From Arthrobacter sp. MYb23 (GTDB lineage: Bacteria; Actinomycetota; Actinomycetes; Actinomycetales; Micrococcaceae), in assembly GCF_002979775.1 (NCBI RefSeq), contig NZ_PCPR01000003.1, positions 248,001-312,000 of the forward strand: 64,000 bases of DNA. The letters run 5' to 3'. The position numbers and the translations under genes are program-made. Under the pieces are notes generated by a model. That model was not told the DNA's origin, searched no databases, and worked only from the letters and a program-made list of their open reading frames with translations. Numbering within the stretch: the stretch's first letter is position 1; every line of letters starts with the position of its first letter. Positions 1 through 64,000 of the stretch are shown here, in pieces.

Positions 1-1630
1 CTGCCTCCCAAGCTGCTTTGACCGCGCCAAGGGTCGTCGTCTTCCCGGTCCCAGCCGGCCCGACGATGGCGTTGAGCCGGCTGGAGCTCAGCAGGACATC
101 CGACGCTGCCGTCAGTTGGTCATCGTGCAGGGATGACCCTCCGCGGTTTCTGTATGAGGTGAGCGTCTGGAAGGCGAGCTCGACCGGCACGGCCGGGCCG
201 CCGTCGTCGTTCTTCGCCGCCATGACTTGGTGCTCAAAGGTAAGTGTCGACTCATCCGTGTAGAGGCGCGATCCAGGGAAATCGAAGACACTGCGCCCGG
301 CGAATCGCAGGTCATCAGCAGCATCCGCGGGGACGCTGTACCTGTACTCGTTGAGCGGCACGGATTGGCGCTCTGCAGAGGAAGCTACCGCTTCAATCAA
401 CGCGTTGCGGTCGGCAGGGGAAGCGCAACGGATCTCAGCGCACACACGCTCACCCTCGGCGATCAGGTTCCAGCGATTCCACGTTGAGCGCTTGGCCGCC
501 ACACGCTGCCGGGTGATAAGCCCGACGGCGGCAATCCAGCCCGGGGCGAAGTCGCCAATGCGGAACGGACGTGAGAGGGAGCGCCGAATGGTGGAAGCGA
601 CGACGGATTCGGGATCAAAACCCCTGGCCGTTGCTCTGTCTCGCCACTGTGCGGACAGTGTTCGTAACGGGGACGGCTCGACATTCTTGGGAGTTCGAGT
701 CGAGAGAGTGGCTTGCTGGCGCAATCTCACGATGGTCGTCGCTGTCGGGCGAGCTCCGTGGTCTGTGGTCCAGTGTTCGACCAGGCGATCGGTTTCGACG
801 TCGATGAGCCTTGAACGATTGGAGAATTCACGGACAAGGGCTTCAGCGATGCCAGTCAGTTGTTGGCTCGGGTTATGAGTGTTTTGCGCTGGGGCTCGGA
901 TGTCAGTGTCCGTGCCGAGGCTCGTGTGCAATGCATCAAAGAGGAGGCCGTTGTAGTGTTCGCTGGCCGCGACAACGGCTTTGTATAGCGAACGAGAGTC
1001 CAAAGTGACCCATGCGCCGTCCGTGACGCGCTGGACGCGGTTCGCGATGACAAGGTGGGTGTGGAGCTGAGGGTCGCCAGCGCGGGATTCCCAGTGGTCG
1101 AATGCTGCGGCGATGGCGCCTCTAGTGCCGACGTGTGCAACTCCGTTCCGACCGGACCTGGTGTTGATGACCTGCTCTTCCATCCAGGCCAGTGTTGCTT
1201 CGATGGCCTCGTGGTGGGTGTCTAGTATTTGCTCTTGGACAGGGCGGGGGCTGAGGGCCCACAGCGTGGAGACGGACTTCGGGACGCTGAACGTGAGGTC
1301 GAACCCGGCGACGGCGTGCTTCGCCGCATTGTGGTTACTGGCCTCTTGGCCGATCGGTAGCTGCCCGTGGGCCCTCCCCAGCGGCTCGTTGCTGTCAGGG
1401 TGGGTCGCGTCTTGGAAGATGGAACGTGCATCGGATTCCGTGACCTTATCTCCGGCTTCTCTGGCGATCCCTTGGAGGCCGTTGCCCAACCAACGACCTT
1501 GGGGCGTTCCCGTCTTCATGTAATAGCTGATGGTGTCTGGGGGAGTAGGGGAGAAGTCGTCCAACATCGTTGACTTGAACAGGTACTTGAGGCCTGACCG
1601 TACTGAGAGCCTGGCGATGGACATCGTCAT
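1..1630 (-). CDS. TrwC/TraA-type conjugative relaxase-helicase (MobF family), C-terminus cut by window edge
   Basis: Nicks the transfer origin and unwinds plasmid DNA during conjugation. The leftward reading frame stays open from an ATG at 1630 to the window edge, about 543 codons without a stop. The N-terminal relaxase domain has candidate catalytic tyrosines (Y16 and the YY pair at 36-37) and the three-histidine metal site: H179 followed by QLHTHLVIAN with H190 and H192, the H-x10-H-x-H spacing of TrwC. Near residue 525 is a Walker A motif, GPAGTGKTTT, which begins the helicase half; the rest of the helicase lies outside the window. The start overlaps the stop of the upstream small gene by 4 bp, so the two are probably co-translated. 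The family call is firm. Whether the host replicon is a plasmid or an integrated element cannot be told here. Confidence 0.92.
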   Translation of the reverse strand, partial: MTMSIARLSVRSGLKYLFKSTMLDDFSPTPPDTISYYMKTGTPQGRWLGNGLQGIAREAGDKVTESDARSIFQDATHPDSNEPLGRAHGQLPIGQEASNHNAAKHAVAGFDLTFSVPKSVSTLWALSPRPVQEQILDTHHEAIEATLAWMEEQVINTRSGRNGVAHVGTRGAIAAAFDHWESRAGDPQLHTHLVIANRVQRVTDGAWVTLDSRSLYKAVVAASEHYNGLLFDALHTSLGTDTDIRAPAQNTHNPSQQLTGIAEALVREFSNRSRLIDVETDRLVEHWTTDHGARPTATTIVRLRQQATLSTRTPKNVEPSPLRTLSAQWRDRATARGFDPESVVASTIRRSLSRPFRIGDFAPGWIAAVGLITRQRVAAKRSTWNRWNLIAEGERVCAEIRCASPADRNALIEAVASSAERQSVPLNEYRYSVPADAADDLRFAGRSVFDFPGSRLYTDESTLTFEHQVMAAKNDDGGPAVPVELAFQTLTSYRNRGGSSLHDDQLTAASDVLLSSSRLNAIVGPAGTGKTTTLGAVKAAWEA

Positions 1631-1965
1631 GGCCGTGCTCCCGTGCGGTTTCTCGCCGGGAGCCAGCCGCGCCGGCGGAGGATGTCGAGCGTCACTGGGT
1701 CGAGGGCGATGCCTTTAGCGCGCGAAATCTGGAGCAAAATGGCTGCTACACGGGCGAGGTCTTGGACGTTCGTTCGCTGAGCGCGCTTCAGCCGCAAAAC
1801 TTCGTTGTGGAGGAGGCCGTTTCTGGTTTCCAGTTCGCCGTAGATGGCATGGAGCCGTTCGAGCTCGGAGGACTGCGACCGCAGCTCGGTCAGGAGTCGG
1901 TCCACAGGATGGGCGCCATCTTCAGGTTCGGTGTGTGCCTGCTGACCAGAGCTGTGCTTGTTCAC
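1627..1965 (-). CDS. Small coiled-coil protein, probable relaxosome accessory
   Basis: A 112-residue, charged protein starting at GTG. Residues about 22-65 (LLTELRSQSSELERLHAIY onward) read as a heptad-like coiled coil, and the C-terminal part (LDPVTLDILRRRGWLPAR) is basic. It overlaps the relaxase start by 4 bp and lies between the relaxase and the inverted-repeat cluster at 2210-2362. That is where small DNA-binding mobilization proteins usually sit. I recognise no specific family, so the mobilization role rests on position and on the coiled-coil/basic composition. Confidence 0.65.
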   Translation of the reverse strand: MNKHSSGQQAHTEPEDGAHPVDRLLTELRSQSSELERLHAIYGELETRNGLLHNEVLRLKRAQRTNVQDLARVAAILLQISRAKGIALDPVTLDILRRRGWLPARNRTGARP

Positions 1966-2209
1966 ACCAGTTCATGCGTTCCGCCCGCACCGCCCGCATG
2001 ATTTCCCGGCTGATGGCCCTTGGATGCCAGAGGTGTGAAGGAAGTGGGGCGGAGCCGCCGGTGGGGGCAGCGGCTCCGAGAGAATCTGAGTGATGGCAAT
2101 GGGTACGGGTGGCTGTCGGTAGCGCGGCCTGCGGACAGGAATGCAGGCAGGAAAACAGCAACAGATGCAATCCGTTTTGGCGGCACAGTTGGCTGAGGTC
2201 AGGTACGGG

Positions 2210-2240
2210 CCAAATGGGCCACAGGCTGCGGCCCATTTGG
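2210..2240. repeat. Perfect 11-bp inverted repeat (candidate oriT element)
   Basis: CCAAATGGGCC at 2210-2220 is matched by GGCCCATTTGG at 2230-2240 with a 9-nt loop. There is no T-run on either side, so it does not look like a simple intrinsic terminator. Confidence 0.7.
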
Positions 2241-2286
2241 GTATCGGACATTACTTCCAAGCTCTCAATGGTCAACTGCTTTCTAC

Positions 2287-2321
2287 GCCCGATCGTCCAG
2301 ACGCGCTCTGGACGATCGGGC
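2287..2321. repeat. Perfect 15-bp inverted repeat (candidate oriT element)
   Basis: GCCCGATCGTCCAGA at 2287-2301 pairs perfectly with TCTGGACGATCGGGC at 2307-2321 around the 5-nt loop CGCGC. It is the strongest hairpin of the left-end cluster. A weaker 7-bp stem (ACAAGGA/TCCTTGT, 2341-2362) follows 20 bp further on. Confidence 0.75.
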
Positions 2322-2383
2322 AACAAAGAGAGCCGTTCGTACAAGGAACCGTGGCTCCTTGTCCCGGGATCCAGTCTGGACGG

Positions 2384-2617
2384 TTAGCCCATCAGATGGT
2401 GGCGCAAGGATTCGAGGGTCAGCATCAGAGGACGTTCGCGGCGAATGATCTCCTGAGTAGGGTGCGCAACAAGTTGTTGCGCAATCGCATAAATACCCAC
2501 GGCTTCGAAAGGGCGGAAGCGTGCCCAGCCGGTTGAAACCTCAAGCGAACTAGGCCAAACGCCGATAATGCACCATATGTCGTCCTGCGAGGTTTTTACG
2601 TACTGACAAAGGTGCAA
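2384..2617 (-). CDS. Hypothetical 77-residue protein
   Basis: Open leftward frame; the stretch FRPFEAVGIYAIAQQLVAHP reads like protein, but no family is recognised and no clear ribosome-binding site is visible. It lies between the candidate oriT and the ThDP enzyme gene. A near-perfect palindrome (TGCGCAACAA-G-TTGTTGCGCA, 2463-2483) falls inside it. It may be a small plasmid gene, a decayed fragment or chance. Confidence 0.25.
   Translation of the reverse strand: MHLCQYVKTSQDDIWCIIGVWPSSLEVSTGWARFRPFEAVGIYAIAQQLVAHPTQEIIRRERPLMLTLESLRHHLMG
2463..2483. repeat. 21-bp near-perfect palindrome
   Basis: TGCGCAACAA and TTGTTGCGCA flank a single G. Such a tight dyad is more typical of a protein-binding site than of a hairpin terminator. 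The binding protein is unknown. Confidence 0.55.
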
Positions 2618-2637
2618 AGACCTGGCTGGTTTCCTCG

Positions 2638-4314
2638 CTAGGACGTGGCCGAGAGAGCGGCACTCATGTACTCAATGATTACTTTTTGAGAAATTGCCGC
2701 GTCAAGCACGAATACACCGTCTTCATCCCGGGCTAGCCAGTCAACGAGAACCTTCAGGTCTGCAAGTGAGTGCGCTTTGGTTCCGTGTGCACCCATCGCC
2801 CGGCCGAGTGCTGAGAAATCTACTTCATCGATCAGCATCGCAGTGGCGTCGAGCCCTTTGGACGCGTACTGGTGTAATTCGGCACCGTATGCCGAGTCGT
2901 TCAAAACGATGATCACTCCTCGTTTTGTTACCCGGAGGAAAGTCTCCATGTCAGCCAGGCCCATGAGTCCGCCGCCATCCCCTGTGACAAAGACTGTCAG
3001 TCGGTCCGGTTTCGCGACCGAAACACCGGAGGCCGAGCCAAATCCCAGGCCAATCGACTGGAATGCGGTGCCCACCAGGATCATTGCGTGGGGGTCTTGG
3101 GCTGACAGGTACATCGGGGCCCACCCCATGAAGTGGCCACCGTCCATGACGATGGAGCGGTCGGCAGGAAGGATATTTTCAAGTGCGGCCACCACGGCCC
3201 GCGGATTCAGGCGTCCGTCAGGACCGAACTCCAGTGGATCCTCGACAGGTGCTGCATCCCGGAATCCATTGGTGGTAACTAACTGCGCTGAGGAGCGCCA
3301 TGTCTCTTCTGCGCGGGGTTGGGGTATGCGTTGGGTTAGTTCCTCCAGCCCCTGGCGTAGCTCGGTTCGTAGGTATTCGGATACCTGTGGGTGTGTTGTC
3401 TCGGGTTCGTTGTCGAGCCTGATTACTTGTGTATTGGCACCGAACAGAGTCCCGTAGCGTGTTTGGAATGAGTTGAGCGAAGCACCGGCGACCAGCACGA
3501 CATCGGCTTCCTGGGCCACTGCCAGGCGGTGGGTTCGTGTGAAGCCGCCAGCAATGCCCAGATTCCAAGGGGAGTCAATGACGTTAGTGGCCATCACAGA
3601 AGTCATGAACAGAGCCCCGAGCCGGTCTCCCAGATCGGTGAGCGCTTGCGCGGCGTCGTCCAGCAGGACCCCCCGGCCTGCCAGGATGAGAGGTCTTTTC
3701 GCTGTAGACAAAGTCGCCGCCGCGCGGTCGAGCTCATCGGGGGAGGGACTCCAGCGAGGCTTTATTGGCAATTCGATGGGTGCAGCGGCGTTGACGGCCA
3801 GCCCGCTATTTGCCAGGTCGTAGGGAATCGCGAGGACAACGGGCTGGAAGTTGCGCAGTGCCAGATCAAACGCATGGTGCGTCATTGCTGCTGCGTTGGT
3901 GTCGGAGACCGTCAGGGTTGTGACACCAGCGGCCGCAGAGGCAGCGGTTTGGTCAATATCAAAGACTCGTCGCCCGGTGGTGGGCGCGTCCCCGACAATC
4001 AGAACGAGTGGAATCCTTGCGAGCCGGGCTTCAGTGAGGGCTGTATATGCATTGGCGAATCCAGCCCCATAGGTCGTTGTTGCTGCAGCGGCAATACCGG
4101 TGGCCCTGTAGTAGGCGTCTGCCATGGCGACAGTGGCGGTCTCGTGGCGTGCGCTCGTGAAACCTATGCCTGCTTCGGTGAGGTGGCTGACCAGATGGGC
4201 GTTTCCGTTGCCCATTAGCCCGAAGACGTGACCGGCCCGTGAAGCGACGATTGCTGCCACTGTGGAAGAGACGGTTGTCTGCGGGATGAGTGTCGGGGAT
4301 TCGAGGTATGTCAT
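2638..4314 (-). CDS. ThDP-dependent decarboxylase/synthase (acetolactate synthase/benzoylformate decarboxylase superfamily), cassette A
   Basis: A 558-residue enzyme with the three-domain layout of ThDP-dependent 2-oxo-acid enzymes. The N-terminal Pyr domain carries the activating glutamate in SARHETATVAMADAYYRATG (E58). A central domain is followed by a C-terminal PP domain with the Mg/diphosphate motif GDGG, and then N in VLNDSAYGAE about 28 residues later. I chose the ATG at 4314 (MTYLESP) because longer versions run into the upstream aminotransferase gene. It lies 37 bp downstream of the Pat-like aminotransferase, an arrangement mirrored by the pair at 39.1 and 41.3 kb. The likely substrate is the 2-oxo acid made by that aminotransferase. 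Sequence alone does not decide between decarboxylase and carboligase. Confidence 0.85.
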   Translation of the reverse strand: MTYLESPTLIPQTTVSSTVAAIVASRAGHVFGLMGNGNAHLVSHLTEAGIGFTSARHETATVAMADAYYRATGIAAAATTTYGAGFANAYTALTEARLARIPLVLIVGDAPTTGRRVFDIDQTAASAAAGVTTLTVSDTNAAAMTHHAFDLALRNFQPVVLAIPYDLANSGLAVNAAAPIELPIKPRWSPSPDELDRAAATLSTAKRPLILAGRGVLLDDAAQALTDLGDRLGALFMTSVMATNVIDSPWNLGIAGGFTRTHRLAVAQEADVVLVAGASLNSFQTRYGTLFGANTQVIRLDNEPETTHPQVSEYLRTELRQGLEELTQRIPQPRAEETWRSSAQLVTTNGFRDAAPVEDPLEFGPDGRLNPRAVVAALENILPADRSIVMDGGHFMGWAPMYLSAQDPHAMILVGTAFQSIGLGFGSASGVSVAKPDRLTVFVTGDGGGLMGLADMETFLRVTKRGVIIVLNDSAYGAELHQYASKGLDATAMLIDEVDFSALGRAMGAHGTKAHSLADLKVLVDWLARDEDGVFVLDAAISQKVIIEYMSAALSATS

Positions 4315-4351
4315 GGTGGTCCCTAAGTCTTTGAAAGGAAGATTGGTTTGG

Positions 4352-5458
4352 TCATCGTTTGTCGAAGGTGGCCCGGTCTCCCAGCACTTCGAGGACACGG
4401 TCATTAGTTGTAGCGTCGGCGAGGGTAACGCGCACCCCATCTTCGACGTAGCCGCGAACAAGGATGTCGGCACGGTCGAAAGCGTCCAACAGTTGCTTCT
4501 TCAGTTCTTCATCCGCGCGGAGCCAGATGAAGTTGGCCTGGCTGTCGGGTAGGTGCCAACCCACTGACCGGAGGTGCTGGATTACTCGGGAGCGTTCTTC
4601 AATGACGGCGGCGGCTCGTTCTTGTATTTCCCGGGTCGCATTGAGGGAGGCAATCGCGGCGGTTTGGGCAAGGGTGCTAACGCCAAAAGGCAAAGCGACA
4701 CGACGAAGACCTTGGGCCAGGGTTTTGTGCGCGGCAGCATAACCCACACGCAATCCGGCCAAACCGTAGGCCTTGGAGAAAGTCCTGAGAACGCACACGT
4801 TTGCGTGAGTGCGGAATATCCCCAGGCTGTCGATTCCGTGAGGTCCGACGTATTCCACGTATGCCTCATCAATCACGACGAGCACGTGCGAGGGCACTGC
4901 CGCGACGAAGCGTTCGAGCTGGCTTTGGCCCACAGTTGTGCCGGTCGGATTATTGGGCGTGCAGATGATGACGACCCGTGTTCGGTCATTGATGGCTGCC
5001 AGCATCCCGTCGAGGTCATGGTTCTCGTCCTGGTCCAAGGGCACTGGAACAGGAGTGGCCCCGGTCAGAGTCACCAGGATGGGGTATGCCTCGAAAGAAC
5101 GCCATGCAAAGACGACTTCATCTCCGGGACCACACGTGGCGGCCATGATTTGTTGGAGCACACCGACACTGCCTGGTCCAACAGCAACTTCTTCCGGGGA
5201 GACTTTGAGGAACAGCGCCAAACGCTCCCGCAGTGCGGATGCTGCCATGTCGGGGTACCGGTTGATCCGGCTGATGCTCTCACGCACCACCCTCTCCACT
5301 GAAGGCAGCGGGACTTCGTGACTCTCATTCGAGGCCAGAGCGGCGACCTTGGCATCGGTGGCCCGCCGACCGGCCACATAGTCGGGCAGCCCTTCAACAG
5401 TCGCACGCAGCGATGGTCCAGCGGTCTGTCCTGAGATGCGTGGGGCTGTGGATGACAC
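4352..5458 (-). CDS. PLP-dependent aromatic (Pat/HisC2-like) aminotransferase, cassette A
   Basis: Class I/II aminotransferase of the histidinol-phosphate/aromatic aminotransferase branch, 368 residues from a GTG at 5458 preceded by AAAGGA. Visible motifs: FAWRSFEAYP (about 117-126), PNNPTG (168-173), IDEAYVEYV (196-204), the PLP lysine in RTFSKAYGLAGLRVGY (K229), and an SQANFIWL strand near the C-terminus. These match what I know of actinobacterial Pat/HisC2 enzymes, which transfer amino groups from phenylalanine, tyrosine or tryptophan. No other his genes are nearby, so catabolism of an aromatic amino acid is likelier than histidine synthesis. The gene is co-oriented with the ThDP enzyme and divergent from an Lrp regulator. 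Confidence 0.87.
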   Translation of the reverse strand: MSSTAPRISGQTAGPSLRATVEGLPDYVAGRRATDAKVAALASNESHEVPLPSVERVVRESISRINRYPDMAASALRERLALFLKVSPEEVAVGPGSVGVLQQIMAATCGPGDEVVFAWRSFEAYPILVTLTGATPVPVPLDQDENHDLDGMLAAINDRTRVVIICTPNNPTGTTVGQSQLERFVAAVPSHVLVVIDEAYVEYVGPHGIDSLGIFRTHANVCVLRTFSKAYGLAGLRVGYAAAHKTLAQGLRRVALPFGVSTLAQTAAIASLNATREIQERAAAVIEERSRVIQHLRSVGWHLPDSQANFIWLRADEELKKQLLDAFDRADILVRGYVEDGVRVTLADATTNDRVLEVLGDRATFDKR

Positions 5459-5583
5459 TGATTTTCCTTTTGTTTGAAAGGGGGTCCTCGGACCCCGGAG
5501 GTCCGGTCGGGGCCAACTGATTGAGGCTGCCAGCACCCATAGTGGCCACGCGCTTTTATTAATGGCAATAGAATCCAAAAAGA

Positions 5584-5613
5584 TTGAGACAAATGCTCTG
5601 ATAACCATAAAAT
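5584..5613 (+). promoter_or_regulatory. Probable promoter of the Lrp-type regulator
   Basis: TTGAGA at 5584-5589 and TAAAAT at 5608-5613 are 18 bp apart in the AT-rich gap between the aminotransferase and the regulator. A start about 7 nt downstream would leave a leader of only a few bases before the ATG at 5624, which fits the missing ribosome-binding site. Confidence 0.45.
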
Positions 5614-5623
5614 CCATGTCAAA

Positions 5624-6109
5624 ATGCTCAATATGCATGCACTCGACCCTTTGGACGCGCAGATCATCCTGGCGTTGGATCAGGACCCGTCAGCGACCAT
5701 ACTGTCCCTGTCACAGCGTCTTGGGGTAGCCAGAAACACCATTCACAGCAGGATCCGGCGGTTGGAAGCCGAAGCCCTGGGGGCTTTCAGTCGCCGCCTT
5801 AACGCCCGCGCATTAGGCTTGGATCTCATGGCATTTGTTGAGCTTTCCATTCGCCAAGGCGCAGGTGGGGAAGCGTTGTCTGCCCTTGCTGACATTCCGG
5901 AGATCATCGAAATACACTCCACCACAGGCAATGCAGACGTTCTTCTAAAGGTTGTAGCTAAGGACACCGCTGATCTTCACCGGATCACAAACCTCATATT
6001 GGAGACTGCCGGCGTGCTGAGGACCAACACATCCATAGCCTTGCTGGAAGTCATGCCGCTGCGCCTTGAGTCGCTGCTGCGACGGGTGGCAGATGGGGCG
6101 CTGCCGTAG
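5624..6109 (+). CDS. Lrp/AsnC-family transcriptional regulator
   Basis: 161 residues with the standard layout: N-terminal helix-turn-helix (LDPLDAQIILALDQDPSATI, then LSQRLGVARNTIHSRIRRLE) and a C-terminal ligand-binding RAM domain (IHSTTGNADVLLKVVAKDT). These proteins sense amino acids and often control the gene beside them. Here the target is presumably the divergent aminotransferase/ThDP pair, with about 165 bp of AT-rich shared upstream DNA. An in-frame ATG at 5633 (MHALDPL) is an alternative start; no ribosome-binding site distinguishes them. Confidence 0.9.
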   Translation: MLNMHALDPLDAQIILALDQDPSATILSLSQRLGVARNTIHSRIRRLEAEALGAFSRRLNARALGLDLMAFVELSIRQGAGGEALSALADIPEIIEIHSTTGNADVLLKVVAKDTADLHRITNLILETAGVLRTNTSIALLEVMPLRLESLLRRVADGALP

Positions 6110-6198
6110 CTTCAGCGGGTCTGCGAGAAGAACCTGCGCACGCTACCGGCTTGGAGCGGCGTGACACGTTCTCTGTGCTTCGCCGCTCCGCCGGGAAC

Positions 6199-8148
6199 TT
6201 AGCTGCGGACGTGGTCAGGGATCCGCGGAGCCGTTGCGAAGGGCTTTATGCCCATGTCCTGGTAAATCCGCTCGGGAGCAAACAGCGCCCCTGAGACCGC
6301 GACCAAGGCAACCTGGCGCACGGCCGAGATGTCCTGGAGTGGATCTCCGTCGACCAGGATGACATCCGCGTCGTAGCCTTCCTTGATGCGGCCTCGGGTT
6401 AGACCGTGCCCGAGATGGTCGGCGCAGTCCGCGGTGGCCCGGCGGAGGACTTCCTGTGGCGACATTCCTGCTTGCACGTATAGTTCGAGTTCCCGGTGCA
6501 GGGGAAAACCTGTTCCGTCGTCCGTTCCGGGCCACAGCTTTATGCCTTCGCGATGCATCAAGCCCATGATTTCCAAGAGCCTCAAGAACGCTTTCCGATA
6601 TGTCTCCAGCTCTTCAGGGCCGGAGGCGGGTACATAGGTGCGGCGCCGATCACGCTGGTATGCGAGGGGCATATGGTCAAGGAACGGGGCATCTGCTTCG
6701 ATGGTCTCCCGGGAGCGGCTCATCATGAGACGTTCGATGATGAAGGCGGTGGTGTCAACGCCGATGCTTCGGGACTTGAACAGCTCGAGGGTACGACATA
6801 TTCGCGGATCATCGAGCTCCAGCTCCGATGCTCGTTTCAGAGCAGTGAGACGAAGTGGGGTTCTGCTGTCTTCGCCCGGTTCGAGCAGCCAGCCAAGGGC
6901 CAGCTGGTTCAAGTGGGTTATTTCGTCGTAGCCATCAAGTACTGACTGCTCCGCGGTTGAGAATGCCGGTACATGGCCGAGAACCCGCATCCCCAGGGAA
7001 TGCGCGGCTTGTGCTGTCTCCGCGACCCACTCGGGATGCATCGAGTTATAGAGCTTGATCATGATGTACCCATGATCCGCGTACCAGTGAACAGCTTCGA
7101 TGGCTTCGTCTTGGCTGGAAACGATGCGTCCGATCTTCGCTGAATAGGGGCTCCTGCCCTCGATCAGTCCGGCTGGTGTAATGGCAGGTCCGAGCAGCTC
7201 TCCTGATTTTATGGCGGCGGTCAGGTCAGCGAGCCGCTGGGGGTGGTTTCCCATGTCACGGACGTTCGTGACACCGGCAGCGATGTTGAGTAGGGCGTCG
7301 GGCCCGAAAACATGTGAGTGCATATCGTGCAGACCCGGCATCAAGGTCTTTCCTTGGCAATCAATTTCCACGGCCTCTGGGGAGTCGGTGCTGGCGCCGA
7401 TCGAGGAAATCTTGCCGTGGCTGATCAGGATGTGCGTGCTCGGAAGCAGTGTCCCTGCTTCGACGTCGAGTATCCGCACGTTTGCCAGGCGCACCACCGG
7501 GGCGTCAGTTAGCCGGGCCCGGTCGCTGATTTTGGTTAGTCTTTCCAGTGCCAGCCGCTCTCGGATTTCGCTAAGCCGCTGTGCTGCGTCTTCGAGCCGT
7601 GGCGAGACCAGCAGCATGTGCTCGTCCATCAGCCCGTCAAGGGACCCATCATCATGCTGGAGTATGTATTTGGGGTTCAAGGTGACCCCGCTGAGCTCGA
7701 TGATGCGGACGCCGTCTTCCTTCAGGGTGTCCACGATCGTCGTGGTTGCCTGTCCAGAAGGCAAAAGCGGCAGGTGGCCGCCGTTGTGGACGGTTGCCTG
7801 GGCAAGCAAAATCCAGGACCACCCAGTTCCATCCGAGGGAACATAGGCAGTGTGCCCGTCCCACGGGATGTCCCCATTGTCAGCCTGACTGGTCCATATT
7901 GCCCGTCCAGCGGTGGTCTGGAGGGATTCGTTGACGCTTCCTCCCATCAGGGAGGTGCCATGGATAGTCCAGCGCCGAGGTATCCACGCAGCGTCGACGC
8001 TGACCTGCTCCTCCAGTCGGGCCCCGCGTCCGTTGTCGTCGACGTGCCAGCGCACTGTGAAGTCCTTGTCACTTCCACGGTCTTCGGCCGTGACTGTCAT
8101 CCACCCGATCTTTTCAGTGGCGGCGAAGAGGGAAAACTCCTGGGTCAT
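6199..8148 (-). CDS. Metal-dependent amidohydrolase with N-terminal beta-rich extension
   Basis: 649 residues. The C-terminal two-thirds is an amidohydrolase-superfamily barrel with the first metal motif HDMHSH (H277, H279), a candidate bridging lysine in IMIKLYNSMH, histidines in GHVPAF and ITHLNQ, and the late aspartate in GTDDG. Imidazolonepropionase/prolidase-like members cleave C-N bonds in cyclic amides or dipeptides. The first 210 or so residues form a separate domain, rich in strand-like Trp/Thr segments, that I do not recognise. No signal peptide is seen, so it is cytoplasmic. Its ATG overlaps the stop of the class V enzyme by 4 bp. It is last in the operon with two S10 peptidases, suggesting a joint role in breaking down a peptide-like substrate. 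Confidence 0.82.
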   Translation of the reverse strand: MTQEFSLFAATEKIGWMTVTAEDRGSDKDFTVRWHVDDNGRGARLEEQVSVDAAWIPRRWTIHGTSLMGGSVNESLQTTAGRAIWTSQADNGDIPWDGHTAYVPSDGTGWSWILLAQATVHNGGHLPLLPSGQATTTIVDTLKEDGVRIIELSGVTLNPKYILQHDDGSLDGLMDEHMLLVSPRLEDAAQRLSEIRERLALERLTKISDRARLTDAPVVRLANVRILDVEAGTLLPSTHILISHGKISSIGASTDSPEAVEIDCQGKTLMPGLHDMHSHVFGPDALLNIAAGVTNVRDMGNHPQRLADLTAAIKSGELLGPAITPAGLIEGRSPYSAKIGRIVSSQDEAIEAVHWYADHGYIMIKLYNSMHPEWVAETAQAAHSLGMRVLGHVPAFSTAEQSVLDGYDEITHLNQLALGWLLEPGEDSRTPLRLTALKRASELELDDPRICRTLELFKSRSIGVDTTAFIIERLMMSRSRETIEADAPFLDHMPLAYQRDRRRTYVPASGPEELETYRKAFLRLLEIMGLMHREGIKLWPGTDDGTGFPLHRELELYVQAGMSPQEVLRRATADCADHLGHGLTRGRIKEGYDADVILVDGDPLQDISAVRQVALVAVSGALFAPERIYQDMGIKPFATAPRIPDHVRS

Positions 8149-9221
8149 GCGAATGATCCTTTCAAAATGCCTGTTTTCGATGCGATCCCGGAGATGGCAT
8201 CGATGAGTTGGTCTGCCTGAAGACTGGTCGTGTTGAACGACGGTGATATGCGGACGCGGCCCGCTCGTTCGGCGACTACGACATTCCCCTCAGCAAGGAC
8301 AGTGACGATTGCCTCCGCGTTTGCGGCGCCGACACTGATGATCCCCGCGCCTTCGGTCAGGTTGGTCAGCCCGATCAACCGAAGCTCGGTGCCCAGCTGA
8401 TGCACCATTGACTGAAGCTGGGAGTAAGTCTCCCTGAAGCCGATCGCCATCCGGACTTTACTGGCGGCTTCAAGGGCCGCAGCCCCGGCCAGGTTCCGGT
8501 GGCCTGTCCGCAGTCCTGCGTCTAGGTTTGCATATCCCCGGAGCCGGCCGGCGGAATTGTCGTCAAAGCGTTCCGAACGGGACACAGCCGCAATTCCGAA
8601 GCCGGCCAGCAACCACTTATAGCCGGTGGCGACGTAGATGTCAGCGCGGGAGGCGTCGACTTCGATTGCTCCAGCAGCTTGGGAGCCATCGACCACCAGG
8701 TAGGATCCGTTCTCGGCGCAGGCAGAACCCAAGCGGTCCAGATCGATCGTGGCTCCAGTGTTTGCATGCACGTGAGTCAGGCTGACAACACTTATAGCCG
8801 GGTCCAGAGCACTTATGAAGTCTTCTGTGCGGTCGCATCCCGGCTTTGTCTGCGGAATTCTCACCACCTCGATGTGGGGGATCGATTCGAAGGGTAGGAC
8901 GCTCTGCGGGAAATCCTCGTCCTCTACAAGGACGCGGGATCCTGCTGGCAAACTTAGCGCACGAGCCGCGGCGTTGAGCGCTTCTCCGGCACTGGCCATC
9001 AGATCGATCTGGTGCGCTTTGACCGACCATTCAGCGGCGATCAAATCAGCGGCTTGGGCTCCAATTTCCTCGGCGGCGCGGAACCCGCGGGTTCCGAGGG
9101 CAAGATGCCGCAGTACGTCGTCGACTGCTGTCCGTACGGGAGTCGGCACGGTGCCGATAGAGGCGTGATCGAAGTAGGCGAAGTCGAGCGAGGTGAACTG
9201 GTCCGCGGTTGATGACGCCAT
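8145..9221 (-). CDS. Class V PLP-dependent aminotransferase/cysteine-desulfurase-like enzyme
   Basis: 358 residues from the ATG at 9221, chosen for GAGGAG six bases upstream; a longer frame would run into the neighbouring peptidase gene. Features: YFDHASIGTVPTPVR near the N-terminus, VSLTHVHANTGATIDL, VVDGSQAAGA with the PLP-binding aspartate, and the lysine in VATGYKWLLAGFG. This is the fold of isopenicillin-epimerase-like and SufS-like proteins. Without iron-sulfur genes nearby, and inside a peptidase operon, an epimerase, lyase or transaminase acting on a released amino acid is more likely than sulfur transfer. The exact reaction cannot be assigned. Confidence 0.82.
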   Translation of the reverse strand: MASSTADQFTSLDFAYFDHASIGTVPTPVRTAVDDVLRHLALGTRGFRAAEEIGAQAADLIAAEWSVKAHQIDLMASAGEALNAAARALSLPAGSRVLVEDEDFPQSVLPFESIPHIEVVRIPQTKPGCDRTEDFISALDPAISVVSLTHVHANTGATIDLDRLGSACAENGSYLVVDGSQAAGAIEVDASRADIYVATGYKWLLAGFGIAAVSRSERFDDNSAGRLRGYANLDAGLRTGHRNLAGAAALEAASKVRMAIGFRETYSQLQSMVHQLGTELRLIGLTNLTEGAGIISVGAANAEAIVTVLAEGNVVVAERAGRVRISPSFNTTSLQADQLIDAISGIASKTGILKGSFA

Positions 9222-9231
9222 CAACGGCTCC

Positions 9232-10653
9232 TCACCCTTCCAGGAACTCGCGCAGATCCCGGGCCAATTCCTCGCGCGCATCATCCCCGATATAGGGCAT
9301 GTGTCCCGACTCGTATGAACGCAGTATCGCCCGCTTCGAGTCGTCGGAGATCTGAGCAATGGCATAGGAAGCAGAGCCAATGGGAGTGACGAGGTCATAG
9401 AGGCCGGCAGCGACGAAAAGACGGAAGGTTGAGTCGATTTCCATTGCACGGCGCAGCGGGGCAATGGTGCTCACCGGGTACATCTTGCCCGCACCGTGAC
9501 CCCAATCGAAGCGGCCGTTGACGGTCGCGAAGTCGATGAGGCGATAATCTGACAAATCGTCCACGCCGGCACGCCGAAGCAGTTCCCGTGAGGCCCATGC
9601 AAATGCAGGGGAGTACTGCCCCATGGCGCTGTCATCTGCAACCGGATCCGCAGGAGGTGCAAGAGGTGCTCGTTGATAGGCCGGTGCTACAAACCGAGAG
9701 TCGTACGCACCCACGGTGTGACCGTTGGTTGATAACAGTGTGGATGCGTAGAAACCCGAATCGATCCGGAAATTCTTATCAAGAATGATCTCCGGGCTGA
9801 GTCCGATGAGCTTAGACATCTTTGCAGCCGCAGTTTGCTTCTCGCCTGGGCTCAAACGCTGGCCTTTGTACAGCAGGGATGGCATCTCGTTGACCGCGAA
9901 TTCGTCTGCTGCCTCCACATGGCGGGACAGTGTCGTATCCTGCCCGGCCTTCTTGTGGTGCCAAGCCGTGGCCGCGTGGGCGGTGAAGGCGTAAAGGAAC
10001 TGGTTCTCGCCAAAGAAGACTGCGCTCATGTCAAATGATCCACCGAGAATGATCGCGCCGGCAAAGGACATTCCATGCATCTCACCCACCTTGGTTGGCC
10101 CGCCCAGCGCGCGGGAAAGAATGGAGGCGAGCCGGACTGCCCCAAAACTTTCGCCGAGAAGATACGTCGGTGCGCCGTCCCGTGCGTGCCGCTGCAACCA
10201 GGCCCGGATGACCACTAGCGCAGTGTCGGCGTCCTGGTTGATGCCTAGGAAGTCGGCCACGGCGGAGTCTTCCACCCGGTTCATCCCCGTGCCTGGAGGA
10301 TCGATGAGGACCACATCAGCTTCGGCGAGGAGGCTTTCGTTGTTGTCTACGAGCCTAAAGGGTCCGTGCACCGGTGGCTTGGTCGCTTCAGGAAGGTCGA
10401 TGCGCCATGGAGCCAGCAGCCCCGAACCCAGGAATCCGGACGAGGATCCCGGACCGCCATTGAACGCCATAATGACAGGACGCCGCCCAATCCCGGTATC
10501 AGGGCGGGTATAGCTGGTGGTGGTGACATCAGTCGTAGCGCCCGAGGGGCCGCTTACAGTCCATTGCTCGATTGTGGTGTCGACGGGACCGCTTGGTGCG
10601 TCGGCATCCGAACGTGTCCCGAGGACTTTGGAATCTTTTATTCTGTAGGCCAC
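9232..10653 (-). CDS. Serine carboxypeptidase-like hydrolase (peptidase family S10), copy 1
   Basis: 473 residues from a GTG at 10653 with AAGGGA upstream. It has the S10 hallmarks: FNGGPGSSS (about 64-72) forming the oxyanion hole, IDPPGTG (118-124), the nucleophile in LLGESFG (S169), the acid in LYDLVTPIGS and the base in ESGHMPY. It begins 12 bp after the stop of the second S10 gene. There is no signal peptide, unlike the secreted or vacuolar S10 enzymes of eukaryotes, so it should act in the cytosol. S10 enzymes remove C-terminal residues from peptides or act as acyltransferases. Confidence 0.88.
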   Translation of the reverse strand: MAYRIKDSKVLGTRSDADAPSGPVDTTIEQWTVSGPSGATTDVTTTSYTRPDTGIGRRPVIMAFNGGPGSSSGFLGSGLLAPWRIDLPEATKPPVHGPFRLVDNNESLLAEADVVLIDPPGTGMNRVEDSAVADFLGINQDADTALVVIRAWLQRHARDGAPTYLLGESFGAVRLASILSRALGGPTKVGEMHGMSFAGAIILGGSFDMSAVFFGENQFLYAFTAHAATAWHHKKAGQDTTLSRHVEAADEFAVNEMPSLLYKGQRLSPGEKQTAAAKMSKLIGLSPEIILDKNFRIDSGFYASTLLSTNGHTVGAYDSRFVAPAYQRAPLAPPADPVADDSAMGQYSPAFAWASRELLRRAGVDDLSDYRLIDFATVNGRFDWGHGAGKMYPVSTIAPLRRAMEIDSTFRLFVAAGLYDLVTPIGSASYAIAQISDDSKRAILRSYESGHMPYIGDDAREELARDLREFLEG

Positions 10654-10665
10654 TTGTTATTCCCT

Positions 10666-12171
10666 TCAGTGCAGAGTGTCGACGGACCAGGGCTCGGCGT
10701 CGACGGGTGGCACGGCGTCGATGCCGTCACCGTCAATGTTGTGTTGCACCCGTCCTCGGACCAGTGACTTGACGTCTTGTGAAAGCAGCCGGGCGCTTTC
10801 AGGGTCTGTGTACATCATGTGACCTCCGGGGTAGGTGCGGCGAAGGACCCGGCCGATGGGAAGGTTGGCGGTCGCGAGCAGAATGTCGGCAGCACCGATG
10901 GTGGTGAGCGTGTCGTACAAGCCGGTGCCGATCAGCAGGCGGGACGTGTTCCCGCGGTGCATCCATTTGATGAGGGAGCCCACGTGGTCAAAGCGTGCGA
11001 AGGGCCCGCCTGTGGCATCCAGGGGTTCCAAGGACCAGTCCCATTTTCCTGCGAGACCCTCGTCGTGCCTGAGATATTCGCGGTCTGTTTCGACTCCAAC
11101 GATCTCTGTAAGTACTTGTTCCAGGCATGCCTGGAAGATCGGTGCGAAGGTTTCTGTGTCCGGGTCAAGAGGCAGGTCACCCCGGTCCGCGTCCCAGCTG
11201 GCCGTTGCATAGCGGGCGTCATACTTTCCTAGGCGCAGCCCCTTGGAACGAAGGAGTTCATCACGGAACAGTTCCTTGGTGATGCGGAGCTTCCGCCTGA
11301 GCCACTCTGCCGCAGCAAGCCCTGTCACTACTTCCAGTTTGCTGGCAAGTTCTTCTCGCTGTTGGTCCGTGGTCTGATGCCAGTTCAGTAGCGTGTGTGC
11401 GTACTGACCTCGTCCGAGTTCAGCAGCGGCTGATACGGCGTCCTCTACAGTGGGCGCGTCGACGAGGCCGTGGTGCCAGCCGGCGGCTGCCAGGAGTTCC
11501 ATGTTGGCAATGTATCCGAGCGGGTTGCCGGGCCGCTGGGCGGTGTCCATGACATTCAATGCCTGGCCGAGCAGACCGACGCCTTCGACCATGATTGATT
11601 CCTCGGATCGCAGCAAGTCAGCAAGAACAGCGGCGCGCAACGTCCCATAGCTCTCGCCCAGAAGGTGCACAGGGCATCCGAGTCGCTTTGAGGCCAGGAG
11701 CCAGGCCCGGATTATCGCTGCGAACGATTTGGAATCGGCTGAAGTGCCGGCAGTTTCCTTAAGGTCTGTATCTTCGGCGCGGCGCCCGTAGCCTGCGCCG
11801 AGAGGATCAATGAAGACAATGTCCGCCACATCCAAGACGGAGTTTTCCGTAGCCTGCACCCGAGGGTTAAGTGGGGCAGCAATGTCTGCAGGATCTCCTA
11901 CGGGCGCGGTGAAGGCCGCCAGTCCACTCAGGTGAAGCCACATGGACGAAGATCCCGGCCCTCCATTGAAAACGAAGAGCACCGGGCGCTCGGACGCTTG
12001 GGTTTCACTGGAATTGGCCACGTACGAGAAAACAGAGGCGTCTCCGAGAATTTCTGTGGCGCTTGAGACCTCGAAAAGGTCCACGGCGAGGGTGACGGGC
12101 AGGGCGTCCTGGGTTTCGGTCCGGACTGTGAGATCTGTCCGGCCCAGGCATTGGGTGTGGCGGGAATGCAT
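10666..12171 (-). CDS. Serine carboxypeptidase-like hydrolase (peptidase family S10), copy 2
   Basis: 501 residues. The same catalytic plan as its neighbour: FNGGPGSSSMW (69-79), IDPLGAGYG, nucleophile in LLGESYGT (S174), acid in LYDTLTTIG and base in GGHMMY. No signal peptide is apparent. The copies are clearly divergent outside the motifs, so this is an old duplication or independent recruitment, and the two may have different specificities. It is the first gene after the hairpin that follows the transporter lipoprotein gene, and starts the run S10-S10-class V enzyme-amidohydrolase. Confidence 0.88.
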   Translation of the reverse strand: MHSRHTQCLGRTDLTVRTETQDALPVTLAVDLFEVSSATEILGDASVFSYVANSSETQASERPVLFVFNGGPGSSSMWLHLSGLAAFTAPVGDPADIAAPLNPRVQATENSVLDVADIVFIDPLGAGYGRRAEDTDLKETAGTSADSKSFAAIIRAWLLASKRLGCPVHLLGESYGTLRAAVLADLLRSEESIMVEGVGLLGQALNVMDTAQRPGNPLGYIANMELLAAAGWHHGLVDAPTVEDAVSAAAELGRGQYAHTLLNWHQTTDQQREELASKLEVVTGLAAAEWLRRKLRITKELFRDELLRSKGLRLGKYDARYATASWDADRGDLPLDPDTETFAPIFQACLEQVLTEIVGVETDREYLRHDEGLAGKWDWSLEPLDATGGPFARFDHVGSLIKWMHRGNTSRLLIGTGLYDTLTTIGAADILLATANLPIGRVLRRTYPGGHMMYTDPESARLLSQDVKSLVRGRVQHNIDGDGIDAVPPVDAEPWSVDTLH

Positions 12172-12210
12172 TCTGTGATGGGCCTTTCGGGATGACGGGA
12201 TGACCGGATG

Positions 12211-12243
12211 ACGGGAGGACGGTGCCAGGCACCGTCCTCCCGT
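12211..12243 (-). terminator. Strong hairpin between lipoprotein and S10 genes
   Basis: ACGGGAGGACGGTGCC at 12211-12226 and its perfect complement at 12228-12243 form a 16-bp GC-rich stem with almost no loop, beginning 5 bp beyond the lipoprotein stop codon. No T-run follows. It could be a terminator with partial read-through, or a 3' mRNA stabiliser that keeps the binding protein more abundant than the downstream enzymes. Confidence 0.7.
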
Positions 12244-12247
12244 CCGT

Positions 12248-13816
12248 CTAGCGGGATTCGAGCGAAGTGGCGATGAGGCTGGCGGCGACGGTTGAATCGC
12301 CCAGGTTCCAGGTTGGGGAAACGAAAACCAGAGATGAGGTCGTCAGCGGGTTCAGATCAGCTTGGTCAAGCAAGGCCTGCTCGGCGGCATTCCACAAGGA
12401 ACAATCCCCGCCCGTTCCGGTGGTGATGGCCTTGGTCACAGCATCATCGAATTTTTGGTTCTTGATGGCACCGAAGTTTGAACCCTTCGGAGGGATGAGC
12501 CCCTGAAGCAGAGTCAGCGGTGGAGTGCTCGATCCCGTTGACATGAGAACGCCCTCCCACTCCTCTCCGGACCGCAGAGCGGCTACGGCTTCTGCTCCGG
12601 ATCGCGTATCCAGCTTTGCGTCGATGCCGAATTCGGAAAGGACGGTGGAAAGGTATTGCGCTCCGGCCGGCGGCTCGCCGGCGTTGAGAAGACGGAAGGT
12701 CAACGGTTTGCCGTCTTTCATCCATTTTCCATCGGTTTTCGTCCAACCGGCCTTCTCGAGAGTTTTCGTCGCTGCCTCGGCCCCGCCTTCGGCAAGCTTC
12801 GCGACGTCAGCCGCGGAGCATTGCCCGCCTGCGGCGGTGAGGGATGTCGACGGTTTCCCGACGCCGTTGGCACTGGTCTGGAGGTACCCATTTCGGTCGA
12901 TGAGTTGGGACACGGCTATGCGGACATCCGTGGATTCCGCTTGAGAGCTTGGCCGGTGGTTATAGAGGAGATAGGTGTTGCCGGTTTCGGCGACGACGGT
13001 GGATTTCACGTCGGAGACCCTTTTTGCGGCGCTTTCGGATGTCAGGAGAGCATCCGCGCGGCCGCTGTTGATCAGGTTGATGGCGGTGTCATTGTCCTTG
13101 AGCAACCGTACGGTGATCTTCTTGGGCATTTTGTCAGTGATCTTGGCGCCGTTCACCCCCCAGGTATATGCGCTGGCATCGTCGCGGAGACGAAGCTGGT
13201 AGGTGTCGGCCGCCGTGGCTGATTCCAGGACGTATGGTCCGGTGCCGAAGGAGCTCTTTTCCAAAGCTGCGGGGTCGGCCAAGCCTGCATCACAGACCAT
13301 GGTTATGTAGTCCGAAACCCGACGTTCCGGGAACGGGATCGGCTTCGCAAAGGTCAGCTTGACGGAGTTGCCCTCAGCGCTTGCTTCGTAGGCGGTCCCG
13401 GAGAACGCGGAATTGGACTTGGGTGAGGGCTTCGCCGGGTCTTTCATGCGCTCAAAGTTCTTCAGGGCTGTCTGCGCAGTGAAGCTGCTGCCGTCTGCGC
13501 ACTTGGCGTCCTTGGCGATATCAAACCGGGCTGAGGTTGGCGTGATCTCCCAGGAACTGGCCAGCTGCGGTTGGATCTTGCCGCTCTTGTTATCTACGGC
13601 GACCAGGCGGTCGTACATCAGGTCGACGATCACCTTCGTCGAGGAGTCATTTACGAAGGCGGGGTCAAGGCTGGTGAAGGTGTTTGGGACCAGCAGTGTC
13701 AGCGAATCGCTGGCAGTAGACGAAGGAGCGCTGGAACCGCCTCCACAGCCGGCAACAGCGAGGGCCATGGTCGCGGCCAAGGCCGTGGTCGCCAAGTGTT
13801 TCTTAGTGTTTTTCAT
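12248..13816 (-). CDS. ABC transporter substrate-binding lipoprotein, peptide/nickel family (SBP_bac_5), cassette A
   Basis: 522 residues from the ATG at 13816, preceded by GGAGAA. A lipoprotein signal sequence (MKNTKKHLATTALAATMALA then VAGCGGG) places the lipidated cysteine near residue 23. The mature protein has the family-5 fold: SLTLLVPNTFTSLDPAF, YDRLVAVDNKSGKIQPQLAS, and a long C-terminal lobe. It captures oligopeptides or similar solutes outside the membrane and hands them to the permeases encoded divergently at 14.1-17.7 kb. Confidence 0.9.
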   Translation of the reverse strand: MKNTKKHLATTALAATMALAVAGCGGGSSAPSSTASDSLTLLVPNTFTSLDPAFVNDSSTKVIVDLMYDRLVAVDNKSGKIQPQLASSWEITPTSARFDIAKDAKCADGSSFTAQTALKNFERMKDPAKPSPKSNSAFSGTAYEASAEGNSVKLTFAKPIPFPERRVSDYITMVCDAGLADPAALEKSSFGTGPYVLESATAADTYQLRLRDDASAYTWGVNGAKITDKMPKKITVRLLKDNDTAINLINSGRADALLTSESAAKRVSDVKSTVVAETGNTYLLYNHRPSSQAESTDVRIAVSQLIDRNGYLQTSANGVGKPSTSLTAAGGQCSAADVAKLAEGGAEAATKTLEKAGWTKTDGKWMKDGKPLTFRLLNAGEPPAGAQYLSTVLSEFGIDAKLDTRSGAEAVAALRSGEEWEGVLMSTGSSTPPLTLLQGLIPPKGSNFGAIKNQKFDDAVTKAITTGTGGDCSLWNAAEQALLDQADLNPLTTSSLVFVSPTWNLGDSTVAASLIATSLESR

Positions 13817-13902
13817 TTGGGTTCTCCGGTGGGTGCTACTCGGATCCAAGAGGTGGGATCCGATGCGTGGTCTTGAACGGAATTACACGCTTTTCAACTC
13901 TT

Positions 13903-13917
13903 TTGAAGCAACTTCAA
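13903..13917. promoter_or_regulatory. Small dyad in divergent transporter promoter region
   Basis: TTGAAG-CAA-CTTCAA lies in the 290-bp gap between the divergent lipoprotein and permease genes. The element TGAAG/CTTCA recurs several more times between 13955 and 14130, including ACTTCA-8 nt-TGAAGT at about 14109-14128. A regulator-binding cluster is possible, perhaps for the DauR-like protein encoded at 18.1 kb. The evidence is only the repetition. Confidence 0.35.
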
Positions 13918-14106
13918 CAGTGATACTATCCTTCTTAGTGCTGTACGTCACTACCTGAAGTGGGAAGATTTCGCTTCATCTGGCTCCAACTCACCCTGGA
14001 TATTCCCAAAGATTGTGGCGACGGAGTCTCTTTCAACCCGGCAGTACCGCGGAACTCTACTCATAACTTCCGCATAAAAATATCTACATCGATTGGCAGG
14101 AAGTTG

Positions 14107-15111
14107 ATGACTTCAACAACTACTGAAGTCGCGGTTCGAGAACCGGGACGAGGGGCCAGCAATGGCATTAGTCCTTGGGTGCCCTTCATCGGACGGCGCC
14201 TGGCATCATTCGTTGTATCTCTGTGGATGATCGTCACGCTGGTGTTTCTCATGGCCCGGTCATTGAGCGGGGACGCGGTGACGGCCTCCCTTGGCCTGGA
14301 CGCTTCGCCGGAGATGATCGCAGCCCGGAGAGCGGAGCTCGGACTCGATGCTCCGCTCTGGAACCAATATCTGACGTTTCTTGGCCAGCTCCCCACGCTG
14401 AACTTCGGCGAGTCCATAACGTTGCGCGCGGACCCCCTCCAGGTAATTGCCGAACGCCTGCCCAACACAGTACAACTGGGCCTGACAGCCTTCATCCTGT
14501 CCGTAGTCCTGGCGCTGCCTCTGGGTGTTTTTGTTGCTGTCAGGGCCAACGGCCGACCCGGCAGGGGCTCATCGGTCTTCCACGGCGTCACAGGGTTTAT
14601 CGTCGCTGTTCCGGACTTCCTGCTCGCCGTGGGTCTCATCACAGTGTTTGCGATCACGCTGAAGTGGTTGCCGCCCGCTGGTGGTAGCGGTTTCGAAGCA
14701 TTCATCTTGCCTGTTATTACACTGACGACCGGCATCACGGCCACGCTCAGCCGGCTTGTGGCTACGGAAACGGGACGCGTGCTCAATGAGGAGTACATTC
14801 GGACAGCGCAATCCATGCGGCTCTCACCGGCTGTGCTCTACCTGCGCCATGTGCTGCCGAATGTTCTGACGTCCGTCATCACATCAGCTGGATTGATTCT
14901 GGCGTCCCTATTAGGCGGAACACTGATTACTGAGACCGTCTTCGCGTGGCCCGGTGTCGGCGCACTGACGATTGATTCCATCCTTCAGCGTGACTATCCG
15001 ATGCTGCAATCTGCCGTAGCGGTGATAGCTGCAGTGTCGCTTCTGGTGACCTTGATGGTGGATGTCCTCGTCGCCAAACTAGATCCTCGTTCCCTCATCG
15101 TGAAGAGCTGA
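14107..15111 (+). CDS. ABC transporter permease (DppB/OppB family), cassette A
   Basis: 334 residues from the ATG at 14107 (MTSTTTEVAV); the frame is open further upstream, but AGGAAG just before this ATG favours it. Six membrane segments are expected. Visible family features: FVVSLWMIVTLVFLMARSLSG as first helix, AELGLDAPLWNQYLTFLGQL, and the ATPase-contact loop EYIRTAQSMRLSPAVLYLRH followed by VLPN. It forms half of the membrane channel for peptide-type solutes with the permease domain of the next gene, which starts after only 1 bp. Confidence 0.9.
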   Translation: MTSTTTEVAVREPGRGASNGISPWVPFIGRRLASFVVSLWMIVTLVFLMARSLSGDAVTASLGLDASPEMIAARRAELGLDAPLWNQYLTFLGQLPTLNFGESITLRADPLQVIAERLPNTVQLGLTAFILSVVLALPLGVFVAVRANGRPGRGSSVFHGVTGFIVAVPDFLLAVGLITVFAITLKWLPPAGGSGFEAFILPVITLTTGITATLSRLVATETGRVLNEEYIRTAQSMRLSPAVLYLRHVLPNVLTSVITSAGLILASLLGGTLITETVFAWPGVGALTIDSILQRDYPMLQSAVAVIAAVSLLVTLMVDVLVAKLDPRSLIVKS

Positions 15112-15112
15112 C

Positions 15113-16894
15113 ATGACCATTAATCTTCAAGCAACCGTGGACCAGCCACGAACCAAGTCCAAGAGTTGGGGCTCACCCACCCTCATCATTGCCGTTCTGA
15201 TAATTGTGTTCTTCGTACTCTCAGCACTTCTGGGCCCTTGGCTTTTCGCACAACAAGCGGGAACCGTGAACCCAGCCGTCGGGCGCCAAGGCCCGAGCGC
15301 AGCACATCTTCTCGGAACAGACCAACTCGGACGCGACATCCTGGCACGAACCATCGTCGGCTCCCGGGCATCTCTTGGCTACGCCTTCGGCGCCACCGCT
15401 CTGACAGCGCTAATTGGCGTCGGTTTAGGCCTGTTGGCAGCCGCCCTGGGAAGCCGGGCGCGCCAAGTGATGTTCCAGCTCTCGGCGACCGCCACGGCCT
15501 TTCCCGCCATTCTGCTGGCCGTTATCCTTGCAACTCTCTTTGGTCGTTCAGGCACTGCCGCGATGCTGGGGCTTGCGATAGCAGCCGTGCCAACAACCGC
15601 ACGAATAACAATGACTCTGGCAGTCGGAGCTGCAGGTAGCGACCAAGTCGCGGCTGCCCGCGTTGTCGGTGTTGGCACGCTGCGGATCCTGCTGCGCTAT
15701 ATTCTTCCCCAGATATCGCAGCCACTGGCCACTTTCACCATTCTTGCCGCTGCATCAAACCTCGTCGCCCTGTCAGCCCTTAGCTTCGTCGGGTTGGGGG
15801 TACAGCCACCAGAATGGGACTGGGGGGCGATGCTCAACAGCGCTTTGAAGGAGATCTACACCAGCCCCTTCGGTGTTGTGGGCCCAGGCGTTGCCATTGT
15901 GCTCGCAGGCATTGTTCTTAACATCGCAGGGGAACACCTGGCCCGCCTGCTGGACCCCCGGAACCGCGTACTCCGCGCAGCGTCTGCGGCCCCCACAGCT
16001 GGCTCCCGACCTGTGACCGATCCGGCTTCCCCAGAAGCATTGCGTCCCGTTGACATCGCCGATCCCGTCCTCAGAGTGCAGGACCTGAGAGTGGCAACGA
16101 GCACAGAACCACACCTCGAACTCGTTCATGGTGTCGATATCACCGTGGGCCGCGGTCAACGAGTAGGCATCGTTGGCGAGTCCGGATCCGGCAAGAGTCT
16201 GACTCTTTCCGCCATGGCGCATCTGATGCCCCCGGGCCTTGGCAGCACCGCTGCCCACCACCAATTCAACGGAACAGAACTGGCCGACAAAGACGCCCGC
16301 ACCCGCCGTCGTGTCTTGGGGGACCAGGTCGCCCTGGTCTTCCAAGACCCTATGTCGTCGCTGAATCCCTCCCTCACCATCGGATCGATCTTGTCCGACA
16401 AGCTCAAAGCCCACTCCAATCTGAGCCGTTCGGAGGTCCGGCGTCGAGTGGTCGCCGCGTTGGACGAAGTCAGCATCCCTGATCCCTCACGCACAGTTGA
16501 CCGCTTCCCCCACCAGCTCTCCGGCGGTCAGCGGCAGCGCGTCATGATTGCCTTGGCTTTGCTGGGACGGACCGAACTTCTGCTCGCCGACGAGCCGACC
16601 ACTGCCCTGGACGTCTCCGTTCAGCGACAAATCGCGAACCTCCTGGTGAGGGTGAATGAGGAACGAGGTATCAGCGTCGTTCTGGTCTCACACGACATCG
16701 CGCTAGTCAGCGAAATTTGCGACCGGATAATCGTCATGCGCAACGGATGGGTGGTCGAACAAGGAACCACCGTGGAAGTCCTGACCGATCCCCGACACCC
16801 CTATACGCGTGCGTTGCTGGCGGCGCTGCCCCAGACGCTTACCGCAGTCTCATCGGGACACGGTGCGGACAAACAAACAAGGAGTCTGGCATGA
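15113..16894 (+). CDS. Fused ABC permease-ATPase (DppC-DppD fusion), cassette A
   Basis: 593 residues joining two proteins that are usually separate. Residues about 1-285 are a DppC-like permease (SWGSPTLIIAVLIIVFFVLS first helix, HLLGTDQLGRDILARTI, contact loop AARVVGVGTLRILLRYILPQ). After a short linker, residues about 315-580 are a DppD-like ATPase with Walker A GESGSGKS, Q-loop in LVFQDPMSSLNP, signature LSGGQRQRV and Walker B LLLADEPTTALD. The fusion guarantees equal numbers of the two parts. The other transporter, at 47.2 kb, has the same fusion. Confidence 0.93.
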   Translation: MTINLQATVDQPRTKSKSWGSPTLIIAVLIIVFFVLSALLGPWLFAQQAGTVNPAVGRQGPSAAHLLGTDQLGRDILARTIVGSRASLGYAFGATALTALIGVGLGLLAAALGSRARQVMFQLSATATAFPAILLAVILATLFGRSGTAAMLGLAIAAVPTTARITMTLAVGAAGSDQVAAARVVGVGTLRILLRYILPQISQPLATFTILAAASNLVALSALSFVGLGVQPPEWDWGAMLNSALKEIYTSPFGVVGPGVAIVLAGIVLNIAGEHLARLLDPRNRVLRAASAAPTAGSRPVTDPASPEALRPVDIADPVLRVQDLRVATSTEPHLELVHGVDITVGRGQRVGIVGESGSGKSLTLSAMAHLMPPGLGSTAAHHQFNGTELADKDARTRRRVLGDQVALVFQDPMSSLNPSLTIGSILSDKLKAHSNLSRSEVRRRVVAALDEVSIPDPSRTVDRFPHQLSGGQRQRVMIALALLGRTELLLADEPTTALDVSVQRQIANLLVRVNEERGISVVLVSHDIALVSEICDRIIVMRNGWVVEQGTTVEVLTDPRHPYTRALLAALPQTLTAVSSGHGADKQTRSLA

Positions 16895-17700
16895 CCCGCA
16901 TAGAAGCGCTCGGAATCAAAGTGACCTACGGCTACGGCCGGCATGCCGTGGACGCTCTAAAGGGTATTGACATCGACTTTGACGATGTACGGTCCCTTGG
17001 CATCGCAGGTGAATCCGGAAGCGGAAAATCGACTCTGGCCAAGGTGCTGTTGGGAATGGTCACTCCCAATGAAGGCCGCGTCCTTATTGACGGCCGCCCC
17101 ATGGAATCCCTTCCCAAAAAGGGCGCGGGATCCCGTTCCCGGCAAGTGCAGATGGTCTTCCAGGACCCGACCAGTTCATTGAACCCCCGCACTAACGTCG
17201 GGTCAACGATCGCCGAAGCCATCATCGTGAACGACATAGACTGCGACCGTCCCAAGGAAGTACGCCGACTTCTGGGCCTTGTCGGTCTTGATGAAGCCTT
17301 CGCGGTCCGATACCCGTATCAACTCTCGGGTGGACAAAAACAGCGTGTCGCCATCGCCAGGGCGTTGGCCTGCCGGCCATCGGTACTGGTGTGCGATGAA
17401 CCAACCAGTGCTCTTGATGTCTCTGTCCAAGGAGCAATGCTTGAGCTGCTTGCCAAGGTTCGGGATGAGGAAAACCTGGCATTGGCTGTTATTACCCACA
17501 ATCTCGACGTAGTACGAGCTCTCTGTGACGACGTCGTTGTGCTCAACGCCGGGGACATTGTGGAGAGAGGCTCGACGGCCGCAGTGTTTGACAATCCACA
17601 ACACCCCTACACACGGACCCTCCTCGATGCTGTGCCTCGACTGCGCTATCAGCCCTTCAGCGCCCAGCCACGACCCCTCCCTGACGCCTTGTTGAAGTGA
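16891..17700 (+). CDS. ABC transporter ATPase (DppF/OppF family), cassette A
   Basis: 269 residues from the ATG at 16891, overlapping the fused gene's stop by 4 bp. Walker A GESGSGKS, Q-loop QMVFQDPTSSLNP, signature LSGGQKQRVAIARAL, Walker B VLVCDEPTSALD and switch histidine in VITHNLDVV are all present. It pairs with the ATPase half of the fusion to drive import. It is shorter than typical OppF: the C-terminal oligopeptide-transporter extension is reduced to a short tail after NPQHPYTRTLLDAVP. Confidence 0.92.
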   Translation: MTRIEALGIKVTYGYGRHAVDALKGIDIDFDDVRSLGIAGESGSGKSTLAKVLLGMVTPNEGRVLIDGRPMESLPKKGAGSRSRQVQMVFQDPTSSLNPRTNVGSTIAEAIIVNDIDCDRPKEVRRLLGLVGLDEAFAVRYPYQLSGGQKQRVAIARALACRPSVLVCDEPTSALDVSVQGAMLELLAKVRDEENLALAVITHNLDVVRALCDDVVVLNAGDIVERGSTAAVFDNPQHPYTRTLLDAVPRLRYQPFSAQPRPLPDALLK

Positions 17701-17739
17701 CTCGAAGCGCAGAAACTACCAACGAAAGGAACGCGAAAG

Positions 17740-18135
17740 TTGACGACGATCGAAAACCCCTCCGCAAAACCTGAATTAATCCAGCCCCGGGGACCTTACT
17801 CAAGCGCCATCCATGCAGGAAACGTCATTTATCTCTCCGGGCAGGGCGGACTTGATTCGGCGGGGCAGGTGGTAACCGGAGGAATCGCCGCGGAAACCAC
17901 ACAGACACTCGCCAACATCGAGGCCAACCTCAAGGCATGCGGGGCAGGCCTCGGAGACCTGGTTAACGCCACCTGCTTCCTCACCGACATAGGGGACTTG
18001 GATGCATTCAACTCGGCTTGGCGTGATTATTTTGGGGAAGTTCGGTCGCCGGCCCGGACAACCGTTGCCGTCGCTTCCTTACCTTTCGGGTTGAACCTCG
18101 AGATCTCCTGCCAAGCTGCTCTCGAGCAACCATGA
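17740..18135 (+). CDS. RidA/YjgF-family imine deaminase, cassette A
   Basis: 131 residues from a TTG at 17740 with GAAAGGA upstream. RidA proteins hydrolyse reactive enamines and imines released by PLP or flavin enzymes. The key residues are present: GPYSSAIHAGNVIYLSGQ near the N-terminus, the substrate-binding arginine in SPARTTVAVASLP and the glutamate in LEISCQAAL. It lies between the ABC transporter and the regulator and overlaps the regulator's start by 4 bp. This fits an operon whose aminotransferase or class V PLP enzyme yields unstable intermediates. Confidence 0.9.
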   Translation: MTTIENPSAKPELIQPRGPYSSAIHAGNVIYLSGQGGLDSAGQVVTGGIAAETTQTLANIEANLKACGAGLGDLVNATCFLTDIGDLDAFNSAWRDYFGEVRSPARTTVAVASLPFGLNLEISCQAALEQP

Positions 18136-18947
18136 GCTCCTACATCGAAAACCAGCAAACTCACCCAGCTACACGAAATCTTGGAGCGATCGATCACAAT
18201 GGAGCCATGAGTTCTAACTATTTGGGATCAGCGTTACGGTTCACCGACGAGGACCGCGCTTATGCCAAGACGGCCTCTTCCGTCTTGAGCCAAGTGATTC
18301 CCACGCTGGCCCAGACTCTAGGCCCACGCACGGAAGTGCTGGTCCACGACCTGACCCTCGCTCCCGCCAGCATCGTCGCCATTGCCCAGCCCATAACTGG
18401 TCGTGATGTCGGTGGGCCTCCAACGGACCTAAGCCTGCTGATGCTCGCCAGTCAACGAGGAGAAGGTCTGGTTGGATACGCATCAAGATTCAATGGTCAG
18501 ACCCTCCGTTCCACAAGCGCTTTTATTCGCACCCCTTCCGGGCAAGCGGTAGTGGCCCTCTGCATCAACTCCGACGTCGACGACCTCACTAAAGCGCGGG
18601 AGGCATTGGAACACTTGACGTCCATGAGTCCGTTGTTCTTCGAGGGCGCCGATCAGCCGCTGCCCACTGAGACGTTCCCTTCGTCTGTCGAGTCACTAAC
18701 CGACGGCATGATTCGTGAACAAATAGTGGCGGCCGGCGTTCCTGTGGAACTGATGAAGAAGAAGCACAAGCTGGACGTCGTTAGACGCTTGCGCGCCAGG
18801 GGATTCTTTGAGCTCAAGGAATCCGTTGACTTATGTGCCAAGGCCTTGGACGTAACCCGCTACACGATCTATAACTACCTAAACCAAATTAGTCAGGAAG
18901 AAGAGGCCCTGAATGCTGATGCGGAACTCGGGCGAAACGTTGGATAA
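18132..18947 (+). CDS. DauR-like transcriptional regulator (YheO PAS domain plus HTH)
   Basis: 271 residues. Residues about 40-150 form a YheO-type PAS domain (VIPTLAQTLGPRTEVLVHDL and the region after it, TDLSLLMLAS). A C-terminal helix-turn-helix (HKLDVVRRLRARGFFELKES, then LDVTRYTIYNYLNQ) binds DNA. DauR of Pseudomonas, in this family, controls D-arginine catabolism. The ATG used overlaps the RidA stop by 4 bp; MSSNYLG at 18207 is an alternative start. It probably regulates the transporter and RidA upstream of it. Confidence 0.85.
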   Translation: MSSYIENQQTHPATRNLGAIDHNGAMSSNYLGSALRFTDEDRAYAKTASSVLSQVIPTLAQTLGPRTEVLVHDLTLAPASIVAIAQPITGRDVGGPPTDLSLLMLASQRGEGLVGYASRFNGQTLRSTSAFIRTPSGQAVVALCINSDVDDLTKAREALEHLTSMSPLFFEGADQPLPTETFPSSVESLTDGMIREQIVAAGVPVELMKKKHKLDVVRRLRARGFFELKESVDLCAKALDVTRYTIYNYLNQISQEEEALNADAELGRNVG

Positions 18948-19059
18948 GACCGCGAGCACGGTCCCGTTCTCAGCGTTCCGGTACGCAACTGAGGGTCCTC
19001 TCCTTCGAAGGCAAGTGATGGGCCCCCTTGGCCGAGCCGGTGTTCACGCTCATCGTCTA

Positions 19060-19935
19060 GACCCCGGTGCGCCTGCGGCACCGGCTCCACCAGGAGCCTG
19101 AGATAGGGCTGGACCTGCCGCACACGCAGGAAAAGGTCCTCCAGGCGTTGGATGGGCTGCCGTACGAGATCACCCTAGGCAAAAACACGACGTCAATTAC
19201 TGCCGTGTTCCATGGCACCGCCCCGGATTCCGGAGCCACCACTGCCCGGCGGCCGGTCGTGTTGCTGCGGTGACATGGACGGACTTCCGGTCCAGAAAGC
19301 CACCATCCCGGACTACATTCACGTATTGACGGCGCGATGCACACCGCCGCCACGACCTGCACACAGCAATGCTCGCTGGAGCCGCAACGCTCTTGGCCGA
19401 GCGTCGCCATCAACTCGCCGGGGGACGTCTGACGTCGGCGACGGAGCCGAACGGGATGGTCTTCACCAAGCCAGGCATCCTTGTGTCCGCCTCGGAAGGC
19501 TCGTGGTCACGGTCCACGGAGCAGACGGGCACGGATCAGCACCAGCCAAGGACCCGTAACGGCCATCTCCGAGATCATCACCACCTTTCAGGTAATGATT
19601 ACCCGCCAGTTCAATATGTTCGATCCCGTCATGCCCAGCGTGGGCCTGCTGCAGGCAGGGACCAAACACAACACAATCCCAAACTCAGCCCGCTTCGAAG
19701 CCACCATACGAACCTTCTCCGAAGCCAGCCGCGAGAAGATGATGACTGTAACGCCGTGGCTGCTCAAAGGCATCGCCGCTGCCCACGGGTTGGAGGCCGC
19801 GGTGGACTAGTAAACCGAATACCCGATGACCGTTACCAACGACGCTGAAACGGAGATCGCAGAACGAGTCATCACTGAACTCTTCGACGGATGCCGCTAT
19901 ACCCGCCTCGGACAACCCATCCGTGGACTCTTAAC
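19060..19935 (+). pseudogene. Decayed M20 amidohydrolase/peptidase
   Basis: Recognisable pieces of an M20 aminoacylase-type enzyme lie in order but in changing frames. First RLHQEPEIGLDLPHTQEKVL and ITAVFHGTAP at 19067-19270, then the metal motif remnant GDMDGLPVQ in another frame near 19273, LAGAATLLAERRHQLAG near 19372, NMFDPVMPSVGLLQAGTKHN near 19615, and VTNDAETEIAERVITELFD up to about 19935. Several frameshifts, an internal deletion and a stop after LEAAVD make it non-functional. It follows the DauR-like gene at the end of cassette A, the same terminal position that an intact M20 peptidase holds in cassette B. Confidence 0.85.
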
Positions 19936-20491
19936 AGGTAATGTGCAATTACTGCGCCCAACTGTCAGCGGCATTCCTCAGACGCGCAGCAGCAAGAGAG
20001 TGTCTCGTTCCAAGGAAATGGGACGTTGCCGTGCAACGCTTGGCCGCCTTCATGGGTGTTTGGTAGGCGGGCCTTTAGGGGATGTGGTGGCCCCGCAATG
20101 TTGGGGGTTGATGATCGCTCCGTAGGAGTGAACAGCGGGCGGTGGAAGATCGGCGAGCGGGGCGGGGCGGTCTCGAAACGGAAGCCTCAGGGCTCAGCGG
20201 AACGGCCAATACGTTGTGTGACCTCTACAGGAGGGGACCAGAGCCGATGCTGCAACATGCCGCTCCCTGAACCGCCGAAGTGTCGGGGAAGTGCAAAGTC
20301 TTCTGCAACCATGCAACCAGGCCCCCATAGCGATCATGGAAGGGCCTGGTGGTTTGATGCAGGTGGTTCGTGTCCTTTTTTGCCTCACCTGATCCGGCGG
20401 AACATCGGTCAGGCCTCTACTCCTCGTAGTTCACGAATGCTTTCCTCAGGCGTTCATGTACGGTTCAGGTGCTGACCCGTCCATTGGGCAG
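19936..20491. other. No recognisable gene
   Basis: This stretch holds only short open frames with no protein-like sequence that I recognise. It separates the M20 remnant from the 3' end of the leftward GlcG/hydantoinase operon. Confidence 0.5.
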
Positions 20492-20529
20492 ACCAGGGCC
20501 TCCCACGTTGCGAAATGGGAGACCCTGGT
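20492..20529 (-). terminator. Probable terminator of the leftward hydantoinase operon
   Basis: ACCAGGGCCTCCCA at 20492-20505 and TGGGAGACCCTGGT at 20516-20529 form a 14-bp stem with one mismatch and a 10-nt loop. It lies about 170 bp beyond the last gene of the operon. There is no long T-run. Confidence 0.55.
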
Positions 20530-20700
20530 GGTCATTTGGATTCGCAGATATTGCCCGTACTGATTGGCAATGAGTGTGCCGAGTAATCAGTTCCTGCAAC
20601 ACGAGAGGTTCGGCTGTGTTGATTGCTGTCATCGAGTGCGAACGGAGGTCCAGGAATTGCCTCCGCTGAAAAGCTGTATTCCGCTTTGTGGTACGAACCC

Positions 20701-21102
20701 TCAGAAGGCCGCTGCTCCGGCTTCGGCTACGGTTTGATCTTGTTCGCCGGAACCTCCGCTGACTCCGATGGCGCCCACTACCTTGCCGTTCCGGTTCAGG
20801 GGCACTCCGCCGGCAAAGATCATGATGCGTCCGTCGTTGCTCGCGTGAATTCCGTAGAACTGGTCTCCCGGCTGCGAATTGTCTGCGAGGTCCTTCGTTT
20901 GTATGTCGAAAGCGCGTGATGTGAAAGCCTTCTTGATGGATATATCGACGCTTCCGATCCATGCACCGTCCATGCGGGCGTGCGAAACAAGGTTTCCGCC
21001 CTCGTCGACAACAGCAATGTTCATTGGTTGGCCGATTTCATTTGCGCATTTTTCGGCTGCCGCGATGATGCTACGGACTTCGGAAAGCGTGGGTGAGGTC
21101 AT
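20701..21102 (-). CDS. GlcG/HbpS-family (heme-degrading domain-like) protein
   Basis: 133 residues from the ATG at 21102, with AAGGAG upstream. It has the whole GlcG/HbpS fold: IIAAAEKCANEIGQPMNIAV, DEGGNLVSHARMDGAW, SIKKAFTSRAFD and the glycine-rich end GGVPLNRNGKVVGAIGVSGG. No signal peptide is seen. Members bind haem or small organic ligands, and many lie in catabolic operons with an unproven role. This is the last gene of the leftward operon. Confidence 0.87.
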   Translation of the reverse strand: MTSPTLSEVRSIIAAAEKCANEIGQPMNIAVVDEGGNLVSHARMDGAWIGSVDISIKKAFTSRAFDIQTKDLADNSQPGDQFYGIHASNDGRIMIFAGGVPLNRNGKVVGAIGVSGGSGEQDQTVAEAGAAAF

Positions 21103-21482
21103 CTTTTTCTCCTTGTTGTGTGAAAGATATAAGTCGCCTGTGGTGTCACGGTTCAGGTCTGGACGTATCGGTTGGGTTTGGAGGACCTGCTTGGTAGCGG
21201 CGCCTGGGTTTTGATTCGGCAAAACCGCGGGGCTCAACTTTCCCGGGGGCCTAAATGTCAGCGGCTATTGCGATCTGGGCTTTTCGCAGCGTGGTTATCG
21301 CCATCAGCTGCCTGACTACTTCTTGGCCGCACGTTTCGGACGACACCAGGACACAGGAGTGTCTCCGGTTAGAGCGCAGTATTGCGTTCAGACCTTGACC
21401 TCGCGTCTCGGTGGTCTGGCGCGGGTGAGACTTGTAGAGAAACAACCCATCGCGAGCAGGAGTTTAAACGGACCTCAAAAGA
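21103..21482. other. Gap between GlcG-like and RidA genes
   Basis: No convincing gene. A small hairpin, GGTTTTG-6 nt-CAAAACC at 21207-21226, may reduce read-through or be an mRNA processing site. A 64-codon leftward frame at 21251-21445 has no recognisable similarity and is not called. Confidence 0.4.
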
Positions 21483-21911
21483 TCACCGCTCGTTTGGCCC
21501 GATGGCCCCGACGAGCTCGATTTCCACAGGTGCGTCGCTTGGCAGTGAGGTCACTCCGACAGCAGAACGAGCTCCGATTGCTTCGTGCCCGAGTTGCTCC
21601 ATGACGTACGTCGACGCCACGTCCGCGAAACGCGAATGTTGGGTGAAGCCTTTTTCTGCCGCGATAAAGACAGTCATTTTGAGAATCCGTGAGATTCTTT
21701 CCCCGGTGTTGCACGCCGATTCGAGTGCGGCCAGCGCGTTGGCGCAGGAGAGGCGAATGGCATCCTCATATGTCTCCGGGCTTTCCTCCACCGGGACGAT
21801 TCCACTCAGCGTAAGGGCGCCGTCCTTTCGTGGGGTCATGCCTGCAGTGAAGGCGATGTCTCCAAAGCGTGTCACAGGAACATAGGTTCCTTGGGGTACG
21901 GGTATCTTCAT
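21483..21911 (-). CDS. RidA/YjgF-family protein, hydantoinase operon
   Basis: 142 residues of the longer YoaB-like branch: FGDIAFTAGMTPRKDGALTL near the N-terminus, the arginine in IGARSAVGVTSLP and the acidic end PVEIELVGAIG. It probably deaminates an unstable enamine or imine produced by the adjacent aminotransferase or by the flavin amine oxidase upstream. It starts 13 bp after the aminotransferase stop. Confidence 0.88.
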   Translation of the reverse strand: MKIPVPQGTYVPVTRFGDIAFTAGMTPRKDGALTLSGIVPVEESPETYEDAIRLSCANALAALESACNTGERISRILKMTVFIAAEKGFTQHSRFADVASTYVMEQLGHEAIGARSAVGVTSLPSDAPVEIELVGAIGPNER

Positions 21912-21924
21912 GTGGCCGCCGTCC

Positions 21925-23133
21925 TTATCGGGTGTATCGCTTGGCGAGTTCGATAAGGCGTTCTACTGCCGCCACGGCGTTGTTGCGGTCTTGCGAGTAA
22001 TTCAACCGGATGCTGTGTCCGTGCAGGGGGCTGAATTCGGCTCCTGGTGTGACTGTCACATTGGTCTGGAGCCTGGCAAGCTTGACGAACTCTTCAGTGC
22101 CCACGTTCAGGTCCGGCAGACGCGGGAACAGGTAGCTTCCTGCCTCCGGGACGCGCGTGGCGTATCCGGCTTCAGTGAAGAGCCGCACCAAGTCGTCGCG
22201 GATGGCCTGATGGCCGAGGATTCGCTCGTCCAGCCAGCCTTCCGGTTCGTTGAAGTACGTGTCCAGAACGGCTTGGTTGTATCCGGGGGCGCGGAGGGAG
22301 ACGATTGCCTGGGTTTTTTCCATTCGTGAAATGACGCTGGCGGAGCCGAAAGCAACGCCGAGCCTGTACCCGCTGAGCGATTCCGTTTTGGATGGACCCA
22401 TGATGGTGAGGCAGTTATCCGGGTTGATCCCGGAAGCGCGTAGGTGGGTGTATTGGGTTCCTTCGTAGCGGAGGCGGGAGTAGAGCTGGTCGACGATGAC
22501 CGTCGCGTCGTAGGTGTTGGCGAGTTCGGCGATCGAACGGATTTGTTCTGCGGTGTAGACAACGCCTGTGGGGTTGTTTGGGTTTGAGAAGACGAAGGTT
22601 TTGACGCCGCTGTGGAATGCTTCCTCCAGTTGGTCGAGGTTGAGCATGGCCGGGCTCTTGTCCTCGTAGTCAAGGCGGACGGGGCGGACGACGCCGCCGA
22701 AGAATTCGACGAGCTTGCGGTTTGCGAAGTAGTCCGGTTGGACGATTGCGACGTGGTCGCCGGCGCCCACGCACGCAGCCATGGCGAGGAAGAGTGCCCC
22801 TTGGGTGCCGGGCGTAATGATCATTTCCGGGCTTGGGGCGATGCTGGCGCCGGTGAAGTTGGTCAGGCGTTGGGCGAGAACTTCTCTGATGGAAAGGCGT
22901 CCGCTGTACTCCGTGTAGGCCTGCTGGCCGCCTTCCTGCACACCGCGCTGGAACGCCTCGAATGCTCCGGGCGAAGGTGTAAAGGCGTCGACGTCCCCAT
23001 GCGAAAAATCGACTGGGGCGCCGGGGATGTTCCCGCCGACGGCGAGGGCGGAGATTTTGTCTTCAAGGGATCCTTCTTGCCCAGGGGCGAAGTCGATCCC
23101 CAGGTTGATGAACCGTTCACGTATGTCCTGCAT
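21925..23133 (-). CDS. Class I/II PLP-dependent aminotransferase
   Basis: 402 residues. Class I motifs: AYTEYSGRLSIREVL, TPGTQGALFLAMAACVGAGD, FSNPNNPTGVVYT, VDQLYSRLRYEG, the PLP lysine in MGPSKTESLSGYRLGVAFG and the substrate arginine in HGHSIRLNYSQ. VDQLYSRL replaces the more common DE-x-Y at the PLP ring position. It is not of the Pat/HisC type found in cassettes A and B. In this operon it would transaminate the amine or amino acid released by the hydantoinase, or its product. The substrate is unknown. Confidence 0.87.
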   Translation of the reverse strand: MQDIRERFINLGIDFAPGQEGSLEDKISALAVGGNIPGAPVDFSHGDVDAFTPSPGAFEAFQRGVQEGGQQAYTEYSGRLSIREVLAQRLTNFTGASIAPSPEMIITPGTQGALFLAMAACVGAGDHVAIVQPDYFANRKLVEFFGGVVRPVRLDYEDKSPAMLNLDQLEEAFHSGVKTFVFSNPNNPTGVVYTAEQIRSIAELANTYDATVIVDQLYSRLRYEGTQYTHLRASGINPDNCLTIMGPSKTESLSGYRLGVAFGSASVISRMEKTQAIVSLRAPGYNQAVLDTYFNEPEGWLDERILGHQAIRDDLVRLFTEAGYATRVPEAGSYLFPRLPDLNVGTEEFVKLARLQTNVTVTPGAEFSPLHGHSIRLNYSQDRNNAVAAVERLIELAKRYTR

Positions 23134-23498
23134 GAGTAAACCTCGTTTTTTCTGGCCGTCCGTACTTTCACTTTTGGCATGGGCTGGTTTGACTTTGACT
23201 CTGTCACTACTCGGCTTAAGTGTCTACAGTTTATTCTAAACTGTCAACAGATTGCTTGGTCTCTTGAAACCGGTGTTTCAGTCGGTTTCGGGTCCGCAGC
23301 AGTAGACGCAACCGCTGTTGTGGCGCATAACCGTGTCAGTATCCGAGGAAGGCCGCAGCAGAGGAGAGGAGCTTGCGTGGCGGACGGTGAGGTCACTTCG
23401 GAACCATGCCACCGGCGACGAAGAGTTCGACCCCGGAGTCCTGGTCCGACTCTTGTCGTTGATGGATACGCCGTAGGGAGTGTCTGCTTCCAACGTAC
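23134..23498. other. Gap inside the leftward operon
   Basis: No gene is supported on either strand. The part nearest 23133 is AT-rich (about 23200-23250, with runs such as TTTATTCTAAA) and could hold an internal leftward promoter for the aminotransferase-RidA-GlcG group. Short frames between 23280 and 23490 match no family I know. Confidence 0.4.
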
Positions 23499-24542
23499 TC
23501 AGCTGCCCGCGTGGCTTCCGGGCCCGACTTGGGCGAACTCTGGCGGCGCGGGCAAGCCGATGGGGATGGGGGATCCGTCGTTTTTAAGGCTTTGGACGGT
23601 GGCGTTTAGAACCTCGATCCCGGCTGTGACGTCTGGCAGTGGAACGGGATAGGGGTGGTTTCTGTCCTTTATGGCCTTTGCGAATTCTTGGAGTTCGTCC
23701 CGTTCAGCGTTGATCGCGGGGAACTCCTCCTGTCGCTTCCCGGATGCGTCGCAGACAGCGAGGTGCTGCTGGTCGGTCATTTGGGCCCAGCCTTCTGTTC
23801 CGAAGAGTTGGAGCCGCCAGTGTGAGGCAGTCGCGGTGAGGGTGCTGACGTATCCTGTGGTTCCGTTGGCGAAGTCGAGTGAGACATCGGTGGTGTCGTC
23901 GATATCGACTTTGAGGTATTGCCGGCGTGATCTGGCCCGGACCGCTGTAACGTTCCCGAGGAGGCCGATCATGCAGTCGATGGTGTGCACGCCCATGAGT
24001 GTCAGTCCGCCGGCAGGTGTTTCGCTGGACTGGGCATGCCAAACACCGTTTGTGTAGGTGTGTCCGAAGGGGCCGGAGAAGTTTCCCTCGATATGGAGCG
24101 GCCGTCCGATCGTGCCGGATTCGACGATGTGCTTCATTTTCTGGTAGGCCGGAAGGAAACGGCGGTTGAAGCCCACGGCCAGCACGCGGTCCGTGCTTTC
24201 GGAGAGTTGGACGAGGTCTTTGGCTGTGTCGGCGTCCAGGGCGAGTGGTTTCTCAACGAACACATGAAGGCCTGCCTCCAGGGCAAGGCGGACGTGGTTC
24301 GGGTGTCGGCTGTGGGGCGATGCGATCACCACGGCGTCGACGAGTCCTGCGTCGATCAGGTCCTCATAGGACTCGAACAATTGAAGTTTCTGTTCGTCAG
24401 CGAAGGGCTTCGCTTTCTGCAGTGATCCCGTGGTCCCTGCGGTGAAGTGAAGCAGTGCCCCGTGTGGCTTGCCGCTGGTCTGCACGGAGTTCACCAGCCG
24501 CTGCCCCCAGCGGCCCATTCCGACGATGGCTGTCTTGATCAT
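23499..24542 (-). CDS. Gfo/Idh/MocA-family NAD(P)-dependent oxidoreductase
   Basis: 347 residues. Rossmann start IKTAIVGMGRWGQRLVNSVQ, then ASPHSRHPNHVRLALEAGLH and the family signature FVEKPLALDAD, followed by a C-terminal alpha/beta domain (VHTIDCMIGLLGNVTAVRAR). These enzymes oxidise or reduce hydroxyl or keto groups on sugars, inositols and similar compounds. It lies 18 bp after the SDR gene, so the operon contains two dehydrogenases of different folds. Confidence 0.88.
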   Translation of the reverse strand: MIKTAIVGMGRWGQRLVNSVQTSGKPHGALLHFTAGTTGSLQKAKPFADEQKLQLFESYEDLIDAGLVDAVVIASPHSRHPNHVRLALEAGLHVFVEKPLALDADTAKDLVQLSESTDRVLAVGFNRRFLPAYQKMKHIVESGTIGRPLHIEGNFSGPFGHTYTNGVWHAQSSETPAGGLTLMGVHTIDCMIGLLGNVTAVRARSRRQYLKVDIDDTTDVSLDFANGTTGYVSTLTATASHWRLQLFGTEGWAQMTDQQHLAVCDASGKRQEEFPAINAERDELQEFAKAIKDRNHPYPVPLPDVTAGIEVLNATVQSLKNDGSPIPIGLPAPPEFAQVGPGSHAGS

Positions 24543-24560
24543 GATGCACCTTCCTGAGGT

Positions 24561-25298
24561 TTAGTTGACTGCTCCGCCGTCGATGATGACCGTGCTGCCG
24601 GTCATGTAACTGGACTCTTCCGAGGCCAGGTACACGGCTAGGGATGCGATGTCCTCCGGGGTGCCCATGCGGCCCACCGGCTGCCGGGCTGAAAAGTCAG
24701 CCATGGCTTGGGCTGGATCCGGCATTGCGTCGATGCGTTGCCTCATGGACGGTGTGTCAACCGCAGAGGGACAGATGGCGTTGCAGCGGATGCCTTGGTT
24801 GGCGTAATCAGCGGCAACGGATTTGGTGAGCCCGATGACCGCTGCCTTGGAGGTTGCATAGGCGAACCGTTGCGGAAAACCCCGTACTGAGGACTGGACG
24901 GAGGACATGTTGATGATGCTTCCATTTCCGGACTCGAGCATGCCGGGAAGGAATGCCTTGATGACGCCGAACATTGATATCACGTTGACACGAAGGGCGG
25001 CCTCGAATTCATCGTCGGTGCAGTTCATGATGTCCCCTACGTGGACCATGCCCACGCCGTTGAACAGGACATCCACGGGACCGGTCCTCGTCGCCAGCTC
25101 CGAAAGAGCATTTCGATCGAGCACGTTCAGTCCTACGGCGTTAAGTCCGTCCTGCCCCTCCAAGTCGGCGAGGAGTTCGGCGTTGAGATCCAGGGCCCAT
25201 ACTTCCGCACCCTCAGCCACGAACATTTCCGCTGTTCTGCGGCCGATTCCTTGCCCCGCGGCTGTTACGACAGCGGTCTTTCCCTTGAGTCTGTTCAC
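24561..25298 (-). CDS. Short-chain dehydrogenase/reductase
   Basis: 245 residues from the GTG at 25298, with GAAGG upstream. NAD-binding TAAGQGIGRRTAEMF, NNAG-equivalent FNGVG, catalytic Ser in INMSSVQSS, and YATSK with the catalytic Tyr/Lys. DLNAELLADLEG after the second strand carries an acidic residue that favours NAD over NADP. It resembles 3-hydroxybutyrate and 2-keto-3-deoxyfuconate dehydrogenase-type SDRs. The substrate is not predictable. Confidence 0.88.
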   Translation of the reverse strand: MNRLKGKTAVVTAAGQGIGRRTAEMFVAEGAEVWALDLNAELLADLEGQDGLNAVGLNVLDRNALSELATRTGPVDVLFNGVGMVHVGDIMNCTDDEFEAALRVNVISMFGVIKAFLPGMLESGNGSIINMSSVQSSVRGFPQRFAYATSKAAVIGLTKSVAADYANQGIRCNAICPSAVDTPSMRQRIDAMPDPAQAMADFSARQPVGRMGTPEDIASLAVYLASEESSYMTGSTVIIDGGAVN

Positions 25299-25385
25299 TT
25301 GAGGGCCTTCTTTTCGGTCCGTGAGCGGCGGCGCAGCTTTCATTCAGGGCTGCGCCGCCGCGGGGTTTGATCTGTCGAAGTGGAT

Positions 25386-26747
25386 CTATTTGGACGGCGT
25401 CGTTGTCGGTGTTCGGATAGCGATCTCGTCCTGTCCGGCTGTGGGAGTCTTTGCAGCCCTTCCCTCGTGGGTTTCCACCAGGAAAACGGTGCACCCGACG
25501 GTGATGACGGCCGCGAGGATCACGTAGTACGCGGGAATCCCGGGGTTGCCGGTACTGGCGATAAGGGCGGTAACGATGAGCGGGCCGCCGCCGCCGAAGA
25601 TGGCCAGGCCTATGTTGTAACCGATCGAGTAGGACGTGGTCCGAACGGCCGCCGGGAACAGTTCCATGAGGACGGTGTGGATGACGCCGGTGTGCCCGGC
25701 GAAGATGAGCGCTAGGATCACAATGCCTAGGAAGGCCAGTGCGAATCCTTGCTGCATGATGAGGTAGGCGGGGAAGGCGAGCACGGCCATGGCGATTCCG
25801 GAACCGACCAGCAGAGGTCGCCGTCCGTACCGGTCGGCGAGGCGGGCTGCGAACGGAATCGTGATGATCAGGGCGACCAAGCCCAGGGATGTGATGGCGA
25901 AGCCCTCGCCGCTACTGAATTTGAGCTGTTTGGTGAGGTAGGTGGGCAGGTAGTTGAAGATGACGTAGTAGCCAACGCTGTTCAACAGGGGCAGCGCGGC
26001 GGCCATCAGCATACGACGCCGGTTGGCCCGGGTTCGGAAGGCTTCCTTCAGAGGGCTGGTAACGATTTCGTCCTGCTCGCGCATGTGTTGGAATACGGGA
26101 GGTTCGGCTACCTTGCGTCGGATCCAGAGCCCGGCAAGGCCCAGGGGAAGCGCCATGAGGAAGGGGATGCGCCAACCCCAACTTTGAAGGTCAGCCTCGC
26201 TCAGGCTGCGGGTGAGGATGAGGCCGAGCAGGGTGCCTATCAGTAAGGCCAGGAAGCTTGATGCCTGAACGAAGGAGACGTAGAAGGCCCGCTTGCCGGC
26301 AGGAGCATGTTCACCGACCAAAGTGACGGCGGCGGAAACTTCGCCGCCTGCAGAGAAACCTTGGGCCAGGCGGAAGAGCAGCAGCAGGATGGGGGCTGCT
26401 ACTCCGATCCATGCGTAGCCCGGAAGCAACCCGATCAGTGTGGTTGCGACGGTGATGATTGTCAGGGACAGGAGCAGCGCTGTCCGTCGGCCCAGCCGGT
26501 CTCCGAGGACGCCAAGGACGATGCCGCCCAGGGGACGGAAGAGGAAAGTAACAGCGAAGATGCCGTAGGTGAGAAGGAGCCCTACGAAGCCTTGGGCTTG
26601 GGGGAAAAAGACCAAGGCGATAACGGGGGCGAAGGACCCGTATATGCCGTATTCGTAAAACTCTATAAACATTCCGACGCTCCCGGCTACGGCCGTGCGT
26701 CGAACGCTGGGGGCTGAGCCTCCGTGGGGAGTTTTTGTTGAGGCCAT
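25386..26747 (-). CDS. MFS transporter, metabolite:H+ symporter (MHS) family
   Basis: 453 residues with about 12 membrane helices. Family signatures: GSVGMFIEFYEYGIYGSFAP, the loop FRPLGGIVLGVLGDRLGRR, RLAQGFSAGGEVSAAVTLV and the repeat loop ARLADRYGRRP. MHS carriers bring in organic acids, betaines and related zwitterions with protons. Placed between the flavin enzyme and the SDR, it is the obvious importer for the substrate of this operon. The acidic residue in FIEFYEYG near helix 1 is typical of the family. Confidence 0.9.
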   Translation of the reverse strand: MASTKTPHGGSAPSVRRTAVAGSVGMFIEFYEYGIYGSFAPVIALVFFPQAQGFVGLLLTYGIFAVTFLFRPLGGIVLGVLGDRLGRRTALLLSLTIITVATTLIGLLPGYAWIGVAAPILLLLFRLAQGFSAGGEVSAAVTLVGEHAPAGKRAFYVSFVQASSFLALLIGTLLGLILTRSLSEADLQSWGWRIPFLMALPLGLAGLWIRRKVAEPPVFQHMREQDEIVTSPLKEAFRTRANRRRMLMAAALPLLNSVGYYVIFNYLPTYLTKQLKFSSGEGFAITSLGLVALIITIPFAARLADRYGRRPLLVGSGIAMAVLAFPAYLIMQQGFALAFLGIVILALIFAGHTGVIHTVLMELFPAAVRTTSYSIGYNIGLAIFGGGGPLIVTALIASTGNPGIPAYYVILAAVITVGCTVFLVETHEGRAAKTPTAGQDEIAIRTPTTTPSK

Positions 26748-26846
26748 TGAATTGACTCTCTGTGAGAAGGAGTTGTTGCGAGAGGGAACGGGCTCTTTGA
26801 TGCGGTTCGGTGCTGCGACCGGTCCTCGTGGGACCGATCGCAGCAG

Positions 26847-27968
26847 TTAGGAGTGGGAGGTGAGGGCGAACCGGGGGTGCGGTTCATCGATGCCGAGGGC
26901 GATGTCACTGATCATGTCGCCCAACACAGGCGCGAATTTGGCGCCCATGCCGGAACAGGGTGAGGCGATGGTGATCGCCCCTCGCCGGTCCATGAGGAAA
27001 TCTTCGGTGCGGGTCCTGGTGTAGAGGCAGGTGTCTTCGCGGAGGGGCTGGTTTTCCAGGCCGGGCATCCAGTTCTCCACGAATTCCTGGATGAGATCGC
27101 GCGTGTGCGCGTTGGGAACCCTGGAGCGGGTGGAGGGTGTGGTCGAGGCCCCGGGGTCATGCCGTCCGATTTTCACTGCCTGGCGGTCGCCGGCATCGCT
27201 GCCGGACGCCAGTCCAAAGAACTGCGTGTCGTGTTTGCACACCAGCACCGGCCATGTCTTTCCCTCGTGGGTTCTGCCGAAGTGGAAGACATTCTGCTCT
27301 GTCACGGTGAGGTCTGGGGGAGCAACATCCGGAAGAACCTGCGGCAGCAGTTCAGGAAGCCACGCACCAGCCGCCAAGACGGCCTGCCGTGCACTGAATG
27401 TCCCGTTTGGAGTGGTCACGATCACCCCACTTCCACGGCGTTCCAGTGCTTCCACCGGTATTCCGATGCGCAGCTCCGCTCCGTCCTTTTCGGCGACGGC
27501 CAGGGCCGCCCGGATGGACGCTTCCGGGTCCAAATAGCCGGCGTCCGGGTGGTACAGGGCATCGGTGGGAAATCGCATCCCGGGGAACCGCTCGGCTGCC
27601 TCTTCAGGGCTAAGCAGTTCCGACGGCGTTCCGCTGGCCTGGACGGTTTCGAACAGCTCGCCGACGTGGCGGTCTTTTCCGTAGTCCAGGCCCCCGGTGG
27701 TGGTCAGCAGTGTCGTTCCGGATTCAGATTCCAGGTCCCGCCACTGGTCGAGTGCCCGGGCGGCCATGCCGGCATAGAGCGGATCGGCGTACGCGCGACG
27801 GAAGATCCGGGATGACCCGTGGGAGCTGCCGTCGTTGTGGCCGAGCGGCCGGGCATCCAGCAGTACGACGGAGAGGCCGCGTGCTGCCATGGATCGCGCA
27901 GTGAACGCACCGGTCAGTCCGCCGCCGACGATTACGACGTCACAGGTGGTAGCCATCCCTGAACTCAT
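26847..27968 (-). CDS. FAD-dependent amine oxidoreductase, monomeric sarcosine oxidase-like
   Basis: 373 residues. FAD-binding start DVVIVGGGLTGAFTARSMAA, NDGSSHGSSRIFRRAYAD (equivalent of the sarcosine-oxidase SHHGDTRIIRHAY region), and the cysteine in DTCLYTRTRTEDFLMD, at the position of Cys315, to which FAD is covalently bound in monomeric sarcosine oxidase. This is followed by ASPCSGMGAKFAPVLGD. The expected reaction is oxidation of an N-methyl or secondary amino acid to an imine plus hydrogen peroxide. It overlaps the hyuB stop by 4 bp. No catalase is nearby. Confidence 0.87.
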   Translation of the reverse strand: MSSGMATTCDVVIVGGGLTGAFTARSMAARGLSVVLLDARPLGHNDGSSHGSSRIFRRAYADPLYAGMAARALDQWRDLESESGTTLLTTTGGLDYGKDRHVGELFETVQASGTPSELLSPEEAAERFPGMRFPTDALYHPDAGYLDPEASIRAALAVAEKDGAELRIGIPVEALERRGSGVIVTTPNGTFSARQAVLAAGAWLPELLPQVLPDVAPPDLTVTEQNVFHFGRTHEGKTWPVLVCKHDTQFFGLASGSDAGDRQAVKIGRHDPGASTTPSTRSRVPNAHTRDLIQEFVENWMPGLENQPLREDTCLYTRTRTEDFLMDRRGAITIASPCSGMGAKFAPVLGDMISDIALGIDEPHPRFALTSHS

Positions 27969-29593
27969 TTTCCGGTGGTTTCCTTGTAGGCTGAGCCGTA
28001 CCCGCCGCCGCCTGCTGTTTGGATGCCGAGGCTTGCTCCCTCCGTCAGTGCTACCTGACCCATGGACGGCAGCTCACGTTGTCCTGACTGGTTTGTGGTC
28101 CAGCTGTGCGAAGGGGCGCCGTCTTGACCGCCGTGCAGCCCCCAGGGCTGGGTGGTGGTCCGGCTGGTGGCGATGACTGCGATGGCAGTGCCCCGCGTTA
28201 AGGTGAGCTCGCGGATCATGCCGTTGCCGCCACTGTGCTGTCCTTCCCCGCCGGTGCCTCGTGCTATTGCATAATGTTCGACGCGGAGCGGGTATTCGCG
28301 CTCAATGACTTCGCAGGGGGTGTTTCGCGTGTTGGTCATGTGCGTGTGTGTGGCGTCTGCCCCGGACATTGAGGCGGTGGCACCCTGGCCGCCGCCGTAG
28401 GTTTCCACGTAGGAGTATGGGATTCCGGTGGCAGGATCGGTCCCACCAATGGTGAGCAGGTTTTGGCTGCCGCAAGAGGCGGCGGGTGCCATGCCCGGAG
28501 AGAGCTTGTCGAAGGCTCCAAAGAGTGCATCGACGATGCGCATGGAGGTTTGGGTGTTGCCGTTGGCAACGGGTGCCGGGAACTCAGCAGACACCACCGA
28601 TCCCGGCCGCGTGATGACGGTAATTGGTCTCATGAGCCCGGCGTTGGAAGGCAAGGTGGGATCGGCGAGGACCTTGACGACGTAGGCGACGCAGGCATCG
28701 CTGATGGCTGAGGAGCAGTTGACGGCACCAGCGACTTGGTCGGCGCTGCCGGTGAGGTCCACGGTGAGTTCGTCACCGCGTTTGATCACCTTGACGGCAA
28801 TAGGAATCCGTTGCTCGGTGGCCCCATTGTGTTCGAGGTAGTCGGTGAACTCGCCTTCGCCGTCCGGGAGGGCGGCGATGGCCGAACGGGTGCGGCGTTC
28901 GGAGTAGTCCACCAATGCTTCGCAGGCTGTATGGAAGTACTCGATGCCGCGTTCCTCGATGACTTCGAGGACGCGCCGGACGCCGATCATGTTGGCTGAG
29001 ACTTGGGCCATGAGGTCACCGCGGGTTTTGTCCGGGGTGCGGATGTTCGTCAGCAGAAGTGCCACGAGGTCCTTGGCGAGTTCACCAGCGTTGTAGAGGC
29101 GCAATGGGGGGATCCTGATGCCCTCTTGGAAGATTTCTGTGGCATGCGTTGCCATCGAGCCAGGCGTGATGCCTCCGATGTCGACGTGGTGTGCCATGTT
29201 GGCGACCACGGCAACGATCTCTTCACCGACGAAAACGGGGGTGATGATGCAGGTATCGGGCAGGTGCGAGCCCCCGATGTAGGGGTTGTTGGTGATCAAC
29301 ACATCACCTGGCTGCAGCTTCTCCCGCCCGATTTCGTCAAGTGCGCGGCGAACAAGAGTAGGCATCAATCCCAGATGGAGTGGGATGTGTTCGGCCTGGG
29401 CAATCAGTTCGCCGCTTGGCCGGTAAACGCCGGCAGAACAGTCCCGCCGGTCCTTAATGTTCGGAGAATACGAGGTGCGGATCAGCGTGGTGCCTATTTC
29501 TTCGGCAATTGACTCCATCCGGTTCCGGGCAATCTCCAGATCAACAGGGTCCAGGGCGACAGGATTTGCGGGCGTGGTGGTTGTAAGCGTCAT
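27965..29593 (-). CDS. hyuB: Hydantoinase/oxoprolinase/carboxylase family subunit B
   Basis: 542 residues, full length for HyuB. ARNRMESIAEEIGTTLIRTS, FSP-type SPNIKDRRDCSAGVY, GDVLITNNPYIGGSHLPD and VVANMAHHVDIGG are the conserved N-terminal blocks. GGGQGATASMSGADATHTHM and the glycine-rich end (GVYGSAY-like, GGGGYGSAY) follow. With HyuA it forms an ATP-dependent enzyme opening hydantoins, 5-oxoproline or lactams, or a related carboxylase. The ATG overlaps the hyuA stop (TGATG), which indicates translational coupling and a fixed ratio. Substrate assignment within the family is uncertain. Confidence 0.93.
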   Translation of the reverse strand: MTLTTTTPANPVALDPVDLEIARNRMESIAEEIGTTLIRTSYSPNIKDRRDCSAGVYRPSGELIAQAEHIPLHLGLMPTLVRRALDEIGREKLQPGDVLITNNPYIGGSHLPDTCIITPVFVGEEIVAVVANMAHHVDIGGITPGSMATHATEIFQEGIRIPPLRLYNAGELAKDLVALLLTNIRTPDKTRGDLMAQVSANMIGVRRVLEVIEERGIEYFHTACEALVDYSERRTRSAIAALPDGEGEFTDYLEHNGATEQRIPIAVKVIKRGDELTVDLTGSADQVAGAVNCSSAISDACVAYVVKVLADPTLPSNAGLMRPITVITRPGSVVSAEFPAPVANGNTQTSMRIVDALFGAFDKLSPGMAPAASCGSQNLLTIGGTDPATGIPYSYVETYGGGQGATASMSGADATHTHMTNTRNTPCEVIEREYPLRVEHYAIARGTGGEGQHSGGNGMIRELTLTRGTAIAVIATSRTTTQPWGLHGGQDGAPSHSWTTNQSGQRELPSMGQVALTEGASLGIQTAGGGGYGSAYKETTGK

Positions 29594-31665
29594 CAGTTGT
29601 CCTTGGGGGCGATGTAGAGGAATCCGGAGCCATCGATCCAGCAGGTCTGGTCGGGTGCGACCACAACGGTCGAGTCAAGCTGCTCCGCGACGAGGGGTCC
29701 GGGGATGCGCGGTCCGGCCGGGAGCGCTTCGCGAAGGTAGATCGGCGTATCATGCCAGGAACCCTCGAAATAGACTGGACGGGTGGATAGCGGCACGGGA
29801 AGCTCGTCGGGGCGATCCATTACCGCCTCGCTCGTGGCCGGGACCGGGATAGTGGCGACACAGCGGGCGGCGACGATTTCGAGCCGGGCATCGGGATCAT
29901 CGAAGCCGTAGCGTTCACGGTGCGCGAAGTCGAACGCCTCCCGAAGGAACGCCGGGTCTGAGTTCCATGGGACGGTGAGCTCATAGCTTTGGCCCAGATA
30001 CCGCAGGTCAACCAGACGCTCGATCTGAGTGTCCGTTCCCGATTCACTGCTCTCCACGGCGATGAATTTCTCGGCACGTTCGGTGAGTTCATCCAAGGCG
30101 GTTTGGATTTGCTCGGTATCCGTTGCGTCCGTGGTGGCCACCGATGCGACGAAGTCGCTGCGGATCGGTGCGTCCAGCATGCCGATGGCAGAGGCAACGC
30201 CAGGATGAGGCGGGATCACTGCCGATCGAAGACCCAGTTCACGTACCAAGTCAGATGCGTGAAGAGGTCCGGCACCGCCAAATGCCATCAGCGTGCAATC
30301 GCGAATGTCGATGCCGCGTTCGACGCTGACTTTGCGGACGCCGCGGGCCATGGTCGCCGTGATCACGCGCAGTACCCCTTCAGCTGTCTTCTCTTCGTCC
30401 ATGCCCAGCTCTGCAGAGAATTCCTGCAGCCGGGTACGGGCAGACGGGGCGTCAAGGGTCAGCCGACCGCCGAGCAGTGACTCGCCGAGGCGACCAAGGA
30501 GCAAGTGCGCATCGGTAACCGTGATGTCCTGACCGCCACGGCCGTAGCAGATGGGGCCGGGCGTAGCGCCGGCGCTCTGCGGTCCCACGCGAAGGCCGCC
30601 GCCGCTGTCTTGCCAGGCAATGGATCCGCCGCCTGCACCGATGGTGTGCACGTCAACGGTGGGCATCCGCAGCGGGTATCCTTCGATCTCGCTGGCGGTC
30701 ATTTCGTCTGGCTGGCCTGCGCGGATCAGGGCGATGTCGGTGCTGGTGCCGCCAATATCAAAGCTGACAACCTTGTCCAGACCAAGCTGCCCTGCCCAGC
30801 GCGCCGCTCCGATGACACCGCCGGCAAGGCCCGACAGCAGAGTGCGGACGCTTTGCTCGCGTGCGGTTTTACCGCTGATCAGTCCACCATTGGACTGCAT
30901 CACCCACAGTTTCGCGGGGACGGCGAGTTCAGCCAGACGATCCTCGAGCCGCTGCAGGTAGGAGGCGACTTTCGGCTGAACGTACCCGTTCAGGACGGCA
31001 GTGCTCGTCCTTTCGAACTCACGCATTTCAGCAGAGACCTCGGTGGCGGAGACGATGGCGGGCGCTGCTCCGGCTTCAAGGAGCAATTCAACCACCCGGC
31101 GTTCGTGCTTGGGGTTGATGTAGGCATTGAGGAAAGAGACGACAACAACGTCGACTGACTGGGCCGCGACTTGGGCACCGAGGGCGCGGACCGCGTCCTC
31201 GTCGAGTTCGCGCACCTCGCTGCCGTCCGCTGCGGTCCGCTCGGTGACCTCCCACGTGAGTTCAGCCGGGGCGAGAGGCTCCGGTCGGCGTGAGTCGGCC
31301 GAGTACAGGTGGGGTCGTGACTGGTATCCGATAGCGAGGAGGTCCCTGAAGCCTTTTGTGGTAACCAGACCCACTCTTCCGCCGGTCCGGGTGATAAGCG
31401 CGTTGGTGGCCACGGTCGTGCCATGAACGAACCGCTCCACGGAAGCCGGATTCTCAGACAGCTCCTGCAGCGCCCCGACGACACCTTCGATGACTGCCTC
31501 ATCCGGTGAGCTGGGCGAAGAGGAAACCTTCCAGATGAAAAGAGACCCATCGGGCTTGGCCACAGCAATGTCTGTGAATGTCCCCCCGGTGTCAACTGCT
31601 ATCCGGAGACCACTCGTTCCGGGTGTCGAGCCGCTAACCGGGCCCGATTCTGGCTGCATGTCCAT
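29593..31665 (-). CDS. hyuA: Hydantoinase/oxoprolinase family subunit A (ATP-dependent)
   Basis: 690 residues from the ATG at 31665, with GGAG upstream; a longer frame runs back through the promoter and operator and is rejected. The N-terminal Hydant_A_N nucleotide-binding block LRIAVDTGGTFTDIAV is followed by FVHGTTVATNALITRTGGRV, FDIGGTSTDIALI (phosphate-binding) and MAFGGAGPLHASDLV. This is the ATP-using subunit of N-methylhydantoinase, 5-oxoprolinase, caprolactamase and acetophenone-carboxylase type enzymes. It is first in the leftward operon, under the GntR-site-bearing promoter at 31.7 kb. The downstream sarcosine-oxidase-like gene makes an N-methylated or secondary amine product plausible. 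Confidence 0.93.
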   Translation of the reverse strand: MDMQPESGPVSGSTPGTSGLRIAVDTGGTFTDIAVAKPDGSLFIWKVSSSPSSPDEAVIEGVVGALQELSENPASVERFVHGTTVATNALITRTGGRVGLVTTKGFRDLLAIGYQSRPHLYSADSRRPEPLAPAELTWEVTERTAADGSEVRELDEDAVRALGAQVAAQSVDVVVVSFLNAYINPKHERRVVELLLEAGAAPAIVSATEVSAEMREFERTSTAVLNGYVQPKVASYLQRLEDRLAELAVPAKLWVMQSNGGLISGKTAREQSVRTLLSGLAGGVIGAARWAGQLGLDKVVSFDIGGTSTDIALIRAGQPDEMTASEIEGYPLRMPTVDVHTIGAGGGSIAWQDSGGGLRVGPQSAGATPGPICYGRGGQDITVTDAHLLLGRLGESLLGGRLTLDAPSARTRLQEFSAELGMDEEKTAEGVLRVITATMARGVRKVSVERGIDIRDCTLMAFGGAGPLHASDLVRELGLRSAVIPPHPGVASAIGMLDAPIRSDFVASVATTDATDTEQIQTALDELTERAEKFIAVESSESGTDTQIERLVDLRYLGQSYELTVPWNSDPAFLREAFDFAHRERYGFDDPDARLEIVAARCVATIPVPATSEAVMDRPDELPVPLSTRPVYFEGSWHDTPIYLREALPAGPRIPGPLVAEQLDSTVVVAPDQTCWIDGSGFLYIAPKDN

Positions 31666-31702
31666 GTGTTTTCTCCGTGGCGTTGTGATGCGTGACACGT
31701 CA

Positions 31703-31738
31703 ATACTCGCCCGCAGCACTAAAAGTGTCAACACTTTT
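31703..31738 (-). promoter_or_regulatory. hyuA promoter with overlapping operator
   Basis: Leftward promoter: -35 TTGACA at 31731-31726 (perfect consensus), 17-bp spacer, -10 GAGTAT at 31708-31703. The dyad AAAAGTGT-CA-ACACTTTT at 31721-31738 covers the -35 box, so a bound protein would block RNA polymerase. Its core AAGTGTCAACACTT recurs at 31785. Confidence 0.75.
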
Positions 31739-31769
31739 TTTATATCTGCTAACAATTTTTCCGTTTTGA

Positions 31770-31803
31770 TTGCACCTGGACTCCAAGTGCTTACACTTTG
31801 GGT
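31770..31803 (+). promoter_or_regulatory. GntR gene promoter with operator; leaderless mRNA predicted
   Basis: TTGCAC at 31770-31775, 16-bp spacer, TACACT at 31792-31797. The ATG at 31804 begins 7 nt after the -10 box, so transcription should start at or next to the start codon, and no ribosome-binding site is present. The operator copy AAGTGCTTACACTT (31785-31798) covers the -10 box, which suggests autorepression. Confidence 0.7.
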
Positions 31804-32496
31804 ATGGCGATAAGTTTGGAAGAGGGCACAACCTCCCGCGCACAGCCTTTGCGGGAGCGGGTCATAGCCGACATCCGCGAGATGATTCTTAGCGGACGCG
31901 TTGGACAGGGAACCGTCCTACCGGAGACGGATCTAGCCGAGCAGCTGGGGGTAAGCCGTGGTCCAGTCCGCGATGCGTTGGCTGCGCTTCAACGCGAGGG
32001 CCTAGTGACATTGCGTCCCAACCGGCGCGCCCGCGTTGTCTCCCTCGGCTTGCGCGATGTGGAGGAAATCTACAGTCTGCGTGGCCAGTTAGAGCGGCTC
32101 GCGGTACAAAGGGCTGCGCTGAATGTCACCGACATTGATCTGGCTGCCATGCGCAAGATCCTAAACCGAATGGACAGTGCCCTTGAGCGTCAAGACCTCA
32201 TTGAACTAAGCCAGCTCGACACAGGATTTCATGATCGCATCTACGAAGCATCCAGGCATGACCGTCTATACAGATCCTGGGCGGACCTACGCTCCCAAGT
32301 AACCTTGTTCCTCATATCCCGCAACACCACTGCGGTCACTAGCAGGGACGTCGTTGTAGGCGAGCATGAGGCACTCTTGGAAGCGTTGACCGCCAGGGAT
32401 ACAGCCCTTTTGGTTCGTCTGATGGACGACCATCTCCTGGGCGCATATGAGCGGCTCCGCGATGCAATGATCCTCGCATCGCCGAACGGCATCTAG
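31804..32496 (+). CDS. GntR-family regulator, FadR/FCD subfamily
   Basis: 230 residues from the ATG at 31804. The winged helix at about 20-85 (LRERVIADIREMILSGRVGQ, LAEQLGVSRGPVRDALAALQ, EGLVTLRPNRRARVVSL) is followed by an all-helical FCD ligand domain with metal-binding histidines in FHDRIYEAS, GEHEALLEAL and MDDHLLGAYERL. It is divergent from hyuA with two matching operators between, so it is very probably the repressor of the hydantoinase operon, released by a substrate or product carboxylate. Confidence 0.92.
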   Translation: MAISLEEGTTSRAQPLRERVIADIREMILSGRVGQGTVLPETDLAEQLGVSRGPVRDALAALQREGLVTLRPNRRARVVSLGLRDVEEIYSLRGQLERLAVQRAALNVTDIDLAAMRKILNRMDSALERQDLIELSQLDTGFHDRIYEASRHDRLYRSWADLRSQVTLFLISRNTTAVTSRDVVVGEHEALLEALTARDTALLVRLMDDHLLGAYERLRDAMILASPNGI

Positions 32497-32768
32497 AACT
32501 GCCCGGCGGGCCTCTGGTTTCCCCATTTCATCAGAGGAATTACACGCGAGCATCAGTTTCGCCTTCCCTGGGGTACCCTATTGGAAAACCCCGGAGGGGT
32601 CTGGGGTAGCTGGTCGGAAATCCAGTCGCTTCCACGAGCTGGTTGGAATTGAATTTGTAGCCTGGGCAATCGCTCATGGTTCAGGAACGGTTGAATGAAA
32701 CAACGGAAGCCACTCCATAGGCTGTGCCGCCGGGCCGTCGGAATGCGGGTCATCGCCTGGTAGTGGCT

Positions 32769-34933
32769 ATGGGTGATTCCATACGAACGAACTGCTTGCC
32801 ACCATTGGAACCATGCCCTCTCGGGAAGTCGTTAGGTGGGTCTGCCGTATCCGGCTCGGCTGGGACGGTCACCCTTGTCGAGGGATCGTCCTTCTGCATC
32901 GGTTCGCAGAACGGGGACATTCATCCTGACATGCCACAGGGCCTTTTCGTTCAGGACACCCGCATCCTCTCGGGGTGGCGACTCACGATTAACGGGCTGA
33001 CAGTTGAACCGCTGGGAGCGGCGATCAAAGAACCGTACAGGGCGCTGTTCGCTGGCCGAGTGTCCCGCCCGGACGCCTATGCGGACAGTCCTTTGATCGT
33101 GGAGCGTCTTTGCGAGGTAGGGGACGGTTTCCAGGAGCAGATCAGCGTTCGCAACTATTCCCTGGCGACAGCCGAATGCGTCATCGCCTTGGACATCGAG
33201 GCGGATTTTGCGACCTCTTCGAGGTGAAAGAGGCACGGATCCAGCGACGATGGGTTGAAACCCGCTTGGTCGAGGGCGATGCGCTCAGCATCCGGGCCCT
33301 CTGGCAGGATGTCAAGAAGGATGTAGTGGTGCGCGCCCCAGGTGCACACATTTCGACTGGGGCGGTGGCATTCCGGGTTTCTGTCCCGCCCCACGGTCAA
33401 TGGAGCAGTATCCTGACCGTGATGCCCGGCATCGAGGCAGCCCACCGGAAAGCGGCGTTCGTCCACTTTGGCGGGGACGGCTTGTCTCCGAGTGACCGGC
33501 GCTGGCAGGAATGCGTAGCCAAGATTCCGATGGTTCAGATGGGAAACCGGTCTATCGAACGGACTCTACGCCGCAGTTACGATGACCTGGGCTCGCTCCG
33601 CATCGAGGACCCCGAGCACCCGGATCGTGTCGTGGTGGCCGCCGGGGCGCCCTGGTTCATGACGCTGTTCGGCAGGGACTCGCTGCTTGCCTCGGAAATG
33701 GCACTGCCGGTGGACCCATCACTGGCCTTGGGCACGCTGCAGACGCTCGCGGACCGTCAGGGCACGGTGGTTGACCCGATGAGCGAGGAGGAGCCGGGCA
33801 AGATCCTGCACGAAGTCAGACTGGATGTTTCAAGTGGGCTGTCGCTGGGCGGCAAATCGGCCTACTACGGTAGCGTCGACGCCACGCCCCTATTCGTACT
33901 GGTGCTCGGATCGGTCAGCCGCTGGGGGTTCGCCAAAGAGACCATCACCGCATTGCTGCCCCACGCCGACCGCGCACTGGACTGGATCCGGGACTACGGG
34001 GACAAGGACGGCGACGGGTTCGTCGAGTATCAGCGCCTCAATCCCAGCGGACTTAGGAACCAAAGTTGGAAGGACTCCTGGGACGGGATCAACTTCGCCG
34101 ACGGTACGCTGGCCGAGCCGCCGATCGCCGCTCTGCGAAGTCCAAGCCTACGTCTACCCCACGCGTACATGGCGCGCGCCTGGATGGCTTATGACGCCGG
34201 CGATGCCGGTTTAGCGGAGAACCTTTCTGGACGGGCCGCGCAACTGAAGAAACGGTTCAACGAGCAGTTTTGGATTCCTGATCGCGGATACTATGCCGTT
34301 GCCCTGGACAAAAACAAGCGCCAGGTTGATGCGTGTGCTTCGAACATGGGCCATTGCCTCTGGCTCGGTCTCGTAGATGAGGACAAAGTACCCCAGGTGG
34401 CCGAACGGCTGATGTCCCCGGAGATGTTCAGCGGCTGGGGCGTGTGGACTTTGGCCAGCGATATGGGTGCCTACAATCCCGCGAGCTACCACAACGGCTC
34501 CGTGTGGCCTCACGACAACGCCATTATTGCCGATGGCCTGCTCCGCTACGGTTTCACGGCCGAGGCACAGCGGATCTCCACCGCCCTGCTGGAGGCTGCC
34601 GAATTCTCCAACGGCCGATTGCCGGAGCTCTTTTGCGGCTTCAGCCGGGACCAGTTCCCCGAACCTGTGCCGTGTCCGACGGCGTGCTCGCCCCAGGCAT
34701 GGGCCGCCACCACACCAATTCGGCTGCTGACGAGCCTGATGCGGTACGACACCCATATATCCCTCGGGGGCCTGTGGATGGACCCGGCACTACCCAATTC
34801 CTACGGTGACCTGCACGTCACCAACGCTCCTCTGGCCGAGGGCAGAATCACCATCGATATAACCAACTCCGTCCCAACCGTTCAAGGACTGCCCAAAACA
34901 TGGAGTTACGCAAGGGGCATAGGCCCTGGATGA
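32769..34933 (+). pseudogene. Glycogen-debranching-type enzyme (GDE_N_bis / amylo-alpha-1,6-glucosidase-like), single frameshift
   Basis: The N-terminal part (GSSFCIGSQNGDIHPDMPQG, FVQDTRILSGWRLTINGL) reads from 32769 to a stop at 33227. The rest continues in the +1 frame from about 33210 (DLFEVKEARIQRR) to 34933, with the toroidal glucosidase domain: GAPWFMTLFGRDSLLASEMA, DWIRDYGDKDGDGFVEYQ, NQSWKDSWD and GSVWPHDNAIIADGL. One missing base near 33211 (ADF[A]DLFEVKE expected) explains the break. Apart from this the gene appears intact and undecayed, so it is either a very recent mutation or a sequence error. It would hydrolyse alpha-glucosidic linkages in oligosaccharides. It stands alone, rightward. 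Confidence 0.85.
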
Positions 34934-35368
34934 CAGAACTCGTGGAGAAAGCGCGTAGTCAGCCACGTCCTTAATTGGGTCCGTCTGAGCTTATGGAGCC
35001 CGCTTCGTCCATCGGGTCCGCAGCCCAGTCGGCACCCGCGGGTGACGTTCCAGCTCGGTCCTGGAGGCCTGCCTTCAACTTCCTTGGCCTCAAAGTGGCT
35101 CAGGAAGGTCGCTCGGCGCTTTGGACATTACTTATCTGACACACACGGACGTGATCCCACTCTGCCCACAAAACCGTCAATGCGCAGGCCGCTGGTGATG
35201 CTTTAGGTTCTCGGTACCCACTGCCGTGATTCACTCCATCCCGGGGACGTCCACTCCTTGAACGACCGCGTCAGTTATCAGTGTCCGCGGTCTGCCGCGG
35301 CTATCCCGAGTGGTCTCCTATACGGCTGCGATCCCAAGATTGAGTGGGCTCAAATTAGGTTGACATTC
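34934..35368. other. No recognisable gene
   Basis: Only short frames, with no protein-like sequence that I recognise. The region leads into the decayed Abi_2 gene and looks like degenerate DNA. Confidence 0.5.
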
Positions 35369-35790
35369 TCAAACAGGGAGCGTTCCGGCATGCTTTGCTG
35401 AAGTCTTCCTTCGAATCAGCGAGGCGCCCTGAGCCGCTCGTGGTCCCAGAAGCGCTGGCTTTAGGTGCGCGCATTCATCGATCATTCCGAAGGCATGCCC
35501 GAGAAGAGCTCGCAAAGCCAGCTCTATCGGAGTGAGAGCGGCGACGGTTCCTGTTCGTAGGTTCGCATCGAAGCTGTAAAGACGGACGATATCGGCGAAT
35601 TAAGTTCCGGCTGAAAAGGCATCCTCACGGTCCGAGGTTCCCGGGCGTCTGAATGAATACCAGTACCCGCTCAGGCGGTAGTAGTTGATGTGCTGCAGCT
35701 GCCTAATAGCAGCTTTACGGACGCGGGCAACTGACCTCCGCTTAGAGAAAGTGAAGACCGGCCCTGGACCTACCGAAGTAGGCGGAACCG
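35369..35790 (-). pseudogene. Abi_2-family (AbiD/AbiF-like) abortive infection protein, inactivated
   Basis: The leftward frame contains the family hallmark LQHINYYRLSGYWYSFRRPG near 35660-35720, then FSAGT followed by an in-frame TAA at about 35602. It continues in the same frame with FADIVRLYSFDANLR, then VAALTPIELALRALLGHAFG and ECAHLKPALLGP before a TGA at 35369. This matches the second block of Abi_2 proteins, so one nonsense codon splits a related stretch. The N-terminus is not convincing and the C-terminal half is missing. Abi_2 proteins stop phage spread by killing or arresting infected cells. Confidence 0.75.
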
Positions 35791-36269
35791 GTCTTAGTGC
35801 TTCGACTGTATCCGATTTTAGTATGCAGCTCCAGCCGACCGGCAGCCCTGGGCCATCTCGATAGCCAACACGGCAATAACCCATTCCCTTGAAAAGGAGT
35901 CGGACGCCGCTGGGCCCTAATCACTCAGAGCTTGCCTGACCATCCCTGCAGTCCCTACTACGCTCGCTGAGTCAACGCCGATAAGAGCCCACACGTCGCC
36001 CAGTGAAACCAGCGCTACGGCCACCTTAAAGATGCTATTGAAGGCGTCCTAAAGGGCTGAGCGACATCTATTCCGACGGCGGGTCCAAAAGTCATCTCGG
36101 GGGTGTTGCGGAATCGGCGATCAAAATCTGTCCGCCGTCCGGCCTGAATCGGCATGTCTGAGCCTTCGATAAGAAACTCTGTTCCAGTGGCCTCCCGAGG
36201 GGCGGCCGACATCCGGTGATTGACTTTTGCCCGGCGCAGGCCGATTAAGTCTTTTCATGATGTATCACC
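35791..36269. other. No recognisable gene
   Basis: Frames are short and broken on both strands; nothing is identified. The stretch between the Abi_2 remnant and the HAD-like gene is probably decayed. Confidence 0.5.
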
Positions 36270-36779
36270 TTAACGGAGATCGGTGTCGGGATTATTGTCT
36301 GTCAACTTCCAAAAGACTGCCTTACCCAAACCGACCAGTCCGCGCGCTGGATCCACACGTAAGACGAGGCCCTGCGGGTCTGCCGGTAGGGGGTCCAGAT
36401 CTACCAAGGGGTCGTCGATCCAAATCCACGGTCTCGATCCGGCGAAGCGCTGAATTCTACTGAGTTTGTTGAACTGCGCCGGTAAATAGGGCCACGGTTT
36501 TGGAGGAAGGCCAAGCACACCGGCGAAGGCAACGTGGGCATTTGCGCCCCATTCCGAGACCCAAACAATGTCATAGCTTTCGGTAAGCTCTGCGATCAAT
36601 TCTTTGGTGCCCACGGGCACTAGGACCTCCCTTGACCATTTTCCGGACGCGGTGACATGCTCGCTCACCGTGGGAAGAGTAGCCGCCTGCTCCAGAGCTA
36701 TGACGCCGTCTACGCCCAGCATCAGCAGAGGGCGTGTATTGCCGCTTTTGCGGTTGATCAGGCTTGTGTTTTCTGTCAT
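36270..36779 (-). CDS. HAD-like protein (HAD_SAK_2-type) lacking the nucleophile
   Basis: 169 residues. Blocks match small actinobacterial HAD-domain proteins: PLLMLGVDGVIAL (18-30), IVWVSEWGANAHVAFAGVLG and PWIWIDDPLVDLDPL, then VLRVDPARGLVGL. Motif I should read DxDG; here it is GVDG, so the nucleophilic first aspartate is glycine (position 22) while the second is kept. The acidic IDD motif is intact. A normal phosphatase mechanism is therefore unlikely; it may be a binding protein or an early pseudogene with an open frame. It ends the leftward group after the Rieske oxygenase, 10 bp from that gene's stop. Confidence 0.7.
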   Translation of the reverse strand: MTENTSLINRKSGNTRPLLMLGVDGVIALEQAATLPTVSEHVTASGKWSREVLVPVGTKELIAELTESYDIVWVSEWGANAHVAFAGVLGLPPKPWPYLPAQFNKLSRIQRFAGSRPWIWIDDPLVDLDPLPADPQGLVLRVDPARGLVGLGKAVFWKLTDNNPDTDLR

Positions 36780-36789
36780 GTCCGACTTC

Positions 36790-37998
36790 CTAGGTACCTG
36801 AAGAAGTTGTCGGTACCAAGAAGTTGCCGCCGGTGATGGAAACAGTTTCCGATTCAGCGTCCCTAATAATTCCTGCGGGATCGGAACCGGCTTCGACGGC
36901 GCGGATCTGTTTGGCCATCATTCGACGGATCATCGCGACGCCTTGATCGGTCGTAGAGAGGTGGTCGTCGGCGTGGAATGAGACATTACCTTGGCTCTTT
37001 TGCGCCTCGTAATCACCGGGCATTCTCTGGTGTTCGTCCTCGGAGAGTGTGGCCCACGGTTTTCCACCGTGCGTCGACCGCAGTTTCGACAGGAATTCAG
37101 GGTCTTCACTGACAGCCACCGTAAAGATTCGGAAGTTCGTGTCATCACCTGGCACAACCCAGCCGATCATGTTCGTCGTGCCTTCGGACAGTTTCGGGCT
37201 GGGGACGACTCGAATGTTAGGGAACATGACTTCTGTGACACGACGGAGAACACGCGATTCATCCAGGACTCGCAGTTGGGTCGACCGCACGCCGTTGGAG
37301 GTGTACTCGTAGGCAACTTCGGGCATGAGCGCCATTTCGGCCGTGAACTGTTCTCCGCTGAATCGTGCATGCAGGATCGGTACGTGGAAAGGGTCCATTA
37401 CGTTTTCCCAGTGCTGAAGCCAATTGAAGTCCAGATCCGCGGGTCCACCGCCGCCGACGCCTGCGTCGTTGACCATTAAGTGGTGTCCGTCTGGAATGTT
37501 CTCAAAAGGGTCGTAGCGAGGAAGAAGGGGCTTCAATTCTGGGGGGCCCATGTATGCCCAGATGAGCCCGTATCGTTCCTGCAAGGGGTACCAAGGTTGA
37601 CGGACCTTCTCACGGTGGAGTCCGAGTCCTGGCTCACAGGGTTGTTCGAGGCATTGCCCCTCAGGGGAAAAGACCCATCCGTGATAGCAGCAGCGGATGC
37701 CGTCGTCTTCAACCGCACCGTAGAATAGGGACGCACCACGGTGGACGCATCGGGGGTGTAGAAGAGCAGCCGTTCCGTCCTTTCGAGTGCGGAAAAGAAT
37801 TAACTCTTCCCCGAGCAGTTTGATCTTGCGGGGCCTTGACGTCGCATCGCTTGAACGGCCGACAGGATGCCAGTAGCGTCGCAGGACCTCACCGTATGGT
37901 GTTCCTGGCCCAACTTCGGCCAAATGACGCAACGGACCGTTGGGCTTCAGCCCATAGCCGGTGCCAGTGTCGATTTTCTCCTCAAGTGCTTCAGACAT
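36790..37998 (-). CDS. Rieske non-haem iron oxygenase, phthalate-dioxygenase-like alpha subunit
   Basis: 402 residues. Rieske [2Fe-2S] ligands: C84/H86 in RCVHRGASLFYG and C103/H106 in IRCCYHGW. The mononuclear iron site NVMDPFHVPILHARF supplies the bridging aspartate and the two histidines. This is the one-subunit-type oxygenase of the phthalate 4,5-dioxygenase/vanillate demethylase group, which hydroxylates or demethylates aromatic acids with electrons from a separate reductase. That reductase is encoded just upstream, with an 8-bp overlap. The substrate is presumably an aromatic compound linked to the peptide cassette that follows. Confidence 0.9.
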   Translation of the reverse strand: MSEALEEKIDTGTGYGLKPNGPLRHLAEVGPGTPYGEVLRRYWHPVGRSSDATSRPRKIKLLGEELILFRTRKDGTAALLHPRCVHRGASLFYGAVEDDGIRCCYHGWVFSPEGQCLEQPCEPGLGLHREKVRQPWYPLQERYGLIWAYMGPPELKPLLPRYDPFENIPDGHHLMVNDAGVGGGGPADLDFNWLQHWENVMDPFHVPILHARFSGEQFTAEMALMPEVAYEYTSNGVRSTQLRVLDESRVLRRVTEVMFPNIRVVPSPKLSEGTTNMIGWVVPGDDTNFRIFTVAVSEDPEFLSKLRSTHGGKPWATLSEDEHQRMPGDYEAQKSQGNVSFHADDHLSTTDQGVAMIRRMMAKQIRAVEAGSDPAGIIRDAESETVSITGGNFLVPTTSSGT

Positions 37999-38986
37999 CG
38001 AGTTCCAACTCCTCAGACACGGCCCGCGAGACGCAGACCATCATGGTTTCGTTTGCTTGCTTTTCCTCAGGCGAAAGGATGGAGTCACGGTGGTCGACTT
38101 CGCCGTGAAGCACTGTCAGTTCGCAAGTGCCGCAGGCGCCTTCCCGACACGAGGAAACTACGGGGATCCCGTTTGCTTCCAATGCATCCAGCACGCTGTC
38201 ATCCGGATTGACGGTGACGGTTTTGGCCGAGCGTGCGCACCTCACCTCGAAGGCACCTTCGCGACGGGCCGGGGCCAGTTTTGCCCCCCTGAACCGCTCC
38301 GTTCGAACACGCTGACCGACCGCTGATGCGATCTGTTCGGCCTCGTCGATCATGCGTTCCGGTCCGCAACAGTAAATTGCGGTCGAAGTGTCGGTGTTGC
38401 GGATGTGATCGAAGAGACTCAGCCGGCTTCCTTCGTCGGAAGCGTAGACACCCACAGTGCTGCCGTACAGGCCCAGTTCGTGGCTGAAAGGCATAACATC
38501 TCGTGAGGGAACAGCGTACGACAATCGCCATGGTCGTCCACGGGCCTCAGCCAAGGTGATCATGGGCAGTAGAGGTGTGATCCCGATGCCGCCGGCGAGA
38601 AACAGATAGGCCTCTGCATCCACGAACTCAAAATTCGATTTGGGACAGCTGATGGTGAGGACATCACCTGCGTGGACGGACTGGTGAACGAAGGCTGATC
38701 CTCCCCGCCCAGCGTCTTCGAGGCCCACACTGATCCGGTAAGACAGTCGGTTGCGCGGGTCTCCGCTCAAGGAATAGGAGCGGGATAGGTCGGTTGAAAG
38801 CTGCACGTCCACGTGCGCACCTGGCTGCCATTCCGGCAGGGTACCGCCGTGCAGGGAAATCAGCACCAGACTGACGACTGAATCGGCTTCCCACTGGATG
38901 GCCCGAACGCGCACGTCGAGCTGCTCGGATGCTTGGCCTGATTTCACTTCGTTGTTCCTCAGCAAAGTTGTGGTGGGTGTTCTCAT
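37991..38986 (-). CDS. Phthalate dioxygenase reductase-like flavin/[2Fe-2S] oxidoreductase
   Basis: 331 residues. Domain order matches phthalate dioxygenase reductase: flavin-binding barrel (SRSYSLSGDPRNRLSYRISV), NAD-binding domain (LFLAGGIGITPLLPMI, YCCGPERMID) and a C-terminal plant-type ferredoxin with CREGACGTC plus the distant fourth cysteine in MMVCVSRA. It passes electrons from NADH to the Rieske oxygenase downstream. Being first in this two-gene leftward unit, it is the gene behind the promoter region shared with the Pat-like aminotransferase. Confidence 0.92.
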   Translation of the reverse strand: MRTPTTTLLRNNEVKSGQASEQLDVRVRAIQWEADSVVSLVLISLHGGTLPEWQPGAHVDVQLSTDLSRSYSLSGDPRNRLSYRISVGLEDAGRGGSAFVHQSVHAGDVLTISCPKSNFEFVDAEAYLFLAGGIGITPLLPMITLAEARGRPWRLSYAVPSRDVMPFSHELGLYGSTVGVYASDEGSRLSLFDHIRNTDTSTAIYCCGPERMIDEAEQIASAVGQRVRTERFRGAKLAPARREGAFEVRCARSAKTVTVNPDDSVLDALEANGIPVVSSCREGACGTCELTVLHGEVDHRDSILSPEEKQANETMMVCVSRAVSEELELDV

Positions 38987-39060
38987 TCGAGCCTCCTCGC
39001 CTCGTGCCGCCCCGGAAACTGTTGTGCTACGTCGTTCATGGGAGGTTCACCTTGGCGTGT

Positions 39061-39090
39061 TGAGCAATAAGTACAAATGGTTATAATCAA
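39061..39090 (+). promoter_or_regulatory. Promoter of the Pat-like gene with GntR-type operator
   Basis: TTGAGC at 39061-39066, 16-bp spacer and a perfect TATAAT at 39083-39088. The near-palindrome TGGTTATAATCA at 39079-39090 contains the -10 box. Its exact reverse complement lies in the promoter of the ThDP operon at 41260-41271. Both are probably bound by the GntR protein encoded at 40.4-41.1 kb; this site also sits upstream of the divergent oxygenase genes. Confidence 0.7.
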
Positions 39091-39141
39091 TATGTCACTA
39101 TAGATTTATCGTCGTGTCAACCGATGCGGCGAGAACCACAA

Positions 39142-40284
39142 ATGAAGGGTCATGACGTGGGTGAACTGCGGGTACGGAAAGAACTGAGTGCGATTCCCGA
39201 CTACAAGGCAGGAAAGACGGCACCGTCAGCTATAGGCGTCAAGGACATGTTTAAACTGTCCTCCAACGAGAATCCGTTCGGGCCGCTGCCGTCTGTGGTG
39301 GATGCCATAGCGGGGCATCTGGGCTCAATCAACCGGTATCCCGAGATGGCTGCCTCAGCTCTCACTGCTGCTGTGGCCGAGCGCTATGAGGTCGACCCGG
39401 CAGCCGTGGTATTCGGAAGTGGCTCTGTTGAAGTGGTATCGCAGCTGATCCGCGCGACGGCTGGCAGCGGTGACGAAGTGCTCTTCGCCTGGCGCTCGTT
39501 TGAAGCCTATCCACTACTGGTACTGGCAGCTGGTGCAACTCCTGTCCGCGTTCCCTTGAACGACGACTTCGGACATGACCTGGAAGGTTTTCTAGAGCGG
39601 ATCACCGACCGCACGAGACTGATCCTCCTGTGCAATCCCAACAACCCTACGGGGACGACCCTGGGACACGAAGAGGTAGAACGTTTCCTCGACCGCGTCC
39701 CCAGCGATATCGCGGTGGTCATTGATGAAGCTTACGTGCAATTTAACCGTCGTCCAGACACTGCCGATGGGATCCGCCTCTATCGGAAGTTCCCAAACGT
39801 AGCCGTGGCGCACACCTTCTCCAAAGCCTACGGTTTGGCCGGGCTTCGGGTTGGATATGCTATCGCGCCCGTGGGGCTGGCAAGCGCCTTGCGTAAAGTT
39901 GCCCTTCCCTTTGGCGTGACACAACTTGCCCAGATTGCAGCCCTTGCATCCTTGAAGGCTGAGTCCGAACTGGGGGAGCGGGTCGATTGGCTGGTGGGCG
40001 AAAGGATTGCCGTTGTCGATGCCCTGAGGAGGAAGGGATGGAGGGTGCCTGAGACGGAGGGAAACTTCCTCTGGCTTCCTTTGGGTGCGGCCACGTCCGA
40101 AGCGGCGCAGATTCTCGAAGAACAGGGAATCCTCATTCGGCCATTCCCCGGGGAGGGTTTGCGGATCTCCATTGGAGGACCAGGCGCTGCAGAGCTGATA
40201 GTCGATGCAGTTGAGGTTCTAGTCGAGAAAGGACACACGGGGGGAGCCTTCGAGCATGCCGCGAAAGAAGGCTTACAGCGCTGA
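39142..40284 (+). CDS. PLP-dependent aromatic (Pat/HisC2-like) aminotransferase, cassette B
   Basis: 380 residues from the ATG at 39142 (MKGHDVG; another ATG at 39124 lacks a better ribosome site). Motifs: LSSNENPFGPLPS, FAWRSFEAYPLL, NPNNPTGTT, VIDEAYVQF, and the PLP lysine in HTFSKAYGLAGLRVGY (K228). It is a clear paralogue of the 4.35-5.46 kb gene. The predicted role is conversion of an aromatic amino acid to the aryl 2-oxo acid, which the ThDP enzyme and aldehyde dehydrogenase of the next operon could process. No other histidine-pathway gene is near. Confidence 0.88.
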   Translation: MKGHDVGELRVRKELSAIPDYKAGKTAPSAIGVKDMFKLSSNENPFGPLPSVVDAIAGHLGSINRYPEMAASALTAAVAERYEVDPAAVVFGSGSVEVVSQLIRATAGSGDEVLFAWRSFEAYPLLVLAAGATPVRVPLNDDFGHDLEGFLERITDRTRLILLCNPNNPTGTTLGHEEVERFLDRVPSDIAVVIDEAYVQFNRRPDTADGIRLYRKFPNVAVAHTFSKAYGLAGLRVGYAIAPVGLASALRKVALPFGVTQLAQIAALASLKAESELGERVDWLVGERIAVVDALRRKGWRVPETEGNFLWLPLGAATSEAAQILEEQGILIRPFPGEGLRISIGGPGAAELIVDAVEVLVEKGHTGGAFEHAAKEGLQR

Positions 40285-40354
40285 GCTTTCGAGAAGGTCA
40301 GAATGGTTCTGCGAAATCTCACCGAGGAAGAAAACGCAGAATCATTCCGACAAC

Positions 40355-41101
40355 CTAGAAGCTAGGACTCCGGTGTGCGAGGACTGCTCGTCGGGCCTGC
40401 TCCTCATCCTGTGAACGGATGGCCGCCACCAAGTCGAAATGGATACGCAGACGGACGTCGGTGTCAGGTCTGAATCCAGGGACATCCAAGGATGCTGTTG
40501 GCATCTGGAGCTGGCTGCTTTCACCGTCAATGTAGTCGACAAGGTTCAAGTAAAAGGTCCTAAGGACCGCGTTCGGCGAGATTTTGGCGATACGGCGGTG
40601 CAAGGCCCAGTTGCAATGTAGCCCACGAACTGGATCGTGCCAAACAGAAGCAAGCTCACTCATGATGCGGTCGAGGTCCTCCACGTCAGCCGCGGTTCTG
40701 TGCTTGGTGGCATCGAACACTACTGCTTCGTCCAAGGCATCCAGCACTGCGACGACGTCGTTAACCGGCGCACCTTCCCTGCGAAGCTGCAGCACGCTGT
40801 GGGCCAGTCGGAGGAGAGGAGTCTGATTTGCTACGAACAGCCCACCGCCAGGGCCTGGGCGCGCCTCAATGATGCCCCGACCCCGCAGTACCCGCAGTGC
40901 TTCCGCGAGAGTGGCCGGCGCGACACCGAACTGCTCCGCCAAGCCTTGTTTGGTTCCAATTTTGTGGCCGGAAGGCAGGTCATCCCGCGCGATGATCGCC
41001 TCGATCTCCTCTATAACGGCATCTGCGACGGACGGGGCAGTTCGAAGCCGGGCAAGGGGGGTCATCGCAGCTCGGCCTTGGGCTCCAGGGTGGGCGGTCA
41101 T
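40355..41101 (-). CDS. GntR-family regulator, FCD type, cassette B
   Basis: 248 residues from the ATG at 41101 (AGGAC upstream; an ATG at 41155 is possible). The winged helix (VADAVIEEIEAIIARDDLPS, LAEQFGVAPATLAEALRVLR, RGIIEARPGPGGGLFV) precedes a helical FCD-type domain with LHCNWALHRRIAKIS and RIHFDLVAAIRSQDEEQARR. It lies between the Pat-like gene and the divergent ThDP operon, and TGRTTATAAYCA occurs at both flanking promoters. It is the best candidate for the regulator of all cassette B, including the oxygenase. Confidence 0.88.
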   Translation of the reverse strand: MTAHPGAQGRAAMTPLARLRTAPSVADAVIEEIEAIIARDDLPSGHKIGTKQGLAEQFGVAPATLAEALRVLRGRGIIEARPGPGGGLFVANQTPLLRLAHSVLQLRREGAPVNDVVAVLDALDEAVVFDATKHRTAADVEDLDRIMSELASVWHDPVRGLHCNWALHRRIAKISPNAVLRTFYLNLVDYIDGESSQLQMPTASLDVPGFRPDTDVRLRIHFDLVAAIRSQDEEQARRAVLAHRSPSF

Positions 41102-41249
41102 CTTTTGTTGTCCTGACTCTGCGGGGGCCGTAAGCGATTGCCCTAATGGCCTCATCTTATCGGCGAGCTAACCGGAACCGTAATGGAGCTCGCCTGGAGC
41201 CCCTCTCCGGGGCGCGAGATATCGGGCTTGTAAAAGATCCCGAAACCTC

Positions 41250-41278
41250 TTGCCTGAAATGATTATAACCAATATATT
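41250..41278 (+). promoter_or_regulatory. Promoter of the ThDP-transport-peptidase operon with GntR operator
   Basis: TTGCCT at 41250-41255, 17-bp spacer and TATATT at 41273-41278. TGATTATAACCA at 41260-41271 fills the spacer and is the exact reverse complement of the 39079 site, so a bound repressor would occlude the promoter. Confidence 0.68.
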
Positions 41279-41313
41279 GGATTCTTGCAGCCCTAAACAC
41301 GTAGGAGAGACGA

Positions 41314-42984
41314 ATGACACAATTGACCGGAGGCGAGCTTCTGGCCGAATCTTTGGCAGCCCAAGGGGTTGACCAGATTTTTGGCATCCCGGGGGTTCAG
41401 CTAGACGCGGCGGCAGATGCACTACAGTCGCGAAAAGAGAAGATCAGCTTTACTTGTGCACGAAACGAGCAAGCGACCACCTACATGGCCGATGGGTACG
41501 CGCGCAGCACCGACAAAGAGGGCGTTGCCATGGTCGTGCCAGGACCCGGCGTCCTCAATGCACTCTCAGGCCTCGCGACCGCGTACTCGGCCAATTCACC
41601 GGTCCTGCTTCTGGCGGGACAGATCGATTCGAAGGCCATCGGACGGGGTCTGGGGGCTTTGCATGAAATCCCGGACCAGTCCGGACACTTGGCTCGGTTG
41701 ACTAAATGGTCGGCCATGGCTCGGTCGGCGGATGAGATCCCAGGACTCGTTCAGGAGGCATTCCACCAGCTTCGCAGTGGCCGGCCGCGTCCGGTGGCGC
41801 TTGAGCTGCCGCCGGATGTCCTCGCGTCCTTTGGATCGGCCCGGATCCCGAGCATGGTTCCCTTCGGACCGACCCAGCCGGAGCAGCGACTGATCGAGCA
41901 GGCAGCGGCGCTGTTGAAACAGGCCCGTCGGCCCATGATTTACGTTGGAGGCGGTGTCCTGGCATCCGGGGCATCAAGTGCGCTGCAGGCACTGGCCGAG
42001 AAACTCGAAGCGCCCGTGCTCATGAGTGAGAATGGCCGCGGCGCCTTGGATGCCCGCCACCGTCTTGCGTTCGATGCGCTTGCCCTGAGGGCCTTCCGCG
42101 AGGACGCTGATCTCGTCCTTGCGGTCGGAAGCCGGTTTGTATCGACGTTCGGGACCCCAGTTGGAACTGGCAGCGCAAGGGTTATCCTGCTGAACGCTGA
42201 CGAGGCGGATCTGACCGATCCGCGGCCAGCTGACCTTCGTATCCACAGTGACGCCGACACTGGCCTGCAGGCGCTCTCTTCGGCTTTGGGAAACCTGTCC
42301 GGCGAGTCCCGGGAGACCGAATTCGCATCGGTTCGCGAATGGCTGGACCTCCAGTTCCAGGACATCGCACCGCAGCGAGAGTACCTGTCAGCAATCAGGG
42401 CGGCACTGCCTGATGACGGTGTCTTCGTCAGTGAATTCACGCAGGTCGGGTACGCCGCCAGTGCCTGCTATCCCGCCTACACGCCCAGGACATACATCGG
42501 CCCCGGCTACCAAGGAACGCTCGGTTACGGCTTCGCTACGGCGTTGGGCGTCAAAGCCGCCGACCGGAACCGTGCTGTTGTTTCCGTCAACGGTGACGGC
42601 GGTTTCTCCTGGACCATGCAGGAACTGTCCACTGCAAAGAGGTACGGCCTCGGTCTGGTGACCATCGTGTTCAATGACGGTTTCTTTGGCAACGTCCGTA
42701 GGATTCAGAAGAACCGGTATGGGGCACGATACTTTGCCAGCGACCTGACGAACCCAGACTACGGGGAACTGGCTGGTGCGTTCGGAATCGAACGGGCGAG
42801 GGCAACCACGCCTGCTGAACTGCGCAGCGTCCTGTTAGAAGCGATCCCCGCCAACGAGCCTATTCTCGTCGAGGTACCGGTCGGAGAGTTCCCGTCTCCC
42901 TGGCACTTGATCCACGAAGGTATTCCCCGTCCCGCGCCACTGCAGGCCGACTCCCATTTGGTCACAGCGGGAGCCCTGAAATGA
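41314..42984 (+). CDS. ThDP-dependent decarboxylase/synthase (acetolactate synthase superfamily), cassette B
   Basis: 556 residues with AGGAG just upstream. FGIPGVQLDAAADALQ and ARNEQATTYMADGYARST with the activating glutamate (E52) mark the Pyr domain; NGDGGFSWTMQEL followed by VFNDGFFGN gives the diphosphate motif and its asparagine. It is the counterpart of the 2.6-4.3 kb gene but not closely similar to it. It is the first gene of the long rightward operon and overlaps the aldehyde dehydrogenase start. That order suggests decarboxylation of an aryl 2-oxo acid to an aldehyde, but acetolactate-like carboligation is not excluded. Confidence 0.88.
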   Translation: MTQLTGGELLAESLAAQGVDQIFGIPGVQLDAAADALQSRKEKISFTCARNEQATTYMADGYARSTDKEGVAMVVPGPGVLNALSGLATAYSANSPVLLLAGQIDSKAIGRGLGALHEIPDQSGHLARLTKWSAMARSADEIPGLVQEAFHQLRSGRPRPVALELPPDVLASFGSARIPSMVPFGPTQPEQRLIEQAAALLKQARRPMIYVGGGVLASGASSALQALAEKLEAPVLMSENGRGALDARHRLAFDALALRAFREDADLVLAVGSRFVSTFGTPVGTGSARVILLNADEADLTDPRPADLRIHSDADTGLQALSSALGNLSGESRETEFASVREWLDLQFQDIAPQREYLSAIRAALPDDGVFVSEFTQVGYAASACYPAYTPRTYIGPGYQGTLGYGFATALGVKAADRNRAVVSVNGDGGFSWTMQELSTAKRYGLGLVTIVFNDGFFGNVRRIQKNRYGARYFASDLTNPDYGELAGAFGIERARATTPAELRSVLLEAIPANEPILVEVPVGEFPSPWHLIHEGIPRPAPLQADSHLVTAGALK

Positions 42985-44426
42985 TGCGCAGCTTTGCAGG
43001 AACCGTTGTCGGACATTACATCAACGGACAGTGGGGATCGGGCCAGGGACGCGAAGTCATTGAAGTGCACAGCCCCAGCGACGGGCGCGCAGTCGGCGCG
43101 GTCGTAGCGGGAACGGCTGAGGACGTCAACAAAGCCGTCGACGCCGCGTCCTCAGCGTTTCCTGCCTGGGCTCAAACTTCACCGGCGGAACGCATCCGCC
43201 TGGTCGAGCGGCTGATCATCGAGATCGAGCGAGGCCGAGAGGCGCTCGCTTCGGTTCTCACAGACGAAATGGGTTCGCCGCTGGCGTTCGCACGTGCGGC
43301 CCAGGTGGGAGTCGCAGTTGCGGACCTCCGTGAGCTGGTGGCTGCCGCCCGGGCCCACGATTCCGAATGGGAAGTGTCCAACTCCTTGGTGATTTCAGAA
43401 CCGGTCGGAGTTGTTGCTGCGATTACACCTTGGAATTTTCCACTTCATCAGATCAGCTTGAAAGTCGGAGCCGCTCTGCTGGCAGGCTGCACGGTTGTTC
43501 TGAAACCCAGCGAGATCGCCCCACTGAATGCCGCGATGCTCGCCGGGATGTTCGAAGCGGCGGGCTTCCCGCCAGGCGTGTTCAACGTCGTCTTCGGAAA
43601 CGGCGAAAGCGTTGGCGACCCGCTGGTAACCCATCCGAAGGTAGACATGGTTACCTTTACTGGCTCGCGCAACGTTGGGGAACGGATCTCCATACGCGCC
43701 TCAGCGTCGATAAAACGTGTCACTCTCGAACTCGGCGGTAAATCAGCAGCCGTGATCCTGGATGATGCTCACGTCGGGGATTCCGTTTCTGCAGTCCTCC
43801 GGTCGGCCTTTGCAAATACGGGGCAGACGTGTGCAGCGCTGACCCGTGTTTTGGTGCCATCTTCGCTGCGCGATGTCTGGATCAAGCAAGCACTGGACGA
43901 GAGCCGCAAGTGGACCCCCGGACGACCGGAGGAAGAATCGACGATTCTTGGCCCGCTGGCGTCCGCACAGCAGCTCGAACGAGTACGCCAGCACATCAGG
44001 CGAGCCATCCAAGACGGAGCGGAAGTCGTGACCGGGGGAGCCGGAATGGTCACTGGGTTGGAAGATGGCGCGTTCGTTTACCCCACAATCTTCAATAATG
44101 TCACCCCGCAGATGCAGCTCTTTCATGAGGAAGTGTTCGGTCCGGTTCTCGCCATCACGTCCTACGAGACCATCGAGGAAGCCGTTGCTCTTGCCAATGA
44201 TTCAATCTACGGGCTCTCCGGTGGGGTCTTCTCCGCTGATGACGCCCGCGCCATCGACGTCGCCAGGCAGATGAGGACGGGAACTGTGGGCATTAACGGG
44301 GCCGGTCTGGACGTCGGTGCCCCCTTCGGCGGGTACAAGCAGTCTGGTAACGGCCGTGAATGCGGAACCCTCGGTTTCGAGGAATTCCTCGAAACCAAAT
44401 CAGTGATGGGGGCACGGAAGCCCTGA
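42981..44426 (+). CDS. NAD(P)-dependent aldehyde dehydrogenase
   Basis: 481 residues of the ALDH superfamily. ITPWNFPLHQISLKVGAALL, KPSEIAPLNA, FTGSRNVGERIS, general-base glutamate in LELGGKSAA, nucleophilic cysteine in FANTGQTCAA and EEVFGPVLAI are all intact. It oxidises an aldehyde to the acid. Its ATG overlaps the stop of the ThDP enzyme by 4 bp, which ties it to that enzyme's product, for example an arylacetaldehyde to an arylacetate. The substrate identity is inferred. Confidence 0.92.
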   Translation: MMRSFAGTVVGHYINGQWGSGQGREVIEVHSPSDGRAVGAVVAGTAEDVNKAVDAASSAFPAWAQTSPAERIRLVERLIIEIERGREALASVLTDEMGSPLAFARAAQVGVAVADLRELVAAARAHDSEWEVSNSLVISEPVGVVAAITPWNFPLHQISLKVGAALLAGCTVVLKPSEIAPLNAAMLAGMFEAAGFPPGVFNVVFGNGESVGDPLVTHPKVDMVTFTGSRNVGERISIRASASIKRVTLELGGKSAAVILDDAHVGDSVSAVLRSAFANTGQTCAALTRVLVPSSLRDVWIKQALDESRKWTPGRPEEESTILGPLASAQQLERVRQHIRRAIQDGAEVVTGGAGMVTGLEDGAFVYPTIFNNVTPQMQLFHEEVFGPVLAITSYETIEEAVALANDSIYGLSGGVFSADDARAIDVARQMRTGTVGINGAGLDVGAPFGGYKQSGNGRECGTLGFEEFLETKSVMGARKP

Positions 44427-44508
44427 CGAATCAGCAACATCCCCTTTCCTCTCCAGCCCGGCTTGGCGCCGGAGAGAGAATCTGATTAACCGACAAGAGA
44501 GCGAATCA

Positions 44509-46104
44509 ATGAACGCACGACCAGCATTTGCTGTGGCGGCAGCAGCCGCCGTAGCTTTGTTTGCAGTCTCCGGATGTGCCCCGGGCGGTTCAAACAGCAC
44601 TTCCGCGCAGGAGGCTGTTACCGGAGGCCAGGCCACCATCGCCATTGCGGCGGATCCTGGCACCCTGAATCCCTTGGCTGGGAATCCGTCTCCGTCCTCA
44701 TACCAGTTGATGGCCATAGCCTACGACCATCTGGTCGCTAGAACTGCCGACGGGAAATTTCAGGCGAATCTGGCGAGTTCCTGGGAGTCCACTCCCACGA
44801 GCGCTAAATTTGTCCTGCGTGATGACGTCAAGTGCTCCGACGGTTCGGCCTTGACCCCTTCTGTAGTGGCCAAGACCTTCGCTTGGGTGTTGGACAAGAA
44901 GAACAGCTCGCCGTGGCTGGGTGCGTTCATTCCCGTTGACGCCAAGGTCACCCCTGATGATGCCAACAAAACGCTGGAAGTCACTTCGGCAACTCCGTCG
45001 AGCTTCCTGCTCAACTCGCTCAGCTATATGCCAATTCTGTGTGGCAGTGGTGCTGACAACCCCGCCGGACTGGCCACCACAACGTCGGGCACCGGCATGT
45101 TCAAACTGACCGGGGAAACCCCCGGCCAGAGCTTCACATTCAGTGTCCGACCTGAGTATGTGTGGGGTCCGGCAGGCGCTAAGGCCAGCGACGCGGGAGT
45201 TCCGGCCACCGTCACAGTCAAGATTGTGGCCAATGAAGCAACGCGGGCTAACCTGCTGATCAGTGGCGATGTGAACGTCACCGCACTCACCGGCGCGGAC
45301 AGAGATCGTCTCAAAAACCAGAACCTGTCGAAGATCGATATCCCCGCCAACCCGGGGCTCATATTCTTCAACCAGGCCGCTGGCCGCGTAGGCGCGGACA
45401 AATCAATCCGCAGCACCCTTAGCCAAGCCTTGGACCTGAAGTCCATCGCTTCTGTGGCTTCGGGAGGCCGCGGACAGGACTTAAAGTCCATCGTCACTGG
45501 AACGCCTTCGGTGTGCAGCGTCGACACCATTTCTGGCAACGTTCCGTCCTTCGACGCCGAGTCGGCAAAGAAGGCACTGGACGCAGCCGGGTGGAAGGCA
45601 GGATCCGACGGCCTCCGCAGCAAGGATGGCAAAGCACTTCAACTGAAGTTCCTCTACCCGAGCAACCGAGGCACTGAGCTGGTCGCCGCAGCCGAACTTA
45701 TCCAGAAAGAACTGCGGGCCATCGGTGCGGACCTTACTCTCGTCGGGTCGGATAACTACGCCAGCGTCCTGTTCAGCGGCGGCGATTGGGACATAGTCTG
45801 GGGCCCGTTCAGCACCGAAGACCCCAGTGTTTGGACAATCCTGGTCAACGGCGCCGCCCCACCCAACGGGCGCAACTTCGCCTCCATCCAGAACGCAACC
45901 TACCAAGCCAAAACGAACGAAGCTGTCACCAATGCAGGAGAGGAATCCTGCCCCCTCTGGGGCGAAGCCGAAGCGGCGCTGATCAAGGACAACGACATCC
46001 TGCCCGTAGTAGCAAACACTCAGACAATCTACGGCAACAAAGCCAAATTCAACCTTGGCATCCTGGGCAGTGTCGACGCAACGTCGATCCGCATGTCTAA
46101 ATAA
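44509..46104 (+). CDS. ABC transporter substrate-binding lipoprotein, peptide/nickel family, cassette B
   Basis: 531 residues. A lipoprotein signal (hydrophobic AVAAAAAVALFAV, then SGCAPGG) places the lipidated cysteine near residue 23. The mature region is family-5: ADPGTLNPLAGNPSPSSYQL, YDHLVARTADGKFQANLASS, DVKCSDGSALTPSVV and PSNRGTELVAAAELIQKELR. It is related to the cassette A protein and should bind oligopeptides or similar molecules. It lies 82 bp after the aldehyde dehydrogenase gene and 47 bp before the first permease gene. Confidence 0.92.
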   Translation: MNARPAFAVAAAAAVALFAVSGCAPGGSNSTSAQEAVTGGQATIAIAADPGTLNPLAGNPSPSSYQLMAIAYDHLVARTADGKFQANLASSWESTPTSAKFVLRDDVKCSDGSALTPSVVAKTFAWVLDKKNSSPWLGAFIPVDAKVTPDDANKTLEVTSATPSSFLLNSLSYMPILCGSGADNPAGLATTTSGTGMFKLTGETPGQSFTFSVRPEYVWGPAGAKASDAGVPATVTVKIVANEATRANLLISGDVNVTALTGADRDRLKNQNLSKIDIPANPGLIFFNQAAGRVGADKSIRSTLSQALDLKSIASVASGGRGQDLKSIVTGTPSVCSVDTISGNVPSFDAESAKKALDAAGWKAGSDGLRSKDGKALQLKFLYPSNRGTELVAAAELIQKELRAIGADLTLVGSDNYASVLFSGGDWDIVWGPFSTEDPSVWTILVNGAAPPNGRNFASIQNATYQAKTNEAVTNAGEESCPLWGEAEAALIKDNDILPVVANTQTIYGNKAKFNLGILGSVDATSIRMSK

Positions 46105-46151
46105 CACCAGGTCACCACCAGTAACAGACTCCCAACGAAAGTGAGCATCTT

Positions 46152-47183
46152 GTGAGTCACGAGCTCGGCATAGACCCACCGGTCGCCGCCGCCACAGAGC
46201 CCGCCCGTCAACGGCAACAGGCCGAAACAACGCGCACGCACGTGTGGATCCGTTTCCTGCTACGCAGAACGACCCGGATGATCATTTCAATGTTCATCAT
46301 TGTGACTGTTGCCTTCTTCGTCGTCCGCATGTCCGGCGGCGATCCTGTCAGGGATGCCTTGGGACCTACAGCGCCCATGGCCCTCGTTGAGCAGCGGCGC
46401 GCCGAACTCGGACTGGACGCACCGCTTCTGAACCAGTATCTTCACTATCTCTTTGGCCTGCTCCAAGGAGATCTGGGATCCTCGTTCATAACCGGGCAGT
46501 CTGTCAGCAGCGTTGTTGCCGAGCGTCTGCCCAAGACGCTGGCGCTCGGCTTCATCGCTGTAGTTGTTGTACTTATCGTTGCCATCCCACTGGGCCTTAT
46601 CATTGCCGTCCTCACCCAGAACGGACGACGACGACTAACAGAGTTCAGTTTCAGTGGCCTCACCGGGTTATTCCTGTCGATCCCCGAATACCTGCTGGCA
46701 GTGGGCCTCGTGGTGCTATTCGGGATCATGTGGCCGGTGCTTCCTATTGCCGGGTCGGATTCTGCGGCTGCCTACGTCCTGCCGGTCATCGCTCTGGGCG
46801 CCGCGTCATCGGCGCTAATCGCACGGATTGCTCGGGTCGAAGGATTGAAAGTACTCGGCCAGGACTATATGCGCACAGCACGGTCCAAACGGCTTCCGAA
46901 AACCACACTCTATTTCAAGCACGCCCTGCCAAACATGCTAACGGCGGTATTGACTCTGGGCGGCACAACGCTGGGCGGATTGGTTGCCGCAACCGCGCTG
47001 GTTGAGCAAGTATTCAACTGGCCCGGGCTGGGATACACCCTTATCCAATCCATTTCGGCCAGGGACTACAACGTCGTCGTCGGTGTCGCCGTCGTCTATG
47101 CCACCCTCATCATCGTAATCAACCTCATGGTTGACGTGCTCCTCGCAGCCCTTGACCGTCGAACAGCTCTACTGGAGATATAA
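46152..47183 (+). CDS. ABC transporter permease (DppB/OppB family), cassette B
   Basis: 343 residues from a GTG at 46152. Six membrane segments. MIISMFIIVTVAFFVVRMSG is the first helix, then QRRAELGLDAPLLNQYLHYL; the ATPase-contact loop is QDYMRTARSKRLPKTTLYFK, followed by HALPNML. It is the first half of the transport channel and lies 2 bp before the fused partner. Confidence 0.9.
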   Translation: MSHELGIDPPVAAATEPARQRQQAETTRTHVWIRFLLRRTTRMIISMFIIVTVAFFVVRMSGGDPVRDALGPTAPMALVEQRRAELGLDAPLLNQYLHYLFGLLQGDLGSSFITGQSVSSVVAERLPKTLALGFIAVVVVLIVAIPLGLIIAVLTQNGRRRLTEFSFSGLTGLFLSIPEYLLAVGLVVLFGIMWPVLPIAGSDSAAAYVLPVIALGAASSALIARIARVEGLKVLGQDYMRTARSKRLPKTTLYFKHALPNMLTAVLTLGGTTLGGLVAATALVEQVFNWPGLGYTLIQSISARDYNVVVGVAVVYATLIIVINLMVDVLLAALDRRTALLEI

Positions 47184-47185
47184 AC

Positions 47186-49150
47186 ATGCGCCCACGTTTT
47201 TTGAGGACCATCTTTTCCTCACCTCTGAGAGCGTTTGCGTCCCTCGCTCTCCTGGCCCTGATCGTGATCGCAGTAATCGGCCCGGCCATCTGGGGAGTCG
47301 AAGGCGACACGCCAAACCCCACGACGCTTAACGCCCCGCCAGGCGGTGACCACATCGCCGGGACGGACGCCCTAGGTCGTGACGTCCTTGCGCGGGTGTT
47401 GGCAGCTGGGCAGATCTCACTCCTTATGGCATTATCTGCTACCGCAATCGGGGTAGTGCTGGGTACCCTGCTCGGAGCCGTGCCGGTAGTTCTCGGACGC
47501 AGGTCCCAGCGAATTCTTGCCTCTGTCCTTTCAACCTGGATGGCATTTCCTGTCCTGCTGGTCGCCTTGTTCATCACCATCCTCCTAGGACCGGGCACCG
47601 TAACAGCCGTAATAGCCATGGGCCTGACCATGACCCCGTCCTTTGGCCGGTTCATGCAAACACTCGCCGCAGAGATCGAGTCCGCAGACTATGTCGTGGC
47701 CGGCCGTATGCTGGGAATCAGACGTGGACGGCTGTTCCGGCGGTATATCCTGCCCAACATCTCCGAACCCGTTTTGGTCTACGTGACGATCTCCATCGGC
47801 AACGCACTTCTGGCCATGTCAGCGCTCAGCTTTCTCGGACTCGGGGTACAGGCTCCGAACTACGACTGGGGCCGAATGCTTGGCGATGCCCTGCCCAACG
47901 TTTACACCAGCCCCTGGGCAGCCCTGATCCCCGGAATCGCTATAGTCTTCGCAGGCATCACCTTCGGACTGGCAGGAGAAGCTCTGGCCTCTCTCTCCCG
48001 CAACCGTGGAGGCGCCGCCCGCCCACCCCGAGGCGTCCCAACGCCGCAGAGCCCGTCAGCGATGGAAACCTCCGCTACCCGCCTGAATCAGGGCAACGAA
48101 TCGAACACCGAAGCACACCTAGTATCCGGTCGTTCCCTCGATGGCGAACCCCTCTTGAGCGTTCGCCATCTCAGCGTCCACTACCCGACCAGCGACGGAT
48201 GGGTGAGCCCTGTCCGTGACGTCAGCCTAACCATCAACCGAGGGGAAATCGTCGGTGTTGTCGGCGAATCAGGATCAGGAAAGTCCGTGACGTCCATGGC
48301 CATCAACCGCTTGATCACCAACCCCGGCCAAGTTCAGGCACGACAACTGAGCTTCGATGGCATCGACCTGTTGGGCATCAAGGAAAAGGATCTCCGCGCG
48401 AAGCTTGGCAGCCGAATCGCCACCATTTTCCAGGACCCGATGACTTACTTGAACCCGGCGCTGCGTATCGGCACTCAGCTGACCGAAGTGCTCGAAGGTC
48501 GCAGCACCCGCGCAGAAGCACGAGAACGGGCAATCGCCGGACTCAAAGAACTCCGTATGACCAAGCCGGCAGAACGTCTGAACCAATTCCCTGCCGAGCT
48601 GTCCGGCGGAATGCGCCAGAGGGTCCTAATCGCCATGGCGCAGATCGCAGACGCTGACCTGATCATCGCCGACGAACCAACAACGGCGCTGGACATGACG
48701 GTCCAGCACCACGTCTTGGCCGCATTACGCAAACGCTGCCGCGAAAATGGAAGCTCCGCACTGGTCGTCTCCCATGACATTGGCGTCCTCGTCGAGCTCT
48801 GCACCCGACTCGTAGTCATGTACGCGGGGAGGATCGTTGAGGAGATCTCGGTGGAACAGCTCCTTAGGCAAGGCCCGGCCCACCCGTACACCGAGGCGTT
48901 GTTGGCATCCTTGCCAACCCTGGAAACGCCTGTTGACAAGCCGCTGGTTACCCTCCCCGGTCAACCTCCCCACCCAGGCGAAACCTTCTCCGGCTGCGCC
49001 ATGGCACCTCGTTGTCCCTTCTCCACCGATGAATGCCGGACTGTTCTCCCGCAGCTCGAACTTGTCCGCCCGGCAACCAAAGCAGCCTGCTTACACCCTC
49101 GAAACCACGCGATCGCCTCGACCGAAAGGCAGAACCTTGACATCGCTTGA
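47186..49150 (+). CDS. Fused ABC permease-ATPase (DppC-DppD fusion), cassette B
   Basis: 654 residues. Residues about 1-275 are the DppC-like permease (HIAGTDALGRDVLARVL, contact loop VAGRMLGIRRGRLFRRYILP). A linker of roughly 50 residues follows. Residues about 325-600 are the ATPase: Walker A GESGSGKS, TIFQDPMTYLNPA, signature LSGGMRQRV, Walker B LIIADEPTTALD. The C-terminal oligopeptide-transport tail has the cysteines seen in full-length OppD (SGCAMAPRCPFSTDECR). The cassette A fusion lacks that tail. The next ATPase gene starts within its last 14 bp. Confidence 0.93.
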   Translation: MRPRFLRTIFSSPLRAFASLALLALIVIAVIGPAIWGVEGDTPNPTTLNAPPGGDHIAGTDALGRDVLARVLAAGQISLLMALSATAIGVVLGTLLGAVPVVLGRRSQRILASVLSTWMAFPVLLVALFITILLGPGTVTAVIAMGLTMTPSFGRFMQTLAAEIESADYVVAGRMLGIRRGRLFRRYILPNISEPVLVYVTISIGNALLAMSALSFLGLGVQAPNYDWGRMLGDALPNVYTSPWAALIPGIAIVFAGITFGLAGEALASLSRNRGGAARPPRGVPTPQSPSAMETSATRLNQGNESNTEAHLVSGRSLDGEPLLSVRHLSVHYPTSDGWVSPVRDVSLTINRGEIVGVVGESGSGKSVTSMAINRLITNPGQVQARQLSFDGIDLLGIKEKDLRAKLGSRIATIFQDPMTYLNPALRIGTQLTEVLEGRSTRAEARERAIAGLKELRMTKPAERLNQFPAELSGGMRQRVLIAMAQIADADLIIADEPTTALDMTVQHHVLAALRKRCRENGSSALVVSHDIGVLVELCTRLVVMYAGRIVEEISVEQLLRQGPAHPYTEALLASLPTLETPVDKPLVTLPGQPPHPGETFSGCAMAPRCPFSTDECRTVLPQLELVRPATKAACLHPRNHAIASTERQNLDIA

Positions 49151-49913
49151 GATCTCCCATGCCTCCCTAACCTTCGGCAGGGGCGAATCTAAAACCGTTG
49201 CCCTCAACGACATAAGCTTCACGATTCCCTCAGGTGGGGCGCTCGGTCTTGTTGGTGAATCCGGCTCCGGAAAATCCACCCTTGCACGTGCCGTAGCGGG
49301 GCTGAGGCCATTGGACTCAGGCGTAATCAGAGTCGGCGGCGTCGATATCACCGACATTGAACACCGCAGACGCAGAAACGTCCAGATGGTCTTTCAGGAC
49401 CCATACTCGTCATTGAACCCTGCCATGGATATCGGGCACAGCATTGCAGAAGTCGCCCGCACCCGCGGCCACCAAGGTGCAGCCGTGGGGCGCCGGGTCA
49501 ACGAACTGCTTGACGCCGTCCGGCTTCCCACAGCGGTCCGCGACCGATACCCCAGCCAGCTTTCCGGAGGCATGCGCCAGCGCGTTGCGGTGGCGCGTGC
49601 GCTGGCCGCGGAACCAGAGATTCTCGTTGCCGACGAAATTACTTCAGCCCTCGATGCATCGGTTCAATCGGCTGTGCTGAACCTCGTGCGCGACATTCGG
49701 CAGGAATTCGGCCTAACGATGCTGTTCATCTCCCACAACCTGGCCGTTGTCCGCTACATCGCAGAAGTCACGGCTGTCATGTACAAAGGCGAACTGGTGG
49801 AGATGGGTTCAAGTCCCACCCTCATCAGCAGTCCAACAAACGAATATACAAAAGAGCTCATCGCCTCCATCCCCCGCCCCGGGGGCCTCGACGACTTGGA
49901 TCCCATCACATGA
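49137..49913 (+). CDS. ABC transporter ATPase (DppF/OppF family), cassette B
   Basis: 258 residues from a TTG at 49137, chosen for AAAGG upstream and because the conserved fold starts there (LEISHASLTFGRGESKTVAL). Walker A GESGSGKS, QMVFQDPYSSLNPA, signature LSGGMRQRVAVARAL, VADEITSALDAS (ATPase Walker B with I in place of the usual P) and switch histidine in FISHNLAVV. It completes the importer with the fused gene upstream. Confidence 0.9.
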   Translation: MTSLEISHASLTFGRGESKTVALNDISFTIPSGGALGLVGESGSGKSTLARAVAGLRPLDSGVIRVGGVDITDIEHRRRRNVQMVFQDPYSSLNPAMDIGHSIAEVARTRGHQGAAVGRRVNELLDAVRLPTAVRDRYPSQLSGGMRQRVAVARALAAEPEILVADEITSALDASVQSAVLNLVRDIRQEFGLTMLFISHNLAVVRYIAEVTAVMYKGELVEMGSSPTLISSPTNEYTKELIASIPRPGGLDDLDPIT

Positions 49914-51727
49914 CACCTAACACAGCCATCGACACGTCATTGACCCCGGACCCGCACTCCCGCCTGCAGACAGGCAAGCCCAGGACGGTGCACTTCGACT
50001 GGCAAGCCGCGGTCGATTTCGACAGCAGCACGCTCCGCTGCAGCATTAGGCTCCGCTTCGACAGACCCGGCCCTGATAGCGTCGATCTCGATATCCGTCA
50101 TCTTGACATCCAAGCCGTGCGCACAATTGAAGGTGCTCCCCTTCCCTTCACTGTCGGTGCAGACGACCCAATCCTCGGTGAAGGACTGAGCTTCGAGCTC
50201 CCCGCAGACCTAGACACCGTCATCGTTGACTACCAAACCACCAGGGATTCCACCGCTCTGCAATGGGCGCCACCCGAACAGACAAGCTCAGGCACAGGCC
50301 ATTTCCTCTACAGCCAGTGCCAGACCATCCATGCAAGGTCAATGATCCCGCTGCACGACAGCATGTCAGCCAAGAGCACCTACACGGCCAAAATTACTGT
50401 CCCTGCGGGTTACACCGCTTTGATGCCCGCAGAGATGCTGGCGCAAGAAGCAAGGGACCACGCCACCGTTTTCTCCTTCCAGGCCACGACACCCCGGGCA
50501 CCCTACCTGATGGCACTTGCAGTCGGGCATCTTGCGTCGAGGGAAATCAGCCCCCGGAGCCGAATTTGGGCTGAGCCATCTCAAATCGATGCAGCTGCGT
50601 GGGAATTCGCTGAAGTGGAAACGATGCTTACCGCTGCAGAGGAGTTCTTTGGCCCCTACCAATGGGGCCGTCTGGACCTGCTCATCATGCCCCAAAGCTA
50701 TCCCTATGGCGGACTCGAAAACCCGGGCCTAGTCTTCCTCACCCCGACACTGATCGCCGGCGACAGGTCCCTGACGGATGTTCTCATACACGAAATAGCC
50801 CACCACTGGAGCGGCAACCTGGTCACCGGGGCGTCCATGGATCATTTCTGGATCAATGAAGGCTTCACCACTTATGGCGAACGCCGGATCTCCGAAACGT
50901 TATACGGGCGAGAGCTCGCCGAACTCCGAGCAGCAATGGGACTTCTGTACTTGAAGGAAGACTTCGAATTCCTTCAAGACCGCATGGAACTGAGCCGCCT
51001 GCGGATGAACCTTCGCGGGCTGGACCCAGATGCCACTTCCACTTGGGTCGCACACGAGAAGGGCAGCATTTTCATCCGTGCCCTCGAAGAGTCCGTCGGG
51101 CGGGAACGCTTCGATCCATTCTTCAAAGGCTTCTTCCGGGATTTCGCCTTCGGCAGCCTGACAACCGAAGACTTCATTGCCTATGCTACGGACCATCTAA
51201 ACTCCAGCATCGACTACGAAGAATGGCTGTACGGCAATGGCCTCCCCGCTTCAGTGCCCCCCATCGAGTCGACGGCCCTCACTCGGGTCCGTGAGGTGGG
51301 TCAGTCACCTGTCCAAAAAGATGACGCATCCACGTGGGACGCTTCGATGTGGACGGTGTATCTGGGTCAGTTGGAGCCAGACAACAAAACCGATGTCTTC
51401 TTCCAGACGATGGACTCAACGTTTGACCTTCTCGACCATCAGAACCCTGAAATCCGGCGTCTATGGTTGCTGCTAGGTGTCCGGGCCGGCTACGCGCCGG
51501 CAGTCGAGGCTTCGATGAGATTCCTGTCATCCACCGGCCGGATGAAGTATTTGAAACCGCTTTACGATGCCCTAGTAGCCAACGTCGAGACCCAGTCACT
51601 GGCCGTCGAATGCTACCGCCGCAACCGGGAGGGATACCACCCCATTGCCAGGGCCGTTGTCGAGTCGCGTTTGTCCCGATTGGGGTTCACCCCGGACGAA
51701 CTAACCACCACCGCAACCGAGGAGTGA
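49910..51727 (+). CDS. M1-family zinc aminopeptidase, cassette B
   Basis: 605 residues. The zinc site HEIAH, then 18 residues to the glutamate in NEGFTTYGE, is the M1 HExxH-x18-E pattern. The substrate N-terminus is recognised by GGLENPGLVF, a variant of the GxMEN motif. No signal peptide is present, so it works on imported peptides in the cytosol, removing N-terminal residues. It overlaps the transporter ATPase stop by 4 bp, linking peptide uptake and cutting. The C-terminal region (about 450-600) is shorter than in PepN, closer to leukotriene-A4-hydrolase-sized members. Confidence 0.92.
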   Translation: MTPNTAIDTSLTPDPHSRLQTGKPRTVHFDWQAAVDFDSSTLRCSIRLRFDRPGPDSVDLDIRHLDIQAVRTIEGAPLPFTVGADDPILGEGLSFELPADLDTVIVDYQTTRDSTALQWAPPEQTSSGTGHFLYSQCQTIHARSMIPLHDSMSAKSTYTAKITVPAGYTALMPAEMLAQEARDHATVFSFQATTPRAPYLMALAVGHLASREISPRSRIWAEPSQIDAAAWEFAEVETMLTAAEEFFGPYQWGRLDLLIMPQSYPYGGLENPGLVFLTPTLIAGDRSLTDVLIHEIAHHWSGNLVTGASMDHFWINEGFTTYGERRISETLYGRELAELRAAMGLLYLKEDFEFLQDRMELSRLRMNLRGLDPDATSTWVAHEKGSIFIRALEESVGRERFDPFFKGFFRDFAFGSLTTEDFIAYATDHLNSSIDYEEWLYGNGLPASVPPIESTALTRVREVGQSPVQKDDASTWDASMWTVYLGQLEPDNKTDVFFQTMDSTFDLLDHQNPEIRRLWLLLGVRAGYAPAVEASMRFLSSTGRMKYLKPLYDALVANVETQSLAVECYRRNREGYHPIARAVVESRLSRLGFTPDELTTTATEE

Positions 51728-51733
51728 GCCTTC

Positions 51734-52765
51734 ATGTTTGATCTGCTCAAGGAACTAACCGAACTGCCCGGACCGATCGGACGGGAACAAGCCGTGGCAG
51801 ATTACCTGCGCGACCGCTGGGCTTTGGCAGGGGCGGACGTCACAGTCACCCGCGTAGGGAATGTCGTAGCCGACCTCGGAGGTAAAGGTCCTCGGCTCAT
51901 GATCCAAGCCCACATGGACGAAATGAGTCTCAGTGTCCGCAGCATTGATTCCAATGGCTTCGTTCGGCTGGCAACAGGAGCCCGTGGAGGAAATCTAGGC
52001 ATTCTGCCGGAAAGTGTCAATCGTGAAGCCATCATCCTGACCCGGTCCGGACCGGTGAATGGGATCTTCGCTCGTCCAACAGGCCACCTCCGCAGCACCA
52101 GTGGGAGCGAGTCCGGAGCGCCTGATTGGGACACGGTCTGGATCGATCTGGGACTCAGCAGTCGGGATCAAGTACAGGCGGCAGGGGTGCATGTAGGTAG
52201 CCCTGTCCTATATAAAGCCGAAACCCGTCAATTGGGTCGACACATCGTCGGCAAAGCCTTTGACGATAGGATAGGCCTTGCCGTTATGACATCCTTGGCC
52301 GAGAGAATTGACCGGGCCAAGCTCACCCACAACGTCGTCCTCGTCGGAACCATCCAGGAAGAAACAGGTGCCATTGGCGCCTCCTCGTTGCGCGCAGATC
52401 TTGGAGAATTCGACGCCGCCATAGCTCTAGAAGTTGGACCCGCAGGAGACACCCCCGGCAGCCCTTCCGGATCAGACACGGTAGCCCTGGGACAAGGAAC
52501 TTGCATAGTCCACGAAGACGCCGCTGCTCATTACGATCCCGCGCTCACAGATGCCTTGATCAACCTAGCCGAGAAGAACGACATCCCTTTCCAACATGCA
52601 CTCTTCACAGCGTTTGGTACAGACGGAGTGAACTTGATGATGCAAGGGATTCCTACTGCACTCTTGGCTGTTCCCACCCGCTACACCCACAGCCCTTTCG
52701 AAATGGTCACCCAGGACGACATCAACGCCACGCTCCAGCTGCTTGAGGCGTACGTAACCTCATGA
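51734..52765 (+). CDS. M42-family metallo-aminopeptidase (glutamyl aminopeptidase/tetrahedral type)
   Basis: 343 residues. The first metal block is IQAHMDEMSL (H-x-D), with GKAFDDRIGLAVM (bridging aspartate), GTIQEETGAIGASS (catalytic EE) and the final histidine in RYTHSPFE. In the block IALEVGPAGDTPG, a glutamate stands where a metal-binding aspartate is usual (normally D-V/T before AGDTPG), a conservative but notable change. M42 enzymes form dodecameric tetrahedra and trim peptides in the cytosol. It follows the M1 gene by 6 bp. Confidence 0.88.
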   Translation: MFDLLKELTELPGPIGREQAVADYLRDRWALAGADVTVTRVGNVVADLGGKGPRLMIQAHMDEMSLSVRSIDSNGFVRLATGARGGNLGILPESVNREAIILTRSGPVNGIFARPTGHLRSTSGSESGAPDWDTVWIDLGLSSRDQVQAAGVHVGSPVLYKAETRQLGRHIVGKAFDDRIGLAVMTSLAERIDRAKLTHNVVLVGTIQEETGAIGASSLRADLGEFDAAIALEVGPAGDTPGSPSGSDTVALGQGTCIVHEDAAAHYDPALTDALINLAEKNDIPFQHALFTAFGTDGVNLMMQGIPTALLAVPTRYTHSPFEMVTQDDINATLQLLEAYVTS

Positions 52766-54138
52766 ACCTCAAGACAACCGAAACCCTCGTATCTGCTGTA
52801 TCAGAGGGGTTGCCGATGGCTATCGATTTGTTGGCCCAACTCGTGGCCGAACCATCAGTTTCCGGTGGAGCGGAACAGGACAGCACGGCCAGCGAACGAA
52901 CCGCTCGCATGGTAGAGCAGGCCTTCAGAGATGTAGGCATCAGCAAGATCCGTCTACAGGAAACGCCAGACGGTTCGTACACCGTCATTGGGTGCAACGC
53001 CGCTGCCCCAGACGCTCCCACCGTACTTCTGTACAGCCACTACGACATCCAGCCGGTAGGCGACCGCGCGGTCTGGCAGTCAGAACCTTACGTGCTCACA
53101 GAGTTAGGTGCGCGACTCTACGGCCGGGGCGCGGCTGACTGCAAGGGCGGCATCGTCACGCACGTGGCCGCGCTTAGCGCGCTTGGACCCACAGACCGGT
53201 TGCGCATAGTTGTGGTTTGCGAAGGGTCCGAGGAACGAGGTGGAACTGGACTTATCCAGTACATGCGTAAAAATCCGGAAGAGTTCCGGAGTATTGATGT
53301 CGCTCTAATCGCAGACGCCGGAAACTTGTCGGCGGAGCGCCCGGCCCTCACCATTTCCCTCAGAGGGCTACTCGCAACTACGATCGAAATTTCGTCAGGG
53401 GAAGCGCCGCTACACTCCGGGCTCTACGGTGGTGCGGCGCCCGACGCTCTAGCTGCACTTATAGCAGTCTTGGCCTCAATGCGCGACGCCTCGGGGGATA
53501 CAACCATCCACGGATTGCCAAACGATGGACGTTGGAAGTATGCCCCGTATCCAGCGGAAAATTTCATAGAAGACGCCCGGCTCCTACCGGGGATACAACC
53601 CGTTGGCACCTCTGACCCGGCCTCCCAGATCTGGGCGAAACCCGCCCTAACCATCATGGGTATCGATGTCCCTAGTCTCGACTCCGCCGCACCTGTCATA
53701 CAATCTAAAGCGCGAGCCATAGTGAACCTGAGAATCCCTCCGGGCACCGACGCACTGTACGCCTCTCAGGCCCTGGAAGAACACATACACAATCACACCC
53801 CTTGGGGACTTGAAGCACGAGTCACCCATTTTTCATGCAGTAGGGGCATCAGCGTCGACACAGAATCTCGTACCTTCAGGGCGTTCGCCAAAGCACTAGA
53901 AAACAGCTACGCAAACGAAGTGGACTTCATTGGGGCAGGTGGATCAATCCCGTTCTGCCAAGCGCTTCTCGAAGCGTCCCCTGACTCAGTCATGCTTTTG
54001 TACGGCCCTGCCGATCCACTGTCACATATCCATGCGGCCAATGAGAGTGTTGGTGTTAGAGCACTGGAAAGTACGATTTCCGCCGAAGTTCAACTCCTCA
54101 AGACCCTCATCCTGGAGACAGCGCCACTAGGAGCCTAG
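52762..54138 (+). CDS. M20-family metallopeptidase/dipeptidase
   Basis: 458 residues, the last gene of the operon, overlapping the M42 stop by 4 bp. Metal ligands and catalytic residues of the M20 group: YSHYDIQPVGD (H, D), GRGAADCKGGIV (bridging D), CEGSEERG (catalytic EE) and the last histidine in SHIHAANESVG, plus a dimerization domain in the middle. Enzymes of this group split dipeptides, N-acyl amino acids or carbamoyl amino acids, so it may finish the cutting of the imported molecule. The pseudogene at 19.1-19.9 kb is a relative in the equivalent place of cassette A. Confidence 0.9.
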   Translation: MNLKTTETLVSAVSEGLPMAIDLLAQLVAEPSVSGGAEQDSTASERTARMVEQAFRDVGISKIRLQETPDGSYTVIGCNAAAPDAPTVLLYSHYDIQPVGDRAVWQSEPYVLTELGARLYGRGAADCKGGIVTHVAALSALGPTDRLRIVVVCEGSEERGGTGLIQYMRKNPEEFRSIDVALIADAGNLSAERPALTISLRGLLATTIEISSGEAPLHSGLYGGAAPDALAALIAVLASMRDASGDTTIHGLPNDGRWKYAPYPAENFIEDARLLPGIQPVGTSDPASQIWAKPALTIMGIDVPSLDSAAPVIQSKARAIVNLRIPPGTDALYASQALEEHIHNHTPWGLEARVTHFSCSRGISVDTESRTFRAFAKALENSYANEVDFIGAGGSIPFCQALLEASPDSVMLLYGPADPLSHIHAANESVGVRALESTISAEVQLLKTLILETAPLGA

Positions 54139-54276
54139 TACCGGCCGCTTGACGGTATTTGGCGCGAAGAAGCTGGTTCGTCGGTTCCTGATGCTACGTG
54201 TAAGCCTCTGGTCTGGCCGCTGCACCCGTCAAACCCGTCGTCAACTCCATTCCGCTCACCCGGTAGCGCGTGGTCA

Positions 54277-54313
54277 AAGGCCCGGTTCCTTCCATTGGAA
54301 GGAACCGGGCCTT
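54277..54313 (+). terminator. Terminator hairpin of the cassette B operon
   Basis: AAGGCCCGGTTCCTTCC at 54277-54293 and its perfect 17-bp complement at 54297-54313 flank the loop ATT, 139 bp past the last peptidase gene. No T-run follows, common in high-GC actinobacteria. Confidence 0.75.
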
Positions 54314-54748
54314 CTGCATGCGACGGACGTAAGGTGGCGCGGAGATGAATGGCCCCTGCGACACATCGTGCGTCGCTGGGACAGTTGACGTTAAGGATGG
54401 AGCGACTGCTTCTTCTACCGACCCATTCGTTCTTATCGAGGTACGACGGCGTAATGGTGTGAAGGCCATGTGCGCGCTAATAGGCGTCGAAGCAATTGAA
54501 GCCCAACGCTACTGTCGGACCGGCTCCTCTCGTAAGACGATGGTTTGCCGTTGATCGTGTCCGATGGCGTCCGCTTTCTGCCCTGCCAGGCAGGATTCGG
54601 AGGCCGCATCGCCCCACTCCAGCGCCAGGAGCACCTACACCCATCGGTAAAAAGCGATGTGCCATACACGGTTGCCGCTTGTCCCTTCTCACTCTTTACG
54701 GATTAGTTCGTGCTGATAACTCTTGCAAAGAGAGCATTCTTAGGGCAC
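54314..54748. other. No recognisable gene
   Basis: Several short frames on both strands without family similarity. The sequence just before 54749 leads into the beta-glucoside promoter. Confidence 0.5.
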
Positions 54749-54779
54749 TATAGTTCTCATGCGCACGATAGTGCGCATG
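54749..54779 (+). promoter_or_regulatory. Promoter -10 and operator of the beta-glucoside operon
   Basis: TATAGT at 54749-54754 is a good -10 box; the -35 is poor (TTGCAA at 54723 is too far). The perfect dyad CATGCGCAC-GATA-GTGCGCATG at 54758-54779 covers the expected start of transcription, as repressor sites do. The XRE-cupin protein at 58.2 kb is a possible binder. Confidence 0.6.
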
Positions 54780-54809
54780 TTCTTTGTGGCTTACTCAAAG
54801 GAGAGGCAA

Positions 54810-58135
<3,326 letters not shown>

Positions 58136-58168
58136 CGACGGTGCTCGCTCAACGTCGACTATCGTGGA

Positions 58169-58192
58169 CGGTACCGGCCAACGCCGGTACCG
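58169..58192. promoter_or_regulatory. Dyad upstream of the XRE-cupin gene
   Basis: CGGTACCGGC-CAAC-GCCGGTACCG is a perfect 10-bp dyad 40 bp before the regulator's start and 34 bp after the GH1 stop. Either an operator for autoregulation or a short terminator; no T-run. Confidence 0.55.
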
Positions 58193-58231
58193 GATCGTGT
58201 TGCTCGCGATCACACGAGGAAGGATCTGTCG

Positions 58232-58834
58232 ATGACGGATATGGCCGACGCCACTCGGCTCAGTCAGCCGCTGCTGGAGAAGATCGGTCGCGAGGTACGC
58301 GCGCGCCGCAAGGCCTTGCCCCTGACGGTCCAACAGCTGGCAGATGCCGCAGGCCTCAGCCGCCGCATTGTGACGAAGATCGAGTTGGGGCAGGCGAACG
58401 CCAGCCTCACAACCATCGATCGGCTCGCAGCGGCGCTGGCTGTCGACTTCTCCACATTGATCCAAGGCAGACTGCCGCAGCCGTCTGTGCAGGTTACCTC
58501 GAAAATGACGAACGAGGACGAGTGGGTGTCGGAGTCCGGCGGCAGGCTCGTGTTCCACGCGGCAACCTCGGTGCGCCCGGCGGCAGAGCTGTGGGAGGGG
58601 ACGCTCGCCGTCGATGCGCGACTACAGGCTCCCGCGGACCCTCCGGGCAGCGAAGTGCTCGTCTTTGTCATCTCGGGTGTGCTGACTCTGTGCGTCGGGA
58701 CCGAACCTATTGTCGAGGCGAGTTCAGGCGAGTCGGCCCGGCTGCGCACCGATCAGCCACACGAGTACGCCAACAGGGGCAGCGTCCCGGTGCATTTCCT
58801 ACGGGTCTTCCAGATAGGGCCTGCCGAGAGCTGA
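58232..58834 (+). CDS. XRE-family regulator with C-terminal cupin domain
   Basis: 200 residues, GAGGAAGG upstream. The N-terminal helix-turn-helix (VRARRKALPLTVQQLADAAG, LSRRIVTKIELGQANASL) is followed by a cupin sensor (SEVLVFVISGVLTLCVG, DQPHEYANRGSVPVHFLRVF). Such regulators sense a small ligand with the cupin. Located after the PTS-GH1 genes, it probably controls them, or the MFS gene that follows. Confidence 0.9.
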   Translation: MTDMADATRLSQPLLEKIGREVRARRKALPLTVQQLADAAGLSRRIVTKIELGQANASLTTIDRLAAALAVDFSTLIQGRLPQPSVQVTSKMTNEDEWVSESGGRLVFHAATSVRPAAELWEGTLAVDARLQAPADPPGSEVLVFVISGVLTLCVGTEPIVEASSGESARLRTDQPHEYANRGSVPVHFLRVFQIGPAES

Positions 58835-58865
58835 TCCTCGCGGCAGTGGGAACGGACCCAGCCCG

Positions 58866-60050
58866 ATGACCCGCATTGTCAATGAGCGCTCTTCGGTACT
58901 CGCTGCGCCAGGGATGCGACCTCTGCTTGCAACCGTAGTCATGGCGTTCACTGGATTCAGTTTGCTGCTACCTATATCGCCCGCATGGGTAATTGCTGGC
59001 GGCGCGACCGAACTGGGGGCGGGCGCCGTGACCGCGCTGCTCATGCTCTTCACGATTATCGCGCAATTGCGAGTAAACCTTGCCCTTGTGCGTTTTGGCT
59101 GGGCTCCCGTACTAGCCGCGGGCGTGACGCTACTTGCTCTCCCCGCGCCACTACAGGCACTCACCTCCGATCTCACCCTTGTCCTTGTATCGTCAGCCCT
59201 GCGCGGTCTAGGATTCGGAATCCTCACCGTGTGCGGAGCAACCGCGCTCACGTTACTCGTCCCCGAATCCCAGCGCGGTCGCGCGGTGGGCGCCTACGGG
59301 CTCGCCGTCGCCCTACCGCAACTCGCCTTTGCATCTTCCGCTCCTATGCTCTCAGAGGTCCTTAGCCCGCCAGCGGTTCTTACTTTCGGCGCCGTCCCCC
59401 TGCTCGCGCTCACCTGGATCTTCCCTCTGGGGCGCCGACTCACCGCCCTAGCCGTAAACGCCCACGAACGAGCGGACGCGGCCCCCCGCTCATTCGTGCC
59501 GGTGATGGCGCTCGTATGGACCTCGCTTCTCGCTCTCGTGCTAACCACAAGCGTCGGCGGCGCGCTCCTCACATTCTCTGACCAAATCGCGCCGTCTCCA
59601 GGATTAGCTACCGCTGCGCTATTGTGCTTCACCGGATTCGCCGCACCCGCGCGATGGGCCGCTGCCGCTCTCAGCGACCGCCCTGGCGCGCGATGGGTAA
59701 TCCCTGGTCTCGTCCTGACCACGGCCCTCGGCGCCGCCGGAATCATCGCCTCTCTTGTGATCGCAGGCTCCATTATGGGCGTCGTGTGGCTGCTCGCCGG
59801 CGCCACACTGCTGGGCCTAGCCTACGGCGGCCTGCAGAGCGCGACAATGGTACGCGCTTTCCGCGACGCTGGCCCCCAGAATGCTGCACGAGCCTCAGTG
59901 ATGTGGAACGTCACATTCGACCTCGGCACCGGCGCGGGAGCGCTTCTAGTCGGTGCTCTCGCTCAGGGAACATCCTTCGCGGTCGCGTTCGGGGTGGCCA
60001 GCGTCGTTGCGATTTTGGGGGCCGCATTTACCCGTGAGCGTACAAAGTAA
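58866..60050 (+). CDS. MFS transporter
   Basis: 394 residues with about 12 hydrophobic segments, typical of the drug/efflux-type major facilitator group: TVVMAFTGFSLLLPISPAWV first helix, RGLGFGILTVCGATALTLLV, AARASVMWNVTFDLGTGAGA. The conserved loop motif is degenerate. It begins 31 bp after the regulator gene. Aglycone export or general efflux are possibilities; the substrate is unknown. Confidence 0.88.
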   Translation: MTRIVNERSSVLAAPGMRPLLATVVMAFTGFSLLLPISPAWVIAGGATELGAGAVTALLMLFTIIAQLRVNLALVRFGWAPVLAAGVTLLALPAPLQALTSDLTLVLVSSALRGLGFGILTVCGATALTLLVPESQRGRAVGAYGLAVALPQLAFASSAPMLSEVLSPPAVLTFGAVPLLALTWIFPLGRRLTALAVNAHERADAAPRSFVPVMALVWTSLLALVLTTSVGGALLTFSDQIAPSPGLATAALLCFTGFAAPARWAAAALSDRPGARWVIPGLVLTTALGAAGIIASLVIAGSIMGVVWLLAGATLLGLAYGGLQSATMVRAFRDAGPQNAARASVMWNVTFDLGTGAGALLVGALAQGTSFAVAFGVASVVAILGAAFTRERTK

Positions 60051-60330
60051 GACGCCGCCCGGGGCTTTTTGCAAATGAGACCTGCTCTCCCGAGGTCCCT
60101 GGACAGTTTCCGGGCTCGACCTCGGCCTTCTTCATCACCCCATTCAGGGTCGTGAAATGGACTCCGAAATCCTTAGCGATTTTGGCCAGCTCCACACCGG
60201 CCTCACTATTCAACGCGCCCGGAAAGCTTTCGGGTGCTGGCTTACTCAGAGCCAGACAGCCTTCCCGCCCAGTCCCTTGGACTAGGCACTGCGGAACCTC
60301 GTGACCTTGTGGACACTTCTGTAGGAGATG
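60051..60330 (-). mobile_element. IS3-type transposase orfA remnant
   Basis: A leftward frame contains GVELAKIAKDFGVHFTTLNG and then MKKAEVEPGNCPG, which match the helix-turn-helix of IS3-family OrfA transposases (usual form IAKDLGV...TLxxWxxxAEID). The beginning is garbled and no orfB or terminal repeats are seen, so only a fragment is left. It marks the boundary between the intact sugar genes and the decayed 60.5-62.1 kb region. Confidence 0.65.
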
Positions 60331-60479
60331 TCGGTGCGCCCGTCGGGGAGTTCGCAGACCCAAAGAGATCAGGTTTCCGACGCGCTGGCCGAATCCGGCC
60401 GTTGGAACCAGCTATAGTTTTTTCGCCGATTCGTGTGGTTACGGCCATCGACCACGCCACAAAGTCGCGAGGGTTATGG

Positions 60480-61195
60480 ATGCGCCTCCATCACTCGTAG
60501 CCCTGACACGGCCGCGCTGGGCACCGACCAACAAAGAACCCGCCGCGCGCCAAAAGGCCGACCACGGGATCATAAATTGCCCGGGGCAGGAACTGGACCG
60601 GGCCGCAGACGTACAACAGATCCAATGTAACGCTCGTGGACACAGCGGACTTCGGCGGCATTACCCGCCTGACCCAAACCGGAATTGTCGTCGGCGAAAC
60701 CCACTATGAAGTGGACTGCGTCATCATCGCCACCGGTTTCGATGCAGGCGTCTCTGGAGTGCTCTCGGGCACCCTACCCGTGTACGGGTGCAATCAGCGC
60801 TCGTTGTTGGAGGCGCGGGCGCAGGACCCGTGCACACTGCGTGCTTTTACAACAATGGGTTCCCGAACCTCTTCCAGCTCGGTGCACTAGAACGCAAACT
60901 CCGTCAATTTTCTCCATATCCTCCAGGAACCAGCAGAACATATCGCAACAGTCATCTCCCAAGTACGGACAACCGGCGCCCACGCCGTCGAACCGACCCT
61001 TGAATCAGAAGCCGCGTGGGGGGATGACCGTCCTCAAAACAGCATCGGACTCCGGCGCGTTCCAGGCCGAGTGCACCCCGGGATATTACAACGGTGGGGG
61101 AACCCGCACGATCACCGGGGCCTCGTTCAGCCCCGGCCCCGTAGCCTTTCACCGTTCCTTCGTCAATGGCGGGAGGGCGATATGAACGATGTGAT
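60480..61195 (+). pseudogene. Flavin-containing (Baeyer-Villiger-type) monooxygenase, C-terminal remnant
   Basis: Pieces in order across several frames: TLVDTADFGGITRLTQTG, TGIVVGETHYEVDCVIIATG with the conserved ATGFDAG, then TACFYNNGFPNLFQLGAL in another frame. This is followed by NSVNFLHILQEPAEHIATVI and then TPGYYNGGGTRTITGASFSP and GPVAFHRSFVNGGRA. These are the C-terminal blocks of phenylacetone/cyclohexanone-monooxygenase-like enzymes, which turn ketones into esters or lactones. The FAD-binding N-terminus is missing and at least three frame changes are needed, so it is dead. Confidence 0.82.
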
Positions 61196-61221
61196 GGGCC
61201 GTGAGAAGCTCGGGGACTCCT

Positions 61222-62140
61222 CATGAACAACGTTGCGCGGCAAAACAGGACGGCCCTCGTCTGTTTGCAGCAACCCTCGCCTTTGCGTTCACCCTGCCAA
61301 GGTGTACGCCGGCTGCACCACCGGACTCGCACCCATCCACGGAGGCACACGAACCATCCGAACAAACAGCCGAAGAGCTACTTCACGTCACGATAGTCTA
61401 TCCAAGCAGCGGCATGACGCTTCTGGAAGGCCCGACGCTAGGACCGAACGGAGGCCTGTGCGTCGTCGACGTCACCGCCGCGCCGGAGATGCCAAAGTCA
61501 TGGCGATCGACCTGGTGTCCCGTAGGGCACGAACCATTTCGACGGATGACACGATCGCGTTCACATCGGCCCAATTCAGCCCCATCGATGGTCGGCTGTA
61601 CCTTCCGAACTTCCATGGTTCCTTGGTGAGTGTTACCGCCGACGGCCACGATCCACAGGTCTTCTTCTCCGGCCCTGTAGCCGGGGCCACCATGAACCCG
61701 GACGACATCAGCTTCGACACAGCCGGGAACCTCTACATCACCGACACGACCGGCGCTCAGAACCCTTACTGGAAACCCCAAGGACGCCACGTACGGCTTG
61801 AAGGGCACACCGCCGAAGCAACGGGTGCTGGCCTACGGACTGCCTACCCCAACGGACTCGCCTTCACACCCGGGTTCGAGGGCCTCTGGGTCAGCCACAA
61901 CACGGCCAACCAAATCGGCTACCTCCGGTTGAGCGAGGATGGGCGTGAGGTCATGACTGCCCATCCGGCTATTCACGTGAGTGGCGGCGGGGGCCAAGTT
62001 GATTCCTGGCAATCGACGCCGACGGGAACCTGCATGTAGGATTCCATAACAAGGCAGCGGTTTTTGTCGACGATTCAAAGGGCAAGCACATCATGACCGT
62101 ATCCGTCCCCTCGAAGGGTGCGGCTCGGTCTATACATTGA
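61222..62140 (+). pseudogene. Secreted SMP-30/lactonase-type hydrolase, frameshifted
   Basis: Begins with an export signal-like segment (RLFAATLAFAFTLPRCTPAA) and then HVTIVYPSSGMTLLEGPTLG, NGGLCVVDVTAAP. It shifts frame near 61490 to KVMAIDLVSRRARTIST, then SAQFSPIDGRLYLPNFHGSL, PDDISFDTAGNLYITDTTGA and PYLN-like blade repeats with NGLAFTPGFEGLWVSHNTAN. After another shift near 62010 it ends with IDADGNLHVGFHNKAAVFVD and a stop at about 62140. The beta-propeller pattern fits SMP-30/gluconolactonase-like lactonases. It lies next to the monooxygenase remnant, forming a ketone to lactone to hydroxy-acid pair. Confidence 0.8.
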
Positions 62141-62543
62141 GCGCTCTCGCCAAGGGAATACGCCAGTCAAACGGAGGTTAGGACGTCGTATCCGTGAAGC
62201 CCACGCCAGACATGCGTTGCCTTAGAAGCTGCTAATCGAGCTCTTATGTTCGCCTGAACAGACAGCTGGTGGAAGTCGTCGGCGCCGACCAGAATGCTCT
62301 CTTCGAGACAATCAATCGAAAGCTCCGCAGGATTCCAGGAGTGGCGCGCGCGGAAACGTTCACGTACTACGGGATCCGCACCCACCGATTTGGATGGGGA
62401 ACCAAGTAAGCCCGAGGCCTGCAATGCCGGCTCCTTCCGCCTCCGGGCAGAAGGCGAGTCGCTTCATTTGTCGAGAAGTCCACGCAAGTTGGCGTCACCG
62501 ACGGACCGGGGTTGGAAGATACAACCTAGGGTAGCCTTGTTTC
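62141..62543. other. No recognisable gene
   Basis: Only short frames. The end holds the upstream region of the HxlR regulator, with the small dyad at 62510-62526. Confidence 0.5.
62510..62526. promoter_or_regulatory. Small dyad upstream of HxlR gene
   Basis: GGTTG-7 nt-CAACC lies 18 bp before the HxlR start codon. A possible autoregulatory site; short and unproven. Confidence 0.35.
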
Positions 62544-63011
62544 ATGGTCAAAATTCCGGACAACAGCTGTTCAATCGCACGCAGCCTTGGCGTGCTTGGC
62601 GGTCGATGGACGTTGCTGATCCTACGCGAGGCAGTCACAGGGGCCAGCCGATTTTCGGAGTTTCGCAGCGGACTCGGAATTGCCGCGGACGTACTGACCG
62701 AACGCCTGAACACACTTGTCGAGCATGGTGTGATGCAGAAGGCGCCGTATCAGGAGCCGGGTGAGCGGGCGCGATTTTCGTACGAGCTTACTGATGCCGG
62801 CCGGGAGCTCTTGGTGGTCCTGCTCGGCCTGCAGCAGTGGGGTGATAAATACTTACCGTGGCCGGGCGGCCCCACCTTCCTTCGCCAAGTGCAGGGGACC
62901 GGTGACTCGGTGCACGTCGGGTTCATCGATGAAAATGGCAACGAGGTCGACGACAGTTCCGTGGCTCTAATACCGACTGCCGCATACCAGGGCCCGAGGT
63001 CCCCGGCTTAG
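62544..63011 (+). CDS. HxlR-family winged-helix regulator
   Basis: 155 residues. CSIARSLGVLGGRWTLLILR is the family signature, followed by FSEFRSGLGIAADVLTERLN, LVEHGVMQKAPYQEPG (wing) and YELTDAGRELLVVLLGLQQW. The last 50 residues add a short extra domain. HxlR proteins respond to aldehydes, oxidants or aromatic compounds. It is intact beside a decayed catabolic pair, and may have regulated those genes. Confidence 0.92.
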   Translation: MVKIPDNSCSIARSLGVLGGRWTLLILREAVTGASRFSEFRSGLGIAADVLTERLNTLVEHGVMQKAPYQEPGERARFSYELTDAGRELLVVLLGLQQWGDKYLPWPGGPTFLRQVQGTGDSVHVGFIDENGNEVDDSSVALIPTAAYQGPRSPA

Positions 63012-63564
63012 CCCGAGTAAATTCACTCCGCACCCATCCTGCGCGGGCTTGCAGCAACTCCGGCACGTCCGGCCGATACCCCTCGCAGCCTTAAATACGC
63101 TTCGTAACTATCTCCGCCCGGCACGCATTGTCCTCTGCCGCGTGGTTCTCGGAGTTACCCGCTTGCGCAGCCGGCAACTTCCCCGCAACCGCTTCCAGTG
63201 CGCGGTCCAAGCGAAGCTGCGTCCTATCTGTACGGCCGTGCGCGCGGAACCCGTGCATCTTAGCGATACAGGCTTCGTGGATGTCGGATTCCCTGGGCGT
63301 GACACGGCCCCTGCGAGGCCCTCTTTGGCGGCGCGGAAGTCGACAACCGGCAGTGTGCGGAAGTGGGTACTGCAAAGGCCGCAGTATCAATAGATCCAGG
63401 AAGCTTTGCGGTTGATCCAGACGGAACTTTCAGCTGCCCCCGCCCCTTGGGGGTGCCGGTCATGCCAGGACCCTAGGGGCCTTGGTGAGAGAGTTTCAGG
63501 CACTACCTCGACGGTCGCTTCATGGTGAGCCTGCGGCGACAATTTCCCTTTCCATGAATCTAGG
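63012..63564. other. Decayed DNA with possible IS3-type fragment
   Basis: No intact gene. Around 63330-63390 the forward frame reads AARKSTTGSVRKWVLQ, which resembles the OrfA segment of IS3-type transposases (usual form ETVRKWVRQ). It is too short to call. A GC-rich hairpin (GCCCCCGCCCCTTGGGGG) lies near 63435-63453. Confidence 0.35.
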
Positions 63565-63593
63565 TTGGTTTTTCCAAGTCAGGTATGTAGAGT
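63565..63593 (+). promoter_or_regulatory. Probable promoter of the enoyl-CoA hydratase gene, leaderless
   Basis: TTGGTT at 63565-63570, 17-bp spacer, TAGAGT at 63588-63593; the ATG follows 7 nt later. No ribosome-binding site is seen, which fits a leaderless transcript. Confidence 0.5.
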
Positions 63594-63600
63594 CTGCCCT

Positions 63601-64000
63601 ATGACCAATCCAACGCAATTCAATGTCCAGGCCATCACTCCGTCCTACTGGAGGGTGACGTTCGAAAACGGTCCGATCAACCTGATCGACCCAGACACCA
63701 TCGAGCAACTTTCCGACCTCATCACACGTATTGAACAGGACCCTCATCTCACCGTCGTCGTATTCCAGAGCGCCAACCCCGACTTCTTCATGGCCCACTT
63801 TGACCTCCTCTCCGACATCCAGCGCGTCTACACGACAGCCCCCGGCCCCACCGGCCTCCTGCCTTTCTCGGATAACCTCCTGCGACTCAGCAGGGTTCCT
63901 GTCGTCACCATTTCGGCCATCAAGAACCGGGTCCGAGGTGCTGGAAGTGAGTTTGTGCTGAATACGGACATCCGCTTCGCGGGTGCCGATGCCATCCTGG
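63601..64000 (+). CDS. Enoyl-CoA hydratase/isomerase family protein, cut by window edge
   Basis: 133 residues before the window ends. YWRVTFENGPINLIDPDTIE, TVVVFQSANPDFFMAHFDLL (oxyanion-hole segment, with MAHFDL where FxxGxDL is usual) and KNRVRGAGSEFVLNTDIRFA (second oxyanion segment, usual form RGAGxExxLxxDxRxA) identify the crotonase fold. The reaction cannot be set without the C-terminus and its catalytic residues. Confidence 0.87.
   Translation, partial: MTNPTQFNVQAITPSYWRVTFENGPINLIDPDTIEQLSDLITRIEQDPHLTVVVFQSANPDFFMAHFDLLSDIQRVYTTAPGPTGLLPFSDNLLRLSRVPVVTISAIKNRVRGAGSEFVLNTDIRFAGADAIL

Follow-up and report, generated by a model that had tools for sequence, protein, structure and literature searches.

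Gene organization around the Rieske oxygenase

The window, a 64,000-nucleotide stretch of the Arthrobacter sp. MYb23 genome, contains a gene cluster built around a Rieske non-heme iron oxygenase of the single-subunit phthalate-dioxygenase type (RO, 36790–37998, minus strand) and its reductase (RED, 37991–38986, minus strand). These genes diverge from a HisC/Pat-like class I aminotransferase gene (AT, 39124–40284, plus strand), in agreement with the coordinates and the divergent layout described in an earlier note on this DNA. RO has a Rieske domain (PF00355, 1.2e-16), its only Pfam match, with intact [2Fe-2S] ligands (CxH-x16-CxxH from residue 84). The mononuclear iron site is also intact (NxxDxxHx4H, NVMDPFHVPILH, from residue 199), and N199, D202, H205 and H210 are invariant across 23 aligned sequences. 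RED is a PDR/VanB-type reductase with a C-terminal Fer2 domain, whose cluster ligands (CREGACGTC...C from residue 280) are intact, and its similarity is to the reductase of phthalate dioxygenase (2pia, 3.4e-42). The two-component phthalate-type oxygenase announced by the earlier note is thus confirmed. No beta subunit gene lies beside RO-RED, and the sole other member of the operon is a small HAD-like gene.

This third gene after RED-RO (36270–36779, minus strand), absent from the earlier note, encodes a protein of 169 residues. A homologue follows RO in all 16 close loci, by which we mean the actinobacterial loci with an RO at at least 66% identity. The match of the window protein to PF18143 (HAD_SAK_2) is weak (17.8 bits for a cut-off of 27.5), and the same model matches 11 of 14 family members at E values up to 1, the best being 6.1e-5. 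The AF2 model has a pLDDT of 83.6, and its top Foldseek matches are HAD phosphatases, weak as well (E 3.5e-3 at best). The nucleophilic Asp of motif I is missing, with a Gly in 13 of 14 aligned members including the window protein. If true, a HAD partner that is conserved yet catalytically dead would come as a surprise as an accessory protein.

AT belongs to PF00155 (8e-58), and its top solved relative is a "putative phenylalanine aminotransferase" (4r2n, 5.9e-88). It also passes two models named histidinol-phosphate transaminase, NCBIfam PRK03321 (469.7 versus 374 bits) and, barely, hisC TIGR01141 (277.0 versus 276.55 bits). In view of these two matches, the aromatic substrate given in the earlier note is an inference from similarity only.

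Beyond AT lie a GntR/FCD transcriptional regulator (40355–41155, minus strand; PF00392 and PF07729) and, on the plus strand, a TPP-dependent enzyme (41314–42984; PF02775, PF02776 and PF00205) and an aldehyde dehydrogenase (42981–44426; PF00171, 1.1e-154) in which the catalytic Cys and Glu motifs were found. The last two are proposed to be an aryl-pyruvate decarboxylase and an aryl-acetaldehyde dehydrogenase. The TPP enzyme passes PRK08266, named "hypothetical protein" (677 versus 571 bits); its second NCBIfam match, 5-guanidino-2-oxopentanoate decarboxylase, is below cut-off (350 versus 500 bits). Because hpa genes adjoin the cluster in relatives (see below), an arginine-type pathway is not favoured. 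The plus strand continues with an Opp/Dpp-type peptide importer (44509–49913; SBP_bac_5, BPD_transp_1, ABC_tran and oligo_HPY), composed of a binding protein (44509–46104), a first permease (46152–47183), a fused permease-ATPase (47186–49150) and a second ATPase (within 48837–49913). Three peptidases recognised by Pfam follow (49910–54138), of the M1/LTA4H-like (49910–51727), M42 (51734–52765) and M20 (52762–54138) types.

The palindrome TGRTTATAAYCA is present in the RED/AT gap (TGGTTATAATCA, 39078–39089) and again, exactly, in the gap between the GntR and TPP genes (TGATTATAACCA, 41260–41271). These are the only two exact matches in the window, where 0.14 would be expected even allowing one mismatch, and the only two in the 5.19 Mb genome. 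Diverged versions occupy the equivalent gaps in several relatives. The common operator of the earlier note is therefore real as a sequence; the copy before the TPP gene had not been listed there. We infer that the repressor is the GntR protein, which probably acts on both the RED/AT and the GntR/TPP promoter regions through this shared element.

Conservation of the cluster and adjacency to hpa genes

The RED, RO, HAD-like, GntR and TPP genes are kept together in 16/16 close loci. Of these loci, 15 have the aldehyde dehydrogenase, 14 have AT and 13 have the peptide transporter, scored by its binding protein and first permease; in 12 of them RED-RO and AT are immediate divergent neighbours. A codon-position score was used to call genes at the high-GC loci, and the counts rest on homology matches. 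Gene order and its conservation are direct observations. The pairing of oxygenase and aminotransferase recurs in other genomes, and the link of both to peptide uptake, which the earlier note had put forward, holds as one conserved, apparently co-regulated unit sharing the palindrome. The same peptidase trio lies near the RO cluster at one locus (L014) and adjoins hpaD-hpaE at another (L124). RO itself is rare; within the window's genus, one genome out of 198 carries it.

In five genera, hpaD, hpaE and hpaG stand beside the RO cluster, accompanied in three of them by hpaH and hpaI. These loci include the two closest relatives of the window RO, in which RED-RO faces the hpa operon rather than AT; in the tree, the window RO is sister to these two copies (support 100/98). 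At one locus (L003), HpaD, HpaE and HpaH exceed their equivalog cut-offs. S. fuscichromogenes has the RO cluster followed by hpaG-E-D, and no HpaB-family protein was found there. In another Streptomyces (G709), hpaG-E-D is headed by a true hpaB (629 versus 480 bits). There are also hpa operons with no gene for either hydroxylase close by.

In the window genome, the hpa operon (order hpaG-gntR-E-D-H-I) lies on another contig. HpaD (445.8 for a cut-off of 321.4 bits), HpaE (668 for 638.35) and HpaH (373 for 351.5) pass their models; the relatives of HpaI (304 for 368.8) and of the HpaG C-terminal part (139.8 for 276.4) are under the equivalog cut-offs, and the hpaG-like protein passes PRK12764. 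This operon has no exact operator site. One-mismatch sites number 10 genome-wide and are near chance, since the reversed control pattern gives 7. We therefore do not place the hpa operon in the same operator regulon.

HpaD is over its cut-off in 16/16 searched genomes with a close RO. The wider searches over 18 genomes left aside L015 (a 4.9-kb contig), L019 and L020 (short contigs); among these 18, HmgA passes in 3, and the window genome has no HmgA match, so that a homogentisate route is not favoured. The HpaB family is missing from 10 of the 16 close-RO genomes, and the window genome has one HpaB-family protein, below the HpaB cut-off (350 versus 480 bits). We rejected this lack of HpaB as proving a hydroxylase role for RO, because HpaB occurs in only 8 of 247 Microbacterium genomes (missing from 239) although 204 have HpaD over cut-off. 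RO is found in 8 Microbacterium genomes, all with HpaD. Among Streptomyces, HpaB is present in 12 of the 18 HpaD-positive genomes and also in 10 of 20 HpaD-negative ones; five of the 18 have neither HpaB nor a close RO. Where a Streptomyces genome carries any relative of RO at E up to 1e-80, HpaD passes its cut-off in 6/11 cases, against 18/315 overall (hypergeometric p 5.6e-6; 5/10 and p 5.4e-5 when the centre genome is removed; kinship ignored). Ten of these 11 carry only a side-clade RO of 42–49% identity, with different neighbours. Given this and the Microbacterium background, HpaD co-occurrence is weak as proof of the role of RO, and the evidence relied on here is the physical adjacency to hpa genes, observed directly in relatives.

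A proposed route from peptide tyrosine to homoprotocatechuate

A conserved, apparently co-regulated unit that includes peptide import makes an aromatic amino-acid-derived compound the likely substrate. The adjacency of hpaD, hpaE and hpaG in turn points to homoprotocatechuate as the product, and therefore to a RO acting most likely after transamination and decarboxylation. The earlier note had the imported aromatic compound modified either before or after transamination; the aromatic compound is retained as likely, and the timing is narrowed to most likely after.

On balance we lean towards a peptide-to-catechol module in which RO takes the place of HpaBC, with substrates, reactions and step order all read from gene neighbourhoods. 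The ABC importer would take up peptides, and the aromatic amino acid that the peptidases free from them would most likely be tyrosine. From tyrosine, AT would form 4-hydroxyphenylpyruvate; decarboxylation by the TPP enzyme would give 4-hydroxyphenylacetaldehyde, which the aldehyde dehydrogenase would convert to 4-hydroxyphenylacetate. With NAD(P)H electrons delivered by RED, RO would then hydroxylate the ring adjacent to the phenol, giving homoprotocatechuate (3,4-dihydroxyphenylacetate), whose ring the Hpa enzymes, encoded on the other contig here and nearby in some relatives, would open and degrade. The conserved core, the shared operator, the adjoining hpa genes in five genera and the HpaB-headed counterpart in Streptomyces speak for this module. 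Against it count the rarity of RO, the many hpaD-bearing genomes that lack RO, the hpa operons without either hydroxylase, the separate contig and missing exact operator site of the window genome's hpa operon, the histidinol-phosphate models passed by AT, and the other pathways in which related Rieske clades occur.

The main rival, which we consider unlikely, makes RO an O-demethylase that converts a methoxylated compound, either an arylacetate (homovanillate, for example) or a derivative of an aryl amino acid, to homoprotocatechuate and formaldehyde. The solved relatives of RO do include the O-demethylases acting on guaiacol (7qwt) and dicamba, and C1 handling is suggested by the neighbours of a 44% relative on R. 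erythropolis pLRE138, which include purU, folP and an aminomethyltransferase gene. However, phthalate-type dioxygenases are closer to RO, annotation of the genes from RO to the M20 peptidase revealed none for C1 or formaldehyde handling, and a peptide importer with peptidases would suit tyrosine better than a methoxylated compound. Hydroxylation and O-demethylation, both named in the earlier note, are thus each possible; nothing found supports the N-demethylation it also named.

The name of the AT subfamily (histidinol phosphate) and its phenylalanine-type solved relative also fit a module for phenylalanine, tryptophan or histidine, with RO oxidising the corresponding arylacetate and the hpa genes merely grouped with other aromatic catabolism genes, not encoding consecutive steps. 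The position of the window genome's hpa operon outside the shared operator agrees with this, but the same adjacency is repeated in five genera, and phenylacetate would need a second oxidation, for which the conserved core lacks a diol dehydrogenase; we regard this reading as improbable. More improbable still is the same module and product with RO acting earlier, on tyrosine or 4-hydroxyphenylpyruvate, so that the decarboxylase and the dehydrogenase act on a catechol. It draws on the frequent RED-RO/AT divergence, whereas the orientation of RED-RO towards the hpa operon in the two closest relatives suggests a step just before HpaD.

Beyond the tyrosine module itself, we raise only tentatively, as a rather doubtful generalization, that a Rieske enzyme replaced HpaBC in the peptide-tyrosine catabolism of several actinobacterial families and acts together with a catalytically inactive protein of HAD fold, its dedicated partner, whose gene comes immediately after its own. 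The RO cluster offers testable candidates in the genomes that carry it and is too rare to be a general answer. If true, phenol ortho-hydroxylation by a Rieske enzyme in amino-acid catabolism would widen the range of the phthalate-dioxygenase group.

Comparison with known oxygenases and routes

By fold and by sequence, RO is closest to phthalate and isophthalate dioxygenases, the top structural matches being those of Comamonas testosteroni KF1 (7fjl/7v25 and 9ina; TM about 0.75, 24–28% identity). The substrates of those enzymes are phthalate-type, whereas the context of RO is amino-acid derived; related Rieske clades occur in other pathways. The Rieske O-demethylases (guaiacol 7qwt, dicamba DdmC, VanAB) likewise combine an oxygenase with a separate reductase, which for VanAB is of the VanB type. 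By sequence, 7qwt (7.4e-19) and DdmC (5.6e-12) are farther from RO than the phthalate-type dioxygenases, and C1 genes were not recognised in the RO cluster.

The conversion of tyrosine to 4-hydroxyphenylacetate and homoprotocatechuate, followed by meta cleavage, is a known route (Blakley 1977, as cited in PMC3534580 and PMC2991359). The window genome would share this sequence of intermediates and differ in its Rieske hydroxylase, in an aryl-pyruvate step carried out by a TPP enzyme and an aldehyde dehydrogenase, and in the link to peptide import. Judged by title or abstract start, none of the papers found in literature searches describes a Rieske 4-hydroxyphenylacetate hydroxylase; subscription papers fell mostly outside this scope. 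In Streptomyces, the two-component flavin enzyme HpaBC, 4-hydroxyphenylacetate 3-hydroxylase, has the same position relative to hpaG-E-D as RO. The two belong to unrelated protein families, RO (PF00355) matching neither PF03241 nor any NCBIfam HpaB model (TIGR02309/TIGR02310). RO would thus be a putative counterpart of HpaBC, catalyzing the same reaction with non-heme iron instead of flavin.

Gene content and conservation of the oxygenase cluster

The Rieske oxygenase (RO; 36790-37998, minus strand; PF00355, 1.2e-16) has both metal motifs intact, and its PDR-type reductase (RED) is encoded at 37991-38986 (minus strand; 2pia, 3.4e-42). A HisC/Pat-like aminotransferase gene (AT; 39124-40284, plus strand) diverges from RED; its product is above the cut-off for PRK03321, barely passes the hisC model and has a putative phenylalanine aminotransferase as its closest solved relative. 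Directly after RO comes a small HAD-like gene (36270-36779, minus strand). Beyond AT lie a GntR/FCD regulator gene (minus strand) and, past it, genes for a TPP enzyme (a proposed aryl-pyruvate decarboxylase), an aldehyde dehydrogenase, an Opp-type importer and three peptidases (M1, M42 and M20 classes). The permease and ATPase domains of the importer form one fused polypeptide (47186-49150). A 1.3-kb stretch (34934-36269) is devoid of any ORF of at least 100 aa; a fragment at 35600-35884 (minus strand), with a weak Abi_2 match (PF07751, 24.0 versus 25.6 bits, 30 residues), is perhaps a decayed abortive-infection gene.

A scan of genome contigs yielded 58 RO loci, 16 of which (L003-L016, L021 and L022, from eight genera and one family-level bin) encode a close RO, at least 66% identical to that of the window. 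RED, the HAD-like gene (after RO), the GntR gene and the TPP gene are each found in 16/16 close loci, the aldehyde dehydrogenase in 15/16, AT in 14/16, and the importer binding protein and first permease in 13/16. The unit proposed in the earlier note is thus real and conserved, and the oxygenase-reductase pair (16/16) does co-occur elsewhere with the aminotransferase (14/16). In two loci with absent items (L015 and L021), the sequence stops before the cluster ends; the AT of L003 is a 43% homologue encoded elsewhere in the locus. RED and AT are immediate divergent neighbours in 12 of the 16, and one S10-like peptidase gene separates them in L011. Genes for an amidohydrolase and for a CpsA-like carboxypeptidase are additional members of the locus in several relatives. 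The unit is not kept at more distant RO loci, L017 retaining RED and the HAD-like gene, and L018 RED only. Maximum-likelihood analysis of 68 RO sequences places the window RO and the 16 close copies in one group (94/73), with support of 100/100 once L017 joins; the sister group of the window RO consists of the copies from Sphaerimonospora and Microtetraspora (100/98). Within the window's genus, a close RO was found in 1/198 genomes.

The HAD-like proteins weakly match HAD_SAK_2 (11/14 members, best 6.1e-5), and the model of the window protein (pLDDT 83.6) resembles HAD phosphatases, none at E <=0.001. Since the motif I aspartate is replaced by glycine in 13/14, phosphatase activity has likely been lost; our guess is that the protein regulates or assembles RO.

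Two other apparently catabolic regions are present in the window. A second, paralogous peptide module (2638-18947) encodes a TPP enzyme (29% to that of the RO cluster), a PRK03321 aminotransferase (48% to AT), a class V aminotransferase, an amidohydrolase, two S10-like peptidases and an Opp importer with a fused permease-ATPase (15113-16894), as in the RO cluster; no Rieske gene was seen among its annotated ORFs. A catabolic-looking run at 21925-31755 (minus strand) contains hydantoinase/oxoprolinase A and B, an MFS transporter, an SDR, a GFO/IDH/MocA oxidoreductase, an aminotransferase and an FAD oxidase near N-methyl-L-tryptophan oxidase (243.8 versus 257 bits).

A palindrome shared by two intergenic gaps

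The 137-bp RED/AT gap contains a palindrome (39078-39089, TGGTTATAATCA) that recurs in reverse-complement form in the GntR/TPP gap (41260-41271, TGATTATAACCA), with 2 differing positions across 18 bases. TGRTTATAAYCA has 2 exact matches in the window, versus 0.14 in shuffles with one mismatch allowed, and no other exact site occurs in the 5.19-Mb genome. Allowing one mismatch gave 10 genome sites versus 7 for a reversed control, so meaning can be read into exact matches alone. The two exact sites agree with the common operator postulated earlier and make shared control of the unit probable.

In 12 relatives, the RED/AT gap was scored against the 12-position palindrome, with 200 shuffles each. 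Seven match at least 10/12 positions, equalled by 0-10/200 shuffles; the remaining five, all Microbacterium, match 9/12 and are not significant alone, since 23-38/200 shuffles equal them. The GntR/TPP gap matches 8-10/12 positions in 13 relatives, only L005, L010 and L011 (10/12) exceeding shuffles (4-6/200). By eye, the first site includes TATAAT, 16 bases after TTGAGC in the AT direction, a placement that would suit a putative repressor site.

Homoprotocatechuate genes and candidate hydroxylases

Several relatives link the unit to the meta-cleavage genes (hpaD, E, G, H, I) of homoprotocatechuate (3,4-dihydroxyphenylacetate). An operon hpaH, hpaI, hpaG, gntR, hpaE, hpaD stands opposite RED-RO-HAD in Sphaerimonospora (L003) and Microtetraspora (L021); HpaD, HpaE and HpaH of L003 are above equivalog cut-offs, and in L021 the proteins resembling HpaG and HpaI fall below theirs. 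The hpaD-hpaE-hpaG genes adjoin AT in Actinophytocola, lie close to importer genes in Leifsonia and immediately follow the second ATPase gene in S. fuscichromogenes; in Streptomyces S3, hpaD-hpaE adjoin a set of M1, M42 and M20 peptidase genes, and RO is on a different contig. In three Microbacterium genomes, RO and hpa genes share a contig at ~104 kb (G199), 101 kb (G203) and 1.3 Mb (G236). The window's genome carries an hpaG-gntR-E-D-H-I operon on a contig other than RO's. HpaD was above cut-off in 16/16 searched genomes with an RO of at least 66%, and in 0/2 with an RO at 61% and 56%.

A true hpaB (629 versus 480 bits) and a flavin-reductase-like gene head hpaG-hpaE-hpaD in Streptomyces G709. 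In S. fuscichromogenes, these three genes come after the RO cluster, and a search for an HpaB-family protein found none. The single HpaB-family protein of the window's genome scores 350 bits against the 480-bit cut-off, and its gene neighbours, which by eye resemble nitrilase and cupin genes, look unrelated. Together, these cases suggest a hydroxylase swap, RO for HpaB. Other counts weigh against this reading. Among 18 HpaD-positive Streptomyces, HpaB occurs in 12 (within ~5 kb of hpaD in 9), a close RO without HpaB in 1, and neither in 5; since HpaB was also found in 10/20 HpaD-negative Streptomyces, its presence alone says little. Across 247 Microbacterium genomes, HpaD is above cut-off in 204, the HpaB family in 8 and a close RO in 8. 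There must be hydroxylases besides HpaB and RO, the latter representing one of several upper modules. In two Streptomyces hpa stretches (L165, L169), where neither an HpaB nor an RO homologue is present, hpaG and hpaE flank a gene that by eye resembles dihydrodipicolinate synthase and may stand in for the HpaI aldolase.

On an Aminobacter plasmid, a 54% RO relative with RED, TPP enzyme and aminotransferase adjoins a 4-hydroxybenzoate 3-monooxygenase, so the RO, TPP enzyme and transaminase association is wider than the homoprotocatechuate lower pathway. A Streptomyces side clade (RO 42-49%) has RED and HpaE-like dehydrogenases, with the TPP enzyme in some loci; no AT homologue was found in eight stretches, one of them an RO-less hpa locus. 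In Sphingobium baderi and Rhodococcus pyridinivorans, plasmids carry 48% RO relatives and reductases between insertion sequences, the RO-RED pair being repeated in the latter; this setting indicates a mobile branch.

Proposed substrate and pathway

Conversion of an amino acid to an arylacetate usually proceeds through a transaminase, a TPP enzyme and an aldehyde dehydrogenase. In the cluster, peptide import and the peptidases would precede these same three steps, and RO would then convert tyrosine-derived 4-hydroxyphenylacetate to homoprotocatechuate by one ring hydroxylation. Were phenylalanine the source amino acid, a second oxidation would be required. We also keep the reading of RO as an O-demethylase: related Rieske enzymes demethylate, and purU, folP and an aminomethyltransferase gene surround a 44% RO relative in R. 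erythropolis R138. In a published study, homovanillate was not degraded by a Rhodococcus vanillate demethylase (PMC9867520). From genomic context, the unit most likely converts peptide-derived tyrosine to homoprotocatechuate. Arthrobacter Rue61a can use tyrosine, 4-hydroxyphenylacetate and homoprotocatechuate for growth (PMC3534580).

In a full-text literature search judged by title or abstract start, no Rieske 4-hydroxyphenylacetate hydroxylase was described. By predicted fold (pLDDT 87.6), the closest enzymes to RO are phthalate and isophthalate dioxygenases (TM ~0.75), at 24-28% identity. On the tyrosine reading, the unit would vary a known pathway by using a Rieske enzyme where others have HpaBC, the flavin 4-hydroxyphenylacetate 3-hydroxylase.
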